Shown: positions 1 through 56,310 of the stretch, in pieces
Numbering within the stretch: the stretch's first letter is position 1
Layout: each line of letters starts with the position of its first letter
IMG/VR virus record: IMGVR_UViG_3300046809_000906
Location: 1-56,310 of that record
Direction: 5' to 3' (one strand)
Length of the DNA stretch: 56,310 nucleotides
Source: a virus
Position numbers and translations under genes: made by a program
Notes under the pieces: model-generated
Seen by the model: only the letters and a program-made list of their open reading frames with translations
Databases searched by the model: none
Told to the model about the DNA's origin: nothing

Positions 1-23
1 TGGCCCCTTGTTTCCGCCCATCC

Positions 24-69
24 GGCGGGCCCCCCCCCTGAAACCCGGGGGGGGCCCGCCGCTCTTTTT
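24..69 (+). terminator. Rho-independent terminator at left edge
   Basis: A perfect 14-bp stem (GGCGGG plus eight C at 24-37, pairing with eight G plus CCCGCC at 47-60) encloses a short loop and is followed by GCTCTTTTT at 61-69. The T-run lies on the + strand, so it would end a rightward transcript coming from outside the window and insulate the ATPase gene at 226. The homopolymer C/G arms are unusually long and could also hide an assembly error. Confidence 0.7.
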
Positions 70-106
70 GGCCCCCATCAGGCACACCAGACCCTCCATT
101 TTGGGC

Positions 107-112
107 TACAAT
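107..112 (+). promoter_or_regulatory. Possible -10 element upstream of the ATPase gene
   Basis: TACAAT at 107-112 sits in the only A/T-rich patch of the left edge (about 95-130) and lies between the terminator at 24-69 and the gene starting at 226. No convincing -35 box is visible at 17-18 bp spacing, so this is only a candidate. Confidence 0.3.
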
Positions 113-132
113 AGAAAAACATACAGTTCGAA

Positions 133-159
133 CGTTGGGGGAGAGGCTAACCCCCAACG
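133..159. repeat. Inverted repeat in the leader of the ATPase gene
   Basis: A 9-bp perfect inverted repeat, CGTTGGGGG and CCCCCAACG, is separated by 9 nt. It lies in the predicted 5' untranslated region, downstream of the TACAAT box and about 70 nt before the start codon. It could be an operator or an mRNA hairpin. There is no T-run, so it is not a classical terminator. Confidence 0.45.
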
Positions 160-225
160 CCCTGCACCATCGCCCGGTCACAGCGAACCAGGCGATGCAC
201 ACACGCCAAGATCAGGGAAGGCGCA

Positions 226-1920
226 ATGGCCTCAACCACCGCACCCGCACCTCCGACACGCCTGAAGACCAGGAAGCCCAACGGCCGTATCGGCTGGCCC
301 CTGGTCGTCGTCGCCGGGGCCGAGAAGACCGGCAAGTCCCACATGTGTGCGGAGTTCGCCAACTCGGACCTGATCGGCCGGCTCATCTGGATCCCCATCG
401 GCGAGAGCGACGTCGACAGCTTCGGCCAGATCGCCGACTTCGACATCGAGGACGAGCAGGACGGCACCTACCGAGGCCTCCTCAACACAGTCCGCAAGGC
501 CGTCGACGAACCCCGCGCCGACCCCAACAAGCCCAATGCCATCGTCCTCGACTCCGGCACCATCCTGTGGGAACTCCTCCAGGACGAGGCCGACTTGATC
601 GCCCGCAGCCGAGCAGCCGAGAAGGCCGCGAAGTACAACAGGACCGGCCCCAGCGCCGATGACGACGTCGTCATCGGACACAGCCTCTGGAACCGGGCCA
701 AGGACCGGTGGCGCCATGTCATCAACGCCCTCCGCAGGCACGACGGCCCGGTCATCATCTGCTGCCGCCTCGACGAGGTCACCGAGTTCGACGCCCAGGG
801 CAACCCGACCCGCAACCGGACGTGGAAGGTGAAGTCCGAGCGCAGCCTCCCGTACGACGCGACCGTGGTCCTGCAACTCCGGTCCTACCGCCGCCCCACC
901 CTCACCGCGGTCCGCTCCCTGGTCATGCAGCTCGCGCCGGACGAGGAACGTATCCGCCCCGGCCTGACGCTCGACGGCCTCATGCGCGAACTCGGCATGG
1001 AGCAGAACATCAGCGCAGCGCCCGCCCCGTTCATCGCCCCGCAGCCGGAGGCTGGCCTGGACGAGTTCGAGCGGGAAGCCGAGCTGCGGGTGGCCGCCAA
1101 CGCGGCAGCCGCTGAGATGCGCCGTCACGCGGCAGAGGGCACGCTGCCCACCCCGCAGGACGTGACCGCGAACATCACCAGGGCGCTCCGGGACGAGAAC
1201 GATCCGATTGCCGCCCTCCTGATGGTTCGCACGGCCTACACCAAGGCGGTTCTCCAGCGCGTCACCATCGCGACCAAGCAGTGGTCCGAGATCGATGCCG
1301 ACACGGCAATCACTCGTCTGCGGGCCGACCTGAACCGTACGGCGAACGCCAACCACGGCGGCACACCCATCAGCCCGTCTCAGCGGAAAGACGGCGAGGG
1401 CACGCCGGACTCCTCGCCCCCGGGCCAACCGGAGGGACCCGACCAGCAGGTTGGAAATGAGCAGCACCGCGAGCGGAACCCTGACGTCTCTCAGCCGGAC
1501 GCCGACAGCGTAGGCACGTCGCCGCCGACCGTCCTGGTCGAGAACGAGGCGCCTGCACCGGCGAGTCGGGCCAGAAGGGCGACGGCCGCCGCGCCACGGG
1601 CGAAGAGCAGGCAGGAGGTGCAGGCCGAACGTGTACGCGCAGCGGTCGACAAGGAAGCCGACTACCAGGCCCGCGTGCTGTTCGTCGGACTGCATGAGCA
1701 CCTTGCCGACGTCCTCCCAGCGAGCGGAGCCGTCGAGGACATCAACACCTACGACCTCACCGAGTTCGTGAAGAGCGCGCGCCCCAGCGTGCTGGAGGCC
1801 CTCGTGAACGCGGGAGAGGCCGCCACCATCAACGCCTACGCGCAGGTTCCGGACGGACCCTGCATGACCATCGACGACGTCTTCGCCAACTGCCAGATGC
1901 TCAAGGGCAGCCCTTCCTAG
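226..1920 (+). CDS. Phage P-loop ATPase (AAA_24/Sak4-like)
   Basis: This 564-residue protein has a Walker A motif, GAEKTGKS, near residue 31 and a Walker B-like AIVLDS near residue 105, followed by a RecA-like core to about residue 250. That arrangement matches phage AAA_24 proteins, including Sak4-type recombinases that work in DNA replication or recombination; the exact role is inferred. The middle and C-terminal part (about 270-564) is helical, with a low-complexity acidic/proline stretch at about 380-450, so the protein is longer than typical Sak4 (about 250-300 residues). The start is supported by GGGAAGG four nt before ATG. It is the only rightward gene on the left side and converges on the leftward structural operon across a repeat-rich gap. 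Confidence 0.7.
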   Translation: MASTTAPAPPTRLKTRKPNGRIGWPLVVVAGAEKTGKSHMCAEFANSDLIGRLIWIPIGESDVDSFGQIADFDIEDEQDGTYRGLLNTVRKAVDEPRADPNKPNAIVLDSGTILWELLQDEADLIARSRAAEKAAKYNRTGPSADDDVVIGHSLWNRAKDRWRHVINALRRHDGPVIICCRLDEVTEFDAQGNPTRNRTWKVKSERSLPYDATVVLQLRSYRRPTLTAVRSLVMQLAPDEERIRPGLTLDGLMRELGMEQNISAAPAPFIAPQPEAGLDEFEREAELRVAANAAAAEMRRHAAEGTLPTPQDVTANITRALRDENDPIAALLMVRTAYTKAVLQRVTIATKQWSEIDADTAITRLRADLNRTANANHGGTPISPSQRKDGEGTPDSSPPGQPEGPDQQVGNEQHRERNPDVSQPDADSVGTSPPTVLVENEAPAPASRARRATAAAPRAKSRQEVQAERVRAAVDKEADYQARVLFVGLHEHLADVLPASGAVEDINTYDLTEFVKSARPSVLEALVNAGEAATINAYAQVPDGPCMTIDDVFANCQMLKGSPS

Positions 1921-2009
1921 TGACGTGACGGGTGACGTGGCGCGCGGTCCGTGCCCCCAGAAGGCCCCGCCGCGCGCACGCCAGTCCCCCCTTGCGTCAC
2001 GTCACGTCA
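1921..2009. repeat. Inverted TGACG/CGTCA iteron-like array
   Basis: Three TGACG units (1921-1925, 1926-1930, 1933-1937) begin directly after the ATPase stop codon. Three tandem CGTCA units (1995-1999, 2000-2004, 2005-2009) follow in opposite orientation. The outer ten bases, TGACGTGACG and CGTCACGTCA, are perfectly complementary. This could form a long-range stem or serve as paired binding sites. Confidence 0.6.
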
Positions 2010-2657
2010 TCCGCACACTCCGGCGGGCGCTCGACGGTGACACCCTTGCGAGCGAACGCGTGCACGCGCCCACTACGCCAGTCACGCACAGCGACACAGG
2101 AGCGTGCACCGCACACCTGGACCACGCCGCCGTGCACGCTCCCGTGCACGGCGGCGCACGCGTAGCATCCTCCGCCCGCAGTTCGCCGCACGCCGAGCAC
2201 GCACGCTCGAACGTCGTCGTCCGCACGGCACGCTGATCACCGTGCACGCCCGCACGGTCGACTTCCGCACGCTCGCACGCAATCCCGCACGCACACCGTT
2301 CTGTGCCCACGCCTGCACGACCCCACCGCCCCGCCCCGCGTGCACACACCCGCACACACCCCGTGAACTGCGAAGACGCCAGCGTGCACGGTCAAGCGCG
2401 GGTATCAGGGGCAGCGTGCACGGTGCTGTTGGCCCGTCACGACGGCACCTCCCGCGGGTCGGGTACGGCACAGCGACGCCGTGCGCCTCGCTCGTCGGCG
2501 CGCACACCTCGTAGATCCCTGCACCCCACGGCCCGTGCGCACGGCGCACCCGCTCGCACGATGCACGCGGTCGGCCGACGCGTGCGGGCAGCAGAAAGGG
2601 CACGCCCCGGAGGACGCACCCCTTGATCTTCGACGCCGTGCGTGCGGCTACAGCCGG
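1921..2657. other. Repeat-rich noncoding gap with CGTGCAC array
   Basis: This 737-bp gap lies between convergent genes and has no convincing coding frame on either strand. It contains eight copies of CGTGCAC, with GTGCAC beginning at 2060, 2104, 2132, 2144, 2242, 2340, 2384 and 2416; six of them complete the 8-bp palindrome CGTGCACG. Many further GCACG pentamers occur in between. Its left end holds an inverted array of TGACG repeats. Such density is typical of a protein-binding region such as a replication origin, packaging site or operator cluster. Which of these applies is not known, and no A/T-rich unwinding element is visible. Confidence 0.6.
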
Positions 2658-3185
2658 TTATCGCTTCGGAGTTGCTCCACCGTCCGTCGTACGAGCCTGC
2701 GGCTTCTTCTTCGCTGCCCGGTCCGCCTGCTTCTCCTCGCGTACGAGCTCCAGGTATTCCTCCGGGTAGAGCTTGGCGAGTCGGTCGGCCGCGCGCCGGC
2801 GAGGGCTCCGTCGAGTTGGCATCCGCCCGCGGCGTGCGGGATAGGCGTCCATGACGATCTGCAGGAGCACCTGCTCGGTCTCCATGCGCGCACGGAACTC
2901 GGCGAGCCTCTTCTCGTGTGCGGTCCTCGACTCCCCGTCGACAGGGAGGAGGTACTGCTCGGCTCCGCGGTGCAGGTCCTTGGCCGCCTTCATGGAGCGG
3001 CGGGAGAGTTCGTCGGACCTGAACGCGAGACCGGTGACGGTTCGGGACACCTTGCGGTCATCGGCGGGCAGGTCCTGGACGAGTGCGGCGAACTCGCGCG
3101 CGAAGTCCTCGTCAGTGAGCTGGTCAAGGAAGTCGATCTCGTCGTCGACTTCTTCGCGGCTCGGCCCGTTATCCGATGCCGGCAT
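2658..3185 (-). CDS. Hypothetical charged helical protein
   Basis: I do not recognise this 175-residue protein. It is highly charged. The N-terminal half is acidic (EEVDDEIDFLDQLTDEDF near residue 11) and the C-terminal third is Arg/Lys-rich and ends in a disordered tail, with PEEYLELVREEKQADR near residue 146. An upstream ATG at 3263 is also in frame, but the ATG at 3185 has a strong GGAGGA seven nt upstream and is preferred. It is the last leftward gene before the repeat-rich gap. A 274-bp gap (3186-3459) separates it from the holin-like gene; nothing clear is seen there apart from G/C-rich short inverted repeats. Confidence 0.65.
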   Translation of the reverse strand: MPASDNGPSREEVDDEIDFLDQLTDEDFAREFAALVQDLPADDRKVSRTVTGLAFRSDELSRRSMKAAKDLHRGAEQYLLPVDGESRTAHEKRLAEFRARMETEQVLLQIVMDAYPARRGRMPTRRSPRRRAADRLAKLYPEEYLELVREEKQADRAAKKKPQARTTDGGATPKR

Positions 3186-3459
3186 GAATGCGTCCTCCGT
3201 AACGTGCGGCTGTGGCTCCTGGCGGGGAGCAAGCGGTGGCCGCCTGGCGACCGAACCCACCACGTGCCGGATCGTCGGGCCTGCGGGCCCTTCCCGGCCC
3301 CGGGCGCAGTGCGCGCGGTTCGCGCGAGCAGCAGCCAGTCATCGGGCCACACTGACAAGGAGCCAATCAACCCTCGTGACTGCCGCCCTACTGCGGTGGG
3401 CTCGGCGGCCAGACGGCCACCTTGGGCGGATCATACCGGCCGTGACCAACGGCCCCTGC

Positions 3460-3780
3460 TCAAGAGCTGGTTTCCGCCGGGGAAAGAGCGGTCTTCGACT
3501 CGATCACATCGGTCAGGGTGCTGGGCTTCCACACCAGGTCGTGCGCGGCCTGGGACGCGGCCAGTACGGCACCGATGGTGCCGAGGGTCGGGATTCCGTG
3601 GGTGAACTGGTCGAGACCGCCGGTGGACGCGACGGTGACGACGCCGGCGATCCCGGCGACAACGACGGCGACGATCCGCTTGACCCGGGCGCTCCAGAAC
3701 GGTTGCTGGACGACGGCGATCAGGAGCGGCAGGACGGCGCCGACACCGGAGCCGGCGGCGAGGGTTTCCAGGGTGGTCAT
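3460..3780 (-). CDS. Holin-like membrane protein
   Basis: This 106-residue protein has a hydrophobic segment at about residues 9-27 (SGVGAVLPLLIAVVQQPF), a second at about 34-53 (RIVAVVVAGIAGVVTVAST) and a weaker third at about 62-80. The C-terminal tail is polar. Size, topology and position after the tail fibre fit a phage holin that makes membrane lesions for lysis; this is inference from context, as holins share little sequence. No endolysin gene is adjacent. The intercistronic motif lies 58 nt upstream of the start. Confidence 0.6.
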   Translation of the reverse strand: MTTLETLAAGSGVGAVLPLLIAVVQQPFWSARVKRIVAVVVAGIAGVVTVASTGGLDQFTHGIPTLGTIGAVLAASQAAHDLVWKPSTLTDVIESKTALSPAETSS

Positions 3781-3837
3781 GGGCAGAGCCCTTCCGTGAA
3801 GGTGATGGGACGGGCGGACCTTGCCCGAGGGCGTGCT

Positions 3838-3848
3838 CTACCGTCGCG
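3838..3848 (-). promoter_or_regulatory. Intercistronic motif copy (upstream of holin-like gene)
   Basis: Coding-strand sequence CGCGACGGTAG. It lies immediately after the stop codon of the membrane coiled-coil gene and 58 nt before the next start. It is one of eleven oriented copies in gaps of the structural operon. Confidence 0.55.
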
Positions 3849-3851
3849 CCC

Positions 3852-4277
3852 TCACCGGCCGGGCGAGCTGAGGTCGTCAGCGATCTCAGGTGGCGCTTCC
3901 GGCGCCGGACGGTCAAGCGACCGGAGGATGTCGAGCAGCGAGTGGATGTACTCCAACGCAGCCGCCTTCCACCTGCGCCAAAGCCGCTGCTCCTCTTCCA
4001 TCTTCTCGACCTTGCGCTCCAGGTCGATCTGCCGGGCCTCCAGCGTCGTGACCCGGGCCATCGTCTGCTCGTGCACCGACCGCTGCTGTTCGAGGAGGGT
4101 GGTGAACCCCTCGGTGACGGTCTTCATGGAGGAGACGAAGGTCTGCCCCTCGGCGATCTCACCGTCGCTCTTCGTCTTGCGGATGTTCTGCCGGTACACC
4201 AGCCACCCGCCGCCCAGGACCCCCACCATGCCGAAGAACGGGGTGAGGACGGGCGCCAGAGAGGTAAGCCACTCCAT
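3852..4277 (-). CDS. Membrane-anchored coiled-coil protein
   Basis: This 141-residue protein has one N-terminal transmembrane helix (about residues 8-28, PVLTPFFGMVGVLGGGWLVY), then a long coiled coil (about 55-100, with TLEARQIDLERKVEKMEEEQ) and a proline-rich tail. Single-span coiled-coil proteins of this kind often sit beside holins in actinophage lysis cassettes and may be a second holin or spanin-like factor; that role is inferred. The ATG at 4277 follows GGAGG, while an in-frame ATG at 4301 lacks a ribosome site, so 4277 is preferred. Confidence 0.6.
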   Translation of the reverse strand: MEWLTSLAPVLTPFFGMVGVLGGGWLVYRQNIRKTKSDGEIAEGQTFVSSMKTVTEGFTTLLEQQRSVHEQTMARVTTLEARQIDLERKVEKMEEEQRLWRRWKAAALEYIHSLLDILRSLDRPAPEAPPEIADDLSSPGR

Positions 4278-4315
4278 GGTGCCTCCTCGATCTTCGACCA
4301 TTAACTGGGGTGCGC

Positions 4316-4346
4316 GGGAGCCGGGCCCCGAAAGCCCGCGGCTCCC
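4316..4346. repeat. GC-rich hairpin between small lysis-region genes
   Basis: GGGAGCC (4316-4322) pairs with GGCTCCC (4340-4346), and inside it GGGC pairs with GCCC. It lies in the 120-bp gap between the zinc-ribbon gene and the membrane coiled-coil gene. There is no T-run, but it could act as a weak terminator or mRNA stabiliser. Confidence 0.45.
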
Positions 4347-4397
4347 CGCAATCCGAACGCTGCACGCCCGAAGCGCTTTGCGTCGTGCGCTGGACGG

Positions 4398-4595
4398 CTA
4401 CGCGGCCGTCTCGTACGGAACGAGATCGGTGATGGCCTCGCCGCACCGCATGCAAAAGCCTCGATACGTGGGCTCTTCGGCGTTGGCGTAGTAGGTGCCG
4501 ACGCACGGGACACCGTTGGCGGGGCAGCCGGAGGTGTGGCAGGTCGCCACAAGCAGCGCCGACGCCGGTTCGTCCTCGTCTGTTTGAACAGTCAT
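4398..4595 (-). CDS. Small zinc-ribbon-like protein
   Basis: This 65-residue protein contains five cysteines and one histidine, arranged as C-H-x3-C-x5-C around residues 19-31 and CMRC near residues 48-51. It probably folds around zinc. The start follows the stop of the fibre gene by three nt, and the GAGGA ribosome site lies within the end of that gene, so the two are likely translationally coupled. Function is unknown; a small accessory tail or regulatory protein is possible. Confidence 0.65.
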   Translation of the reverse strand: MTVQTDEDEPASALLVATCHTSGCPANGVPCVGTYYANAEEPTYRGFCMRCGEAITDLVPYETAA

Positions 4596-4598
4596 GCG

Positions 4599-7500
4599 CT
4601 AGTCCTCGCCGATGATCATCCAGTGGATGCTGGTTGAGTTGGTGTTCGTGCGGGTGAGCCAGATCGTCATGCCGGCCGAGGACACCCCCGAGACGCTGAC
4701 GCCGAGCACCTGGGTGCCCGGGACGGAGGTTTGGGCGGTGACGAAGGCGCGGAAGTTGGTCCCCTTGATGGACCCGCCGCTCAGCGTCACCGAGGTCGGC
4801 GTGTTAGCGGTCGGGGTGATCGTGACGACGCCCATGCTGATGTTGTCCGCCCGGAAGACTCCGGCGGCACGGATCCCGGCCTCACCGGAGAGGGTCACGG
4901 TTCCGCCGGGACCAGCGCCGAGCTGCGCCGTGGCCTTGCCGAGGTAGAGGCGCCCTCCGTTCGCCGAGAGGGTGGCGGTGTTGACCCGCTCGGCGACCCA
5001 GAAATCGCTCCCGAGGTACGTGCGCCACTTGTAGGTGGCGCTGTCCGCGGAGTCGACGAACGTGCCGGAGTTCAGACCGAGGTTCGCGTCGGAGGCGCCG
5101 CCGGAGACGTTGATGACGGCCTTGTTCGTGCCGTCGTCGGACGTCCAGTAGATGTACGGGTAAGCGTTGTTGGGCTCGATACCGATCTTGTTGCCGCCCG
5201 TGCCGTACCCGATGAAGCTGGAGGCGTTCATGACGATTCGGGGGCCGGAGGCGGCGGTCTGCACGGTGGCACCCGTGATGGTCTTGCCGTTGATGGCGTT
5301 AGCGTCGAGTTTGTCGGCCGTGATCGCGCCCACCTTGATGTGCGTGGCCTCGATCGATCCCGCTGCGATCGTCGTGGCCGTGACGGCGTTCGCCGCGAGC
5401 TGGTCAGCGGTCACCGATAGGGCGGCCAGCTTGTCCGTCGTCACGGCCAGCGCCGCAATTTTCTCTGCGGTCACGGCCAGTGCGGTGAGCTTGTCCGTGG
5501 TGACGGCCCCCGCGATGAGCTTGGGCGTGGTGATCGCACCGTCCGAGATGTTGACGGTCTGAACCGCACCGGTCTCCACCACCTCGACCGTGACCATGCC
5601 GATCTCGGTGGTGCCCGTGCCCGCGTTGTAGTTCGCGTAGAAAACGGGGCTGATGTAGCGGGCGTTAGCGTGCAGGACGCCCGGTGACGTCGGCGAGGGC
5701 GCGGCAGATGTGGTGCCGGTCGCGCCCGAGGCCGCGTACCCCTTGAGATAGCCGGTGTAGCGCTGCCAGCCGCCGCCCGCGGTCAGGTTCTGCGCGGCAA
5801 CCGCCACGTAGTGCTGTGAGCCGGCCAACGCGCTGCCCGACGTGTTGACCAGGGTCGTGCCGTCCGCGGCGACCCCGGCGACCCCGAAGTAGAACCGCTG
5901 TTGAGCGGTGTCTGAGCCCGCCGCGGTCTGTCGGACGGTCACGCTGACGCGGTAGAGGACGGCCGGGTCGAAGGGGATGAGGATGTCGGGCCGCCAGCAG
6001 GCACTGACCGCGCCGACGGCCCGCATCACGTACCCGCCGGACTGGGCATCTGCGACCTGGACGGAGGTCAGGTTGGTGGGGGTGGTGGCGGTGGTGGTGC
6101 TGGTCCCGGCGGTCCGCCAGCGGGCGGCGTCCGCTCCGGCGTCGTAGAGCTTCTGCACGACGGACGCCGCGGTGGTCACCGACAGTTGGCTCGTGGTGAT
6201 TGAGCCGGAGACGATCCGGTCGGCGGCCAGCGATCCGGCGGCGATCCGGTCGCCCTGGATCGACCCGGCCACCATCTTCGGCGTGGTGATCGCGCCGTCC
6301 GCGATCTGTACTCCGCCGATCACCGGGCGGACTGCGGCGTTGTCGAGCCATACGCTGCCCGCAGCCGCCTGGTACGACTCGATCCAGATTGTCGCCTGCA
6401 CCGTGGACGCGGGGGCGGTGACGGCGCCCGCGACCCGAGTCCAGGTGGTGCCGCCCACGGTGGGAGGCGAGGCCTGGGCGACGCCCCAGCCCAGCGTCGT
6501 CCCCGCGGAGTCCTCCCAGCGGGCGTACACCTTCACGGCGGCCGTCGCCGTGTAGTCGCTGCTGGTGAGGTAGTCGAACCCGATGTAGAGCTGGTCGCCC
6601 GAGAGGATCGGGATAGTGGTGATCTGTAGGGAGCGGGTGGTCGGCGCGGTGGCGGTCGCGTCGACCTTCAGCGACTTGGCGGAGCCGTTGCCGGTGGACG
6701 CGATGGAGAAGTAGGTGGCGCCCGAGACGAGTGCGGCGCTGTACGGGCCCTCGAAGCTCGGGTCGGACAGGAGATTGGCCCCGCCGACGATCGTCAGCTT
6801 GTCCGCGGTGATCGCGCCCGCCGCAATGGCCTGTGCGGTGACCGAGTTGGCCTGAAGTTCCAGCGCCGTGACTGAGTTGGCCTGGAGTTCCCGCGCACTG
6901 ATCGCGTCCGCGGCGATCTTCCCGGCGGTCACCGCGTCCGTGGCGAGCGCCGCGGTGGTCACGCTGCCGACGACCAGGTTGGTGGAGTCGACCAGACCGG
7001 TCTTGAGGGCCTCGATGGTAAACGCGTCGACTTGCATGACGCTGGAGGAGGCGCCGCCGCCGACCCCGTTGTAGTTCAGCCACAGGTAGGGGGAGATGAA
7101 CCGGACGTCGGCGTGGACCAGGCCCGCCGAGCGAGGGTCGGTGTTCGGGCCCGCCGACCCGGTCGCGCCAGTGGCGGCGCGGTCCTTGAGGTAGCCGACG
7201 ACGGTGACCCAGCCGCCCGACGTCGTGATCGTCTGCCCCGAAGCGGCCACGTAGTAGTGCGAGTTGGCGCTGTTCGCGCCGCTGCGGTTGACCAGTGTCG
7301 CCTTGTCCGCGCCAACGCCCAGCACGCCCACGTAGAAGGTCTCCGAGCCCGAGGCGGGCGCGGTGAGCCGGACCCGGGCACTGACCCGGTACAAGACGCC
7401 CGGCTCGTACGGGATGAGGGTGGTGCCGCGCTCCTGAACGAACCCGGCTGCCTGGGCGACGGTCTGCCCGGTCGGCGCGTCCGTGACGCCGCTGAGGTGT

Positions 7501-8423
7501 GTCCAGGAAGCACCACCGCCCTGGCCGAGAGTCGTCCAGGCCGCGGGGTCGCCCATCGCGTCGACGTAGCGTTGGGTGGCCGTGTCGCTGAGCGCGCCGC
7601 CGAGCGCGTTGATCGTCACCGCACCGGCGGCGATCTTGCTGAGGGTGACCGCGGACTTGGCCAGCTTGTCTTCAAGGACGGCGCCGTCGGCGAGGGCCGT
7701 GGCGTTCACGGCGCCAGCGGCGATTTTGGCCGCGGTCACGGCGTCGTCCGCCAGGAGCAGATCGTTGATCGCGCCGGCCTTCACCTTGTCGCTGGTGACT
7801 GCCTCAAGAGCGATCTTGGCCTCTGTGACGGCGCTCTCGGCCAGCTTGACCTCAGTGACGATGCCGTCGACGAGGTCTTGCCCAACGGCCTGCCGTGGCG
7901 TGCCTGCGGCAGCGACGGACGGAGCGCTGAGGAGCCCGGCAGTGGTGAGCGCGAGGAGACGTACCCACCGCTCGTCGTAGCCATCGAGCGCGACCGTGAC
8001 GCTTCCGCCGGAGACGTCGGTGATAGCCGCGGCAAGGGTGGTCAGGTCGGGGGTGAAGTCGGCGGCCGGACCGACGTGCACCTGCATGGCCGCGAAGTCG
8101 GTCGGCGGGGCGTCGGAGTCGTCCCACCAGCCATCCCAGGTGACGACCAGGCCGGACAGGGCCGACACCACAGTCGGGGCGCCGGGCGTGGGGGGTGGAG
8201 TAGCAGCCGCGGTCTCGGGGACGAGCGCGATGCCACCGTCCGGCTGCACTCCGACCGATCCGGCGAGTTGCCCGTCCTCGGTGTAGATGTCGAGGGTGCC
8301 GCCCTCGATGCTGGTGTATGCGGCCTTGGACGTGCGTTCGAGGGCCTGGAGGCGCTTCTCGTAGTCCGCCAGCAGCGCAGCGAAGCGCTTGGCGTCGGAC
8401 TGCGTATCCAGGAAGTTGACCAT
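4599..8423 (-). CDS. Tail fibre / receptor-binding minor tail protein
   Basis: This 1274-residue protein begins with a helical segment and an FN3-like domain (about 80-175). It continues with many heptad-like spacers of the form AVT-x-KIAAGAI or AITADKL that probably form a trimeric stalk. Two related beta-rich modules occur at about 285-470 and 745-915, each with VLYRVS, a FYxGVxGV strand and a HYYVA/HYVA strand. Between them a CBM4/9-like module begins at NLLSDPSFEG. The C-terminal 200 residues look like a fibre tip. The gene sits after the distal tail genes, as expected for the host-recognition device. No clear ribosome site precedes the ATG. Confidence 0.85.
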   Translation of the reverse strand: MVNFLDTQSDAKRFAALLADYEKRLQALERTSKAAYTSIEGGTLDIYTEDGQLAGSVGVQPDGGIALVPETAAATPPPTPGAPTVVSALSGLVVTWDGWWDDSDAPPTDFAAMQVHVGPAADFTPDLTTLAAAITDVSGGSVTVALDGYDERWVRLLALTTAGLLSAPSVAAAGTPRQAVGQDLVDGIVTEVKLAESAVTEAKIALEAVTSDKVKAGAINDLLLADDAVTAAKIAAGAVNATALADGAVLEDKLAKSAVTLSKIAAGAVTINALGGALSDTATQRYVDAMGDPAAWTTLGQGGGASWTHLSGVTDAPTGQTVAQAAGFVQERGTTLIPYEPGVLYRVSARVRLTAPASGSETFYVGVLGVGADKATLVNRSGANSANSHYYVAASGQTITTSGGWVTVVGYLKDRAATGATGSAGPNTDPRSAGLVHADVRFISPYLWLNYNGVGGGASSSVMQVDAFTIEALKTGLVDSTNLVVGSVTTAALATDAVTAGKIAADAISARELQANSVTALELQANSVTAQAIAAGAITADKLTIVGGANLLSDPSFEGPYSAALVSGATYFSIASTGNGSAKSLKVDATATAPTTRSLQITTIPILSGDQLYIGFDYLTSSDYTATAAVKVYARWEDSAGTTLGWGVAQASPPTVGGTTWTRVAGAVTAPASTVQATIWIESYQAAAGSVWLDNAAVRPVIGGVQIADGAITTPKMVAGSIQGDRIAAGSLAADRIVSGSITTSQLSVTTAASVVQKLYDAGADAARWRTAGTSTTTATTPTNLTSVQVADAQSGGYVMRAVGAVSACWRPDILIPFDPAVLYRVSVTVRQTAAGSDTAQQRFYFGVAGVAADGTTLVNTSGSALAGSQHYVAVAAQNLTAGGGWQRYTGYLKGYAASGATGTTSAAPSPTSPGVLHANARYISPVFYANYNAGTGTTEIGMVTVEVVETGAVQTVNISDGAITTPKLIAGAVTTDKLTALAVTAEKIAALAVTTDKLAALSVTADQLAANAVTATTIAAGSIEATHIKVGAITADKLDANAINGKTITGATVQTAASGPRIVMNASSFIGYGTGGNKIGIEPNNAYPYIYWTSDDGTNKAVINVSGGASDANLGLNSGTFVDSADSATYKWRTYLGSDFWVAERVNTATLSANGGRLYLGKATAQLGAGPGGTVTLSGEAGIRAAGVFRADNISMGVVTITPTANTPTSVTLSGGSIKGTNFRAFVTAQTSVPGTQVLGVSVSGVSSAGMTIWLTRTNTNSTSIHWMIIGED

Positions 8424-8451
8424 GACGCGGGATGGTCAACGCCCCTGGTGC

Positions 8452-8462
8452 TTAGCGTCGCG
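8452..8462 (-). promoter_or_regulatory. Intercistronic motif copy (upstream of fibre gene)
   Basis: Coding-strand sequence CGCGACGCTAA in the 45-bp gap between the tail-hub gene and the fibre gene, 29 nt before the fibre start. Confidence 0.55.
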
Positions 8463-8468
8463 CCCTGG

Positions 8469-9683
8469 TCAGTAGTGGAAACTGTCGGAGCGTTTCAGGG
8501 TGAGTGTGATGAACCCATCGGCGGAGATCTCGTCGGAGATGATGCGGTGCCACACATCGACGTCGCCGATCCACGGCAAATGCAACTGCACCCGGATGTC
8601 GTCGCCGAGAGACCAGGACCCGAACCGGGCGTTGGGGTGATCGACGATCTGGATCGCGGGGATCTGTAGCGCGGCGGTTCGGCCGGCCAGTTCCTGCTGC
8701 CCCCGCTTGCGGAGCGCCGTGGCGGAGGACAAGGTCTTGTCCGTCACAGTCGCCACCCGGCGCAGCCGACTTGACGCCCAGGCGGCAGTGTCGGCCACCT
8801 GAGCGCGCTTCATCTTCTGACCCTCGCCCCGGCCCAGGACAATGACCTCGTTGGCGTACTCGTCGCCCATGCCCTCGGGTTTGGCGAGAGCGACGATGTT
8901 CTCCCCCTGCGCGAACCGGAGGTCTGCGCGTTTACGGCCGATGCGGGGAGTGCCCAACCTCAGCCGGTGGACGATGGTGTTGCTCGTCGAGTCCTTCCAA
9001 GCGTGCGTCTCGATCCAGTCGAACAGGTACTGATTGACCAGGGTGTCCAGGGTGTCGCCGCAGTCCGGGTTGTCCCACCAAGCGAGCTCCCAAGGGTCCT
9101 CGCCGTCGGAGGTCCCCAGCAGCTCCCCCTTGTCGTGGGAGTCAAGGACCAGGCCGATGTCTCCGTGAGGCTTGGCCTGGACGTGCGCCCAGATTTTGCG
9201 GAAGGCGTCGTAGACGTCGATGCGGGGCCCGCCGTACGACTTGGGTGCCGCGGGCACCTTCACCTTGGGATTCGAGCCGTCGATGTACCCGTCGTGATTT
9301 TTGTCTTTGCCTGCATACGGGTCTTTTGGTGTGATCTTCTTGCCCGAGATGATGTAGCTCTCGAACGGGATGCCGTGCGGGTAAGTGCTGAAACCCTCGC
9401 AGGAGATCGTGGCCTGTGCTCCGTCGTAGGCGGTCTTGGTGACAAGGCCGCCCCACCGGATGGAGCCGTCCACCTCCAGGTACATTTTCGTACCCCACTC
9501 CTGCAAGATCGGGGCGCCGTTGGCTCCGATCATCCGCGCGTACTCCGGCTCGATGGTCCCGGCCATGGCCCCCGGCCCGGACAAGTCCCGCTTCGGGTTG
9601 GAGGACAACGTGAACGGCACCTGCCAGTCCAACACGTCCTCGGTGAGCGCGTCTTGGGCGATGAACCGCCACCCGGCCGGCAC
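8469..9683 (-). CDS. Minor tail / tail-hub protein (Tal-like)
   Basis: This 404-residue protein follows the distal tail genes. It has the features of the siphovirus tail-hub family (gp27/Tal N-terminal type): a beta-rich start, an internal DTLDTLVNQYLF helix, a region with ANEVIVLGRGEG, and a C-terminal beta domain ending in ITLTLKRSDSFHY. A loop near residues 124-133 reads DKNHDGYIDG, matching the D-x-N-x-D-G-x-x-D pattern of EF-hand or TSP3 calcium sites. The protein probably links the tail tube to the fibre. Its start lies three nt after the stop of the preceding gene. Confidence 0.75.
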   Translation of the reverse strand: MPAGWRFIAQDALTEDVLDWQVPFTLSSNPKRDLSGPGAMAGTIEPEYARMIGANGAPILQEWGTKMYLEVDGSIRWGGLVTKTAYDGAQATISCEGFSTYPHGIPFESYIISGKKITPKDPYAGKDKNHDGYIDGSNPKVKVPAAPKSYGGPRIDVYDAFRKIWAHVQAKPHGDIGLVLDSHDKGELLGTSDGEDPWELAWWDNPDCGDTLDTLVNQYLFDWIETHAWKDSTSNTIVHRLRLGTPRIGRKRADLRFAQGENIVALAKPEGMGDEYANEVIVLGRGEGQKMKRAQVADTAAWASSRLRRVATVTDKTLSSATALRKRGQQELAGRTAALQIPAIQIVDHPNARFGSWSLGDDIRVQLHLPWIGDVDVWHRIISDEISADGFITLTLKRSDSFHY

Positions 9684-9686
9684 CGA

Positions 9687-10664
9687 TCACACCTCCTCGT
9701 CGTCCGGGCTCTCGACGAACTCGACGTCGGCGACGATCGACGTGCCGGCGTCGACGGAGACGTCGCCGGTCTCCGATTTGTACATGTACGTCTGCACGGA
9801 CAAGGTCTGCGTCGTGCCCCGGAGCGCGCTTGCAATGGGGTAGTTGTCGGCAAGGACGATCGTGGAGCGGCGGGTGCCGGTACCGGAGTCGTCGTCGATG
9901 TACGTGTCCTGGCCCAGGAGGGTGCTGCCCCACTTCGTTTGCATCCGTGCGTACACGTCGGACCGGGTCATCCGGAATCCGGCGAACGTCATGACGACCT
10001 TGGCCCTGGTCGCCCACGACGGCACGTCGATGTCCCAGCTCGCTGCGCTCGGCCAGTTGTGCCACTTGTTGTCGGAGTACGCCAGCGTCGACAGGGTGCC
10101 GGGGAACGCCGTGTAGAGACGCCGGTCCCGACGAGGACTGACCATGTCCCGCAAGTCCTTGATCATCGCCTGGGTGATCGCCGAGGTGTTCGCCGGGATA
10201 TCGATGCGGGCCAGAGTGATCGCCGAGTCGTTCGGGCGTACCTGCCGGATGTCGGTCGTCGTCTTCGACACCCCGGAGACCACACGCGTGTAGATGTACG
10301 GGCCGATCGTCGGGTCGGACGGATTCGGCCAGGTCTCGCCCGCTGAGTAGGGGTTCTCAACGCGCGCGATGATCAGGTCCGAGCGGGCGGACGTGCCGGT
10401 CGCCGCGATGTCCACGGTGTCGGACGACGGCAGTCGTCCGGCGTACGCCTGATACGTCGAGCCTGTGGCCCGGTTGATGATGGCGCACGCGCCCGGCCGC
10501 GCTTGCACCTGCGCAGCCGGTGACGACAAGGCTTTCACGGCCAAGTCACCGGACCCGACGACGCCTTGAGCGCCGCCGAACGCGGCGTACGCCAGCAACC
10601 TGGCCACCTCGCTGGAGTGCTCAGCGCCACCCTCGGTGAACCACGGCACACTGTCCCACGCCAT
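9687..10664 (-). CDS. Minor tail protein
   Basis: This 325-residue protein starts MAWDSVPWF, with GGAGGA seven nt before the ATG at 10664. A longer in-frame start at 10712 has no ribosome site and is not used here. The first half contains baseplate-like strands (VQARPGACAIINRATGSTYQ; SDLIIARVENPYS) found in phage proteins that attach around the tail hub. The C-terminal half is a beta-sandwich-like domain (about 200-325) that may bind host sugars. Its position between the distal tail protein and the tail hub supports a tail-tip role. Confidence 0.75.
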   Translation of the reverse strand: MAWDSVPWFTEGGAEHSSEVARLLAYAAFGGAQGVVGSGDLAVKALSSPAAQVQARPGACAIINRATGSTYQAYAGRLPSSDTVDIAATGTSARSDLIIARVENPYSAGETWPNPSDPTIGPYIYTRVVSGVSKTTTDIRQVRPNDSAITLARIDIPANTSAITQAMIKDLRDMVSPRRDRRLYTAFPGTLSTLAYSDNKWHNWPSAASWDIDVPSWATRAKVVMTFAGFRMTRSDVYARMQTKWGSTLLGQDTYIDDDSGTGTRRSTIVLADNYPIASALRGTTQTLSVQTYMYKSETGDVSVDAGTSIVADVEFVESPDDEEV

Positions 10665-10724
10665 CCCGCTCTCCTCCGCTGTCGTCGTTCCCTGGTGACA
10701 GCGGAGGATCACGAGCGGGAGTGG

Positions 10725-10735
10725 CTTACGTCGCC
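10725..10735 (-). promoter_or_regulatory. Intercistronic motif copy
   Basis: Coding-strand sequence GGCGACGTAAG in the 82-bp gap between the distal tail gene and the next minor tail gene, 61 nt before its start. It is one base shorter in the T-run than the CGCGACGTTAR consensus. Confidence 0.45.
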
Positions 10736-10746
10736 TCCTGAACCTC

Positions 10747-11685
10747 CTACAGGTAGGCGTACGCGTCGCGCCAGGCCACCGTCATGTACGCGGTGGCTGT
10801 GGCGTCGGTCCCACGCAGTACGAAATCCTGCCGACCGGGCGGGATGAGCAGATCCTCCAGCAGAGGCGAGGACCGGGTGATCAGGCCGGCCACACTGCCG
10901 GTGCCCCTGAGCGCGGTGCGGACCCACGGCCGGGGGTCGATCGTGATTTTCTCGCCCGCCTTCAGCGACAGATTGAGCTGCAACTTCCACCGGCTGACGA
11001 GTTCGCACACTGGCTGAGAGATCGGGCCGTAGATGTTGATCACTGGCCAGGTAGGGCGGTTGCCGCCTACGTCGATCTGCCCAGGGACGCGCACACTTCC
11101 CTCTCCCACCATCGTCAGAGGCTCCTTGAGCGGGCCGAGGATGCCGCGGTGCGGCGGCGGCGCCATGTCCACGCGCACGCTCTGCTCGACGTCGTCGAAA
11201 CTGCCCGTGTGCGTCACGCCGAAGGTCGCGACCAGGGGCGTGTAGCCCTGCCGTGTGAGCCTGGACGCGGCAGGGGCGAACTGGCGCGGCCGCCCGTACC
11301 AGCGACGGGCGCGGCCGCCCTGTGTCGTTGACAGCACGGCAGGTGTGGCCATGCGCGAGCGGACTGCCTGCCCGTCCCACACCTGTTCCATCACGGACAC
11401 TGCATCCAAGTTCGCGCCGTGCCGGGCCAGTTGGGTGATGCCGGCGTCGACCGTGTCGACACCGACCTCGAACGTGATTGTGGCTCCAGCAGTGAAGTCC
11501 TGGCCCAGCCGGATGCCGTCTTCCCGGGGCAAGGACGTGTCGCCGGTTGCCATGTCGGCGTTCTTGATCTCGTAGGGCTCCAGCAGGTAGTAACCCGAAT
11601 CCCATGTACCGAAGGTGAAGTTCGCCCCCGGGTGCACGCCATTCGCGCTGTACGACAACTTCCAAGCGCCCTCAGCCAGTGGCAT
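10747..11685 (-). CDS. Distal tail (Dit-like) protein
   Basis: This 312-residue protein lies directly after the tape measure gene, the usual place of the distal tail protein in siphoviruses. It is beta-rich and contains ITIDPRPWVRTALRG near residue 247, a conserved style of segment in Dit/phage tail proteins. The start at 11685 has GGAGGGG five nt upstream and overlaps the end of the tape measure gene by 14 bp. A start at 11730 is possible but lacks a ribosome site. It likely forms the ring between the tail tube and the tip. Confidence 0.75.
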   Translation of the reverse strand: MPLAEGAWKLSYSANGVHPGANFTFGTWDSGYYLLEPYEIKNADMATGDTSLPREDGIRLGQDFTAGATITFEVGVDTVDAGITQLARHGANLDAVSVMEQVWDGQAVRSRMATPAVLSTTQGGRARRWYGRPRQFAPAASRLTRQGYTPLVATFGVTHTGSFDDVEQSVRVDMAPPPHRGILGPLKEPLTMVGEGSVRVPGQIDVGGNRPTWPVINIYGPISQPVCELVSRWKLQLNLSLKAGEKITIDPRPWVRTALRGTGSVAGLITRSSPLLEDLLIPPGRQDFVLRGTDATATAYMTVAWRDAYAYL

Positions 11686-14600
11686 GCGCCCCTCCAAGTC
11701 GGATACGGCGCAGCTCGAACATGGCGTCACTCAACGCCTGGCTCGGGGTCATCGGTGCGCTGGTCATGGTCAAGTTGAGGTCGCCGCCCACGAGGGCCGC
11801 GGCGGCGGATTGAGCGCTGGACGCCCGACGGGAGATCGCCGCGGTACGAGACACGCTGCTGTTCAGGGCGACGGCCCCGTTGGCGAACTGCTTGATCGCA
11901 CGATCGGGGTAGACGACGGTTCCGCCAAAGAAGTCGGCGACCCAGTTGAGAATCTCCTCGGACCGTTTCCGCTTCGTCGGGGCGAGCGGGATGTAGGCCT
12001 CGCCCGGGGCGGTTTCCGGTTCGGCCCACAGCCTCATCTCGCCAGCACGGGCCACCTGTGCGATGTGCTGCTCTGCACCGTTCGCGAAAGCCTTCAGACG
12101 GGCCCCCACGTTGGCGCCGAAGCGGTGGATGCCGCCGTTTGCGTACTTCATGATGCCGCCGTCCGCGTGCCCCGAGACGACCGACGGTTTGCCCTGCGAG
12201 TTGTACTTGACGGTGACAGTGACGGTCTTACCGGTGAGCGCGTTGATCTTCCCCTGGATCGCCTGCACTTGAGAGATCGCCGTCTTGTTCGGGGCCGTGA
12301 TACGGACGGTCTTCCCGTTCGAGCCGTCCACTGTCCGGATCTTGTAGCCGAGATCCGACAGGGCTTTTTGGGCGGTCTTGGTCGGCGCCTTGACGTCGAT
12401 GCTCTTGCCCTTGGGCAGACTGACGACCTTCGCCTGGACGTCCTTCAGTTCGCCCGCGGCCTGCTTCACGATCGCCTGGACTGTGACCCTCTTCTTGTCC
12501 GGCGCGGCGGCGATGTCGGAAGCCAGGGCGCCGATGTCCACCCGGGCGGCCGCGGTCGGAGCAGTGACGACGATCTTCTTACTGCCGGGGATCCGCTGGA
12601 ACGTGAAGCCGAGGGCTTCGAGTTGGGTACGGGCCTCGATCGTCGGGGCATCGATCTGGATGGCCTTGCCGGGCTTGATGCTCTCCAGCGTTCCTCGCAG
12701 GGCCAGGACCTGGGCGGTGGACTCTGGGATGCCGGTCGTTGTCATCAGCGTCGTGACGGTGTCTGGGACGAGCCCCATCTGATCGGCCAGGGCCTTCGCC
12801 TGCGCCGTCGGGATGCCCATGCCCACCGCGAGTTGGATGGCCTTGGCGCGAGCCCGCTCCATGGACGCCTGGCTCTTGTCCATGGCCTCCGACATAGGCA
12901 GCAGGCTCTGTTCAGCCGCCTCCTTCGCCCTGGTGGCCATGCTGAGCATGGAGTCGCGGAGTTCCGTGAGTTGAGAGTTCAAGGTCTGGCCGTTGCGGCT
13001 GGCCGTGTTGACGAGGCCGTCGCTGTCGACGAGGGCCTTACCCCAGCCGTCGGACCGCTCGATGTTGCCCTTCATGGTCTCGTCGATCTGCAACATCACC
13101 GAGTTGAGCTGGGCGGTAGCGTCGTGGAACGACTGACTGTTGCCGCTGAGGGCGTCCAGGGCCTTCTTCAGAGCGTCGACGCGAGTGTCCGCCGACTGCG
13201 TCTTGTCGCTGAACCCCTGCACGGCGGCCGATAGCCGGCTGTAGGAGTCGGTGCCCGTGGCACCGGCGGTATTCATGGCGTCGGCAGCTTCCTTGCTGTC
13301 GCGCTGGCTCTTCTTCAACTCCCCGTTGAGGGAACCGAGAGCGTCGGCCGCGTCCTTGTACCGCTGACCTTCGTCGGTGTATTCGAGCTTGGATGCCTTG
13401 TCGCCGGCGTAGTTCACGTACTCCCGGTTGGCGTCGGCGAGCGCCTGCAGTTTCTTCTGCAGACCGTCGACACTGCCGCCCTGTTCCAGGTAGGCGTCGG
13501 TGAGTGTCTTGAGTCCGACGTCCGCCTCGCGCATGACGTCGACGAGCTTTCCTTTGCCGTCGGCGAGTTCAGTGTCCTGGAGGATCTGCACCGCATGGGC
13601 GCGGACATTCGCATCGATGACACCGTTGGAATCGGCCAGGGCCTGCGCGAGGGACTGGATACGCTCTCGGTGGGCTTCGGCAGCGCGGGCGTTCTCCTCC
13701 TGCTTGGAGGCGAGCAGGCCAAGGCCGATCGTCGCCGCGGCGATGGCCAGGCCGAGCGGTCCACCGAGCGCCGTGGTCATCCCGCCGATTGCGCGGGAGG
13801 CAACCCGGTTTGCCGCACCGACACCGCGCAACGTGCCGGACAACCGGCCGCCCTCGGTGGAGGCCCCCCGGTAGGCGAGCCCCATGCGCTGCCACAGACT
13901 GATCTGGGGCCCCATGACACCGGCGCCCAAGGAACCGCGCACAGTGGTTCCCAGCGTTCGCATAGAGCCCGCGGAAGTCACCGCCGAGGCGCCGAGGGTC
14001 CGCAGCATCGTGGCGACGCTGCTGACCACCTTCAGGGCGAGCACGGTGCCGAGGAACACGGCCAGGCCCGTGTTGGCCCCTGGGATCACGCTCATGAGCG
14101 TGTTGAAGACTTGCAGCAGGCCGTTGAAGGCCATCAGTAGAACACCGAGCCCGCTGCCCGCAGCCGACAGGTTGCCGACGGCCGTCGCGATATTCGAGAT
14201 GACGCTGATGATCGCCGGGCCGACGCTCTCGCCGAGGGCACTGAAGAAGGCCCCGAGGGCGGGCATCAGCTCCGTACGGATCTGGCGGATCAGGTCGGTG
14301 ACGCCGCCGTCCCGCATGGTCCGGCCGAGGCCGCGGACGAAGTCCCCGACGAGCGCGTTCAGTTCGTGGAAGGCGGGAGCGGCATCCGAGAAGAACTGCC
14401 GCATCATCTTCTGGCCGACGCCGGAGTTCGCCCACCGCTCGAAGCGCTTCATCGCGCCCTCGAACCCGTCGAGGAGAGCGTTCCCGGACTCCATGGCGGC
14501 GGTGCCGACGCCACCGAGCCCCTTGATCAGGCTGACCGTGGAGCGGCCGAGCTGGGCCGCCTTGTCGCCCGCGTGATCAAGGAACTTCGCCAGGCTGCCC

Positions 14601-15754
14601 GTCTCGCGGCCAGCCTGGACAGACGCGCGAGCCCACTGCGTGCCTCGCTCGACTGCTTCGCCGACCCGCTTGACGAACGGACCGGACGCGACGAGGAAGT
14701 CGGTGGTGGCATGACCGAGGTTGGCGAGGGAGTCGGTCATGTTGCCGACGACGCTGGAGTTCGTCGCGGCGATCGTCTTGAAGTCCTTGCGGAAGACGCT
14801 GGACTTCATGAACTGGGCGCCCCGCTCGGCAAGGGAACCCATCTGGGCGGCGGAGTCTCCGAGCGCGCTCTTGAGGAGCGGAAAGACGGAGTCCGCCAGC
14901 GGCTTGACGTCGTCGGCGATCTTCGAGAAGAAGCGTTCGCTGACGGACTTCTTGACCTTGTCCCAGGCCGGGGAGAGCGCGGAGACCGCCGAGACGGTTT
15001 TCCCCGCAGACTTGGACAGCTTGCCGAGCGCCTGGTCCAGCTTCTTCTGCTGTTCCTCGGTGACCTTGCCGTCGTCGGCCAGCATCTGCTGGGCCTTCAA
15101 CGACTCCTTGAGCGCGTCACCGAACCCACTGAACGCGATCTTCGTGCCGATCGCAGCGCTGCCCGCCGCGGCGATCAGCCCGGGTATCGCACCGAGGACA
15201 CCGACAGCGGGAGCGGCTGCAGAGACGAGAGCGGTCAGCCCGCCCGCGTACTGGCCGAGGGCGGCCACAGCGGGCTGGACGAGGGATACCAGGCTGCCGA
15301 TGAGCAGCATCCGCAGAGAACGGCGGCCCCGTGGCATGCGAAACCCCACCGGGACCTGGACGGGGTTGTCGTCAGCCTCGCCCTGGGCCCGGGTCAACCA
15401 CGAGCGGATACGGCCGAGGAACCCGCCACCGCCGGAGCTGCCGCCGTCGTCGCTGTCGGTGCGCAGCGGCACGCGGATGTCGCTGCGGGACGCCGTACGC
15501 GCTGCGGCGTTCAGCTCTTCACGGAGCCGGTCGCGGTCGATGCGGACGCCGATCGTCGCCGTGACGCCGGCGGCCGCCTTGTCGACGGCCTTCTCGATCC
15601 GCTTCCGCAGGCCCTTGTCGTCGACCTTGATCTTGACCTTGACGGCCAGACCCTCCGCGGCCTCCTCGACCTTGGTCCGCAGCTTCTCGGCGAACCCTTC
15701 GAGCGAGGCGACGACAGGTACTTCAAGGCGGCCGGCCTGCATGCCCTCAGCCAC
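11672..15754 (-). CDS. Tape measure protein
   Basis: At 1360 residues this is the long alpha-helical protein that sets tail length and runs inside the tube. Visible hallmarks are N-terminal repeated VDDKGLRKRIEKAVDKAAAG and IDRDRLREELN segments, hydrophobic stretches at about 150-215 and about 645-680, long helical Ala/Lys/Gln-rich regions, and a C-terminal set of beta repeats (VVTAPTAAARVDIGALA; VRITAPNKTAISQVQ). It ends with GEAYIPLAPTKRKRSEEIL, common near the end of actinophage tape measures. At about 0.15 nm per residue the tail would be roughly 200 nm (inference). The GTG start overlaps the end of the G-T reading frame by 8 bp. Confidence 0.93.
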   Translation of the reverse strand: MAEGMQAGRLEVPVVASLEGFAEKLRTKVEEAAEGLAVKVKIKVDDKGLRKRIEKAVDKAAAGVTATIGVRIDRDRLREELNAAARTASRSDIRVPLRTDSDDGGSSGGGGFLGRIRSWLTRAQGEADDNPVQVPVGFRMPRGRRSLRMLLIGSLVSLVQPAVAALGQYAGGLTALVSAAAPAVGVLGAIPGLIAAAGSAAIGTKIAFSGFGDALKESLKAQQMLADDGKVTEEQQKKLDQALGKLSKSAGKTVSAVSALSPAWDKVKKSVSERFFSKIADDVKPLADSVFPLLKSALGDSAAQMGSLAERGAQFMKSSVFRKDFKTIAATNSSVVGNMTDSLANLGHATTDFLVASGPFVKRVGEAVERGTQWARASVQAGRETGSLAKFLDHAGDKAAQLGRSTVSLIKGLGGVGTAAMESGNALLDGFEGAMKRFERWANSGVGQKMMRQFFSDAAPAFHELNALVGDFVRGLGRTMRDGGVTDLIRQIRTELMPALGAFFSALGESVGPAIISVISNIATAVGNLSAAGSGLGVLLMAFNGLLQVFNTLMSVIPGANTGLAVFLGTVLALKVVSSVATMLRTLGASAVTSAGSMRTLGTTVRGSLGAGVMGPQISLWQRMGLAYRGASTEGGRLSGTLRGVGAANRVASRAIGGMTTALGGPLGLAIAAATIGLGLLASKQEENARAAEAHRERIQSLAQALADSNGVIDANVRAHAVQILQDTELADGKGKLVDVMREADVGLKTLTDAYLEQGGSVDGLQKKLQALADANREYVNYAGDKASKLEYTDEGQRYKDAADALGSLNGELKKSQRDSKEAADAMNTAGATGTDSYSRLSAAVQGFSDKTQSADTRVDALKKALDALSGNSQSFHDATAQLNSVMLQIDETMKGNIERSDGWGKALVDSDGLVNTASRNGQTLNSQLTELRDSMLSMATRAKEAAEQSLLPMSEAMDKSQASMERARAKAIQLAVGMGIPTAQAKALADQMGLVPDTVTTLMTTTGIPESTAQVLALRGTLESIKPGKAIQIDAPTIEARTQLEALGFTFQRIPGSKKIVVTAPTAAARVDIGALASDIAAAPDKKRVTVQAIVKQAAGELKDVQAKVVSLPKGKSIDVKAPTKTAQKALSDLGYKIRTVDGSNGKTVRITAPNKTAISQVQAIQGKINALTGKTVTVTVKYNSQGKPSVVSGHADGGIMKYANGGIHRFGANVGARLKAFANGAEQHIAQVARAGEMRLWAEPETAPGEAYIPLAPTKRKRSEEILNWVADFFGGTVVYPDRAIKQFANGAVALNSSVSRTAAISRRASSAQSAAAALVGGDLNLTMTSAPMTPSQALSDAMFELRRIRLGGAHATG

Positions 15755-16567
15755 TGCGCACCATTCCTCGTCTGGCCGCGGCCGCCAGCATCTTCTGGTG
15801 GCCGCTCATCGGCTTCGTGGACTGCTGCGCCTCCCGTGGCCCGTCTGTCTCGGCGTGGGCGCCGTTCCAGGGCCGGGCGACCGTCCGCGGCTCATTGCGG
15901 CGGTGGTCGGAGGCGAGCAGGGAGATTTCCTCCACGAGCTGCGCCAGGAGCTCGGTGTGCACGGTCCAGCCGTCGATCAGAGACGACTTGGTGCAGGACT
16001 CCTCGGGCAGGCCGTCGAGGAGCACAATCAGTCGGCGGAGGCCGAGGAATCCGCGGTCTCCGGGACGGAGCCAGACTCCTCGGGCGTCGAGCTGGTGGTA
16101 CCGGCCGAGGTCGGCTTCGACATCTCCCCATCGCTCTCGGAGGAGTCGACCGACCCGAAGAGCTTTCCCAGGTCCACCCCGTAGACCTTGATCAGGCCGG
16201 CGGTGAGCCGGACGTAGTCGGGGATGGAGGGGCGGGCCGCGATGAACGCGGCGAACTGCTGCTCGCCGAGGAGGATCTTGTAGGTCTCCTTCACGGCGTC
16301 CATGAACTGCTTCGGTAGCCGAGGCCGTCGGAACAGGAGCTCGACGATCTCGCCGACCGCGGACCGGCCCTGCGCCTGCACCAGGTCGCCGAGCAGGCCG
16401 ACCAGGTCCAGGTCCTCACTCAGGATTGGATCGAGCGCGTCCGCGGGCAGTTCGGCGGGGAACAGGAACTCCGCATCCTCGGAGAACTTCACGAGGATGC
16501 CGTGCGGGAACTGCACTTCGCGGCGTGGCGCGGCGAGATCGATGACGTACTGGGCGGTGCTGCTCAT
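15747..16567 (-). CDS. Tail assembly chaperone G-T (programmed -1 frameshift product)
   Basis: Ribosomes that slip back one base on G GGA AAG (16169 to 16163) leave the G frame after Lys135. They continue in a frame that stays open from 16163 to the stop at 15747, adding 138 residues for a predicted 273-residue fusion. I checked the codons from 16163 to 16025 and found no stop in the shifted frame. Siphovirus tail chaperones upstream of the tape measure are classically made this way, with G and G-T at a fixed ratio coating the tape measure during tail assembly. The C-terminal T part ends HQKMLAAAARRGMVRSG. Confidence 0.85.
16028..16567 (-). CDS. Tail assembly chaperone G
   Basis: This 179-residue protein precedes the tape measure gene, as the lambda G counterpart does. 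The first about 135 residues are a folded helical domain (LPKQFMDAVKETYKILLGEQQFAAF). The last about 45 residues, after the slip site, are a disordered Ser/Glu/Pro tail, which suggests selection acts on the shared N-terminus. The ATG at 16567 is preceded by GGGAGGA ten nt upstream. It acts in the host cytoplasm as a chaperone of the tape measure and is absent from mature tails in known systems. Confidence 0.85.
   Translation of the reverse strand: MSSTAQYVIDLAAPRREVQFPHGILVKFSEDAEFLFPAELPADALDPILSEDLDLVGLLGDLVQAQGRSAVGEIVELLFRRPRLPKQFMDAVKETYKILLGEQQFAAFIAARPSIPDYVRLTAGLIKVYGVDLGKLFGSVDSSESDGEMSKPTSAGTTSSTPEESGSVPETADSSASAD
16163..16169 (-). promoter_or_regulatory. -1 ribosomal frameshift slippery heptamer GGGAAAG
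   Basis: On the coding strand GGGAAAG falls in the exact phase X XXY YYZ of the G frame (CTG GGA AAG). It is the same heptamer used by lambda G/GT. It lies about 45 codons before the G stop, and the -1 frame is open through to the tape measure start. Confidence 0.85.
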
Positions 16568-16625
16568 GGGTGTCCGGTCCTCCCGGTGGGTGTCAAAGCA
16601 CCGGGAAGGTAGGGGCCCTGATCGC

Positions 16626-16636
16626 CTTACGTCGCG
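16626..16636 (-). promoter_or_regulatory. Intercistronic motif copy (upstream of tail chaperone)
   Basis: Coding-strand sequence CGCGACGTAAG, 59 nt before the G start and just downstream of the two leftmost parS-like palindromes. Here it would serve to restart or regulate tail expression after the par cassette. Confidence 0.55.
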
Positions 16637-16662
16637 TGCTCGCGTGGCATCGGCGCAGCCTC

Positions 16663-16682
16663 GTGTCTCTCATGAGAGACAC
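16663..16682. repeat. parS-like palindrome, copy 1
   Basis: Perfect 20-bp palindrome GTGTCTCTCATGAGAGACAC downstream of parB. Copy 2 follows after 29 bp. Confidence 0.8.
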
Positions 16683-16695
16683 GGCCGGAAGAGGC

Positions 16696-16738
16696 AAAAA
16701 AAAGGGGCCTCGTGTCTCTCATGAGAGACACGAGGCCC
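16696..16738 (-). terminator. Rho-independent terminator of parAB built on a parS site
   Basis: The copy-2 palindrome is extended by GGGCCTC/GAGGCCC to a perfect 34-bp inverted repeat (16705-16738). On the minus strand it is followed directly by C and then eight T (16703-16696). This is a classical intrinsic terminator 19 bp beyond the parB stop, so one element probably both ends parAB transcription and binds ParB. Confidence 0.8.
16712..16731. repeat. parS-like palindrome, copy 2
   Basis: Identical 20-bp palindrome GTGTCTCTCATGAGAGACAC, forming the upper stem of the parAB terminator. Confidence 0.8.
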
Positions 16739-16756
16739 GAAGCGCGGGGAGGACGG

Positions 16757-17707
16757 TCAGCTCTTCTTGCTCTTCTTGGGGGCGGGCAGTTGGCTGACTT
16801 CTTCAAGGACATCGACGAACGGCCTGATCTGCTCCAGCAGACGCCGGGCCTCACCAGGGCTCCGCATCAGCAACTGCCGGGCCTTGGCCGGGTCCAGTGT
16901 CTTCGCCACCTCGTCCCACCGCTCGACCTGCGTCTTGCGTTCCTGCTCGGATTCGGTGAGGTCGTCGAGTGCTTCAGCCTCTGGGTCGTTCCAGCCCAGC
17001 TTGTCGATGGTCTCCTGTAGACCGGCGGGCGTCTTGCTCTCCGACTGGGACCAGACGGTGCGTACGGCTTCCTCGCCCACAGCCTCGTCGTCCTTGCCAT
17101 GCGAGCGCAGTACCGCGAGGAGCAGGGGCACCTGGCGGGTGCTGAGCTTGTCGGGGCCCTCTGCCCCCAGGGGGGCGAGCGCCTGCATGACCGGGTACTC
17201 GTTGAGGATGCGGTAGCCGTGGGCACGGGAAATGCCCCAGACCTCCCGCAAGTAGTCCTTGAACCTGATGAAGGGCTGGCCCGTTGCCTCCGAGATCCGC
17301 TCCAGATACAGGTGGTCGAGGTTGATCTCGTATAGCGGCCCGCTTGCCCGCTCAACGAACCGCTGGTCGGCTGCGGCGACCGTGTCCCTGTAGAGCTCCC
17401 GCTCCTGGTGAACGATCCGCTCGTAGTACGCCAGCCGGTCACTCTTGGGGGCGTCCGGGGACGGCTTCGGCCCGTAGTTGGGTTCCGCTACCACGACATC
17501 GGTGTCCTGCGGTGCAACGTCCTGTTCAGGCTCGCGGGCCGAAGGGACGACCTCCGTGGTCGGCACGCCGGCATCGGTCGGAGCGGAGGGCGGCAGCTTG
17601 AGGAATTCGAAGGCGTCCATCCCGGAGCCTTCGCCGTTGAACGCGGCCTCCAAGGTCCCCTTCTCGTCAGCCTCGGTCTCCGGGGCGTCGGTGTTCGCGG
17701 CGGTCAT
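16757..17707 (-). CDS. parB: ParB-like centromere-binding protein
   Basis: This 316-residue protein is encoded directly downstream of parA with an ATGA overlap, so it is very likely its partition partner. It does not show the usual ParB N-terminal GERR motif. An acidic, disordered N-terminus (1-85) leads into a helical core, with a helix-turn-helix candidate at about residues 150-178 (FKDYLREVWGISRAHGYRIL), then a long helical C-terminus ending PAPKKSKKS. The five identical palindromes flanking parAB are its probable binding sites. The ParB assignment rests mainly on context; a plasmid-type regulator of another fold remains possible. Confidence 0.7.
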   Translation of the reverse strand: MTAANTDAPETEADEKGTLEAAFNGEGSGMDAFEFLKLPPSAPTDAGVPTTEVVPSAREPEQDVAPQDTDVVVAEPNYGPKPSPDAPKSDRLAYYERIVHQERELYRDTVAAADQRFVERASGPLYEINLDHLYLERISEATGQPFIRFKDYLREVWGISRAHGYRILNEYPVMQALAPLGAEGPDKLSTRQVPLLLAVLRSHGKDDEAVGEEAVRTVWSQSESKTPAGLQETIDKLGWNDPEAEALDDLTESEQERKTQVERWDEVAKTLDPAKARQLLMRSPGEARRLLEQIRPFVDVLEEVSQLPAPKKSKKS

Positions 17708-18600
17708 GCGACCATCTCCAATCGGCTCCGCATCCGTAGTAGGAGCGCGGTCGTCAGGTTGTCGTGGGCGTCAGCGAGGTTGCTGATGGTCTCCTCGAAC
17801 CTCTTGTCCTCGGGACGCTTGAGGGCTTCCAGCTCCCACACAGATTTCCCCAGTTGGCGGGCAAGTTTCGCCGTCTTGGACGAGGCATGGATGGTCTCGC
17901 CGAAGACGTGAGTGCTGCTACCCAGGAGCTTGCGAGCCTCCATCACGACTTCCTTGTGTATGCCGGACGACCCGTTCGGGGATCCGAAGTGGACGACTCC
18001 CAGCAGCTCCAGAAGCTGGTTGATCTGCTTCGCCGCGTTGAAGGCATCGGAGATGTCGCTGAGAGCGTCCTCCAGACTGCAGACGTCCATCTTCACTGGC
18101 GCCACGAGCCACCGGGACGCGCACAGGCACAGCATCAGGACATTGGGGTTCTCGGGAGGCGCGTCGATCCAGACGACGCCGTACTGCGACAGCAGCGGCT
18201 GAAGGCAGGTGGCGAATCGGAGGAGCGCTGAGAAGGGGCCCTCGCGCTGCGCGATCTCCATGAACAGGGAGTTGATTTGGCGGAACTCCTTGCCGCCGAG
18301 GACAACATCCAAGTTGGTGCGCACGTTCTTGACCGGGACGAGGGGGGTGCCGTTCTTAAGCGCCTCGTAGAACGCCGTGCCCTTGTCGCCTTCGCCGATG
18401 CCGAACTCGCGGCGAAGGTTTCCCTGGCCGTTGGCGTCGATGGCCAAGGTGGGAATCCCCTTGGCGGCGGTTTTCGTGGCGTTGTTGCCGGTCAGGGTGG
18501 TCTTGCCGACTCCACCCTTGCCGCTTGCGAAGCAAGTTACATGGCTGAATTTGGCGTAGTCGATGCCGAGAGCTTCGGCCGACATGGGCATCATGGTCAC
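17704..18600 (-). CDS. parA: ParA-family partition ATPase
   Basis: This 298-residue protein has the deviant Walker A motif KGGVGKTT (about residues 28-35), the VVWIDAPPE Walker B region (about residue 142) and an otherwise complete MinD/ParA fold. Such ATPases move plasmid or low-copy replicon copies apart along the nucleoid. The GTG at 18600 with GAAAGGG eight nt upstream is used; ATGs a few codons inside are alternatives. It is followed by parB with overlap, and three palindromes lie in its upstream region, so autoregulation by ParB is plausible. It sits inside the late structural operon, between the major tail protein and the tail chaperone. Confidence 0.9.
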   Translation of the reverse strand: MTMMPMSAEALGIDYAKFSHVTCFASGKGGVGKTTLTGNNATKTAAKGIPTLAIDANGQGNLRREFGIGEGDKGTAFYEALKNGTPLVPVKNVRTNLDVVLGGKEFRQINSLFMEIAQREGPFSALLRFATCLQPLLSQYGVVWIDAPPENPNVLMLCLCASRWLVAPVKMDVCSLEDALSDISDAFNAAKQINQLLELLGVVHFGSPNGSSGIHKEVVMEARKLLGSSTHVFGETIHASSKTAKLARQLGKSVWELEALKRPEDKRFEETISNLADAHDNLTTALLLRMRSRLEMVA

Positions 18601-18703
18601 GACGGCGCCCTTTCAAGGCAGCGGCGAACAGATCGCTCGCATTCTGCCAGTCAGCCGCGCGCACGGTTACACAGACCCGCAGAACTGGACGCCCCCGCAG
18701 GTC

Positions 18704-18723
18704 GTGTCTCTCATGAGAGACAC
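18704..18723. repeat. parS-like palindrome, copy 3
   Basis: Perfect GTGTCTCTCATGAGAGACAC, 104 bp upstream of the parA start and with no extended symmetry. It is close enough to the parA promoter region to act as an operator. Confidence 0.8.
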
Positions 18724-18747
18724 ACGATCGGATGACGGCGAAGGCCC

Positions 18748-18767
18748 GTGTCTCTCATGAGAGACAC
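18748..18767. repeat. parS-like palindrome, copy 4
   Basis: Same 20-bp core with six further symmetric bases on each side (AGGCCC/GGGCCT), giving a 32-bp perfect palindrome at 18742-18773. No T-run follows on either strand. Confidence 0.8.
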
Positions 18768-18792
18768 GGGCCTCGGAGGGAACGGGCTGCTC

Positions 18793-18812
18793 GTGTCTCT
18801 CATGAGAGACAC
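18793..18812. repeat. parS-like palindrome, copy 5
   Basis: Same 20-bp core, extended to 24 bp by TC/GA. It lies 9 bp beyond the stop codon of the major tail protein gene. Confidence 0.8.
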
Positions 18813-18820
18813 GACATCCG

Positions 18821-19408
18821 CTATGCCGCTGACGCGAACGCAGGGTCGTTGGTGAGCAGGTACCAAGCGTCCGAGTCGTCACCACCCTGGATCGCGAGAC
18901 GCAGCGGGAGGACCGACTCTTTCGCCTTCTGGAGATCCTTACTGACGCCCTCCATCTGCATGGTTCGCGGCATGACGTACCTGTACGCCTTCGCGCCATC
19001 GATGACCTCGATGATCGCGGCGACCTCGCTGCGCCCGCCGATGCGCGGAGGCGCGAACTTGTAGTGCTTGGCCGTGCCTTCGGTCGGGGTGATCTCGGTG
19101 ATCGTGCCGCCGCCGTAGACGGCCTGGAAGTTCTTGCCGTTCCACTGCTGCAAGTCGACCTCGATCGTGGCGCTGTCGGAGGTCTGGAACGTACGGGACG
19201 GGAAGTCGGTCTGAGCGGACTTGACCTGCTCGAAGCTGGGTTCCTCGGTGAACTTGAGGCTGTCCTCGGTGGTCAGTCCGACGCTGTACCAGCCCGTGGG
19301 CATGGTGACGGTGGCGTCGGTCGGTGCCGTGGTGCCGACGGGCGCCAGCCAGACCCGAGTTCGTGCTGGAACGACGATGTGGTTCGCGTTGGTGGTCTCG
19401 CCTGCCAT
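18821..19408 (-). CDS. Major tail (tube) protein
   Basis: This 195-residue protein has the size, composition and position of a siphovirus tail tube subunit. It contains WYSVGLTTEDSLKFTEEPSFEQVKSAQ (cited in parts: GWYSVGLT, LKFTEEPSFEQV), strands ending SATIEVDLQQW, and a C-terminal MPRTMQMEGVSKDLQKA helix, as in phage tail tube proteins of actinophages. The ATG follows GAGGAGAG. It is the last head-to-tail gene before the par cassette interrupts the operon. Expression must be high in late infection; the intercistronic motif lies 61 nt upstream. Confidence 0.88.
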   Translation of the reverse strand: MAGETTNANHIVVPARTRVWLAPVGTTAPTDATVTMPTGWYSVGLTTEDSLKFTEEPSFEQVKSAQTDFPSRTFQTSDSATIEVDLQQWNGKNFQAVYGGGTITEITPTEGTAKHYKFAPPRIGGRSEVAAIIEVIDGAKAYRYVMPRTMQMEGVSKDLQKAKESVLPLRLAIQGGDDSDAWYLLTNDPAFASAA

Positions 19409-19468
19409 GGCGGGTGCTCTCCTCGTGGCCGGGTGCTAGGGCCGGGCCACGATGGGGAGGGCGGACGG

Positions 19469-19479
19469 TTAACGTCGCG
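19469..19479 (-). promoter_or_regulatory. Intercistronic motif copy (upstream of major tail protein)
   Basis: Coding-strand sequence CGCGACGTTAA, a full consensus copy, in the 80-bp gap upstream of the major tail gene. Confidence 0.6.
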
Positions 19480-19488
19480 CGGTGAACT

Positions 19489-19839
19489 TCACCAGGGGTT
19501 CGCGAACGAGACGATCGGCGCGGGCGGGAGTGTGGAGCGGTAGCCGTGCAGGAGGGTCTGCAACAGGCTCTTGAAGTGGCGGTGGCGCAGGTCCTCTTCG
19601 ATCCGCTGCCGGGCTGTGCGGCAGGCCGGGTGAGGGGACGGGCCGATCGCGCGGAGCGGCGACAGGACGTCGTGCCATGAGCTGAGGCTCATGAGGTCGA
19701 TGTCGACCGTCGCGTCGCGGAGGTCGATACGGAAGCCGCTGACCGCGCCGAGGTCCGTCCAGGCGTCCGGCCCCGCGTCGGGCGGGGTACCGACGGGTGC
19801 GACCTGGAGGAAGGTGGGGCCGTGCTGCGGCAGCGTCAC
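19489..19839 (-). CDS. Small tail-region protein, possible tail-tube-like domain
   Basis: This 116-residue protein precedes the major tail protein. Its N-terminal half (VAPVGTPPDAG ... WTDLGAV ... ATVDIDLMSLSSW) resembles the start of the major tail protein (LAPVGTTAPTDA ... WYSVGLT), so it may be a diverged tail-tube domain; this similarity is by eye and weak. The C-terminal half is basic and helical. The GTG start overlaps the stop of the preceding tail terminator gene (ATGA/GTGA type), which points to translational coupling. A neck or tail completion role is likely from position. Confidence 0.6.
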   Translation of the reverse strand: MTLPQHGPTFLQVAPVGTPPDAGPDAWTDLGAVSGFRIDLRDATVDIDLMSLSSWHDVLSPLRAIGPSPHPACRTARQRIEEDLRHRHFKSLLQTLLHGYRSTLPPAPIVSFANPW

Positions 19840-20279
19840 TGTGTCGTCTCCTGGGGCGGGTGAATCGTGGTCAGCAGGCCGAACAGATGCCGCGGTTGCC
19901 CATCAGCAAGAGGTGAGTCGATCAGGACGCCCGAGGGCCGTACGGAGCTGACGACGGGTCGGCCGGGCTCGGCCGGCTGGTCGACGAGCTCCTTCGCGGC
20001 CAGCGCACACACCAGGGCGATGCGGCGCAGGGCGGCCGGGCCGGGCCAGCCGGACGGGTCGCCGTACACCTCCAGGACCACCTCCGGTTCGGTGGCCCAC
20101 TCCAGGGTTCGTAGATCGCCGCCAGCGCCGGGGATCACCCGAAGGTGCGGCCACGGGGCTTCGCGGACGCCGGATACGCGGCCGGGTCCGCCGAGCGCTT
20201 CCGTCACCTTGGGGTGGTCGGCGAGCCAGGCCAGGACGACGGCGACCGGATCGGCGTCCGCGATCTCGGTGCCGGTCAT
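19836..20279 (-). CDS. Tail terminator-like neck protein
   Basis: This 147-residue protein starts with a helix typical of tail-terminator proteins (DADPVAVVLAWLADHPKVTEAL). It is followed by strands (PHLRVIPGAGGD; VVLEVYGDP) and a helix (AALRRIALVCALAAKELV), the alternating alpha/beta order of the lambda gpU/DUF3168-like family. These proteins cap the growing tail tube and join it to the head. The position between connector genes and the tail tube gene agrees. It overlaps both neighbours by 4 bp. Confidence 0.7.
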   Translation of the reverse strand: MTGTEIADADPVAVVLAWLADHPKVTEALGGPGRVSGVREAPWPHLRVIPGAGGDLRTLEWATEPEVVLEVYGDPSGWPGPAALRRIALVCALAAKELVDQPAEPGRPVVSSVRPSGVLIDSPLADGQPRHLFGLLTTIHPPQETTQ

Positions 20280-20530
20280 GCGCGGATGCGTGCGATGTAG
20301 CCGCTGTTGCGGAGCTGCCGGGCGTACTCCGGCGCGACATGCGCGGTCTCGCCGGGCTTGACCTCCCTGCCGTCGATTCGCAGGTGATGGGCGAAGGTGA
20401 CCAACTCGGCAGTCTGGCCTGGGCGCAAGGGTGGGCCGAGTACGGAGACGGCGTCGGCCGCCTGGTCCTCGATGGCGGGCGCGTCCGCGGGGGTGGCGGT
20501 GGCGGTCTTCTTGGCGGTGTTGGTGGTCAT
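20276..20530 (-). CDS. Small structural-region protein
   Basis: This 84-residue protein begins MTTNTAKKT and carries a short Ala/Thr-rich lead followed by a beta-rich domain (TAELVTFAHHLRIDGREVKPGETAHVAPEYARQLRNSGYI, seen from about residue 43). Small proteins with a G-x-x-V-x-x-GE-x-x-x-V core and final RNSGYI-like segment are common in phage head-tail regions; the function is unknown. The stop overlaps the next start (ATGA). A longer in-frame reading upstream of 20530 is Arg/His-rich and is not credible. Confidence 0.65.
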   Translation of the reverse strand: MTTNTAKKTATATPADAPAIEDQAADAVSVLGPPLRPGQTAELVTFAHHLRIDGREVKPGETAHVAPEYARQLRNSGYIARIRA

Positions 20531-20557
20531 GGCGCGCAGGGTGCAGACCTGTGTGCC

Positions 20558-20568
20558 GTAGTGTCGCG
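20558..20568 (-). promoter_or_regulatory. Degenerate intercistronic motif copy
   Basis: Coding-strand sequence CGCGACACTAC in the 41-bp gap upstream of the small gene at 20276-20530. It keeps CGCGAC and the TA but differs at two core bases. Confidence 0.35.
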
Positions 20569-20571
20569 TCC

Positions 20572-21105
20572 TCAGCGGCGGGCCGCGACCGTGGCCGCGG
20601 CTCGTGCCATGTAGAAGGCGCCGACGGCTTCGAGGTTGCCGGGGTACACGGTTCCGACCTCTGCTTCGACGACGAACTGGCCGGACACCACGACCTTCGC
20701 GGTGACGGTGCTGCCGGTGATGACCGGCGGCAGGGTGCGGATGTTGCGGGAGATGCCGTCCGGGATGGTGTGCACGCTGCACCGACAGTTCTTGATGTTG
20801 GCGACCGCGCGGGATGACTCGTCGCGTGGCTCGTTCATGTAGGTGATGGGGCCGACGCCGCGGTGCTTGCGGTCCCAGTCCATGCTGTTGATCTCGAAGC
20901 GGAGGTTCTCCGGCCGCTCCTGACCGTGGGCTTCGACGTGGGTGGGTCGGACTCGGTCGTCCGCGACCGTGATCCACCTCTTCGTCGGCGGGGCGAAGCG
21001 CTTCGCCGCCCGCTCGACCTCCCGGGCGATCTCGTGAACCTGGGGTGCGACCATCAGGGCCACCATGCGCTCAAGCCCCGGCGTCGGATGGAACTTGGCC
21101 GCCAT
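20572..21105 (-). CDS. Neck protein with MuF-like minor head motif
   Basis: This 177-residue protein has an N-terminal helix (LERMVALMVAPQVHEIAREVERAAKRF), as in HK97 gp10-like neck proteins. It also contains WITVADDRVRPTHVEA (residues 44-59) and NCRC (106-109), which together form the signature of Mu gpF/SPP1 gp7-like minor head proteins. The C-terminal third is beta-rich. The ATG at 21105 overlaps the stop of the upstream gene by one base; the longer reading to 21381 is out-of-frame sequence of that gene and is rejected. It probably acts at the head-tail joint. Confidence 0.7.
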   Translation of the reverse strand: MAAKFHPTPGLERMVALMVAPQVHEIAREVERAAKRFAPPTKRWITVADDRVRPTHVEAHGQERPENLRFEINSMDWDRKHRGVGPITYMNEPRDESSRAVANIKNCRCSVHTIPDGISRNIRTLPPVITGSTVTAKVVVSGQFVVEAEVGTVYPGNLEAVGAFYMARAAATVAARR

Positions 21106-21434
21106 CAGGGCACCTCGGGCGGGTTCAGTGAGGCGGTGACGGCGACGTAGTCCGCGGCCCCGTACCCGGGCACTCGCTTGGGGAGGGCGGTCGTCACCGT
21201 CCAGGTGTTGGTGCCGTCGCTCAGGACGTCGCCCGGTTTGAGCGGCCACGCCTCCGGGTCGACCCGGAGGGTCCACGTGCCGTCGATCTGCTCGGTGGCC
21301 GCGCCCGGCCACGTGCCGCGCGCCGTCGGGAGGGCGTCGGGTGGAGGCGGCACGGGCGTACCGAGTGCGTCCCGGGCCCACGGGTGCCCGAGAACGTACG
21401 CGGTCAGCTCCCGGTCCGGGAGGACAACAGTCAT
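21105..21434 (-). CDS. Head-tail joining / neck protein
   Basis: This 109-residue protein contains the core GTWTLRVDPEAWPLKPGDVLSDG and TWTVTTALP (cited in parts), a beta-barrel pattern seen in phage head-closure and stopper proteins. It lies between the connector and the MuF-like neck gene, and the order connector, stopper, neck, terminator, tail tube fits siphovirus synteny. GAGAGG seven nt before the ATG supports the start. Confidence 0.68.
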   Translation of the reverse strand: MTVVLPDRELTAYVLGHPWARDALGTPVPPPPDALPTARGTWPGAATEQIDGTWTLRVDPEAWPLKPGDVLSDGTNTWTVTTALPKRVPGYGAADYVAVTASLNPPEVP

Positions 21435-21455
21435 GAGTGTCTGCCTCTCGGACGT

Positions 21456-22322
21456 CTACCAGCGTCGCCGGTAGCGGCGGCCGCCGTACGGCCAGGGGGT
21501 GGTGGTGGCCGTGGCGATGGTGCGATAGAGGCGTGGCCGGTAGGTGCTTAGAGAGTCCAGGGTGGGCAGTGCGCCCACCTGGCCAGCCTGCGGCGCGGAG
21601 TCGTACGAGATCGACTGGCCTTCGGCGGACACGGAGGTGACCCGTCGAGTGGCGGACTCCGGGGCGGTGGGGTCGTTACGGATCGCCTCGGCAGCGTGGG
21701 CGATGACGTATCGAACGATGGGCTGTTCCGCGGCCGCGTCCAGGCCGACGAGGAGGTCCACGCTGTAGGTTCCGTCGAGGTTGGCGACGTACCCCTGCAC
21801 GGTCACGATGTCGTCGTACTGCTGGATCGGCCAGGCCTGCGGATCGGTGAGCGCGTACCCGTACAGCGGTGTCACCTCCAGGAGTTGCCGCGGGGTGGGG
21901 ACGAGCGGCCGGCCAAGGAAGTTGGAGACGTCCGCCTGCGCCGCCTGGATCTTCGTCCAGTACCGCTCGCGCTGCACGGCAGTCAGGGGCAGCGTGACGC
22001 CGAGCTCCTCGGCTACCTCCTCCGCGGAGGCGATGAGGCCAGTACCGCGCGGCAGGTCGACCTTCACCGTTCGGTCCGTGAAGGTCTGCGTGGCGGACGG
22101 CTTGAAGGTGACGGTGCACCAGTACCGGCCGTCAGCCAGGGTGTCCGGGAGCGTGAACCGGTACACCGACTCGCGCACGCGGACAGCCGGGCCAGCCGAA
22201 GCCGCAGGCGTTCCAGCGCGCTCCGGGCTGTCGTACAGGTCGATGCGGTCGACGCTGCCACCAGCGGCCGCCGGATCGCACATCGCTCCGGCCCACACCG
22301 GCCGGTAGTCGTACACCGTCAC
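21456..22322 (-). CDS. Head-tail connector (adaptor) protein
   Basis: This 288-residue protein has a beta-rich N-terminal domain (1-90, including RFTLPDTLADGRYWCTV) and a helical adaptor-like middle (about 100-230) with AEEVAEELGVTL and YWTKIQAAQADVSNFLGRPL, the usual helix pair of HK97 gp6-like connectors. The C-terminus is Arg-rich (YGGRRYRRRW). It would bind under the portal and pass DNA to the tail. The GTG start has GGGAGA six nt upstream. Confidence 0.72.
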   Translation of the reverse strand: MTVYDYRPVWAGAMCDPAAAGGSVDRIDLYDSPERAGTPAASAGPAVRVRESVYRFTLPDTLADGRYWCTVTFKPSATQTFTDRTVKVDLPRGTGLIASAEEVAEELGVTLPLTAVQRERYWTKIQAAQADVSNFLGRPLVPTPRQLLEVTPLYGYALTDPQAWPIQQYDDIVTVQGYVANLDGTYSVDLLVGLDAAAEQPIVRYVIAHAAEAIRNDPTAPESATRRVTSVSAEGQSISYDSAPQAGQVGALPTLDSLSTYRPRLYRTIATATTTPWPYGGRRYRRRW

Positions 22323-22334
22323 CAGACGTCTCCC

Positions 22335-22865
22335 TTACTCGGCGGCCGGGGCTGTATCGAGCTGCTCGCGCAGGTGAGTCACGATCCGGTCGGCCTGGGA
22401 CGTCTTCAGTTCCGCGCCGACCGGGACCAGGAGTCGGGTGGTGGGCGTCTTGTAGACGCCCATCCCGACGTTCTCCACCAGTCGAACGGTGCAGCGGGCC
22501 CGCTCCCCGTACAGACCCACGGTGACGAACACCCCGTCAGGGTCGGGCGGGATCTCACCGGTCGCGTCGTCGACGATCTGGCCTTCGAGGTCAGCGGGCA
22601 GGAGCTGTTGAGCGGTCGTCAGCGTGTCGGGGTCCGGGACGGGCGTTGGCGGGGCAGCCGGAGGTTCGAGCGGGGCGACGTCCGGGACCTTCGTCTCGAC
22701 GTCGGCGGCAGGCGCCGCCTTGTTCTCGGTCTGGTCGGAGAGCAGCGTGGTGCCCTCGGTGGCCTGCTCCGAGGCGGGCTCGGTGGCGGTGTCGGACGTC
22801 GAGGTGTCGGCCGGTGCGGTGTCGGTCTGCTCGGTGCTGGCGGTCTTGCGGGTGCGGGGCGGCAC
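22335..22865 (-). CDS. Head-region protein with disordered N-terminus
   Basis: The first about 95 of 176 residues are Thr/Ala/Pro/Glu-rich low complexity and probably disordered. Residues 95-176 form a small beta-rich domain (GVFVTVGLYGERARCTVRLVENV) followed by a helix (SQADRIVTHLREQL). I do not recognise a family. Position between decoration and connector genes suggests a head accessory or completion role. The GTG start follows GGAGGA by four nt. Confidence 0.6.
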   Translation of the reverse strand: MPPRTRKTASTEQTDTAPADTSTSDTATEPASEQATEGTTLLSDQTENKAAPAADVETKVPDVAPLEPPAAPPTPVPDPDTLTTAQQLLPADLEGQIVDDATGEIPPDPDGVFVTVGLYGERARCTVRLVENVGMGVYKTPTTRLLVPVGAELKTSQADRIVTHLREQLDTAPAAE

Positions 22866-22918
22866 TGGGTCCTCCAGGGGTTGGACGTTGGCGGAGGAAC
22901 CTTGGACCGCCCCGCGGC

Positions 22919-22929
22919 CTAACGTCGCG
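22919..22929 (-). promoter_or_regulatory. Intercistronic motif copy
   Basis: Coding-strand sequence CGCGACGTTAG in the gap between the IPT/TIG gene and the disordered head-region gene, 54 nt before the start. Confidence 0.6.
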
Positions 22930-22940
22930 GCGCGAACGGA

Positions 22941-23423
22941 TCAGGCGTAGGCGAAGCCGCCCGTCTTGGTGACGCTGCCGGCGTCGTCACCGACGACGAC
23001 GTTGACGGCCCCGGCCGTACCCGCGGGGGTGGTGACCTGGAGCTTGCCGGACGAGAGGATCTTGAGGTTGGTGCCCGCGGTGGAACCGAACTTCACGTCG
23101 GCGACGCCGTCCAGGTTGGTGCCGGTGATGGTGACGACGGTCCCGCCGGCGGCCGGGCCGGTGGCCGGGCTGATGCCCGCGATCGTTGCGGCGGGGAACA
23201 GCGCGTCGACCTGGGACTGGCGCAGGATCGCCCCCGCCCGGAAACGCAGCACCTTGATCGACCCCTCGGGAACGGAGTCGCGGCTGTCGGTGGGGCGGGA
23301 GCCCTGGTCGTGCGGGCGCGTCTCGTACACGTCCGCGGTGACCTTCAACAGGGGGTCGCTGACGGCGGAGGCGGGGAAGGCCGTCTTCGTGATGCGTGTG
23401 CCGGACTCGGTGTAGAGGCCCAT
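22941..23423 (-). CDS. Head decoration protein with IPT/TIG domain
   Basis: This 160-residue protein has an N-terminal head-protein part (1-80, with IKVLRFRAGAILRQSQVDALFP). Its C-terminal Ig-like IPT/TIG domain (about 82-160) is recognisable by ISPATGPAAGGTVVTITGTN and DVKFGSTAGT. Ig-like domains are common on phage capsid and tail surfaces and may bind host glycans or surfaces. It lies after the capsid block, interrupted by the accessory genes at 23.5-25.7 kb. GAAGGGA eight nt upstream supports the ATG. Confidence 0.75.
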   Translation of the reverse strand: MGLYTESGTRITKTAFPASAVSDPLLKVTADVYETRPHDQGSRPTDSRDSVPEGSIKVLRFRAGAILRQSQVDALFPAATIAGISPATGPAAGGTVVTITGTNLDGVADVKFGSTAGTNLKILSSGKLQVTTPAGTAGAVNVVVGDDAGSVTKTGGFAYA

Positions 23424-23481
23424 GGTGTGTGTCCCTTCTCAAGTGGGTTGAGGAGAGGGAAGGGTGATGGAAGAGGGGCCC

Positions 23482-23508
23482 TTGAGTCGCGGTCACACCT
23501 CGTACGCT
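23482..23508 (+). promoter_or_regulatory. Candidate promoter for the HEPN gene (leaderless)
   Basis: TTGAGT (23482-23487) and TACGCT (23503-23508) are separated by 15 bp, shorter than the ideal 17-18. The -10 box ends seven nt before the ATG at 23516 and no Shine-Dalgarno sequence is present. This would give a leaderless mRNA starting at or near the ATG, as is common in actinobacteria. Confidence 0.45.
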
Positions 23509-23515
23509 GATCGCC

Positions 23516-24169
23516 ATGGGGCGCAAGAAGAGCGGCAAGTACGCCGCCACCAAGTTCAAAGAGACCACGCAGCGCATCCGCGATTACCTCGACGAGGTGG
23601 ATCAGCCTGGGCTGAGCGACCAAGCCATCACCTGGGCGTACGAAGCAGCGCTGATGAAGACCAGCGTGGCCTTCGAGCACCTGATGGAAGAGTGCCTGAT
23701 AGTGGCGCTGAACAACGACTCCAAGCCGTTCAGCGACACCACCAGCATCACCTTCCCGAAGCACATGACAGAGAAGGTCTGCCAGTACCTCGTCACCGGC
23801 GGCAAGTACTTCGACTACAGCGGACGTGGCGGACTGCTGGGCGATATCGGGAAGTTCACCGGCGGCAAGACGGCCAAGCACTACCTCTACGTGGCCGTGC
23901 AGAACTCCAAGTACCACCACGCCCTTGAGCTGTTGATCGCCCTGCGGAACCATGCCGCACACGAGAGCCCACAGAGCAAGCAGACCATGCGCAAGGCGAT
24001 CGTCGCCCACCGGCTGGGCATCACATCCAATCTGACCAAGGAGCAGATCGCGGGAACGAATGCGCCCACAGCGGCAGGAGCGTGGCTGAAAGGGAAGGGA
24101 CGCTTCACGTACATCCTCGACCGGCTAGACGCCCTGGCGGACGAGATCCACCAAGGCGCCCCCTACTGA
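23516..24169 (+). CDS. HEPN-domain moron (putative RNase/defence protein)
   Basis: This 217-residue protein is encoded against the direction of the surrounding structural operon. It has helices typical of RiboL-PSP-HEPN-like proteins (LMKTSVAFEHLMEECLIVAL near residue 46). A conserved R-N-x-x-x-H motif lies in ALRNHAAHES near residues 141-150, matching the R-x4-6-H active site of HEPN RNases. Known HEPN proteins are often toxins or abortive-infection effectors cleaving RNA. Its own promoter-like sequence, lack of a ribosome site and reversed orientation mark it as a moron probably expressed from the prophage. Its stop lies 3 nt from that of the convergent metallophosphoesterase gene. The defence role is inferred. 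Confidence 0.65.
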   Translation: MGRKKSGKYAATKFKETTQRIRDYLDEVDQPGLSDQAITWAYEAALMKTSVAFEHLMEECLIVALNNDSKPFSDTTSITFPKHMTEKVCQYLVTGGKYFDYSGRGGLLGDIGKFTGGKTAKHYLYVAVQNSKYHHALELLIALRNHAAHESPQSKQTMRKAIVAHRLGITSNLTKEQIAGTNAPTAAGAWLKGKGRFTYILDRLDALADEIHQGAPY

Positions 24170-24172
24170 CGG

Positions 24173-25420
24173 TCAGAGGATGCGCAAGTCATCCCAGCCC
24201 TGGGTAGTCACGGAGAAGACCAGCAGGCCGGGCTGGGATACCTCTCCGGAGCGCATGACCCACCAGTCGGAGCCGTTATCGAGTGTGGGGGCCTGAACCC
24301 AGAGACGTCCGTTGCCGAGTTGCTGCGCGCGGAAGTGGTGGAAGTGCCCAGAGACAAGGATCTTGGCGTCGGCGATGGGCTGACGGCCGAAGGACTGGCC
24401 CTTCCACCAGTCCGGCGCCTTCTCCGGACGGGCGTACTGGTGACCATGGTTGAGGCCCACAATCGTCCCCGCCATGTCGAGCGAGACAGTGTCACGCCAA
24501 GGTTCGGGTACCACGAAACTCACATGGCCGTACGCGTCGGGATTCCGTCCGTAAGCGTCGGCGATCTGCGACATGATTTCGACTCCCCAATCATCCTCTG
24601 GGGGCCCGATGGCGTCCTTCCCGCGCCTGACCCGGGCGTGGTTCGAGCCGACGGTCGCGGCGACGACCCGAGGGAACGCCGTGGCGAGGCGATCCAGGCC
24701 TTCGAACGTCAACCGCCGGTGCAGCCGGATCATCTGCGTGAGGGTCAGATCGTTCGTGAAGGCCTGGGAGGCGACGTTCTCGAACCCCTCGATGCAGTCA
24801 CCCGCGTCGAGCCAGTACGCGGAGTCGGGTGCCCGACCCACCTTGCCGAGATCGCGCAGGTGGTCTTGGAGCCGGTCGAACCGGTCGGCGACCCGGGCCA
24901 CCAACTCCTTCGTGCCACCGTCGCGGCCGACCTTGCCGGCCTGCGGGTCGGCGTACACCACGGCGAGCGCACGCGCGGGCTGTTCGGCCGCTGCGCGCGG
25001 CTTCCGGCGGCGCCGCATCGCGTCGCGCACCAGGGTGTTGAGGTCTTCAGCGGACGCCCATCCGGGCACGGACGGCTCGATCAAGTACCGGCAGCGCCAC
25101 ACCGGGCGGGTGACGGCGTCCTCGCCCTGGGCGTCGCGGTGCCAGGCGGCCGGATCGTGCCGGGCTTCGACGAGCCGCACCCGGTACCCGTCGGGCACCA
25201 CGAGGCCGAGTTCCTCGACGCGGGCACGCCATCCGGTCTCGTCCTGAGGGGGTGCGTCGGCGGCTGGCGCGGTGACGAGCATCGAGCCGCCCTGTTCGTA
25301 CCGGACTCCGGGTTCCCAGCCCTTGGGGGCCGTGGCCGCGGGCCGGGTGATCTCCGATGGTGCGGACTGCTCGGCGGCGGCAGGGGCGAGCAGCGCATCA
25401 AGGTGGGCGTCGAGGCTCAT
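24173..25420 (-). CDS. Calcineurin-like metallophosphoesterase
   Basis: This 415-residue protein shows the metallophosphoesterase motifs in order in its C-terminal two thirds: YADPQAGK (a D-x-Q variant of D-x-H), LDAGDCIEG, GSNHAR, NHGH and SGHFHHF. It should bind two metal ions and hydrolyse a phosphodiester or phosphomonoester; the substrate is unknown but nucleic acid or nucleotide is likely in a phage. The N-terminal about 140 residues are a separate partly disordered region. The ATG at 25420 follows AGGTG; an in-frame extension upstream is Arg-rich shadow sequence. It is coupled (ATGA overlap) to the small gene at 25417-25686 and sits between capsid and decoration genes, an unusual place. 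Confidence 0.78.
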   Translation of the reverse strand: MSLDAHLDALLAPAAAEQSAPSEITRPAATAPKGWEPGVRYEQGGSMLVTAPAADAPPQDETGWRARVEELGLVVPDGYRVRLVEARHDPAAWHRDAQGEDAVTRPVWRCRYLIEPSVPGWASAEDLNTLVRDAMRRRRKPRAAAEQPARALAVVYADPQAGKVGRDGGTKELVARVADRFDRLQDHLRDLGKVGRAPDSAYWLDAGDCIEGFENVASQAFTNDLTLTQMIRLHRRLTFEGLDRLATAFPRVVAATVGSNHARVRRGKDAIGPPEDDWGVEIMSQIADAYGRNPDAYGHVSFVVPEPWRDTVSLDMAGTIVGLNHGHQYARPEKAPDWWKGQSFGRQPIADAKILVSGHFHHFRAQQLGNGRLWVQAPTLDNGSDWWVMRSGEVSQPGLLVFSVTTQGWDDLRIL

Positions 25421-25686
25421 CGTGGGCACCTGCATCCGTTGGAGCCGCCGCGGCGACGGTGCCGGGCGACAGCAGGCGCTTGGACCTGGTGGCCGCTGCC
25501 GATGAGTGTGTCGGCGATCTGCGTCGAGCTGATGGCAGGGGTGTCGAGCACGTCGCGGACCTTCTGCGCGGTGCTGGCGTCGAGTTCGTCGAGAATGATC
25601 CCGACGGTGCACCGCGGGCCGCGGGGTGCCGGGGGCGCCTCGGCGAGTTGAGCGAGGGCCGCGATCAGCCCGTTCGTGTCTGCCAC
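25417..25686 (-). CDS. Small protein with HTH-like C-terminus
   Basis: This 89-residue protein starts at a GTG six nt after GAGAGGA. The second half (ISSTQIADTLIGSGHQVQ followed by RHRRRGGSNGCRCPR) looks like a helix-turn-helix for DNA binding with a basic Cys tail. Its gene overlaps that of the metallophosphoesterase by 4 bp, so the two are probably made together. It may be a regulator or a DNA-targeting partner; I do not recognise a named family. Confidence 0.55.
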   Translation of the reverse strand: MADTNGLIAALAQLAEAPPAPRGPRCTVGIILDELDASTAQKVRDVLDTPAISSTQIADTLIGSGHQVQAPAVARHRRRGGSNGCRCPR

Positions 25687-25711
25687 GGCAGTCCTCTCTG
25701 TACAACGGGGA

Positions 25712-25741
25712 GCGGGGCCGGACCGTGTGGCCCGGCCCCGC
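25712..25741 (-). terminator. Hairpin downstream of the major capsid gene
   Basis: GCGGGGCCGG and CCGGCCCCGC form a perfect 10-bp stem with a 10-nt loop. It lies 40 bp after the capsid stop codon and upstream of the HTH-like gene. There is no T-run. It could attenuate readthrough from the capsid gene or protect its mRNA 3' end. Confidence 0.5.
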
Positions 25742-25780
25742 GGTGCGTCTCCGGTATGGGCCCGGATCGGGCCGGCCGGG

Positions 25781-27082
25781 TTACACCGGCGTGGTCCAGG
25801 TGCCGATGACGAACGACTCCGGCCGGGAGACTTCGAGCGCGACGCGCTCGTCGGCACGGAAGGTCAGCACGCCCCGCTCGAAGTTGTCGGCGTTCTCGCT
25901 GGAGACGGTGACGCTGACGTTCTCGCGGTCGTAGAGCTGGGCACCCATGCCGAAGGAGCCGAGCAGGTACTGAGCGTCCGGCATCGCCGTGGTCTCGACG
26001 ACGTTGATCCTCCAGACCCTCTTCTGCGCGCCCACGGCGACCTGGAGGGCGACACGGAAGGCGCCGTTGTCGTCGGTCTCGACCTCGACCTCTTCCCACA
26101 TGGTCGGGCTGAGGACCACGCCGGTCGGCTCGTACTCGGCCAGCAGCGCCTTAGTCATGGCCCGCCGCATCTGGATCGAGAACTTGTCGGTGTTCTTCCC
26201 CACGTACTGCTGTACACCGGGGGTGTTGAACAGACCGACGATGGACGTGCCGTCACCGCCCTGGGAGTGGAGGAGGTCGTAGTCCTCCGCGAACTTCACT
26301 CCCTCGACGAGGCGGGAGTTGATGAAGGTCCGCAAGCGCGGCTCGTCCGACAGGATGTTCTTGTGGCCATCGAGGAGGTGGGCGATCTCCGCGATGGGGA
26401 ACGCCACGGGCTCCAGCTTCAGCTTCGACCGCGGGGCCTTGGCGAAGACGTCGGTGTCGAGGCCGGTCGGCGAGCTCACGCCGTCGGCTGCCCGCCTCTC
26501 CGGGACCTGCGCCGCGTTGTTGACCCACCCGGTCTCGCGAATGCCGAGCAGGACCGCGGACTTGGTCTTCGCGGAGGGGAAGAGATCGCGGACGTGCCAC
26601 TTGCGTCGCTGCGCCTCGGTGATACCGAGGTCCTGGGCGGAGCCGAGGGCCTGGTGGGTGTGGGTGCCAGCCGACAGGGAGAAGATCGACTTCCCCTCGA
26701 TCTCGGCGCGGATGTACGGCCGTTCCTTGAACTCCTGGGCTGCGGCGCGCTTGTAGGCGTCGGACTCGGTGAACAGGTCACCGAGGCTCTTCGCCTCCAT
26801 GTTGCTCGGGGCGCTGCCGTAGAACTGGCCGGCTGCGGGGGTGCCCTCGGGGGCGTTGAGGTAGGAGGTGAGGTTGTCGGCGCCCTGCGCGGCGTCGATG
26901 AGCCCCTTGATCTCCTGTGCGTCTCGGACGGTCTTGACGTACGCGTCCCGCTGGTCGGTGCTGACGACGAACTTGCCGTCCTCTTCCTTGAAGGTCGACG
27001 CGATGCGGTCGGCCTCCGTGCTCTTCTCCTGCAGTTGGGTCTGCAGGCTCCGGAGCAGGCTCTTATCGGTAGCCGTAGCCAT
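25781..27082 (-). CDS. Major capsid protein (HK97 fold)
   Basis: This 433-residue protein has the layout of HK97-type capsid proteins. An N-terminal coiled-coil delta/scaffold-like region comes first (about 1-110, LLRSLQTQLQEKSTEADRIAS). The capsid domain follows (about 145-433), with ETGWVNNAAQVPER, KLKLEPVAFPIAEIAHL and PTGVVLSPTMWEEVE segments and a final strand FVIGTWTTPV. The dedicated protease upstream probably removes the N-terminal region during maturation. The ATG is preceded by GGGAGAA, and the intercistronic motif lies 107 nt upstream. Confidence 0.93.
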   Translation of the reverse strand: MATATDKSLLRSLQTQLQEKSTEADRIASTFKEEDGKFVVSTDQRDAYVKTVRDAQEIKGLIDAAQGADNLTSYLNAPEGTPAAGQFYGSAPSNMEAKSLGDLFTESDAYKRAAAQEFKERPYIRAEIEGKSIFSLSAGTHTHQALGSAQDLGITEAQRRKWHVRDLFPSAKTKSAVLLGIRETGWVNNAAQVPERRAADGVSSPTGLDTDVFAKAPRSKLKLEPVAFPIAEIAHLLDGHKNILSDEPRLRTFINSRLVEGVKFAEDYDLLHSQGGDGTSIVGLFNTPGVQQYVGKNTDKFSIQMRRAMTKALLAEYEPTGVVLSPTMWEEVEVETDDNGAFRVALQVAVGAQKRVWRINVVETTAMPDAQYLLGSFGMGAQLYDRENVSVTVSSENADNFERGVLTFRADERVALEVSRPESFVIGTWTTPV

Positions 27083-27188
27083 GGTGGTTTGTTCTCCCGG
27101 TGCTGGGCGTGGCGATGGACATGCGTCGCTCGCCCGGCCAGCACCGGGACGACCCGAAACGCGGGGGCATTGGAGAACACGGGAGGGG

Positions 27189-27199
27189 CTAACGTCGCG
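27189..27199 (-). promoter_or_regulatory. Intercistronic motif copy (upstream of major capsid gene)
   Basis: Coding-strand sequence CGCGACGTTAG in the 152-bp gap between protease and capsid genes, the longest leader carrying the motif. Confidence 0.6.
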
Positions 27200-27234
27200 C
27201 GCTCAACTCGCAGGCGCTGCGCGCGATGTCGGTG

Positions 27235-29388
27235 TCAGGCGCGGAGGGCGGCGAGCTGCGACTTGACCTCGTCGGGGTCCAGGACGGCCCGGTCCTTGGG
27301 CTTGATCGGCGTGTACGGCTCTTCGTCGTCTTCGCCCTCGCCATCGGAGCCCCACTGTTCGGAGCCCTCCTCGTCGTCCCACAGGTCGACCGGCGGCGTC
27401 GATGTCGGCTCGCCTTCTGTGTCGTCCGGGAGTTCCTCGTCGGCGTCGGCCGGTGCTTCCTCGTCGGGAAGGGGGTCGTCACCGACGTCCTCGTCCTCGT
27501 CGTCGTGCGGGAGGTCCTGCTGCTTGGTGGTGGGGACGGGGGCGCCCTTCTTGGCGAGGACGGCGAGGAGGCGTTCCACGCTCGGCTGGAGCGTGCCGAC
27601 CTCGTCGGGGGTGGCGTCGGAGACGGTGATGAGGGCAGTCGCATCGTCGAGGGCCTGCGCGGACGGCTTCATGAACCGGGCGTCGACCTCCTCGTCGGCG
27701 CTGGCCGGTCTCTCCTTGCCGTCGACGGGCACGGCGACCGTGGCGAGTTCCACGGGCTGCGGCGTTCCGAGGTCCACGTCGAAGCCGTCGACCGTGTAAG
27801 AGACGGCGTACGTGGTGTTCTCGCCGCGGTCACAGACGACGACGATGGCCCGGTCTGGGTAGGTCGCTTCGACGCTGGTGAACGAGTCCTCGCCGCAGTC
27901 GAAGAGGGAGCGGGCAGCCTCCGCGATGCGGTTGCGGAGCTGCTCGTACGAGTACGGGGTGGGCGCGGGCATGGCGGACTCCAGGGGCAGGTTCTTTGCT
28001 TCGAGGACAGCGGCGAGAGCGCTTTTGCTCTCGGCGGCGTGGGTGGCGGGGTAGATGCCGAGGGCGTCGTGATGGCGGAGGTTGCAGTAGCCCTTGGCGT
28101 CTTCGGGCCCCATGTGCTTGGCGGCGATGGCCACGCAGCGGTCGAAGTCGCCGGGGCTGCCCCAGCCGATGCGGGAAGCGCCGTCGCCGCGCGCATACCA
28201 GTCACGCAACTGCTCGGCGTGGCCTCGGCTGTGGTCGATTCCGCCTGCGGACTTCGCTTCCAGCAGGACGGAGGCCGCGGTCTTGGCCTCCATGCTGGCC
28301 TGCGGGGTATCGGCGTCGACGGGCGGACCGGACAGCGAGATCGAGGTCTTCTTCGACCCCTGTACGACCACGACTTCGTCGAAGCGCACCGGTATCTGGG
28401 GGAACGGCGCAACGCCGGGCAGCCGGTAGCCGAGGGTGATGTGCGGGGTGAATCCGTGGTCCTCGCGGAACTTGTCCGCGTACACGGAGAGCCGCAGAGC
28501 GTCAGCGATCCGCGTGCGGAGTTCGCTGAGTCCGGCGACGTCGACCGGCACCCAGGTGACCTCGCCTTCCCCCGTGTCCGGGAAACGGCCGACCCCGCCG
28601 ATGCTGCCCTCCAGCGGGTTGGCATCTGTGAGCGCGCTGCGCACCAGGTCGGCCAGGTCGTCCGGGTGGCCGCCGAGCGCGGCCGCATCACCCAGGTACG
28701 CCAGGGTGATGTGCAGCTCTCGGGGAGGTGTGCCCTCCGGCTGGGCGATCCGCTCCGCGGAGTCCCGAGGCAGGTACAGGGCGATCATGGCGCCCTGATC
28801 GACTTGCTGCTCGGCGTCCTTGTGGTCGAGCTCGATCGCCGACCAGGTCGACTTGTGCTCGATCTCCTCCCCGGACAGGCCCGACTTGACCTCCAGCGAC
28901 CGGGTCAGCGGGTGCGCCCCATGCAGAACGGGACTGACCTCGTACAGGTCCAGAGAGTGAATGATCCGTACGCCGTCGTGCCGCTTGCTGGCCGCGCCGG
29001 GCGGCACCTTGTAGCCGATGGAGAACGCCGCTTCACCGTGCTCGTGCCACTGCCGGACCTGTTCATACACGTCGCGTCCGCGGGCCGTGCGCATGTTGAA
29101 CTGGACGAGAGCAACCAGCGCGCCGGCCTCCTTGGGCCACACGGCGCCACCGGGGATCGTTGCGAAGCGCGGGTCTCCGGGCTTCCACTCCTCGATCTCC
29201 AGAACAACCCCGATGGGGTCCTTCCACTCGTGGTGGAAGACGGTCTTCACCCGCCGGGTCGCCAGGGTTCTGGTGAAGGCTCCCGGAAGGATGAGGTCAC
29301 TGACCTCGTCGACAACACCCGTGACAGCGAAGATCGCTCGTGCGGTGCCGTGACGAATGGACGGCTTGCGGGGTGGGGGGCTCGGCAC
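27235..29388 (-). CDS. Prohead protease fused to 2H phosphoesterase and scaffold-like tail
   Basis: Residues 1-170 are an HK97-type prohead protease: FHHEWKDPIG (His52/His53) and AAFSIGY (Ser123) carry the expected catalytic residues, and LYEVSPV follows. Residues about 198-355 form a 2H phosphoesterase (LigT-like) domain with two H-x-T motifs, HITLAYL (H226, T228) and HITLGYR (H316, T318). Residues about 384-450 hold a Gly/Trp/Cys-His domain (RGDGASRIGWGSPGDFDRC ... GYCNLRHH). About 478-555 form a further small domain, and the acidic last 140 residues resemble a scaffold. At 717 residues it is about three times a normal protease. The GTG start follows GGAGG. Confidence 0.85.
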   Translation of the reverse strand: MPSPPPRKPSIRHGTARAIFAVTGVVDEVSDLILPGAFTRTLATRRVKTVFHHEWKDPIGVVLEIEEWKPGDPRFATIPGGAVWPKEAGALVALVQFNMRTARGRDVYEQVRQWHEHGEAAFSIGYKVPPGAASKRHDGVRIIHSLDLYEVSPVLHGAHPLTRSLEVKSGLSGEEIEHKSTWSAIELDHKDAEQQVDQGAMIALYLPRDSAERIAQPEGTPPRELHITLAYLGDAAALGGHPDDLADLVRSALTDANPLEGSIGGVGRFPDTGEGEVTWVPVDVAGLSELRTRIADALRLSVYADKFREDHGFTPHITLGYRLPGVAPFPQIPVRFDEVVVVQGSKKTSISLSGPPVDADTPQASMEAKTAASVLLEAKSAGGIDHSRGHAEQLRDWYARGDGASRIGWGSPGDFDRCVAIAAKHMGPEDAKGYCNLRHHDALGIYPATHAAESKSALAAVLEAKNLPLESAMPAPTPYSYEQLRNRIAEAARSLFDCGEDSFTSVEATYPDRAIVVVCDRGENTTYAVSYTVDGFDVDLGTPQPVELATVAVPVDGKERPASADEEVDARFMKPSAQALDDATALITVSDATPDEVGTLQPSVERLLAVLAKKGAPVPTTKQQDLPHDDEDEDVGDDPLPDEEAPADADEELPDDTEGEPTSTPPVDLWDDEEGSEQWGSDGEGEDDEEPYTPIKPKDRAVLDPDEVKSQLAALRA

Positions 29389-29447
29389 GGCGGGGACCTC
29401 CAGGGCGCGGGGTGATCAAACCCGCGCACCGTGCCCCCGCCGGGGCC

Positions 29448-29460
29448 TTACCGTCCCGCG
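29448..29460 (-). promoter_or_regulatory. Variant intercistronic motif copy (upstream of protease gene)
   Basis: Coding-strand sequence CGCGGGACGGTAA, a copy with two inserted bases, 60 nt upstream of the protease start. Confidence 0.35.
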
Positions 29461-29654
29461 CTGTCCTCCTGGGACCCCTGGGACCCCTGGGGCTCCTGGG
29501 ACTGCTGGAAGCCGAGTGTCCAGTAGCGGGCCTTGAAGCGCTCCTCGGGCTTGCCGTCTGCGTCGTAGGGGCAGTCCGCCTCTGTCTTGCCAGCCGCGGC
29601 CGCAGCGTGCGCCTCGGCGGCCACGGCGAGCGCGGTGGCGCGGTCCATCGCCAC
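29448..29654 (-). CDS. RMF/CrpP-like small protein
   Basis: This 68-residue protein matches the short pattern of ribosome modulation factor and CrpP-like proteins: an Ala-rich helix ending AAAAGKTEADCPYD, then ERFKARYWTLGFQ, giving G-x5-CPY-x8-R-x3-W-x2-G. RMF dimerises resting ribosomes in proteobacteria; what phage homologues do is not established. The C-terminal tail is Gln/Ser-rich. The GTG start directly follows the TAA of the upstream gene, with GGAGG six nt ahead. It belongs to the head operon just before the protease gene. Confidence 0.6.
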   Translation of the reverse strand: MAMDRATALAVAAEAHAAAAAGKTEADCPYDADGKPEERFKARYWTLGFQQSQEPQGSQGSQEDSAGR

Positions 29655-30287
29655 TTACTTGCCTCCCTTCTTCGGCTTGCGGGCCCCGGGGAACGGCGCG
29701 TCGCCGTTCTCGTCGTCCTCCTCCTCGTCAGGGGACTCTTCCATATCCGGATCTTCCGTGGCCGACTCCGTCAACTCGTCGCCCTCCTCGTCGGCGTCGG
29801 CGAAGGGATCGTCCTCGGAGCCGGCGGTCTCCGCGGCCGCGGGATCGTCGGCGTACGGGTTCGGCGCTTCGTTCTCGGCTGGGTCTTCCTGCCCGCCAGG
29901 AGCGCCGGCCGGGTCTGCGCCCGGGTCACTTGACCCGGGCTTCGTACTGGTGCGCTGCATCTGCGCGCCGTCGACGTCGAGAGCCCAGGCGGCTTCGTCG
30001 CTGTACCGCCACACCTGTCCGGTCGCGTCCCGCACCCAGCCCGTGACCGTGCCATCCGCAGCGCGGTCCAGCCAGGCCTCCTCGCCGTCCTTGCCGGTGA
30101 ACGCGGCGAACGCGCTGGCCGGATCGGTCTCGTCACCCTCGTCGTACGGGTCCCCGGCCCACGGCCGCGAGTCGTCGTGTGCTGGCGGCTGAAGTTCGTC
30201 GGAGGGAGCGGGCGGGCCCGGCGGCGCCCCGCTGGCCGGTTGCGCGGGCAGGGCCTTGATGGAGAACGCGAATCGAGTAGTGGTCAC
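29655..30287 (-). CDS. Acidic disordered head-region protein
   Basis: This protein of about 210 residues begins VTTTRFAFSIKALP and contains one small folded segment (about 70-105, EEAWLDRAADGTVTGWVRDATG). The remainder is very acidic, Pro/Asp/Glu-rich low complexity ending ARKPKKGGK. It may be a scaffold or internal head protein. The start is uncertain: GTG at 30287 gives a natural N-terminus, but a TTG at 30341, just after the previous stop, is also in frame. A 9-bp hairpin (30303-30338) lies between them. Confidence 0.55.
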   Translation of the reverse strand: MTTTRFAFSIKALPAQPASGAPPGPPAPSDELQPPAHDDSRPWAGDPYDEGDETDPASAFAAFTGKDGEEAWLDRAADGTVTGWVRDATGQVWRYSDEAAWALDVDGAQMQRTSTKPGSSDPGADPAGAPGGQEDPAENEAPNPYADDPAAAETAGSEDDPFADADEEGDELTESATEDPDMEESPDEEEDDENGDAPFPGARKPKKGGK

Positions 30288-30302
30288 GGCGGGGAGGGTG
30301 AA

Positions 30303-30338
30303 GGGCACGGCCGGCTTGTGTCCCGGCCAGCCGTGCCC
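30303..30338. repeat. Perfect 9-bp inverted repeat between small head genes
   Basis: GGGCACGGC (30303-30311) and GCCGTGCCC (30330-30338) can form a hairpin with a further short inner stem. It lies just upstream of the preferred start of the acidic head-region gene and may affect its translation. Confidence 0.5.
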
Positions 30339-30344
30339 CAACCC

Positions 30345-30578
30345 TCAACTACCTTGCTCGACCAGGCGGGTTCGCTGGCGCAGCAGCGCGAGCACTGCCT
30401 GCGGGTCGCCAGGGTCCAGTTCCCGGCGGGGCCCGAGCGGGCCAAGCAGCACCTGGTTCCCCGTGTGCTGCTCGACCAACGCCCGGATCCGGGCCGAGCC
30501 GACCACTGGCTGGTCGGCCCGGCCCGTGATCTCGACCTGGTACGGGCAACCGTCTTCAAGAACTCCGGTCGCCAACAT
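30345..30578 (-). CDS. Small head-region protein
   Basis: This 77-residue protein is not recognised. It has a beta-rich first half (VLEDGCPYQVEITGRADQPVVGSARIRALV) and a helix near the end (PQAVLALLRQRTRLVEQ); quoted parts are contiguous but cited only as landmarks. A strong AAGGAGG four nt before the ATG lies just after the stop of the giant gene. It belongs to the head operon. Confidence 0.6.
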   Translation of the reverse strand: MLATGVLEDGCPYQVEITGRADQPVVGSARIRALVEQHTGNQVLLGPLGPRRELDPGDPQAVLALLRQRTRLVEQGS

Positions 30579-30589
30579 GCGGCCTCCTT

Positions 30590-33500
30590 CTATCGGGTGG
30601 CGAGCAGTCCGAGGAGGAACGCCCGAAGGTCGTCGTCCTCGTACCAGTCGCCGTTGAACAGGGACAGCAGGGCCTGCGGCAGGACCACGTCCGCTCGGTC
30701 CGACTCCGCGTTGCTGAACAGTCGCGCGAACAGCTCGTCGACGCTGGAGCGGCGAGCACCGACACGGCCCGTGTGGGTGCGGGCGTACCGGTATACCTCC
30801 TGGGCTGCCAGAAGGTCCGGCTGCGCCTGCTGAAGGTGCACCAAGAGTGCGTACGCGGCCGTACCGAGGCCTCCGTCACCAAGGTCGGCGACGGACACCG
30901 TCCGGCTATGCGGGTCGTAGCCACCAACCGCTGCGTCCCGCGCGTGCACGAGACGCCGGTCCGTCGGGGCCAGCCAGTCCCGAGGGACGAACCGCTGCAC
31001 GCCGTTCAGCGCTCGGGCAGCGTCACCGTCGCTGCCCGGGGACATGATCAGCGCCGACGAACCGCTGGGGCCCATCTCCCGCACCGACGCCAACGCATCG
31101 GCGACGACGTCGGGCAACGCAGTCGTGTACGCGGCGCGCATCCGGTCTGCTTCCACACGGGCATCGGCAGCCTCGGCACGCGCAGCCGCCAACTCCAGCG
31201 TGTAGTCCGGGTTCACGCTGTGCCCGACGGGGTGGGCAGCGAGGTTCCGGGCCCGCCGCTCGGTCGTGTCCGCGTACGCGGCCGCCAGACGCAGGTTGGT
31301 GTGGGGGTCGTCGCCGTGATCCGGGAGTACGGCCGCGAGCCGGGCGTTGATCTCCTGGTCCATGTCGACGCCAGCGGCCCGCAGCGCGGCAAGGTGCCGC
31401 ATCGCGGTAGCACCAGGGCCCCGGTCCGCAGCCCGGTCCGGCGCCCAGCGCATGCCGTCTTGTACCGCTGGGAGTTCCCCGGCGGCCAGAGCTCGGCGCG
31501 TCGCGCCCTGGTACCAGCGGGCCCGCCGCGACGTCTGCCCGAAGCGGCCGGGAGCCGGCATGAGCCGCGCCCAGTGCGCGATGCGCTCACCGAGGCCTTC
31601 CCCGTCGCCGGGAGCAGGGAGATCGGCGGCTTGGGCGATGCGGTGCAGTCGCCGTGTCTCCGGCCACGCCTTCACCCGGGCCACCAGGCGCTCACGGAAC
31701 CTGCGGAAGGCCTCCGAGTTCCACGCTTGCCGCGCGGCCCGCAGCAGGGCCTGCACCATGGCGATGATGCGGCGGCCGATCCTCATGAGCAGCGCGAGGA
31801 CCTGCGGCAGAACTCGCTGCCGCGTCGCGGGCGGCAGGTTCCGGACGATCCGTCGGGCGGTCGCCTGCCGGGTCGCCTCCATACGCCCGGTCAGGACACG
31901 GCCCAGCCGCAGCGCGTCCTCGTCGCTCAAGCCGTCGCCGAAGGCCTGCCGGGCGAGCGTCATCAGCGCGTCGTCGACGTGCCGGGCGATGGTCTCCCCG
32001 GTCTCCCCGGTGCCGTCCCGGCGCGCGGCCGGGACGCCGATCTGGTCCGGAATCATTCGCAGCAGGTCCGCGGCACGGTTCGCCGTGTCCTGCGCGCTCT
32101 CGCCGTCGAGCGGCTCCAGGTCGTTGATGGTGCGCAGTACCGCCCGGACCGCGGCCGCGCGGGCGCGTAGCCGTTCGGCCTTGAGTCGCTTGAAGGCCTG
32201 CGACCGCTCCGGGCCGGTGATCCCGGCCGCGTTGAGGGCGTCCACGGCGTCCTGCCGGGCCTGCTGCATGGGAACCAGCAGTGCCTCGGTGGTGACCCGC
32301 TCGGCGACCTGCTGGCGCAACTGATGGATGCTGCCCGCGGGCTCGGTGCCGGCGATGGCCGAGTCGACGACGGCGCGGGCCACCCGGTTGGGGTGCCCGG
32401 CCACGATGTCGTCGGTGGAGGGCGCCGGGTTCGGGTCACGACGCGGGGCGTCCGCGCCCTCCGGGTCGGGCAGTTCGGGAAGCTGCCACAGCGGCTGATC
32501 CCCGGGCAGAGTGCGCGAGTGCGTATCCCCGGCGGCGTCCCGCACCGTCACCTGCCGCACCCCGCCGAGGAGGTCGTCGATCCCGACGACCGTGTACGTG
32601 GAGACGTTGTTCGCGTCGTCCTCGTCGGGCAGGGCGATCGTGTCGCCCACGCCGAGGTCGTTGACCGTTCCCTGCGCCGAGCGGGCGTTGGTGTCGCTGC
32701 TGGTACGGCCGGCCGCCTCGTCCAGATGCGCAGCGGCGCGGCGGGCCGCGCGCCCTTCCGCAGTGTCCGGGGTCGACGTGGCACGCAACGAGTCGGCCAG
32801 ACCGGTGGCCTGCCCCGAAGTGACGGGCAGGTCCTGCCCGATACGGGTCACGGCCTGCTGCACGTCGGGGTCGTCCGAGGGCGCCGTGCCGTGGTCGGCG
32901 ATGGCGTCCCGCTCCTCCGGGGAGAGCTGCGGGTCCACGGTGTCACCGATGACCGGGTCGACCGCCTGCGGCTCCTCCAACACCCGCAGGTCGACGTCTT
33001 CATCGTCGACGGCGGGGGCTTGGCCGCCCTCGCCGACCAGGCGGGTCACCGGAGCGTCCGCCGTGGTGTCGATGTGGGAGGCCTCCCCAGTACGGGTGTC
33101 GGCGACGTCGAGCTGAACCCGGTCGCCGTCCTCGTCACGGCCGATGACGGCCACGGTGCGGGGGCCGTCAGCGCCGTCGTGGACGATGACGTCACCCTCG
33201 CTGAGGGAGCCGGCCGTGGCCGGTACGACGTCCGCCGTGTTCGTACGGTCCTCGGGTTCCCTGTCGCGGACTTCGCCCACGGTACGCAGGTCCGTGACCG
33301 GCATGGGCTTGATGCCCTCGCGGGTGGCGACCTGCACGCTGTCCCCGTCGACACCCTCGACGGTGCCGAGCATGTTGCCGTCCCGGTCGCTGACCACGTG
33401 GCCGTTGCGGACACGCTGACCCTCCGGTGTCCAGCCGGTGGGCCGGGCGGAGCCTCCGTCAGTGACGGTCACCGACGACGGGGCGAGGCCCGTTTCCTGC

Positions 33501-36500
33501 TTGTCGTCGCCCCAACTCACGGACACCGTAGACGCGTTGGCGCCGGTGACCACGCCCTCCCGGCCGCCGTCGTCCTGGACGAGGCTGCCCGGGAACAGGC
33601 CGCGACCAGAGCGGTCGGTGGCGATGCGGTCGGCGATGTTCCCCGTGAGAACGTCGCCCTCCGCACCGGTGACGAGGGAGCTGTCGGCCCGCTCACGCTC
33701 GTCGCTTACCTCACCCGTGGCACGGGCGGCCGAGGCGTCGAGCGGCGTCCACACCGGGGAACGGTCACCGCTGCTGCCGTCCTTGGTCTCCGAGACGAGC
33801 GTCATGAACATCTCCGTGCTGCGGCCCTTGCGGGACACAGCGCGGCGCTGCGGCGCCTGAATGACGTACCCGGACAGGGTGCGCGACTTCCCGGCGCGGG
33901 TGGTCCCCTCGATACGGACGACGTCGCCGAGCGTAAGGTCGCTGACGCTGACCCACTCCGCGGTACGGCCGCCGATCGGTTCCGGCGCGGGCCGCTCCTC
34001 GGGCACGTCGACGCCCGGAGAAGGCACATCCTCTGCCGAGTTGGGCGCTGCGGGCACAGCGGCCCCAGCATCCCGCCCAACGGCTGGCTCGGATACAGCA
34101 GGCACTGCCACGCCAGCGTCCTGTCCGACGGCTGCCTCAGGCGCTGTCTCACCCGTGCGGGGGCGGCGCATGGCACGAGCCCGGACCGGATCGGCGACCC
34201 AGTGCACTCCGTGGACCAGCCGCTTGACCTTGTTGCCGTCCAGGTCGAACTTGCCGCTCTCGGAGTCGTCTCCACCGCCAATGTCGTAGTCACCCATCAC
34301 GCCGAACGGGAAGTCGAGCCCCTGCCCGACCGAACCGCGACTGAGGTAGGCCGGGTGTTCGTCCGCGGTACCGCGCTCCGACCACTCGGCTGGCCCGCCG
34401 GGGGTGTCCGGATAGGTGAAGACGTGGAAGGAGTCGACCTCGTCACCCGCCTGCAGATCATCGGCGTGGTGGACGGGGATCGTGTATCCGTCCCGCTCGG
34501 ACGTGGCACGCCACTTCGGGTAGTGCTCGTCCAGACGCTGCTCGTCGAGCAGCAGCAGACGCGCCTTGGTGCGATCGTAGAGCCGGTCCTCTTCGTCGAA
34601 CTTGTCCACGAGGGCCTTAGCCACAGCCACGCCCAGGTTCTCGCCGTCCGATCCGATGAACGCGCGGGCCCGCTCGGGCGCGTCAGGGGCATCCCACGGG
34701 AACGGGTTGCCGTCGCGGTCTCGGATGCCCTCCAGGGCCTCGGTGTACGCGATGGCCTGCTCGCGAGTGATGTTGTACGGGTCGAACAGAGAGTTCATCG
34801 ACCCGGGCGCCAGAATGCGCCACTGGAGACCACTCCGGTTGCCGTGCTTGAACTTGCCGATAGCAAGCCGACCGCCGGGGCTCAGCTCCAGCGTCTTGCT
34901 CTTGATGACGTCGTCCAGGCGCTGACGCATGTCCCAGTTGCCACCAGGACCGGGATCGTCGAGCTCGCCGGCGTGCAGGTGGTCCCGGAGCGCGGCGACA
35001 TCACTGAAGCGGGGCTTCGACGCGTCGAACGTGTCGACCTCCGCCTCCGGCTCGGCGTCGGCGTCTGCCGCGTCCGCAGGAAGTGCGGTCTCACCACGGG
35101 CGGCCCGCTGCTGCTCCTCCCAATCCCACCGGTCGAGGCGTTCGGACTGCCGCTTCTGCTCGCGGAACTGGTTGTAGGTGACGCGACCGCCGTTCTGATC
35201 GAACCACTCGATCAGCTCGTCGGACGCGTACCGGCGCCACGCGTCATTGGCGGACAGGAAGCCGCCGTTGAAGACGTCGTCCTCGCTGTACCCCTTGCGC
35301 TTCCCCTCCTTGTTGAGCAGCGAACCGCCACGCATCGCGTTGTCGGCCCGGTTCCGGCGCTCTTCGTGCCACATCTGGTATTCGTCGCGAAGCTGCTGGT
35401 CCTTCGACGGGCGCTTGGGGCGGACGATCTCCGGCGCGACGTCCAACTGGCCGAAGCCCAGGGCCTCGTCCATGGCCTTGTTCTCGGCCTCACGCTCTTC
35501 CTCGGTTACCGGAGGCGTCTGCGACAGCACGTCACGAAGCTGGTCGGCCGGCGGGAACCGGCGGTCCATCTCGGCGGCGTACCGCTCCCAGTCCTCGGCG
35601 TTGAAGGCCTGGTGCGGGAACGATTCCAGTTCGAGGTCCGACAGGATCGACAGATCCTCTGGCAGCGCGGACGGCTCCTCGCGGGCCTCGTCCGCCTCGA
35701 AGGCGTCGCGTTGGGCGCGCATCGCCTCGACCAGGTTCCGGCCCTGCCCGTCACGCCACCCGCGGACAGCAGCCGAGTCGAGATCGCCGTTCCAGGCGAA
35801 CGGCGTGCCGTCGGCCCCGGTCAACTGCTCGTACCGGTTGGCGAGTTCGCGGGCCTCGGGTGCGCTGTACGCGCTCACCGCAGTGTTGCCCGCACCGCCG
35901 AATCCGGCTCCGGTGCGAGCGTGGGCGAAGTACCACAGGGCGGGCTGGCCGTCGGCCAGGGCCTCATGATCGTCAGTCCACGTCACCAGGCCACTGCCCT
36001 CGGACTGCGTCAGCGTCGGGTTGTCGGCGAGGCGCTGCAGGAAGTCCCGGTGCTCCGGGGTATCCATGCCTGCGGGCAGATCGCGGCCCGTTCGGTACGC
36101 GTCCCGCAGCCCACCGAGACCGCTGGAGTCGTCATCGTCCCGGAGATCGCGGTTGTTGCGCTCCGGGATGTGCGGGACAAGCGGGCGGCCCGGACCGCCG
36201 CTGTCAGGCCGGTTGCTGCCACGGTTCCGGCGGTCCCGGCGACGCCGACGACGAGCGCGGTCGTCTGTCCCCTCATCGTCGTCCCCGTCAGGGGTGCCGT
36301 CGTCGTTGCGGTCGTTGTCCGGTTCAGGGGTACCGCTGCCTCCGTCGCCGCTTGTCTCGTCCGGCGCGGCGCCATCAAGGTCCCCACGGTCACGGTCACG
36401 GTCCTCGCGGTCCGAGTCGTCCCGGCCGAACTCCTCCTCCTGGCCCTGTCCTTGGCCGTTGTCGCCGTCGCTATCGTCTCGTTCGCCGGGGCCCGCCGCG

Positions 36501-39500
36501 TCGTCCTGAGGGCCGCTCAGGCTCGGCAGGCCCTGCTCCCGCATTTCGCGGGCGAAGTCGCGCGCCGCCTCCTCGGGCGTGTCGAATCGGCCTTCTCCGG
36601 TCAAGTTGTTCGGGTACGGCCGCCACCAGTAGTACCTGCCTCCCTTGCTCTTGTTCTCCTTCCAGAGAAGAGCTTCGATGAGGCCGTCGACGTAGATGTT
36701 GCGGGGGCCGCCGCTCTTCCTCGGCTTGTCCAGCCAGACCCCGTCTCCGAGGTCGGTGGCCCAGGCGGGCACGGTGACTTCGTCCTCGCCGTCCGGAGCG
36801 CCGGCATCGCTCGTGGTTGTTTCAGACTCGTCGTTCTGCGAGGCCTGACGCTCGTCGTGAGTGGCCACGAGCCCGGCCGTGGCGAGATCCCGGCCGTGCC
36901 ACGTGCGGCGCTGCCCATCATCGGTTTCAGCGTCGTACTCCAGCGTCCTCTCTTTGAAGTCGTTGGTGATCCGGCCGACCTCTACGCCATCGACGCTGAC
37001 ACTCCACTCCGTCTTGGCGCCCTCCTTCGCGACCTCATTGACCTCAGCGCGGGCCACCAGAGCGGCTACCCGGTCGGGGCCGCCGAGTTCATGTGTCTCG
37101 TCGTCGACCGGCACCTCCCAGTTGGTGAAGATGTCGGTGCGCACCCGAGCCCGTGCCCTGTTGCGTACGACCTGCTCCGGCTTCTCGACGAGCACGACCC
37201 ACTCATCGGGCCCAACGGTGTCGTGACCGTGGTTGTTGTCCAGGTTCACGGAGCGGACGGCCCCATCGAGACCGCCACGGTGGAGGTTGATGACGTAACG
37301 CGGCGTGTACATCCCGTCGAAGCCGTCGCTCGTGCCCTGCCGACGATTCACCGTGTGGAAGATGTTCCCCTCGCGGAGTTCGGAGCCCCGAGCCCATCGC
37401 ATGCCTTTGGGCAGCTCCGCTTCACCGATCTTCAGCTCTCCGGTGCCCGTTCGAGCATCAGCGACAGGGGACGTCGGAGCACCGATGCTCTCTCGCCGAC
37501 CGTTTTCCCAGTGCATGCCAGCCCAGTTCGAGCTGTCGTCCTGCGTGGCCCATCCAGCGAACGCGGACCAGTAGGCGGTCCCGTCCGCGACAGCGGCCTT
37601 GAGGGGACGGATGGCTTCAGGGAACTCACCATGGATGCCGTAGGACTTCTGGTCGGAGTTGTCGCCGCCGACCACACCGATGATGAAGGCTTCTGCCTGC
37701 TGTTCAGACAGACCGCGCTCCGCGGCCCCGGCGCGGGCGCGCGCGATCCGCTCGCGTACCGCCTCCCGGACCTGCTGTATCCGCTCCTCAAGCAACTCGT
37801 GGCGCAGCTCCAGAGCCTTCTTCCGCCCGTTCCGGGTGGCGATGTGGTTCACCAGGATGGGGCGCAGGTCGGTGCGCAGCCCCTCACCCATCTCTCGGAC
37901 CGAGGACCGCAGATCCTCGGACAGGTCGGTGAGGAACTGACGCGCCTCCGAGGGCACTTCATCCAGGCCGCGGCGGGTGTTCTCGTCGTACTGCGCCAAG
38001 GGCTCGACGTCGGCCATTGTGGAGATCCAGAACTTGACGTCCCACGGATCGGCTCTGGCGGACCAGCCGTCATCGTTGTGCGCGACCGCCCGGTCGAGGT
38101 ACACGTTGCGCACTCCGGCCGGCTGCGGCTCCGCCCACACGCCCGCCCACTCTCGGATCGGTGTAGCGCGACCGCTCGTGTCACCGGGGAAGCTCAGTAG
38201 AGGCTTGTCGTGCGCGCCGGCGACCACGAGGGCAGCGGCATGCGCCGGGTCCTCGAAGTCCTTCTTGCTGGACCACGGATCACCGACTGGGCCGTGCGCA
38301 TCGTGGTCTGCACGCCACGCCTCATCTCCCTCCGTGTCGTTGCGCAGGACGGAGCCGATTCGCTCGCCACCGAGGTAGACGGCCCGCCGGACCTCATCCC
38401 TGTGGAAGCGGTGCTTGGCGGGGATGACGTGTTCTTCGCCGATCTCCACGGGCTTGCCGTTGTGCTCACCGACATGCTCCCGGGTCTCCCCTTCGGCGTT
38501 GCTGTCGGACGTGCTGACGGGCGCCCCCGGGCTCGGCTGTTCGCCGTTGAGCGCGTCCAGGCCGTCGCCGCTCGGCGACGTCTCCGGACGGGCGTCGCCT
38601 GCGGTCTCGTCCGGTGATGCTGGCGTCCGACGGGCTTCGAAGTCGGCGCGCGCCTGATCGTCGAGGCGCTGCGCGGTGTCGTCCTCGCTCTGCCGCTGGT
38701 CGCGGGTGGCGCGGTGCCTGTCCAGGAAGGTGTCGAGCGCGCTGAGCAGGTCGCGCAGCGGCTCCTCCATCGTGTTCCGCTCGGTATTCAGCAGGGAGCC
38801 CTGCAGAACGGTTGCCTGCTGACGGGCGCTCGCGAGGTATCGCTCTGTGTCGTCGTAGTCGTCGTCCTCCAGCGCGGCGATGGCGTTCATGACGCCACGA
38901 CTGAGTTCGCCGACGGAGTCGGGTATCTCGCGAGGTCCCCACGTCGCTGATGCGGCGGTGCCCAGATGTGTGTTGGCCACGTCCACGGGGGCGAGGCCGT
39001 CGCGCCACTCCTTGTTGTCGGCGAACGGCTTCGGGGCGGCTGGCGTTGCAGGGGCAGCGTCCTCGGTACGAGGCGCGGGGGCCCGCCGCTCGTCGCTGCT
39101 GCTGGTGGTGGTGTTCGCGGTCTCGTCGGGGCCGCCGAGCCGGACCTCGTCCGCGGGCCGGAAGAACAACTCCCGGCCTTGCTCCGTGACGACGCGGACG
39201 CGACCGCGGCCGGTCTTGTTCGGCGGTTCGGCCACGGTGTGGGCGTGGCCATCCGAGCCGGTGAACCGGTCGCCCTGCTCCAACTTGTCCGCGCGGCGGA
39301 GCTCCGCCTCGCGAAGATCGCTGGTGTCACGGCCTTCGAGAGCGGCGATCAGATCCGGCGTGCCGAACCCATCGTCGGGCTGGTCGAACGGGTTGTTCGG
39401 GTCGGCCGCGGTGCTCCGGCGGGCGGGGGCGGCCGGCGCCGAGAACAGGCCGTCGTCTTCGCTGCCGTCGCCCTCCACCTGGTCGCGGGTGAGGTCCGCC

Positions 39501-42500
39501 CAGTTCCCGCCGGGGCCGCTGCGCTGAGGCGTCGGATTGGGCGCAGGCTTCTGTTCCGGGCGCTTCCCGGCAAGGCGGTCGTTCTCCGCCTCCAGCGCGG
39601 TCAGGCGGGTCTTCGCAGCACCGGTGAGCGGCCCGTGGACCATCTCGTGCTCGATGAGCGCCACGATCTCCGCCTGCCGGGCCTCCGGGGTCATAGCCCG
39701 GGGGCTGTCCGTCCCGACGGGCGGCTCCGATGCCTCGTCGTCACCGTCCCCTTGCTGCGGGACGTTCGGGCCGCTCGGCGGCTCCGATGACCCACCGGAA
39801 CCCGCGTTGTCGCCGGTCGGGCGGATCGACTCCAGGTCCTCGTCGACTCGGTCGCGGTCGATCGTCACCGTGCCGGTTCCGCCGGTGTTCGAGGACTCAC
39901 TGCTCTCGTTCGCAGAAGCTGCGCCGGAGCGGGTGCGGGGCGTGCGGGTGGCGCTCTCGGGCCGCAGTTCAGCGAGGTCGCGTTCCACGTCCTCGGGGTC
40001 CAAGGTGACCGTGTCGTTGACCGCGTTGAGGGCGGCGGCCGCGGCCTCCTCGTCGAATTCCTGCTCGCGCCGGTCCTCAATGCCGAGTTCGCTCTTCAAC
40101 TCGGCGACTCGGCTCTGGGCCTTCAGATAGTCCTTGTTCTCCGGGTCTACCTCACGGTTCTTGTAGCCTTTCAGTTTCTCGTTCGCGGTGATCAGGTTCG
40201 ACAGCAGCGCGACACGACGCTCCTTGGACCGCAGGCGCTGCCCATACGGCGAGGTGCCGCCCAAGCCTCGCTTCGCGCGTGCGCGCTCGTCCTGCGTGAT
40301 CTCAAGGCTCTCCTCGGCGTCGGCGATGGCATCGTCGAGGTTGTTCAGGCGGCGCTCCAGAGAGGCGAGGATGCCGCGGCCGGAGGCGTCGTCGAGCTGG
40401 CTGGGCGTGTAGACGCCGCGCGTGTCCGGTTCGGCGGGGTGCTCCCAGTTCGGCCAGTCGAAGCGGACCTTGGCGACGCGGTTGCCGAACAGGTCGTGGC
40501 CGATCTCGACATGGAAGTCGTGGCCACCGAGGCGACCGAGCGGCACCCGGGCGCCGTCCTGCAGACTCATGTCCCGGGCTGCGGCCCGCACTTGCTGGGC
40601 GAGATCGTCGTAGACGTCGGCTCGCTGGTCGAACTCTTCGTCGCCGAGACGGATGCGGAAGTTGTCGCCAGAGACGTCCTCGCGGCGGGCCAGGGCGTCA
40701 CGCCAGGCGGGCAGCACCCCGGAGAGGTCGCTGATGATGCCGTCGGCTGCGGCGACGGTGCGGCGGCGGGTGTCCTGGTCGCGGTGCCAACTGCGGTCCA
40801 GGCGCTGCAACTCGACGACGTCGGCGCCCGCCTGGGCGTAGTCCATGACGGTCATGTCGCCGGTGGCGATGGCTTTCATCTGGCCGAACGACACGGCGAT
40901 GTCGCCGATGTCCTCCATCTCGCGGGCGTCGAAGTCCTTGCGGTCCATCTGCGCGATGAACCCGGCCTTGCGCTCCAGCGTGCCCAGCTTGAAGGCGTCG
41001 AACGTCTCCTCGGTGACGTAGGAGAGGATCCGCACATCGTCCGCGGTGCCGGGGATCCCCGGCATGTTCAGGTTGCCCTGGCGCTCGATGCGACCCTCGC
41101 GCTGCGCCATGTCGGCCGGCCGCCAAGGGAAGTCCATGTGGTGCAGGGCGACCGCACGGGCCTGAATGTTGGTGCCGGTGCCCATTTTTTCCGTGGAGCC
41201 GACGAGCACCGCGATCCGGCCGTTGCGGGCGTCCTCGAACAGCTTGGCCTTGGCCTTGTCCGTCTTCGCCTCGTGGATGAAGCGGATCTTGTCGGCGGGG
41301 ACGCCGGCCTCGACGAGCTCCGCCTTCATGTACGCGTAGCCGTCCCACGCGTTCTTCGCCGTCGACCCGGGCGTGCCCGCGTCCATGAAGACGATCTGCA
41401 CGGAGCCGGGCAGCTTCTGCGGGGTGAGGTCCTCGTCGGAGACCGGATAGATCCGGTCCTTGTTCTCCTCGTAGATTTCGGCGATCTTGTGGACGGCGGC
41501 GTCGATCTTGCCGCCCTCTTCGCCGTGACCGCCGACGAGCCGCATGTCGATCGCGGCGCGCGAGGCCAGGCCGATCGCCTTGAGTACACCGCCCTGCTTG
41601 TGGATCCACGACGCGCTCGGCAGCGCGGTGACGAACGCCTTCTGCTCGGCGGAGATCGGCACCGTGACGATCTCGCCGCGCTTGCCGTCCTCGCCCGCGC
41701 GCACCTTCGGAGTGGGCAGGTTGAGGTCCGCGGCAGTCTGCACGTCGACGGCGAGCCGGTACATGCGCAGCAGCTCGGCCGCGTTGTGGAAGCGGGAGAA
41801 CCGGGCCTTCATCCGGAACCCGGACCCGTCGGGGGCCAGCTCCAGGTTCTGCACGATCTCGCCGAACGTGGCGGCCCAGGAGTCGAAGTCGTCGACGCCG
41901 GCGTCTTCCAGGATGTCCGGGCGCAGGAAGCGCTGCATCACGTACGCCTCGGTCACCGAGTTCGCGATCGGCGTGCCGGTGGCGAGGGTGACGACGCGAC
42001 CGCTCTCGTTCCGCTCACGCAGGTACTCGATCTTCATGTGAAGGTCGGAGGCCCGCGCGGAGCCGGAGATGGCGGCGCCCTCGATGTGAGAGGCGGTGGC
42101 CAGATTCTTGTAGCCGTGCGCCTCATCGACCATCAGGTAGTCGATGCCGGTGTCCTCGAAGTGGACCGCGCCCGAGTCCTTCTTCGACGCCAGCTTCTGC
42201 TTGAGCTTGGCTTCCTTGGCCTTGAGCGTCTCTTCCAGACGCTTGAGGGTGAGGGACTTACCCTCGCGAGCCTTGGCCCGCTTGATCTCGTCCTGGAGCT
42301 TGTCGAGCTCCCGACGCATGTACTTCTCTTGGGCCTCCGCGCGCATGGGGATCCGCTCGAAGGCGCCCTGCGTGAGAATGACGGTGTCCCAGTCGCCGGT
42401 GGCGACCTTGGCGATGAAGCGGCGACGCTTCTTGCCGGTGAGGTCCGCGGAGGACGCCGTGAGCAGCTTGGCGTCGGGGTACAACTCCAGGTACTCGCGC

Positions 42501-45500
42501 CGGAATTGGCCCAGCATGTGGTTCGGGACGACGATGGCCGGCTTGCGGGCCATGCCGGTGCGGCGCAGTTCCTGCGTACCGGCGACCATCGTCGCCGTCT
42601 TGCCAGCACCGACCACGTGCGCGAGCAGCACCGACTTGTCGCTGACGATCCGGCGGATCGCAGCGTTCTGGTGCGGCCGCATCTTCCACTCGGCGGTCGC
42701 GCCGGGCAGAGCCAGCGGGGAGTCGTCGAACTCCCGCATCACCAGGTTGTTGAACGTGTCGTTGTAGACCCGGGCCAGGCGCTTCGAACGCTCGCGGTCC
42801 TCCCACACCCACTCGGAGAACCGCTCGGCCATCGCCTTGGCCTTGGCCTGCGCCTCGCTGGTCGCCTCGTCGTCGGTGACAGTGACCTTCTTGCCACCGG
42901 CCTCGATCGTGCGGGTGACGACGATCGTGCGCTGCTCCAGGAGCGCCTTGGCGATCTCCGGGGCGGACTTGGACTTGGTGCCCCAGTCGGACGTGGCGGC
43001 GATACCGGTGGTGGGCCCCTGGACCTCCCACATGGACGCGCCACCACGCTCGGCACGCACGGCCTTGGTGCCCAGGATGTGTTGGAGGAACGCCGTGACG
43101 TCCGTCTCCGGGATCCACGGGGCGCCCATCTTGACCTTGATCTCGGACGGATCGAGATCACGGGGGATGACGTTCTTCAGCGCGGCGACGTTCGCCCCGA
43201 ACCGCGGGTCGGCGGCGGCGGCCTTTTCGGCGAGTACCAGCTTCTCCCGGACGTTCCCGGACAAGTACTCGCCGCGGGAGACGAGCCGGTTGGTGCCGGG
43301 TTCGTCGAACGCGAGCGGGCCGATCTCCTCGCGCAAGGCCTCCAGGTCGTCGACGCGGCCCAACAGGCGGGCGATCGTCGGTAGATGAAGTTCACCGCCG
43401 TCGAGCTCCTGCGCGAGGGCGATGGCCTCCTCGGGGCTGCTGGCCCGGTCGGCGATCTCGCGGGGCGCGAGGACGCGCTGGGTGAAGATGTCGGCCTTCT
43501 TCGCCGACTTCGCGGTGTCGTCCCACTTGTCGAGGCCGAACACCACGGCGGAGGCCGGGTCGTCCTCGAAGACCTGGAGCGCGGACGGATGCTTCCACGC
43601 GGCGGGAACGTCTTTGAGGCCTTCGGCCTTCGCCCGGTCTTTCGCCTCCTGGGGGCTGAAGAACCGGGTCTGGCCCGGCTTGTCGAGCGGGCCGTGCTGC
43701 TTGACGTACGCGTCGTACGCCTCGTTCAACTCCCGGCGCAGGGCCCGCATGTTGTCGGTCTCGCCGGACTCACGGGTGGCACCTTCGAGCCGGAGCAGGC
43801 GGTTGGTGGTCTCCCGCAGGGCGACGAGCTTGCGAAGCTGCTCCTGCTGAGTCGGGTGGACGTCGAGCGGGATGACCGCGCCGTCCTCGACCTGCGTGAA
43901 CGAGCCGTCCGAGAGGATGTGCACTGCGCCTTCGTGCTTCTCCCCGGCGAGCTCAAGGCGCCGGTCGACGGCGTCGATCTCCGGCACGTACCGCATGCGG
44001 GTGTTGCCCTGCCCGCGGAGTGAACTGCTGTGGACGCGGGCCAGGCCCGCCTTCAGCGCGGGGCCGGCGTTCTTGTCGCCGATCACGGTCAGGTCGTGGT
44101 CGGAGAACTGGCCGCGGCCCGTGGTGAGTTGCCCGAGGATGTTCTGGGGGTTCCGCTGGAAGTAGTCGTTGACCGCGATCTCGTGGCCGTTGACGTTCGT
44201 CTTCGACGACCGCGTCCACGACATGTCTATGTCGTGGGTGTTCTCGTCACCGAAGCGGCGGCGGAACACGAGGACATCGGTGACGACTCCGGTACCGGCC
44301 GCGTCCTGGTGCGCGCCGGCCGGGAGACGAACCGCGCCGACCAGGTCGGCCATGTAGGACATCTGCCGCCGGGCGGTGTCGTCCTCACCGTCCATGGTGT
44401 AGCGGCTGGTGACGACGGCGACGAGGCCGCCGGGGCGGACCTTGTTCAGGCTCTTGAGGATGAACGTGTCGTGGATCGAGTGCTTCAGATCCGGGTTGAC
44501 CTGCTCGTCGTACATCGGGAAACGGCCGAACGGCACGTTGCCGATGGCCAGGTCGAAGTACGAGTTCGGCATACGGATGTCGCCGAACGAGCCGTTGATG
44601 ATCCGGGCGTCCGGGTAGAGGAGCTGCGAGATCGCCGCGGTGGTCGGGTCCAGCTCGATGCCGGTCACCCGCGCGCCCTCGGGGGCGGCACCGATGAAGT
44701 TGCCGGAGCCGGAACCGGGCTCCAACACGTTGCCGCCGCCGAAGCCGAGGTTCCGCACCAGGTCCCACAGGGGCTGTACGAGCTCGGCGTCCGTGTAGTG
44801 GGCGTTGAGCGTGTTCGCCTTGGCGGCGGTCCACTCCTCGTCGTTGAGGAGCTCCCGCACGGCCGCCCGTTCCTCGGCGAACGACTCCCACTTCTTCAGC
44901 GCGCGGGCGTACTTCGCCGGGTCAGGGTTGCCGTCGGCATCCCGGAACGCCCCGTCCGTCGGCTCCGGCTTGTCCGCCAGCACGATCGGCAGCGCGCCCC
45001 AGCCGGACCAGCGGGCCAGGATCTTCTGCTCTGCGGGCGTCGCCGGCCGGTCCTCAGCCTGGATCTGCCGGAGCGTCGTGACCGCCGCGACGTTCGCACG
45101 GGCCTTGGCCTTCTCACCCGAAGGCGCCAGATCCTTCTGGGACTTCGGGCGGAAGGACGGTGCAGCTACAGCCTGCCGTGATCCGGAAGCTCGGCGTTCT
45201 CCATCCCGGGCTCGGCCGGCAGGAAGATGTGCTCGGCCATCACCAGTTCGCGGGCCTGCGCCGCCGCCTGCAGCTTGGCCGCCACCCGGTCCACGAACTT
45301 CTCGCTCGTCTGATCCTTCAGAATCTGCCGCGTCCGGTCCGTGATCTCCTGATCCGCCAGAATCCCGAGCGTCGCGAAGAAGGTCTCCTTCTCCTCGTCC
45401 GTCCCCAGCTCCGCGTACGCCGCTGGCCTGTACGTCTCCCAGTGCTTCCTGGCGATCCGCCCGAGCTTGTTCACTGCCACTGCTGTCGTCTCCCGTGGTG

Positions 45501-48160
45501 GTGGTGTCGGGGGCGGACTGATTATCCGTCCCCGGCGTGACGGGCGCGGCGGCGGGCTTGGCCGGGCGCTCCTTCTTGCTGTCGCGGCGGTCCTTCAATG
45601 TGGCGTCCAGACGCTGCCCGTGGCGGGTCGCGCGGTCGCGGATCGCTTCGAGGACAGGGCGGGCCTTGCCATATGGGTCGCGGCCCGGCTCGTCGTCGAG
45701 CGTGGCGAGGATGGCTTCCGCGGAGCGCTGCAGTTCGCGGCTGGCCTGGATGCGCTGGCGGATGCCCGTGGTGGCTGCGAGGCGGCGGAAGCTGGTGTTG
45801 AGGTCGGCCGTGAGCTGCTGGTCCTGACCATTGGCCAGGTCACGAGCGAGGTTGGTCCCGTTCCAATCGCCCTGTAGGGCGGCGATCTCGTCCTTGGCCT
45901 GGACGTACGTCTTGCCCTCATTCCCGTACGGGACGTCCGACTCGTCACCGGCTTCGTCGGTTCCCGCCGCCGGGGTGTCCTGCGCCTGCTGCTCGTCGAC
46001 GTCGGTCGAGGCCGTCACCGCAGAGGCGTTGGGCTCGTTCTCCTGGTCGCGGTCGGCGGAGACCCCGGGCGCGTCGACGTCGGGGACGCCCTCGGGCACA
46101 CCCGACGTAGCGGGTTCCTGCGGGGTGCCGGGGGTACGGAGTCGGTCTTCGTCGCGGCGGACCTCGATCTGGCGCCCGTCGTCAGCGAACCCTCGTACGA
46201 GGGTGTCCACGGCCAGGGCCCGGGTCACCGGGCGGGTGTTGGAGGTGGTGACGTACGCCTTGGCGCCGTCGGACCACACGAAGCCGGCCTTCCGCATCCG
46301 CTTGTGCATGTCGGGGTCGTCCCGATCGACGCCGTGGACGAGCGCGCGGCTCGGCGAGTACTGGATCCAGATCGGATCCTTCTGGCCGTCCGGCTGGCCG
46401 GCGAGGGTGTGCTGCCGTGCGGCGTTGACGGCGAAGTCGGTCTCCGTACGGCCGCTGACGTGCCGGTTGTCCATGTCGCCGACGTACGCGGAGCGGCGGG
46501 TGTTGCGGTCGAACACGGACTGGCCGGTGGCGATGCGCTTGCCGTCCGGCCCGTACACGTTGGTGCCGTCCTCGCCGCGGGCCATGCGGTAGCCGGGGAA
46601 ACTGGCGAGTTCGGTGGCGTCGTCGGGGACGTCGTTCTCGTGGCGGCCCGGCTCGTGGCTGGTGCGCCCCGACGTGGTCTCCCGCATTCGCTTTCCAGCG
46701 GGAGAGGAGAGGCGTTCGCCGATGCCGTCGCTGTCCCAGTTGAACGGCTGACCGTTGTCGTCGCGGTAGTCGCGGTACGCGTGGACCCGCGCGATGGCAT
46801 CGGGCTTGCCCTTGTCCGAGGGCAGGATGGCGACCGGGACGGAGGTACCGGCGTGGAAGACGGTCCAGCGCTCCTTGCCCCGGACGTCCATCTTGCCGAT
46901 GAGGAAGCCGTCGACGACCTGCGGGTCCACGACGAGGTCGGCGCGCTGACGGGCCACGGACTCCCGCTGCTGCCGCTCGTTGTGGGTCTCGCGAACGCGC
47001 GGCACGTCGGGGTTGGTGCGCCAGTGGTCGAGGACCTGGGCGACCGTCGTCAGACGGCCCCCGGCACCCTCCTGCTGTTCGGGGGTGTCCTGCTGCTCTC
47101 CGTCGGCCAGCTCGTCGTGGCCCGCCGGCGGCTCCTCCGGGTCGTCGTCGCCGAGCTGCGGCTGTTCGACCTCCGGCTTGGGCTGCGCTCGGTCCTGCTG
47201 CTCGTTGTTGTCCTGACTGGAGTCGTGCTCGCGACCGCGCGCGATGGCGGCGTCGATGCCGTCCCGGCCGTCGGCCATGCCAAGCCGGTCGGCGGCGTAC
47301 GGCGCGCGCCAGTCGAAGGGGCGACCACGCTCGTCGCGGGCGCCCTCCAACTCATTGGCGAAGTGCAAGGCATCGGGCTTGGAGCGGAACCCGGCCTGGT
47401 GGGTCATGATCGTGCCCGACCCGACGTGGTACACGTCCCACTTGCCGTTGCCATGCCGGGTGACCAGGAAGTTGCCGTCGGACGAGAGCTGCGACGTCCG
47501 GGCGAAGTCCATGCCGCGGGTGGCCGAGTAAGTGTCGAGACGGACCTGGGCCCGCTCCTGCTTGGAAGCCCCCCGGAGGTGCACCCCGTTGTGGGTGCGT
47601 GGCGGCCGCTGCCAGCGCGGATCCTTGGCGCCCGACTCCAGGTGGTTGCGGGCCGCGATGACGCTGGCGAACCGCGGAGCCTTCTTCGGCTCCTCCTCGT
47701 CCTTGGGCTCCTCCTCGTCGTCCTCGCCGATCGGCTCGCCCTCGTCGTCCGTATCGTGCGGAGCGTCCGAGGAGGTCGGGTCACCGTTGTCGTCGGCGCC
47801 GACGCCGTCACCGCGGCGAGGGTCGGCGTCCCGCCGCTCCTCCTCCGCCTGCACCTTCTCCTTGCTCTTGGTGGGGGCAGTGCCGTCCGGGCGGGCGACC
47901 ATGGTCAGGCGGGAGGTCTGAATGGGCCTCGCGTTGCCGCCGTCCAGGTCGGAGATCTGAACCTTCGTCTGGGACAGGGCCCGTACGACGCGGGCGAAGC
48001 CGCCACCCCAGATACGAGCGATGCCGCCGGTCTCGATGAACCTCCCCTTCGAGTCGCGAGGGTGGAGTTCCTCCCGCCACGGTCGGCGGGCGCGCTTGGT
48101 CTCGAAGACTGAGGCGAGAGCGTTGATGATCCGGTTCGGCATGCGGCGGACCATGCACAC
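30590..48160 (-). CDS. Giant polyvalent protein: adenine methyltransferase, SNF2 helicase and many accessory domains
   Basis: One uninterrupted frame encodes 5856 residues (about 630 kDa). Visible domains: HPRDSKGRFIE beta module (about 33-90); repeat-A copies (158-290, 366-485); a GFVWSDG domain (about 556-672); a methyltransferase (about 1000-1330) with LEPGSGSGNF (1145-1154) and catalytic GNVPFG (1207-1212); an SNF2-type helicase with GAGKT (K1854), DEAH (2012) and QREGRIERQG (2353); an acidic linker; further repeat-A copies (about 4034-4124, 4384-4490); five tandem G-D-x-V beta-barrel modules (about 4735-5230); helices; and a degenerate zincin-like end (about 5690-5856). This matches DarB-like polyvalent proteins, which are packaged and injected to protect phage DNA. 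It lies between portal and protease genes. GTG at 48160 is assumed; ATGs at 48154 and 48142 are alternatives. Confidence 0.85.
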   Translation of the reverse strand: MCMVRRMPNRIINALASVFETKRARRPWREELHPRDSKGRFIETGGIARIWGGGFARVVRALSQTKVQISDLDGGNARPIQTSRLTMVARPDGTAPTKSKEKVQAEEERRDADPRRGDGVGADDNGDPTSSDAPHDTDDEGEPIGEDDEEEPKDEEEPKKAPRFASVIAARNHLESGAKDPRWQRPPRTHNGVHLRGASKQERAQVRLDTYSATRGMDFARTSQLSSDGNFLVTRHGNGKWDVYHVGSGTIMTHQAGFRSKPDALHFANELEGARDERGRPFDWRAPYAADRLGMADGRDGIDAAIARGREHDSSQDNNEQQDRAQPKPEVEQPQLGDDDPEEPPAGHDELADGEQQDTPEQQEGAGGRLTTVAQVLDHWRTNPDVPRVRETHNERQQRESVARQRADLVVDPQVVDGFLIGKMDVRGKERWTVFHAGTSVPVAILPSDKGKPDAIARVHAYRDYRDDNGQPFNWDSDGIGERLSSPAGKRMRETTSGRTSHEPGRHENDVPDDATELASFPGYRMARGEDGTNVYGPDGKRIATGQSVFDRNTRRSAYVGDMDNRHVSGRTETDFAVNAARQHTLAGQPDGQKDPIWIQYSPSRALVHGVDRDDPDMHKRMRKAGFVWSDGAKAYVTTSNTRPVTRALAVDTLVRGFADDGRQIEVRRDEDRLRTPGTPQEPATSGVPEGVPDVDAPGVSADRDQENEPNASAVTASTDVDEQQAQDTPAAGTDEAGDESDVPYGNEGKTYVQAKDEIAALQGDWNGTNLARDLANGQDQQLTADLNTSFRRLAATTGIRQRIQASRELQRSAEAILATLDDEPGRDPYGKARPVLEAIRDRATRHGQRLDATLKDRRDSKKERPAKPAAAPVTPGTDNQSAPDTTTTGDDSSGSEQARADRQEALGDVQASGVRGAGDGRGEGDLLRDARDSGGSGDHGPDAADSEGSDEREVRGPGGGQAAGGGAGPRTGDGRAHLPAGRARDGERRASGSRQAVAAPSFRPKSQKDLAPSGEKAKARANVAAVTTLRQIQAEDRPATPAEQKILARWSGWGALPIVLADKPEPTDGAFRDADGNPDPAKYARALKKWESFAEERAAVRELLNDEEWTAAKANTLNAHYTDAELVQPLWDLVRNLGFGGGNVLEPGSGSGNFIGAAPEGARVTGIELDPTTAAISQLLYPDARIINGSFGDIRMPNSYFDLAIGNVPFGRFPMYDEQVNPDLKHSIHDTFILKSLNKVRPGGLVAVVTSRYTMDGEDDTARRQMSYMADLVGAVRLPAGAHQDAAGTGVVTDVLVFRRRFGDENTHDIDMSWTRSSKTNVNGHEIAVNDYFQRNPQNILGQLTTGRGQFSDHDLTVIGDKNAGPALKAGLARVHSSSLRGQGNTRMRYVPEIDAVDRRLELAGEKHEGAVHILSDGSFTQVEDGAVIPLDVHPTQQEQLRKLVALRETTNRLLRLEGATRESGETDNMRALRRELNEAYDAYVKQHGPLDKPGQTRFFSPQEAKDRAKAEGLKDVPAAWKHPSALQVFEDDPASAVVFGLDKWDDTAKSAKKADIFTQRVLAPREIADRASSPEEAIALAQELDGGELHLPTIARLLGRVDDLEALREEIGPLAFDEPGTNRLVSRGEYLSGNVREKLVLAEKAAAADPRFGANVAALKNVIPRDLDPSEIKVKMGAPWIPETDVTAFLQHILGTKAVRAERGGASMWEVQGPTTGIAATSDWGTKSKSAPEIAKALLEQRTIVVTRTIEAGGKKVTVTDDEATSEAQAKAKAMAERFSEWVWEDRERSKRLARVYNDTFNNLVMREFDDSPLALPGATAEWKMRPHQNAAIRRIVSDKSVLLAHVVGAGKTATMVAGTQELRRTGMARKPAIVVPNHMLGQFRREYLELYPDAKLLTASSADLTGKKRRRFIAKVATGDWDTVILTQGAFERIPMRAEAQEKYMRRELDKLQDEIKRAKAREGKSLTLKRLEETLKAKEAKLKQKLASKKDSGAVHFEDTGIDYLMVDEAHGYKNLATASHIEGAAISGSARASDLHMKIEYLRERNESGRVVTLATGTPIANSVTEAYVMQRFLRPDILEDAGVDDFDSWAATFGEIVQNLELAPDGSGFRMKARFSRFHNAAELLRMYRLAVDVQTAADLNLPTPKVRAGEDGKRGEIVTVPISAEQKAFVTALPSASWIHKQGGVLKAIGLASRAAIDMRLVGGHGEEGGKIDAAVHKIAEIYEENKDRIYPVSDEDLTPQKLPGSVQIVFMDAGTPGSTAKNAWDGYAYMKAELVEAGVPADKIRFIHEAKTDKAKAKLFEDARNGRIAVLVGSTEKMGTGTNIQARAVALHHMDFPWRPADMAQREGRIERQGNLNMPGIPGTADDVRILSYVTEETFDAFKLGTLERKAGFIAQMDRKDFDAREMEDIGDIAVSFGQMKAIATGDMTVMDYAQAGADVVELQRLDRSWHRDQDTRRRTVAAADGIISDLSGVLPAWRDALARREDVSGDNFRIRLGDEEFDQRADVYDDLAQQVRAAARDMSLQDGARVPLGRLGGHDFHVEIGHDLFGNRVAKVRFDWPNWEHPAEPDTRGVYTPSQLDDASGRGILASLERRLNNLDDAIADAEESLEITQDERARAKRGLGGTSPYGQRLRSKERRVALLSNLITANEKLKGYKNREVDPENKDYLKAQSRVAELKSELGIEDRREQEFDEEAAAAALNAVNDTVTLDPEDVERDLAELRPESATRTPRTRSGAASANESSESSNTGGTGTVTIDRDRVDEDLESIRPTGDNAGSGGSSEPPSGPNVPQQGDGDDEASEPPVGTDSPRAMTPEARQAEIVALIEHEMVHGPLTGAAKTRLTALEAENDRLAGKRPEQKPAPNPTPQRSGPGGNWADLTRDQVEGDGSEDDGLFSAPAAPARRSTAADPNNPFDQPDDGFGTPDLIAALEGRDTSDLREAELRRADKLEQGDRFTGSDGHAHTVAEPPNKTGRGRVRVVTEQGRELFFRPADEVRLGGPDETANTTTSSSDERRAPAPRTEDAAPATPAAPKPFADNKEWRDGLAPVDVANTHLGTAASATWGPREIPDSVGELSRGVMNAIAALEDDDYDDTERYLASARQQATVLQGSLLNTERNTMEEPLRDLLSALDTFLDRHRATRDQRQSEDDTAQRLDDQARADFEARRTPASPDETAGDARPETSPSGDGLDALNGEQPSPGAPVSTSDSNAEGETREHVGEHNGKPVEIGEEHVIPAKHRFHRDEVRRAVYLGGERIGSVLRNDTEGDEAWRADHDAHGPVGDPWSSKKDFEDPAHAAALVVAGAHDKPLLSFPGDTSGRATPIREWAGVWAEPQPAGVRNVYLDRAVAHNDDGWSARADPWDVKFWISTMADVEPLAQYDENTRRGLDEVPSEARQFLTDLSEDLRSSVREMGEGLRTDLRPILVNHIATRNGRKKALELRHELLEERIQQVREAVRERIARARAGAAERGLSEQQAEAFIIGVVGGDNSDQKSYGIHGEFPEAIRPLKAAVADGTAYWSAFAGWATQDDSSNWAGMHWENGRRESIGAPTSPVADARTGTGELKIGEAELPKGMRWARGSELREGNIFHTVNRRQGTSDGFDGMYTPRYVINLHRGGLDGAVRSVNLDNNHGHDTVGPDEWVVLVEKPEQVVRNRARARVRTDIFTNWEVPVDDETHELGGPDRVAALVARAEVNEVAKEGAKTEWSVSVDGVEVGRITNDFKERTLEYDAETDDGQRRTWHGRDLATAGLVATHDERQASQNDESETTTSDAGAPDGEDEVTVPAWATDLGDGVWLDKPRKSGGPRNIYVDGLIEALLWKENKSKGGRYYWWRPYPNNLTGEGRFDTPEEAARDFAREMREQGLPSLSGPQDDAAGPGERDDSDGDNGQGQGQEEEFGRDDSDREDRDRDRGDLDGAAPDETSGDGGSGTPEPDNDRNDDGTPDGDDDEGTDDRARRRRRRDRRNRGSNRPDSGGPGRPLVPHIPERNNRDLRDDDDSSGLGGLRDAYRTGRDLPAGMDTPEHRDFLQRLADNPTLTQSEGSGLVTWTDDHEALADGQPALWYFAHARTGAGFGGAGNTAVSAYSAPEARELANRYEQLTGADGTPFAWNGDLDSAAVRGWRDGQGRNLVEAMRAQRDAFEADEAREEPSALPEDLSILSDLELESFPHQAFNAEDWERYAAEMDRRFPPADQLRDVLSQTPPVTEEEREAENKAMDEALGFGQLDVAPEIVRPKRPSKDQQLRDEYQMWHEERRNRADNAMRGGSLLNKEGKRKGYSEDDVFNGGFLSANDAWRRYASDELIEWFDQNGGRVTYNQFREQKRQSERLDRWDWEEQQRAARGETALPADAADADAEPEAEVDTFDASKPRFSDVAALRDHLHAGELDDPGPGGNWDMRQRLDDVIKSKTLELSPGGRLAIGKFKHGNRSGLQWRILAPGSMNSLFDPYNITREQAIAYTEALEGIRDRDGNPFPWDAPDAPERARAFIGSDGENLGVAVAKALVDKFDEEDRLYDRTKARLLLLDEQRLDEHYPKWRATSERDGYTIPVHHADDLQAGDEVDSFHVFTYPDTPGGPAEWSERGTADEHPAYLSRGSVGQGLDFPFGVMGDYDIGGGDDSESGKFDLDGNKVKRLVHGVHWVADPVRARAMRRPRTGETAPEAAVGQDAGVAVPAVSEPAVGRDAGAAVPAAPNSAEDVPSPGVDVPEERPAPEPIGGRTAEWVSVSDLTLGDVVRIEGTTRAGKSRTLSGYVIQAPQRRAVSRKGRSTEMFMTLVSETKDGSSGDRSPVWTPLDASAARATGEVSDERERADSSLVTGAEGDVLTGNIADRIATDRSGRGLFPGSLVQDDGGREGVVTGANASTVSVSWGDDKQETGLAPSSVTVTDGGSARPTGWTPEGQRVRNGHVVSDRDGNMLGTVEGVDGDSVQVATREGIKPMPVTDLRTVGEVRDREPEDRTNTADVVPATAGSLSEGDVIVHDGADGPRTVAVIGRDEDGDRVQLDVADTRTGEASHIDTTADAPVTRLVGEGGQAPAVDDEDVDLRVLEEPQAVDPVIGDTVDPQLSPEERDAIADHGTAPSDDPDVQQAVTRIGQDLPVTSGQATGLADSLRATSTPDTAEGRAARRAAAHLDEAAGRTSSDTNARSAQGTVNDLGVGDTIALPDEDDANNVSTYTVVGIDDLLGGVRQVTVRDAAGDTHSRTLPGDQPLWQLPELPDPEGADAPRRDPNPAPSTDDIVAGHPNRVARAVVDSAIAGTEPAGSIHQLRQQVAERVTTEALLVPMQQARQDAVDALNAAGITGPERSQAFKRLKAERLRARAAAVRAVLRTINDLEPLDGESAQDTANRAADLLRMIPDQIGVPAARRDGTGETGETIARHVDDALMTLARQAFGDGLSDEDALRLGRVLTGRMEATRQATARRIVRNLPPATRQRVLPQVLALLMRIGRRIIAMVQALLRAARQAWNSEAFRRFRERLVARVKAWPETRRLHRIAQAADLPAPGDGEGLGERIAHWARLMPAPGRFGQTSRRARWYQGATRRALAAGELPAVQDGMRWAPDRAADRGPGATAMRHLAALRAAGVDMDQEINARLAAVLPDHGDDPHTNLRLAAAYADTTERRARNLAAHPVGHSVNPDYTLELAAARAEAADARVEADRMRAAYTTALPDVVADALASVREMGPSGSSALIMSPGSDGDAARALNGVQRFVPRDWLAPTDRRLVHARDAAVGGYDPHSRTVSVADLGDGGLGTAAYALLVHLQQAQPDLLAAQEVYRYARTHTGRVGARRSSVDELFARLFSNAESDRADVVLPQALLSLFNGDWYEDDDLRAFLLGLLATR
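45166..45480 (-). CDS. Small gene nested out of frame in the giant gene
   Basis: This 104-residue protein, starting MAVNKLGRIARKHWETYRPA, reads as a normal folded helical protein. I associate this N-terminus with a small family found beside methylase-helicase genes on actinobacterial mobile elements (from memory, unverified). It lies in a different frame inside the giant gene, over residues 894-999 of that protein. There the giant frame is Gly/Arg/Asp low complexity, as expected for a by-product of another frame. The GTG start has GGGAG about nine nt upstream. Its end meets the point where the methyltransferase domain begins. It is probably translated independently. Confidence 0.65.
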   Translation of the reverse strand: MAVNKLGRIARKHWETYRPAAYAELGTDEEKETFFATLGILADQEITDRTRQILKDQTSEKFVDRVAAKLQAAAQARELVMAEHIFLPAEPGMENAELPDHGRL

Positions 48161-48169
48161 CGAGGGTGG

Positions 48170-50608
48170 TTAGCGTCGCGGGCTCGCTGGCGCAGTGCGA
48201 TAGCGCAGCCGGCAGCGGCAGTTCAGGGTCAGGGAGCGGGGGGCGAGCGGGTCACCGGGGAACCGCACCGGCCAGCCCTCCATCTCGAAGGGCTGCTTCA
48301 CGGGCATCGTGACACCCTCCGCCGCAGCGTGTGCGGGACGGACACGGTCGTCGCGGCGGGTCTGCCACGTACGCTCGATGTCCGGGCCGGTGGCGGTCGC
48401 CACGGCGTCGACAGCGCCGTTCACGGTGGCAGTGGCGGCGGATTCTGCGATGTTGCCGATGACGTGCGTCGACTCCTCGCCCTGCAACATCTCCGCGACG
48501 GTGCCGAGCAAGGCGTTGAGGTTGGCGCCAGCCTGCTGGGCTTCGTCGAGCGTCAGTTCCAGGAAGCGGTGGAAGGCGCGCATCGTGTCGGCAGCCACGG
48601 CCGCCGCGGTCAGCACGGCGGCACCGATGCCGGCCGACGCGCCTCCGTCGACGCTGCTGCCGAAAGCATCCGCCGCGTCCTTTGCCACCATCGCCGCGAG
48701 GCGGGTCAGAACGGGCGTCAACGTGGTGATGACCTCGTCCTGCCACTTCTCCGCGCCGACGACCTTGTCCATGTCCATGGGCTTGCTGCCGCCGCGAGTA
48801 TCGGACGGCCCGTCGTCGAGCCAGTAGCGGGTGCCCTTGCGGGCCTTCGGCGATCGAAGGCGCGCGGCGATGACGCCCTCCTGGCGCGCGAAGAGCGCGG
48901 CGAGCGCGGCCTCCACGGCGGTGCGGGCTTGGTCGAAGTTCCCGTCGGCGACGCTGAATTCGGTGACCATGGGCAAGGCCTTGGACTCTATGCGCCGCGC
49001 CTCCTCGACGGCGGCCGCCGCAGGTCCCTCCTCGGGCATGACGTCCGCGCCAGCGCGGGCCTCCTCGACGGCGGCCGCCGCTGCGCCCGGCTGGACCTCC
49101 TGCACGGCGGCGCTGGCTTCCTGCACGGCCGCGGCAGCCGGACCCTGGCCGTTGCCCCCGGCGCTGTCTGGGGTCTCGCCGAGCGCTTCGGCCACCGCCT
49201 GCGCCGCGGCCCCGTCACCCTGCGGTTGGCCCGGCTGCTGCGGGGCGTTCGGACCCGGGATGCCCCCGGTCCCGCCGCCACCCTGTTCCGGTCCAGCGGA
49301 GATACCGAGCGCAGTCGCGTCGCCGGGCACGAACGGCACCGGCGCCTTCTGCGGGGAGATCCACAGGGCCCGGGTGTGGGGGTTGGCGTACGGGGCGAAC
49401 CCGGCGAGCTTGCGGTACTCGTCGATGCTGATGAGGCCGGCGTTCCATTCCTCGCGGGCCTCCGCGCGCCGCTTCCGCCGGGGCAACTCCAGCACTTCGA
49501 CCGTCGACGTGTCGTAGCGCATCCGCATGTCGTCGCCGGCGTCCCTCTCGAACGCGTTGGCGATGAGTTCCAGGTGGCCGAGTTCGGTGTGCAGCCAGAA
49601 CCCGAGCTCCTCCTGCTCGGCGTTGTCGAACGTGCGGCCCGACGCGTTTCCGGTGACGGACTCGGGTACGCCGAACGCGGCGAGGATCTCCAACTTCGAG
49701 TTGGCGGAGGCGTGTTCGTAGTTCATGTCGCGCGGCTTGGCCGCAGTGTCGACGTAACTCATGCCGCCAGGCCCGGCGGCGATCACCGACAGATGCCCGG
49801 CGAACTCCGCCCCCGGTAGGAACCGGGACTCAAGCCGGTCCATCTCCTGCGGGTTGAGAGTGGTCGCGTCGACGGCCATCACCCCGCCAGGGCGGGCGTC
49901 GTTCTTAATGAACATGACGTTGTAGAGCCGCGAAAGATGGTCCAGGTCGACGCTGATCCCGGCGGCCTCCAGGGGAGTGATGCCGCTGAAAGGGTCAGTT
50001 GGGTGGGGGTCGCGGAGCCACAACACCCGCTCGGGCGGGAGTTCACGGATGACGCCCTCGCGGGTCGTGAACTCGAAGTGGGAGAGGTAGTCGCCCTTCG
50101 GATCCGGGATGGGCAGGACCCTGTCGGGAGGGAGGAGGTCGAGCCGGGTGAGGGTGCCGGCACGACTGCGGGTCTTCTCCACGAACGCGCCCCGCTTGGA
50201 CAGCAGGATTTGCGCGGAGAGCCGCTTGCGGAACATCGGGCCGGTTTCCAGCGGGTTCGCCTGCCCGTTCAGGAGCCGCAACAGCGGATGGTCGGGGAAG
50301 GTCTCCTCGAACTCGCCTTCCTCGGTGAGACCACGGCCGATTTCCAGGGGGAGCCGCGAGGCGTGCTTGCCGATGGTGTCGATGGCTTTGAACACCCAGA
50401 CGACGCGCTCGTACCCGTCGGTGATGACGCGGTCCATGTCCCAGCCGTCCGCGCGGCCCTCGGTGCCCCAGACGTTGCCGGTACCGGCGTACATCGTCGA
50501 CGTGTACGCACCCCCGGACCAGGAGATCGTTTTCGTCTCAGGTTCGGGAGGCTGCGAGGTGCTCGTGAGCAGGGAGCGCAGCGCGGGCAGGAATCGGCGG
50601 CCGGCCAT
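48170..50608 (-). CDS. Portal protein fused to MuF-like minor head domain
   Basis: Residues about 1-430 of 812 form an HK97-type portal: YERVVWVFKAIDTIGKHASRLP, LLPPDRVLPIPDP, ERVLWLRDPHP and ISIDEYRKLAG are typical segments. A disordered Gln/Gly/Ala linker (about 440-560) contains a near-duplication, AAAAVEEARAGADVMPEEGP then AAAAVEEARR. Residues about 590-812 are helical and end with a MuF-like signature, DDRVRPAHAAAEG and NCRC. Portal-MuF fusions join the DNA channel with a minor capsid protein that is often injected. The ATG overlaps the stop of the upstream gene by one base. No terminase is seen next to it, which is unusual. Confidence 0.9.
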   Translation of the reverse strand: MAGRRFLPALRSLLTSTSQPPEPETKTISWSGGAYTSTMYAGTGNVWGTEGRADGWDMDRVITDGYERVVWVFKAIDTIGKHASRLPLEIGRGLTEEGEFEETFPDHPLLRLLNGQANPLETGPMFRKRLSAQILLSKRGAFVEKTRSRAGTLTRLDLLPPDRVLPIPDPKGDYLSHFEFTTREGVIRELPPERVLWLRDPHPTDPFSGITPLEAAGISVDLDHLSRLYNVMFIKNDARPGGVMAVDATTLNPQEMDRLESRFLPGAEFAGHLSVIAAGPGGMSYVDTAAKPRDMNYEHASANSKLEILAAFGVPESVTGNASGRTFDNAEQEELGFWLHTELGHLELIANAFERDAGDDMRMRYDTSTVEVLELPRRKRRAEAREEWNAGLISIDEYRKLAGFAPYANPHTRALWISPQKAPVPFVPGDATALGISAGPEQGGGGTGGIPGPNAPQQPGQPQGDGAAAQAVAEALGETPDSAGGNGQGPAAAAVQEASAAVQEVQPGAAAAAVEEARAGADVMPEEGPAAAAVEEARRIESKALPMVTEFSVADGNFDQARTAVEAALAALFARQEGVIAARLRSPKARKGTRYWLDDGPSDTRGGSKPMDMDKVVGAEKWQDEVITTLTPVLTRLAAMVAKDAADAFGSSVDGGASAGIGAAVLTAAAVAADTMRAFHRFLELTLDEAQQAGANLNALLGTVAEMLQGEESTHVIGNIAESAATATVNGAVDAVATATGPDIERTWQTRRDDRVRPAHAAAEGVTMPVKQPFEMEGWPVRFPGDPLAPRSLTLNCRCRLRYRTAPASPRR
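48171..48181 (-). promoter_or_regulatory. Intercistronic motif copy (upstream of giant gene)
   Basis: Coding-strand sequence CGCGACGCTAA. It overlaps the last codons of the portal gene and its stop and lies 11-30 nt before the possible starts of the giant gene. Confidence 0.6.
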
Positions 50609-50973
50609 CAGCGCACCTCACCCGAGGTCAGCCACAGGCCCGCACCGACGCCGAGCGCGGACACCGCGGCGAGGCCACCGATGGGGGTGAGCGTCCATAT
50701 GACGGCCAGCCCGAGAGCCGCTCCGGCGACGGTGCAGAAGGTGCCGGCCCTGAGCGCCGTCCGGCTCGGACGGGGGCGCTGATACAGCGTCCACGTGCCG
50801 AAGCAGAGGAGCACCAGGGCGACCAGGCCGGTGCCGACGAGGCGGTGGGTGGCGAACGCGGCGGTGACGAGGCCGAGCATCCCGGCGGCCACCAGGAGCA
50901 GCCCGGCAAGTTCGCGAGCGAGCCGCGCCCCGGCGCGGTGGCGGCCGGGATTGTCCTTGGGTGTCGTGTTCAC
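50608..50973 (-). CDS. Four-helix membrane protein
   Basis: This 121-residue protein has four hydrophobic segments: about 22-42 (ELAGLLLVAAGMLGLVTAAF), 46-62 (LVGTGLVALVLLCFGTW), 76-95 (AGTFCTVAGAALGLAVIWTL) and 97-114 (IGGLAAVSALGVGAGLWL). The N-terminus is basic and polar. It directly precedes the portal gene and shares one base with it. A role at the host membrane, such as superinfection exclusion or lysis control, is possible but unproven. Confidence 0.65.
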   Translation of the reverse strand: MNTTPKDNPGRHRAGARLARELAGLLLVAAGMLGLVTAAFATHRLVGTGLVALVLLCFGTWTLYQRPRPSRTALRAGTFCTVAGAALGLAVIWTLTPIGGLAAVSALGVGAGLWLTSGEVR

Positions 50974-51000
50974 CCGGCGGAAGCTAGGAACGCCTCCTGG

Positions 51001-51011
51001 TTAACGTCGCG
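51001..51011 (-). promoter_or_regulatory. Intercistronic motif copy (first in the structural operon)
   Basis: Coding-strand sequence CGCGACGTTAA followed by CCAGGAGG, 28 nt upstream of the membrane protein start. It is the most upstream copy. Confidence 0.6.
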
Positions 51012-51028
51012 TCGTCACCGACCGGGTC

Positions 51029-51409
51029 TTACATGTGTGGGCGGGAGACACCGGCGACGTACGCCTTGAGGCCGTACCGGCTGTAGGTGCCGCCCTTGAC
51101 GAGCTTCGCGCCCGGGGGCGGGGTCGGGGCGGGCTTGCGCTTCGCGCGCACGGACTGGTCCCCGCCGATCAAGTGCCGGTTGTCGACGAGGGCTTCGCAG
51201 TTTTCCCCGGAGACCTCGGCGAAGGGGCGGCGGCAGCTCTTGCAGTAGGTGTCCAGGGCGTCGATGCGCTGCTCGGTCTTCGTCTTGAAGGAGCCGCGGA
51301 AGTCCGCTACGCGGGCAACAGCCTCCTCGACGAGGATTTCGGCGGCGACGACCCACATGTGGGGGTGTTTCGTGGCGGTGGTGGAACGGGACGAGGACTC
51401 GTCGGTCAC
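51029..51409 (-). CDS. Hypothetical protein with CxxC motif
   Basis: This 126-residue protein contains HPHMWVVAAEILVEEAVARVADFRGSF (helical part near residue 15), then DALDTYCKSCRRPF with a C-x-x-C knuckle and a third Cys near ENCEAL, and ends with SRYGLKAYVAGVSRPHM. The knuckle may bind zinc. The GTG at 51409 has GGGAG eight nt upstream; the ATG at 51424 has none. It opens the structural operon, in a place where a terminase gene might be expected, but nothing in it resembles a terminase. Confidence 0.65.
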   Translation of the reverse strand: MTDESSSRSTTATKHPHMWVVAAEILVEEAVARVADFRGSFKTKTEQRIDALDTYCKSCRRPFAEVSGENCEALVDNRHLIGGDQSVRAKRKPAPTPPPGAKLVKGGTYSRYGLKAYVAGVSRPHM

Positions 51410-51460
51410 GTGCAGGTCTCCCATGAAGAATCCGGGGCCCGCTCCAAGGCCGTGGTCACT

Positions 51461-51511
51461 CTGAGAGACGCGGCAGTCGACGAATCCGTTACGTCAACTG
51501 CCGCTTCTCAG
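51461..51511. repeat. Long imperfect inverted repeat between operons
   Basis: GCGGCAGT-c-GACG (51470-51482) and CGTC-a-ACTGCCGC (51492-51504) pair over 12 of 13 positions, and CTGAG/CTCAG extend the stem outward. On the minus strand the right arm includes TTGACG (51497 to 51492), a possible -35 box for the structural operon. The element lies between the Nudix gene and the CxxC gene and may be an operator, promoter or terminator. Confidence 0.5.
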
Positions 51512-51538
51512 AAGGGCGGGGGCGCCAATCTGGTGGGG

Positions 51539-51988
51539 TTACTGCTGCCAAGCGTGCTCAGTGAGAAGGTTGTTGGACTCGTCCAGGTAGCCGAGCAGGC
51601 CAGCCCGTGGGTACTCGATGATGTCGTCCGGCAAGTCGTGGACTGTGAACCAGTCGAGCGCCAGGCACTTGTCCGGTTCCTTGTTGATGGGCTCTCCTTC
51701 CCATTCGAGGGCTTCGAAGAAGAGGCCGATACGTTCCACCTCGTCGTCCTGACGGTGGTGCACGACGTGAACGAGCCGAAGGTCGCTCGGGGCGACAGTG
51801 ATGCCGGTTTCCTCGAACAGCTCTCGGGCAGCGCCCTCTGAGAAGGGCTCACCCTGGTCGAGTTTCCCTGAAGGCATGTGCCAGCGGCCGTAGCCGTATG
51901 GGCCGCCCCGCTGAGAAAAAAGGATCTTGTCGCCGTCGCGGAGGATGACGTGGGTGTCGATGACGGGTGTAGCTGTCGTTCCGCTCAT
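51539..51988 (-). CDS. Nudix hydrolase
   Basis: This 149-residue protein carries an exact Nudix box, starting at Gly41 with Glu47 and ending REL-F-EETGI at residues 55-63 (pattern GX5EX7REUXEEXGU). Such enzymes cleave nucleoside diphosphates linked to another group, often modified or damaged dNTPs. Its ATG overlaps the stop of the dTMP-kinase-like gene by 4 bp, so it is the last gene of the 51.5-56.3 kb operon. The partner genes suggest a nucleotide substrate. Confidence 0.9.
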   Translation of the reverse strand: MSGTTATPVIDTHVILRDGDKILFSQRGGPYGYGRWHMPSGKLDQGEPFSEGAARELFEETGITVAPSDLRLVHVVHHRQDDEVERIGLFFEALEWEGEPINKEPDKCLALDWFTVHDLPDDIIEYPRAGLLGYLDESNNLLTEHAWQQ

Positions 51989-52641
51989 GGTCCTTGAGGG
52001 GTTGAAGGGGCGGTGGAGGGGACCGAGGCTAGCGGCAGGGTCGGTATGGCGTCGGCGATTCGCCGAGCTACGTCCGATGGGGTGTAGGCGCCGTTGTCGA
52101 GCAGCAGCACAGTGACGCCTCGGCTCATCAGGTAGGCCGCGGCATCTCGGTACAGGTCGACCTCGCGGCGCGGGCCGGTGGGGTCGAGGTGCCAGCGATG
52201 TGTGGCGCCGCGCTCCGTGATCCGTGCGGAGATCACGTTCGGCTCGGCGGTCAGGATCACGGCCAAGTCCGGGAGAGGGACGTGCTGGTTGACGTCGAGC
52301 AGGAACGCGACGGGGACGCCGTCGAGTTGCTGGAGGACCAGCGTGGAAGGAAGGTAGCGGTCGCTGATGACGAGTTCACCGGCCTGCAACGCCGGGTCGA
52401 TCACCGTCTCGACGTGCTCGTACCGGGCGGCGGCCACCAGACAGGCCAGCGCCATGCCGTGGATCGTGTTCGCGTTGGAGCGGGTGAACGTACCCAGCGC
52501 GGTGGTGGTCGGCTCCGCCGTGCGCCGGACGGGGCGGCCCTGCCGGTCGAGCAGGTCGTGCAGTGCCTGCACGGTGGTGGACTTGCCGACGCCGCTCGGC
52601 CCGTCGACGGTGACGAAGAAGCCGTTTCTCGTGCTGCTCAC
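51985..52641 (-). CDS. dTMP kinase-like P-loop kinase
   Basis: This 218-residue protein begins VSSTRNGFFVTVDGPSG, with a P-loop GPSGVGKS at residues 14-21. It continues with a thymidylate-kinase pattern: a TAEPTTTALG region after strand 2, ISDRYLPSTLVLQQLDG (DRY motif) and LPDLAVILTAEPNV. It should phosphorylate dTMP or a modified deoxynucleoside monophosphate. The GTG start lies six nt after GGAGGC and overlaps the stop of the radical SAM gene. A longer reading upstream is Arg-rich and is rejected. It differs from housekeeping enzymes mainly by its long RHW/LDPTG insertion near the lid. Confidence 0.85.
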   Translation of the reverse strand: MSSTRNGFFVTVDGPSGVGKSTTVQALHDLLDRQGRPVRRTAEPTTTALGTFTRSNANTIHGMALACLVAAARYEHVETVIDPALQAGELVISDRYLPSTLVLQQLDGVPVAFLLDVNQHVPLPDLAVILTAEPNVISARITERGATHRWHLDPTGPRREVDLYRDAAAYLMSRGVTVLLLDNGAYTPSDVARRIADAIPTLPLASVPSTAPSTPQGP

Positions 52642-54164
52642 GCCGCCGCCTCCGGGACGATCTGGTTGCGCTCGTGCTGCTCGCGGGTGAGCATGGCGAG
52701 CGTCGAGCGGATGCGGGGCAGGGGCACGTCGCCGAACTGGATGCCGACGGAGAAGTTGAACTCGTCGCGTTGACGCATCGACTCGTGTGCCCCGTCGCCG
52801 GTCAAGTCGACGTCGCCGTACGCCAGGAGGGCGTCCGCGTCGTAGCCGGCGTCTATCAGCGTCTTCCACACGGGGGTACCCGGGTACGGCCGGAACTCGA
52901 AGACGCTGGCCCGGACGTCGCCGGCGTGCCGGTCGGAGATGTCCCAGAGGTTGCGGACGTGCCGGACGGTGGCGTCGAGGTCTTCCTGGGTCTCGCCCGG
53001 GAAGCCGAGGATGAAGTAGCCCTTGACGCCGATGCCGTGGGCGACCAGGCGGCGGGCGACGCGTTCGGTCATCTCGGCGTCGATCCGCTTGTCCATCGCC
53101 TTCAGGATGCGGGTGCTGCCGGATTCGATGCCGAGGGCGACCTCGCGCAGCCCGTTGGCGACGAGACGGTCCAGGTCGGCGTCGGACAGGCGGTCGAGGA
53201 CGTTGATGCGGCCGGTCGCGTCCCAGACGTACCGGTCGCCGATCCGGTGCTGGGTGAAGGCGGTCATCTGCTCGTCGATGACGCGGCCGACGCCGAGGAA
53301 CAGGTCGTCGACGAAGCGGAACGCGGTCACACCGTACTCGTCGTGCAGTTGGTCGAGTTCACCGATGATGTTCTCGGGGGAGCGCACGCGGATGGAGACG
53401 TCCGGGTTGGCAGAGACAGCGGCGCCGCAGAACGTGCAGTTGTAGGGGCAGCCGCGGCTGCCGACGATGTTGGCCTCCCAGTGCCCCCGGGAACTGATCC
53501 AGGGACGTTCGGCGGCCAGACGCAGGTCCGCGGCCGTCGGCGGAGCCTGGTAGGGGTCCTGGGGCAGGAAGGCCCGGTTGACGTACGGCAGATCGTTGAT
53601 GCTGGGGCCGAGCAGTGCCGCCGTGGTCTTGGGGTCGGCGATGCCGACGGCCCGGGTGCCGAGCAGGGGATCACGCCACAGGACGCCCGGCAAGGTGCGC
53701 CGGTTGTCGACGTCCTCCAGGAGCGCGGCGACACGCAGTTCGCCTTCGCCCAGGACGAGAGCGCGCAGGTGGCGCATGCGAGGGTCGTTGAGGATACGGT
53801 CCGGCATGGCCTTGGCGTGGTGTCCGCCGACCATGAGGTCGATGCACGGGTCGAGTTGGGCGGCGACCTTGGCGGACATCTCGTAGGTGGGCGCCAGGAG
53901 GTTCATGGCGGCCCAGCGAGGGCTGGCCTCGTTGACGATCGCGGCGGCCTCTTCGATGCCCAGGCCGTGGGCTTCGGCGTCGAGGACACCGACGTTGAAG
54001 CCCTGCTGCTGAGCGTGGGTGGCGATGTACGCCATGCCCAGCACGGGAAGGGTGTAGTCGTTGGTGCGGGGCCGCAGCGTGTAGTCACGCAGCGGTGCGT
54101 TGATGAACAGGGCGTCGATCGTGCGGGTGGCGTCGGCACCTGCGATCAGCGGTAACTGCCGCAT
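52638..54164 (-). CDS. B12-binding-type radical SAM enzyme
   Basis: This 508-residue protein has an N-terminal Rossmann-like domain (about 15-155, with LGEGE near residue 138) as in cobalamin-binding radical SAM enzymes, though the usual D-x-H-x-x-G motif is not intact (DAEAHGLG). The radical SAM domain follows with CPYNCTFC at Cys239, Cys243 and Cys246, then ALGIESGSTRILKAMDKRI and GYFILGFPGETQEDL. It needs a 4Fe-4S cluster and S-adenosylmethionine and probably does methylation or carbon rearrangement on an unreactive carbon; the substrate is unknown. It lies in one operon with kinase, Nudix, glycosylase and dioxygenase-like genes. Confidence 0.88.
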   Translation of the reverse strand: MRQLPLIAGADATRTIDALFINAPLRDYTLRPRTNDYTLPVLGMAYIATHAQQQGFNVGVLDAEAHGLGIEEAAAIVNEASPRWAAMNLLAPTYEMSAKVAAQLDPCIDLMVGGHHAKAMPDRILNDPRMRHLRALVLGEGELRVAALLEDVDNRRTLPGVLWRDPLLGTRAVGIADPKTTAALLGPSINDLPYVNRAFLPQDPYQAPPTAADLRLAAERPWISSRGHWEANIVGSRGCPYNCTFCGAAVSANPDVSIRVRSPENIIGELDQLHDEYGVTAFRFVDDLFLGVGRVIDEQMTAFTQHRIGDRYVWDATGRINVLDRLSDADLDRLVANGLREVALGIESGSTRILKAMDKRIDAEMTERVARRLVAHGIGVKGYFILGFPGETQEDLDATVRHVRNLWDISDRHAGDVRASVFEFRPYPGTPVWKTLIDAGYDADALLAYGDVDLTGDGAHESMRQRDEFNFSVGIQFGDVPLPRIRSTLAMLTREQHERNQIVPEAAA

Positions 54165-54176
54165 GGGTCCTCCAGG

Positions 54177-54980
54177 TCATGATGCGTGCGCCCCCCAGGT
54201 GAGGGTGGCGAGGGTGAGGGTGTGCAGGGCGGTGTGGTTGTCACCGGCCCAGCCGGTCCACAACGGGCCGAAGGCCTTGTCCTTCTTGTCGGGCCAGGGG
54301 TAGGCGGGCGCGATCTGCGCGGCCCAGGTGCGCACGGCGAGGTCGTCGTGCGGGTAGATGCTGAAGTCCCCGGTGAAGTCGGCGGCGGCTGCGTGGGCGG
54401 TCCACGGGCCGATGCGGGGGATACCGGTGAGCGCGGTGACCAGGGCGGTGGCGTCCAGGTGCTCCCACGTCTCGTGGTGTTGTCCGTACTGCTCGGCCGC
54501 GGCTTGCAGCGCGGTGCGGTGGAACTTCGCTCCGATCGCGGCGAAGCTGCTCTCGGGCAGGCTGAGCACTCGGGTGTGGTTCGGAGCGACGGCCAGGGGA
54601 CCGAACGGTCCGTCCACGGTGGTGCCGTACGTGCTGCACCAGTTGCGGTAGAGCTTGCGGGCCTGGTCCGCGCGCACGACCTGGCGCAGGATCGCGGTGG
54701 TGATGGCGTCCCACAGCCGCGGATTGGCCAGCCGCTGCGAGACGCCGAGCTTGGTGAGCCCGTTGCGTAGTGCGGCGGGTGCGGCTGCCGGCAGGTCGGC
54801 GGGATCGGTGGCGACGAACGACGGCTTGATGTCCTCGCTGCCCTTCACACAGTCGATGCGCAGGCCGTGGTTGCCGTACGACATGACCCACAGCCCGGAG
54901 CCGACCAGCACGGCTCGCGCGTGGGACCCGTCGGGGTAGCGGTGCCAGGCGGGGTGATCGATTGTCAGAACGCCGGTCAT
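54177..54980 (-). CDS. AlkA-like HhH DNA glycosylase family protein
   Basis: This 267-residue protein has the helix-hairpin-helix LTGIPRIGPWTA (184-195) and the downstream HDDLAVR segment with Asp213 as the expected catalytic aspartate, the arrangement of 3-methyladenine glycosylase II/HhH-GPD proteins. The N-terminal domain (1-70) differs from AlkA. It may excise an altered base, or act on a modified base as related phage enzymes do in thymine hypermodification. The ATG follows GAGGAG by six nt. A 92-bp gap separates it from the upstream cupin-like gene, and 12 bp from the radical SAM gene. Confidence 0.8.
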   Translation of the reverse strand: MTGVLTIDHPAWHRYPDGSHARAVLVGSGLWVMSYGNHGLRIDCVKGSEDIKPSFVATDPADLPAAAPAALRNGLTKLGVSQRLANPRLWDAITTAILRQVVRADQARKLYRNWCSTYGTTVDGPFGPLAVAPNHTRVLSLPESSFAAIGAKFHRTALQAAAEQYGQHHETWEHLDATALVTALTGIPRIGPWTAHAAAADFTGDFSIYPHDDLAVRTWAAQIAPAYPWPDKKDKAFGPLWTGWAGDNHTALHTLTLATLTWGAHAS

Positions 54981-55072
54981 CAAAAGCTCCTCGTGTGGTT
55001 CGGGGGTGTTCGCCGTAGCCTCTCGCGTCACAGGCAGGCGGCACGCCGTAGGGGCTGCGGAATCCGGCGAGG

Positions 55073-55738
55073 TCAGTCGATGACTCGGCGCTCCCGCAGG
55101 TAGCGGCGCATCGCCAGGTACTCGGGGACAGTGGCGGGGCGCGACGGTTCGGGCTGGCTGCCGAGGACGGCCGGCTCGGGCCAGGACTGCGTGGGCGGCA
55201 TGAGTTCGTCGGCGGCGTGGGAGGACGCCTTCCGGCGGGGGCCGCGGATGAAGAGGGTGACGGTGTGCGGTGCCATCACGGCCTGGTGAACCATCGAATG
55301 GTCGAGCACGTACACACTGCCGGGGCGTTCGACCGTGACGATGGCGGGCTGGAGGTCGGCTCCGGTGAACGGGCCCTCCCAGCCATTGGTGCGGCGCCGG
55401 ACGACGTGGACGTAGCCGCCGGTCAGGATGTGGGTGGCGAACGCGTAGCAGTGGTCGTGCGGCACGAGCTGGTTCTCGGGCCGGGGGTTCATGTTGAGAC
55501 GGATCTCGAAGCTGTGGTCGGGGGCCTCCCACAGCGACAGCCGGTTCAGCAAGAGCGTGACGCGACTGGCAGCCATGCGGGACGGGTGGGCCAACACCTC
55601 ATTGACGAGCGTGGTGAGCAGGTTCCGGTCCGCGGCGAGCCGGTCGAGGATGCTGAAGCTGACGTGCTGCACGAAGGCCAGGTCGGGCATGTCCAGGCAC
55701 GGGACCTGCGTCAGCCAGGAGTTTGCGGCGGTTGTCAC
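55073..55738 (-). CDS. Cupin / cysteine-dioxygenase-like protein
   Basis: This 221-residue protein has a cupin pattern. PHDHCYAF (His94, His96) is followed by LTGGYVHVV, and the second motif VYVLDHSMVHQAVMAP carries His147 and His151. This resembles mononuclear iron dioxygenases such as cysteine dioxygenase, but the usual Glu after the first motif is not clear. The C-terminal 50 residues are Pro/Ser-rich, then helical (YLAMRRYLRERRV). Its start overlaps the previous gene by 4 bp. An oxidation step on a small molecule is plausible; the substrate is unknown. Confidence 0.6.
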   Translation of the reverse strand: MTTAANSWLTQVPCLDMPDLAFVQHVSFSILDRLAADRNLLTTLVNEVLAHPSRMAASRVTLLLNRLSLWEAPDHSFEIRLNMNPRPENQLVPHDHCYAFATHILTGGYVHVVRRRTNGWEGPFTGADLQPAIVTVERPGSVYVLDHSMVHQAVMAPHTVTLFIRGPRRKASSHAADELMPPTQSWPEPAVLGSQPEPSRPATVPEYLAMRRYLRERRVID

Positions 55739-56310
55739 AGACGCCCCCCTGCCGCAGCCAGGGACACGCCTTCGAGGATTCCGCGGGCGCGGTGGGCGGC
55801 CCTGGTGTACTCGTCGCCGGTCAGGGGCGACCCCCCAGGGTTCGTCGGCGGTGCGACGGCCAGCAGTTGCAGGGCATCAACGCTGCTTCGCGTGGCGCAG
55901 AGCGTTTCCGCGTGCACGGCGAATACCTCTTCCGGCCTGAAGACGCGTGCGTAGGAAGGCTGTTGGGCGAGGGAGTCGGCCACCTCCTGGTACATCTCCA
56001 GCTCCAGCGCGCCGGCCATCGTCAGGACCACGGAGGTGGCGAGTACCGGCCAGGGCACAGTGCCGGACTGCGTGGCCAGCCGGAGGTAGGCGGTGGGGCC
56101 GTCGGGCAGCGGAACCGGCAGATACGCGTAGCCGTGAGCGAGGAACGCGCCATCTGCCCGGTAGGAGCCCGTGTCGAAGACGCTGAGGACCCTCGACGCA
56201 AGCGCGGCCCGCCAGCCCACGACGTGCGAGGGATCGATCGGGGGAATCTCCCCGGGGTCCGTGCTCTGGTCGAGTAACGGCTGGACGAAGGCGGGCAGGA
56301 TGGCGGTCAC
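55735..56310 (-). CDS. Unknown protein, start at window edge
   Basis: This frame of 191 residues begins with GTG at the last base of the window, so the true start may lie outside. I do not recognise the family. It is Ala/Leu-rich with a mixed alpha/beta look: YAYLPVPLPDGPTAYLRLA strands, then a long helix around LTMAGALELEMYQEVADSLA. The 4-bp overlap with the cupin-like gene shows they are co-translated, so it likely works in the same pathway. Confidence 0.6.
   Translation of the reverse strand: MTAILPAFVQPLLDQSTDPGEIPPIDPSHVVGWRAALASRVLSVFDTGSYRADGAFLAHGYAYLPVPLPDGPTAYLRLATQSGTVPWPVLATSVVLTMAGALELEMYQEVADSLAQQPSYARVFRPEEVFAVHAETLCATRSSVDALQLLAVAPPTNPGGSPLTGDEYTRAAHRARGILEGVSLAAAGGRL

Follow-up and report, generated by a model that had tools for sequence, protein, structure and literature searches.

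In phage lambda, the replication origin consists of clustered, partly palindromic iterons that lie inside the O gene and are read by the N-terminal DNA-binding domain of O, with the partner protein P acting as helicase loader; initiation of this O/DnaC type need not use DnaA boxes. Covariation between an initiator's DNA-binding domain and its origin repeats has been tested experimentally in the PLE satellites of V. cholerae (PMC8263062), although the PLE RepA/ori system differs from the locus described here in protein family and host, and has three ∼30-bp semi-palindromic iterons as opposed to dozens of short words. For extrachromosomal mycobacteriophages, RepA-based and, in most cases, RNA-based origins have been described, and no repeat motifs are reported from the region that was analyzed there (PMC7157519). 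Like the elements studied here, those mycobacteriophages are prophages of actinobacteria that persist as plasmids, possess parABS and have a central origin near the structural genes (PMC7157519), but the genes here are O-like and DnaC-like and repeats are present. In Streptomyces, pZL12 and pSLE1 are plasmid-phages with ParA/ParB, the latter circular (PMC4487206, PMC7157519); because both were absent among the eight plasmid records carrying the type of ATPase discussed below, they probably belong to another family. In the open-access papers searched, nothing relevant was found on the replication of this phage-plasmid family, on phage Gilgamesh or on GGCGCGCC origins.

The DNA analyzed here, a 56,310-nt stretch from an IMG/VR virus record (the window), belongs to a Streptomyces phage-plasmid of ∼130 kb that is a relative of Gilgamesh. 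Its ATPase is 77–78% identical to those of two relatives (L003 and L004) and plasmid NZ_CP122459 (131.5 kb) and 58–61% identical to those of the circular plasmids NZ_CP070374 and NZ_CP108441 (130–131 kb); identity is 30–37% for numerous further elements from Streptomyces, among them Gilgamesh (129 kb) and circular plasmids 125–130 kb in length. The relatives possess capsid, portal, tail and terminase genes as well as ParA/ParB-like genes, and are thus phage-plasmids. We propose that the gap at 1921–2657, which follows the ATPase gene and holds a dense array of short palindromes, is very likely an iteron-type replication origin bound by the element's O-like initiator. In the relatives, an O-like helix-turn-helix (HTH) initiator (PHROG ‘replication initiation’ or ‘O-like’ matches) and a DnaC-like helicase loader (E 1e-17 to 1e-22) are encoded ∼2–4 kb upstream of the array, on the ATPase side, with ParB-like, TerS and SSB genes beyond them; the initiator with its DNA-binding domain lies near the array in L004, CP122459, CP108441, CP070374 and Gilgamesh. 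The initiator and loader genes are missing from the window because its contig starts 225 bp before the ATPase gene, and we infer the window's initiator from those of L004 and CP122459.

The gap (1921..2657; 737 bp, 73% GC) is bounded on the left by the gene for this AAA/RecA-like ATPase (226..1920, plus strand; AAA_24, PHROG 1366, weakly Sak4-like), the final gene of a rightward early/replication unit, and on the right by the gene for a conserved protein of the Gilgamesh gp76 family with no function assigned (2658..3263, minus strand), the final gene of a leftward tail unit. An earlier note on this DNA had described eight CGTGCAC copies in about 360 bp of a coding-free gap, at a density far beyond chance, and this description holds: the ORFs inside look like chance GC-rich frames, and eight GTGCAC palindromes, with CGTGCAC on one or both strands, occur within 2060–2421 (at 2060, 2104, 2132, 2144, 2242, 2340, 2384 and 2416, an array of CGTGCAC/CGTGCACG at 2059..2422) against ∼0.14 expected in 362 bp. 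Because the total of 22 copies in the window is close to the mean of 22.4 obtained by shuffling, the anomaly is one of local clustering only. GTGCAC is the most clustered palindromic 6-mer of the window (8 per 362 bp, with 4 for the runner-up), and no second cluster of similar density appeared elsewhere in the window or anywhere in NZ_CP122459, a relative with a complete sequence of 131 kb. The array also includes a perfect 14-bp inverted repeat, CGCCGCCGTGCACG-ctcc-CGTGCACGGCGGCG (2125..2156).

The CGTGCAC palindromes are only one lineage's form of an array that is found across the family and varies within it, and their unit is smaller than the palindrome. The gap has 36 copies of the half-site CGTGC/GCACG, whereas the remainder of the window predicts 2.9, and these copies span the whole gap, exceeding the interval first noticed. 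Pooled over four relatives, GTGCAC within the gap occurs about as often as expected from the pentamers that compose it (27 copies against 27.2), so the basic unit is the half-site; CGTGCACG, read in these terms, is two overlapping half-sites.

Inverted repeats occupy both edges of the gap. On the left, GTGACGTGACG ... CGTCACGTCACGTCA (1920..2009) directly follows the ATPase stop and is kept in relatives; this left-edge repeat (GTGACGTGA/TCACGTCAC) recurs in both NZ_CP122459 (54764–54966) and Gilgamesh (8916–8957) at the gene for an FtsK-like translocase, where it stands at the gene start and again immediately before it, perhaps as a shared operator or terminator. On the right, a conserved AAGGG...CCCTT element (2596..2624) possibly terminates the leftward tail operon; a terminator scan did not call it, its single call being at 2686–2703, outside the gap. 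Edge repeats of this sort, and the position of the array between two convergent transcription units, are what one might expect if a transcription regulator used the array as an operator or for silencing, or if the array formed a bidirectional transcription barrier between the converging operons. We regard such a regulatory role as highly improbable, since a promoter scan of the gap found no promoter-like site, no promoter of a flanking gene faces the gap, and 15–50 sites far exceed what a transcription barrier needs. Nor would regulation or a barrier explain why the word changes along with a protein whose matches point to replication initiation, as described below. The gap was also considered as a known structured RNA, which was rejected, as no Rfam family reached its gathering score (the best, sbcD RNA, was below cutoff with E 0.1).

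The equivalent gap in ∼35 relatives also holds dense short GC-rich palindromes, and nearly all relatives have a counterpart gap of ∼520–880 bp full of them, but different lineages use different words: GGCGCGCC in most cases, otherwise GTGCAC or CGCGCGCG. A DNA-level search among phages with the gap alone gave no match; the gap evolves too fast, so protein anchors were needed. The GTGCAC/CGCACGC word is found in the window, L003, L004 and CP122459, and CGCGCGCG in CP108441, while the CP070374 array mixes CGCGCG and GTGCAC. GCGCGCC/GGCGCGC, the GGCGCGCC type, occurs at 16–54 per 700 bp in most or nearly all distant relatives. One locus (L050), in which the ATPase gene is followed by unrelated sequence, was left out of these counts, and in another (L017) the array itself breaks off into unrelated sequence. 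At a third locus (L043, CP109288, 13672–14410), the array has been rewritten by tandem duplication of CCGCGCGCCGATCC-type units and has no recognizable core. In the complete Gilgamesh and CP122459 genomes, the array is the only strong cluster of its own word.

The GGCGCGCC centers are phased at ∼11 bp across 20 non-redundant arrays, with none of 300 randomizations as strong, as would be expected if proteins bound the DNA along a single face; the GTGCAC copies of the window's type are too few for the same test. All of the common array words alternate purine and pyrimidine, and alternating runs of at least 6 take up 39% of gap bases compared with 9% of the whole window, so the array might instead reflect composition or DNA shape, i.e., low-complexity, Z-DNA-prone DNA with no dedicated binding protein. 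Composition, however, leaves unexplained the fixed 8-bp words with non-alternating ends (GGCGCGCC), as well as the helical phasing, the positioned core and the match to initiator type presented below, and we consider this explanation extremely unlikely.

The arrays share a conserved core, TGAMCTGC, whose position varies little. Its family consensus, YTGACCTGC, was found ∼60% of the way along nearly every array, usually with an A/T triplet next to it (core aligned in 28 loci), and TGACCTG occurs in 23 of 33 gaps, in one orientation, compared with 0.66 expected. In 27 of 29 loci, by hand count, the left array word ends 4–7 bp before the core; the distance from the core to the start of the right array word is 9–14 bp in 22 of 29. 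The window has a variant core, TGAACTG (2364..2370, plus strand), followed by CGAAG, with the next CGTGCACG starting at 2383; its right spacing of 11 bp is typical and its left spacing of 20 bp atypical. Although in many relatives the core coincides in part with the stretch of lowest GC content, A+T there is only 40–56%. The best 25-bp stretch reaches 40% A+T in the window gap and 36–56% in relatives, and we found no strongly AT-rich unwinding element in any of these gaps. DnaA boxes (TTGTCCACA) were likewise absent from every gap at 0–1 mismatches and formed no cluster at 2 mismatches, which does not fit a DnaA-dependent, oriC-type origin. The detrended GC-skew minimum falls at the array in both Gilgamesh and CP122459; because gene direction also switches at the array, it was discarded as evidence for an origin.

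Within each word type, the initiator N-terminal domain (the first ∼130 residues) is 62–71% identical, whereas between the two main word types its similarity is undetectable by BLASTP; the ATPase, DnaC, g82, g83, ParB, TerS, g76 and the initiator C-terminus all keep ∼24–57% identity between word types. Profile-profile alignment of the two initiator types joins the C-termini only (E 5.6e-26). Three natural chimaeras (L028, L048 and L056) combine a GGCGCGCC-type N-terminus with the C-terminus found in the other type, and all three have GGCGCGCC arrays, showing that the C-terminus does not set the word. A third N-terminal type is found in L054, which has no array in its gap and instead carries 3–4 GGGGACT...AGTCC palindromic repeats inside the initiator gene (contig G005:C4, 115493–116611). 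L046 keeps a GGCGCGCC-type initiator and has a second initiator, of the third type, with six GGGGCGACTTGAAGTCACCC-like palindromic repeats inside its gene (contig G001:C12, 21473–23059); its gap array is reduced to ∼100 bp, possibly through assembly collapse. Because the array word tracks the N-terminal type, with the chimaeras and the losses in third-type relatives following suit, the array appears to behave as the initiator's binding site. The match between word and domain, however, largely follows one deep split in the family, together with the third-type replacements, and does not represent many independent swaps.

A PDB sequence search with both initiator profiles gave no match, and the AlphaFold model of the GTGCAC-type initiator was poor (pLDDT 44). 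For the GGCGCGCC-type initiator, the model shows a winged-helix domain, but the best fold match is a weak one, to the DnaD N-terminus (E 0.21). In NZ_CP107934, the initiator (512 aa; L044 7549–9087) has the N-terminal DNA-binding domain twice in tandem.

The same comparisons bear on two other roles that a palindrome array could play. The earlier note had left origin, packaging site and regulator as options, of which the comparative evidence singles out the origin, since the word and its location change with the initiator's DNA-binding domain and not with TerS or the ParB-like protein. As a packaging (pac/cos-like) site for the small terminase, the array would be suitably non-coding and repeat-rich and lies at the end of the structural operon, with terS ∼8 kb from it in Gilgamesh. 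However, TerS is 45–49% identical between word types, loss or replacement of the array follows the initiator type and not TerS, and there is no evidence of genome ends at the array, so that packaging is a most doubtful function for it. A parS-like centromere for plasmid partition deserves similar scrutiny because partition sites are typically palindrome arrays and the family encodes ParA- and ParB-like proteins, the latter near the replication genes. The ParB-like protein is nevertheless 52–57% identical between elements with different array words, and the array is not adjacent to parA. A better partition candidate exists elsewhere in the window: three perfect 18-bp palindromes, TGTCTCTCATGAGAGACA (18705–18722, 18749–18766 and 18794–18811), spaced by 44–45 bp, lie directly upstream of the gene for a ParA-like ATPase (17704..18600, minus strand; Pfam AAA_31, 3e-18; PHROG 164 ParA-like partition protein, 1e-21), and degenerate copies are found upstream of parA in NZ_CP122459. 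We thus consider it very unlikely that the array is a ParB-bound centromere.

The origin reading, on the other hand, agrees with what is found at iteron origins in general, i.e., clustered, repeated sites of initiator size in a non-coding region, an initiator gene nearby (in the relatives), and covariation of the repeats with the initiator domain. In the mechanism we envisage, the CGTGC/GCACG half-sites and their pairs (CGTGCACG) would be iteron-like sites for the initiator's N-terminal HTH domain, and many initiator molecules would bind side by side, filling the phased sites. The DNA would then be distorted or opened near the central core (TGAACTG/TGACCTGC, 2364–2371), and the DnaC-like loader and the host replicative helicase would be recruited and the helicase loaded. 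Initiator binding, strand opening at the core and helicase loading are all predicted from sequence comparison, and such an origin could serve plasmid replication, lytic replication or both.

The origin proposed here resembles that of lambda in its palindromic iterons and in its pairing of a phage initiator with a helicase loader, and the third-type relatives share the in-gene position of the repeats as well: in L046 and L054, the palindromic iterons sit just after the HTH domain, a lambda-like arrangement. In-gene repeats were found only in these third-type relatives and not in the window's family, where, in contrast to lambda, the array lies 2–4 kb downstream of the initiator gene (as seen in relatives), between converging operons. 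Compared with lambda, the array also has far more words, each of them much shorter; its GC content is 73–87%, and a strongly AT-rich unwinding element is not seen. These origins may well represent an undescribed class of phage-plasmid origin that is GC-rich, has ∼15–50 very short, phased palindromes around a universal TGACCTGC core, and lacks DnaA boxes and a classical AT-rich unwinding element; within one family, the word would be exchanged along with the initiator's DNA-binding domain, and in some members the array would be replaced by lambda-like in-gene iterons.

This analysis provides a testable origin and a probable initiator for a ∼130-kb Streptomyces phage-plasmid family of which Gilgamesh is the only isolated phage found. 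The natural exchanges of domain and word supply matched pairs with which to study the evolution of origin specificity and to ask if plasmid incompatibility is set by exchanges of this kind. Should the array indeed open DNA this rich in GC, it would offer a test of origins that work without an AT-rich unwinding element, and a minimal module could serve as a Streptomyces vector.

Two further loci were noted. On the L054 contig (G005:C4, 13221–13403), a core-like TTTGACCTGCGGAAAT lies beside CACGATCG palindromes and small HTH genes; this is a possible alternative origin, with the caveat that this 8-mer occurs by chance ∼12–15 times per genome. In the window, a 5856-codon ORF (17.6 kb; 30590–48160, minus strand) adjoins the portal gene and encodes a putative giant virion-module protein, with counterparts of 18.9 kb in NZ_CP122459 (annotated as DEAD/DEAH helicase family) and 13.9 kb in Gilgamesh (gp48).
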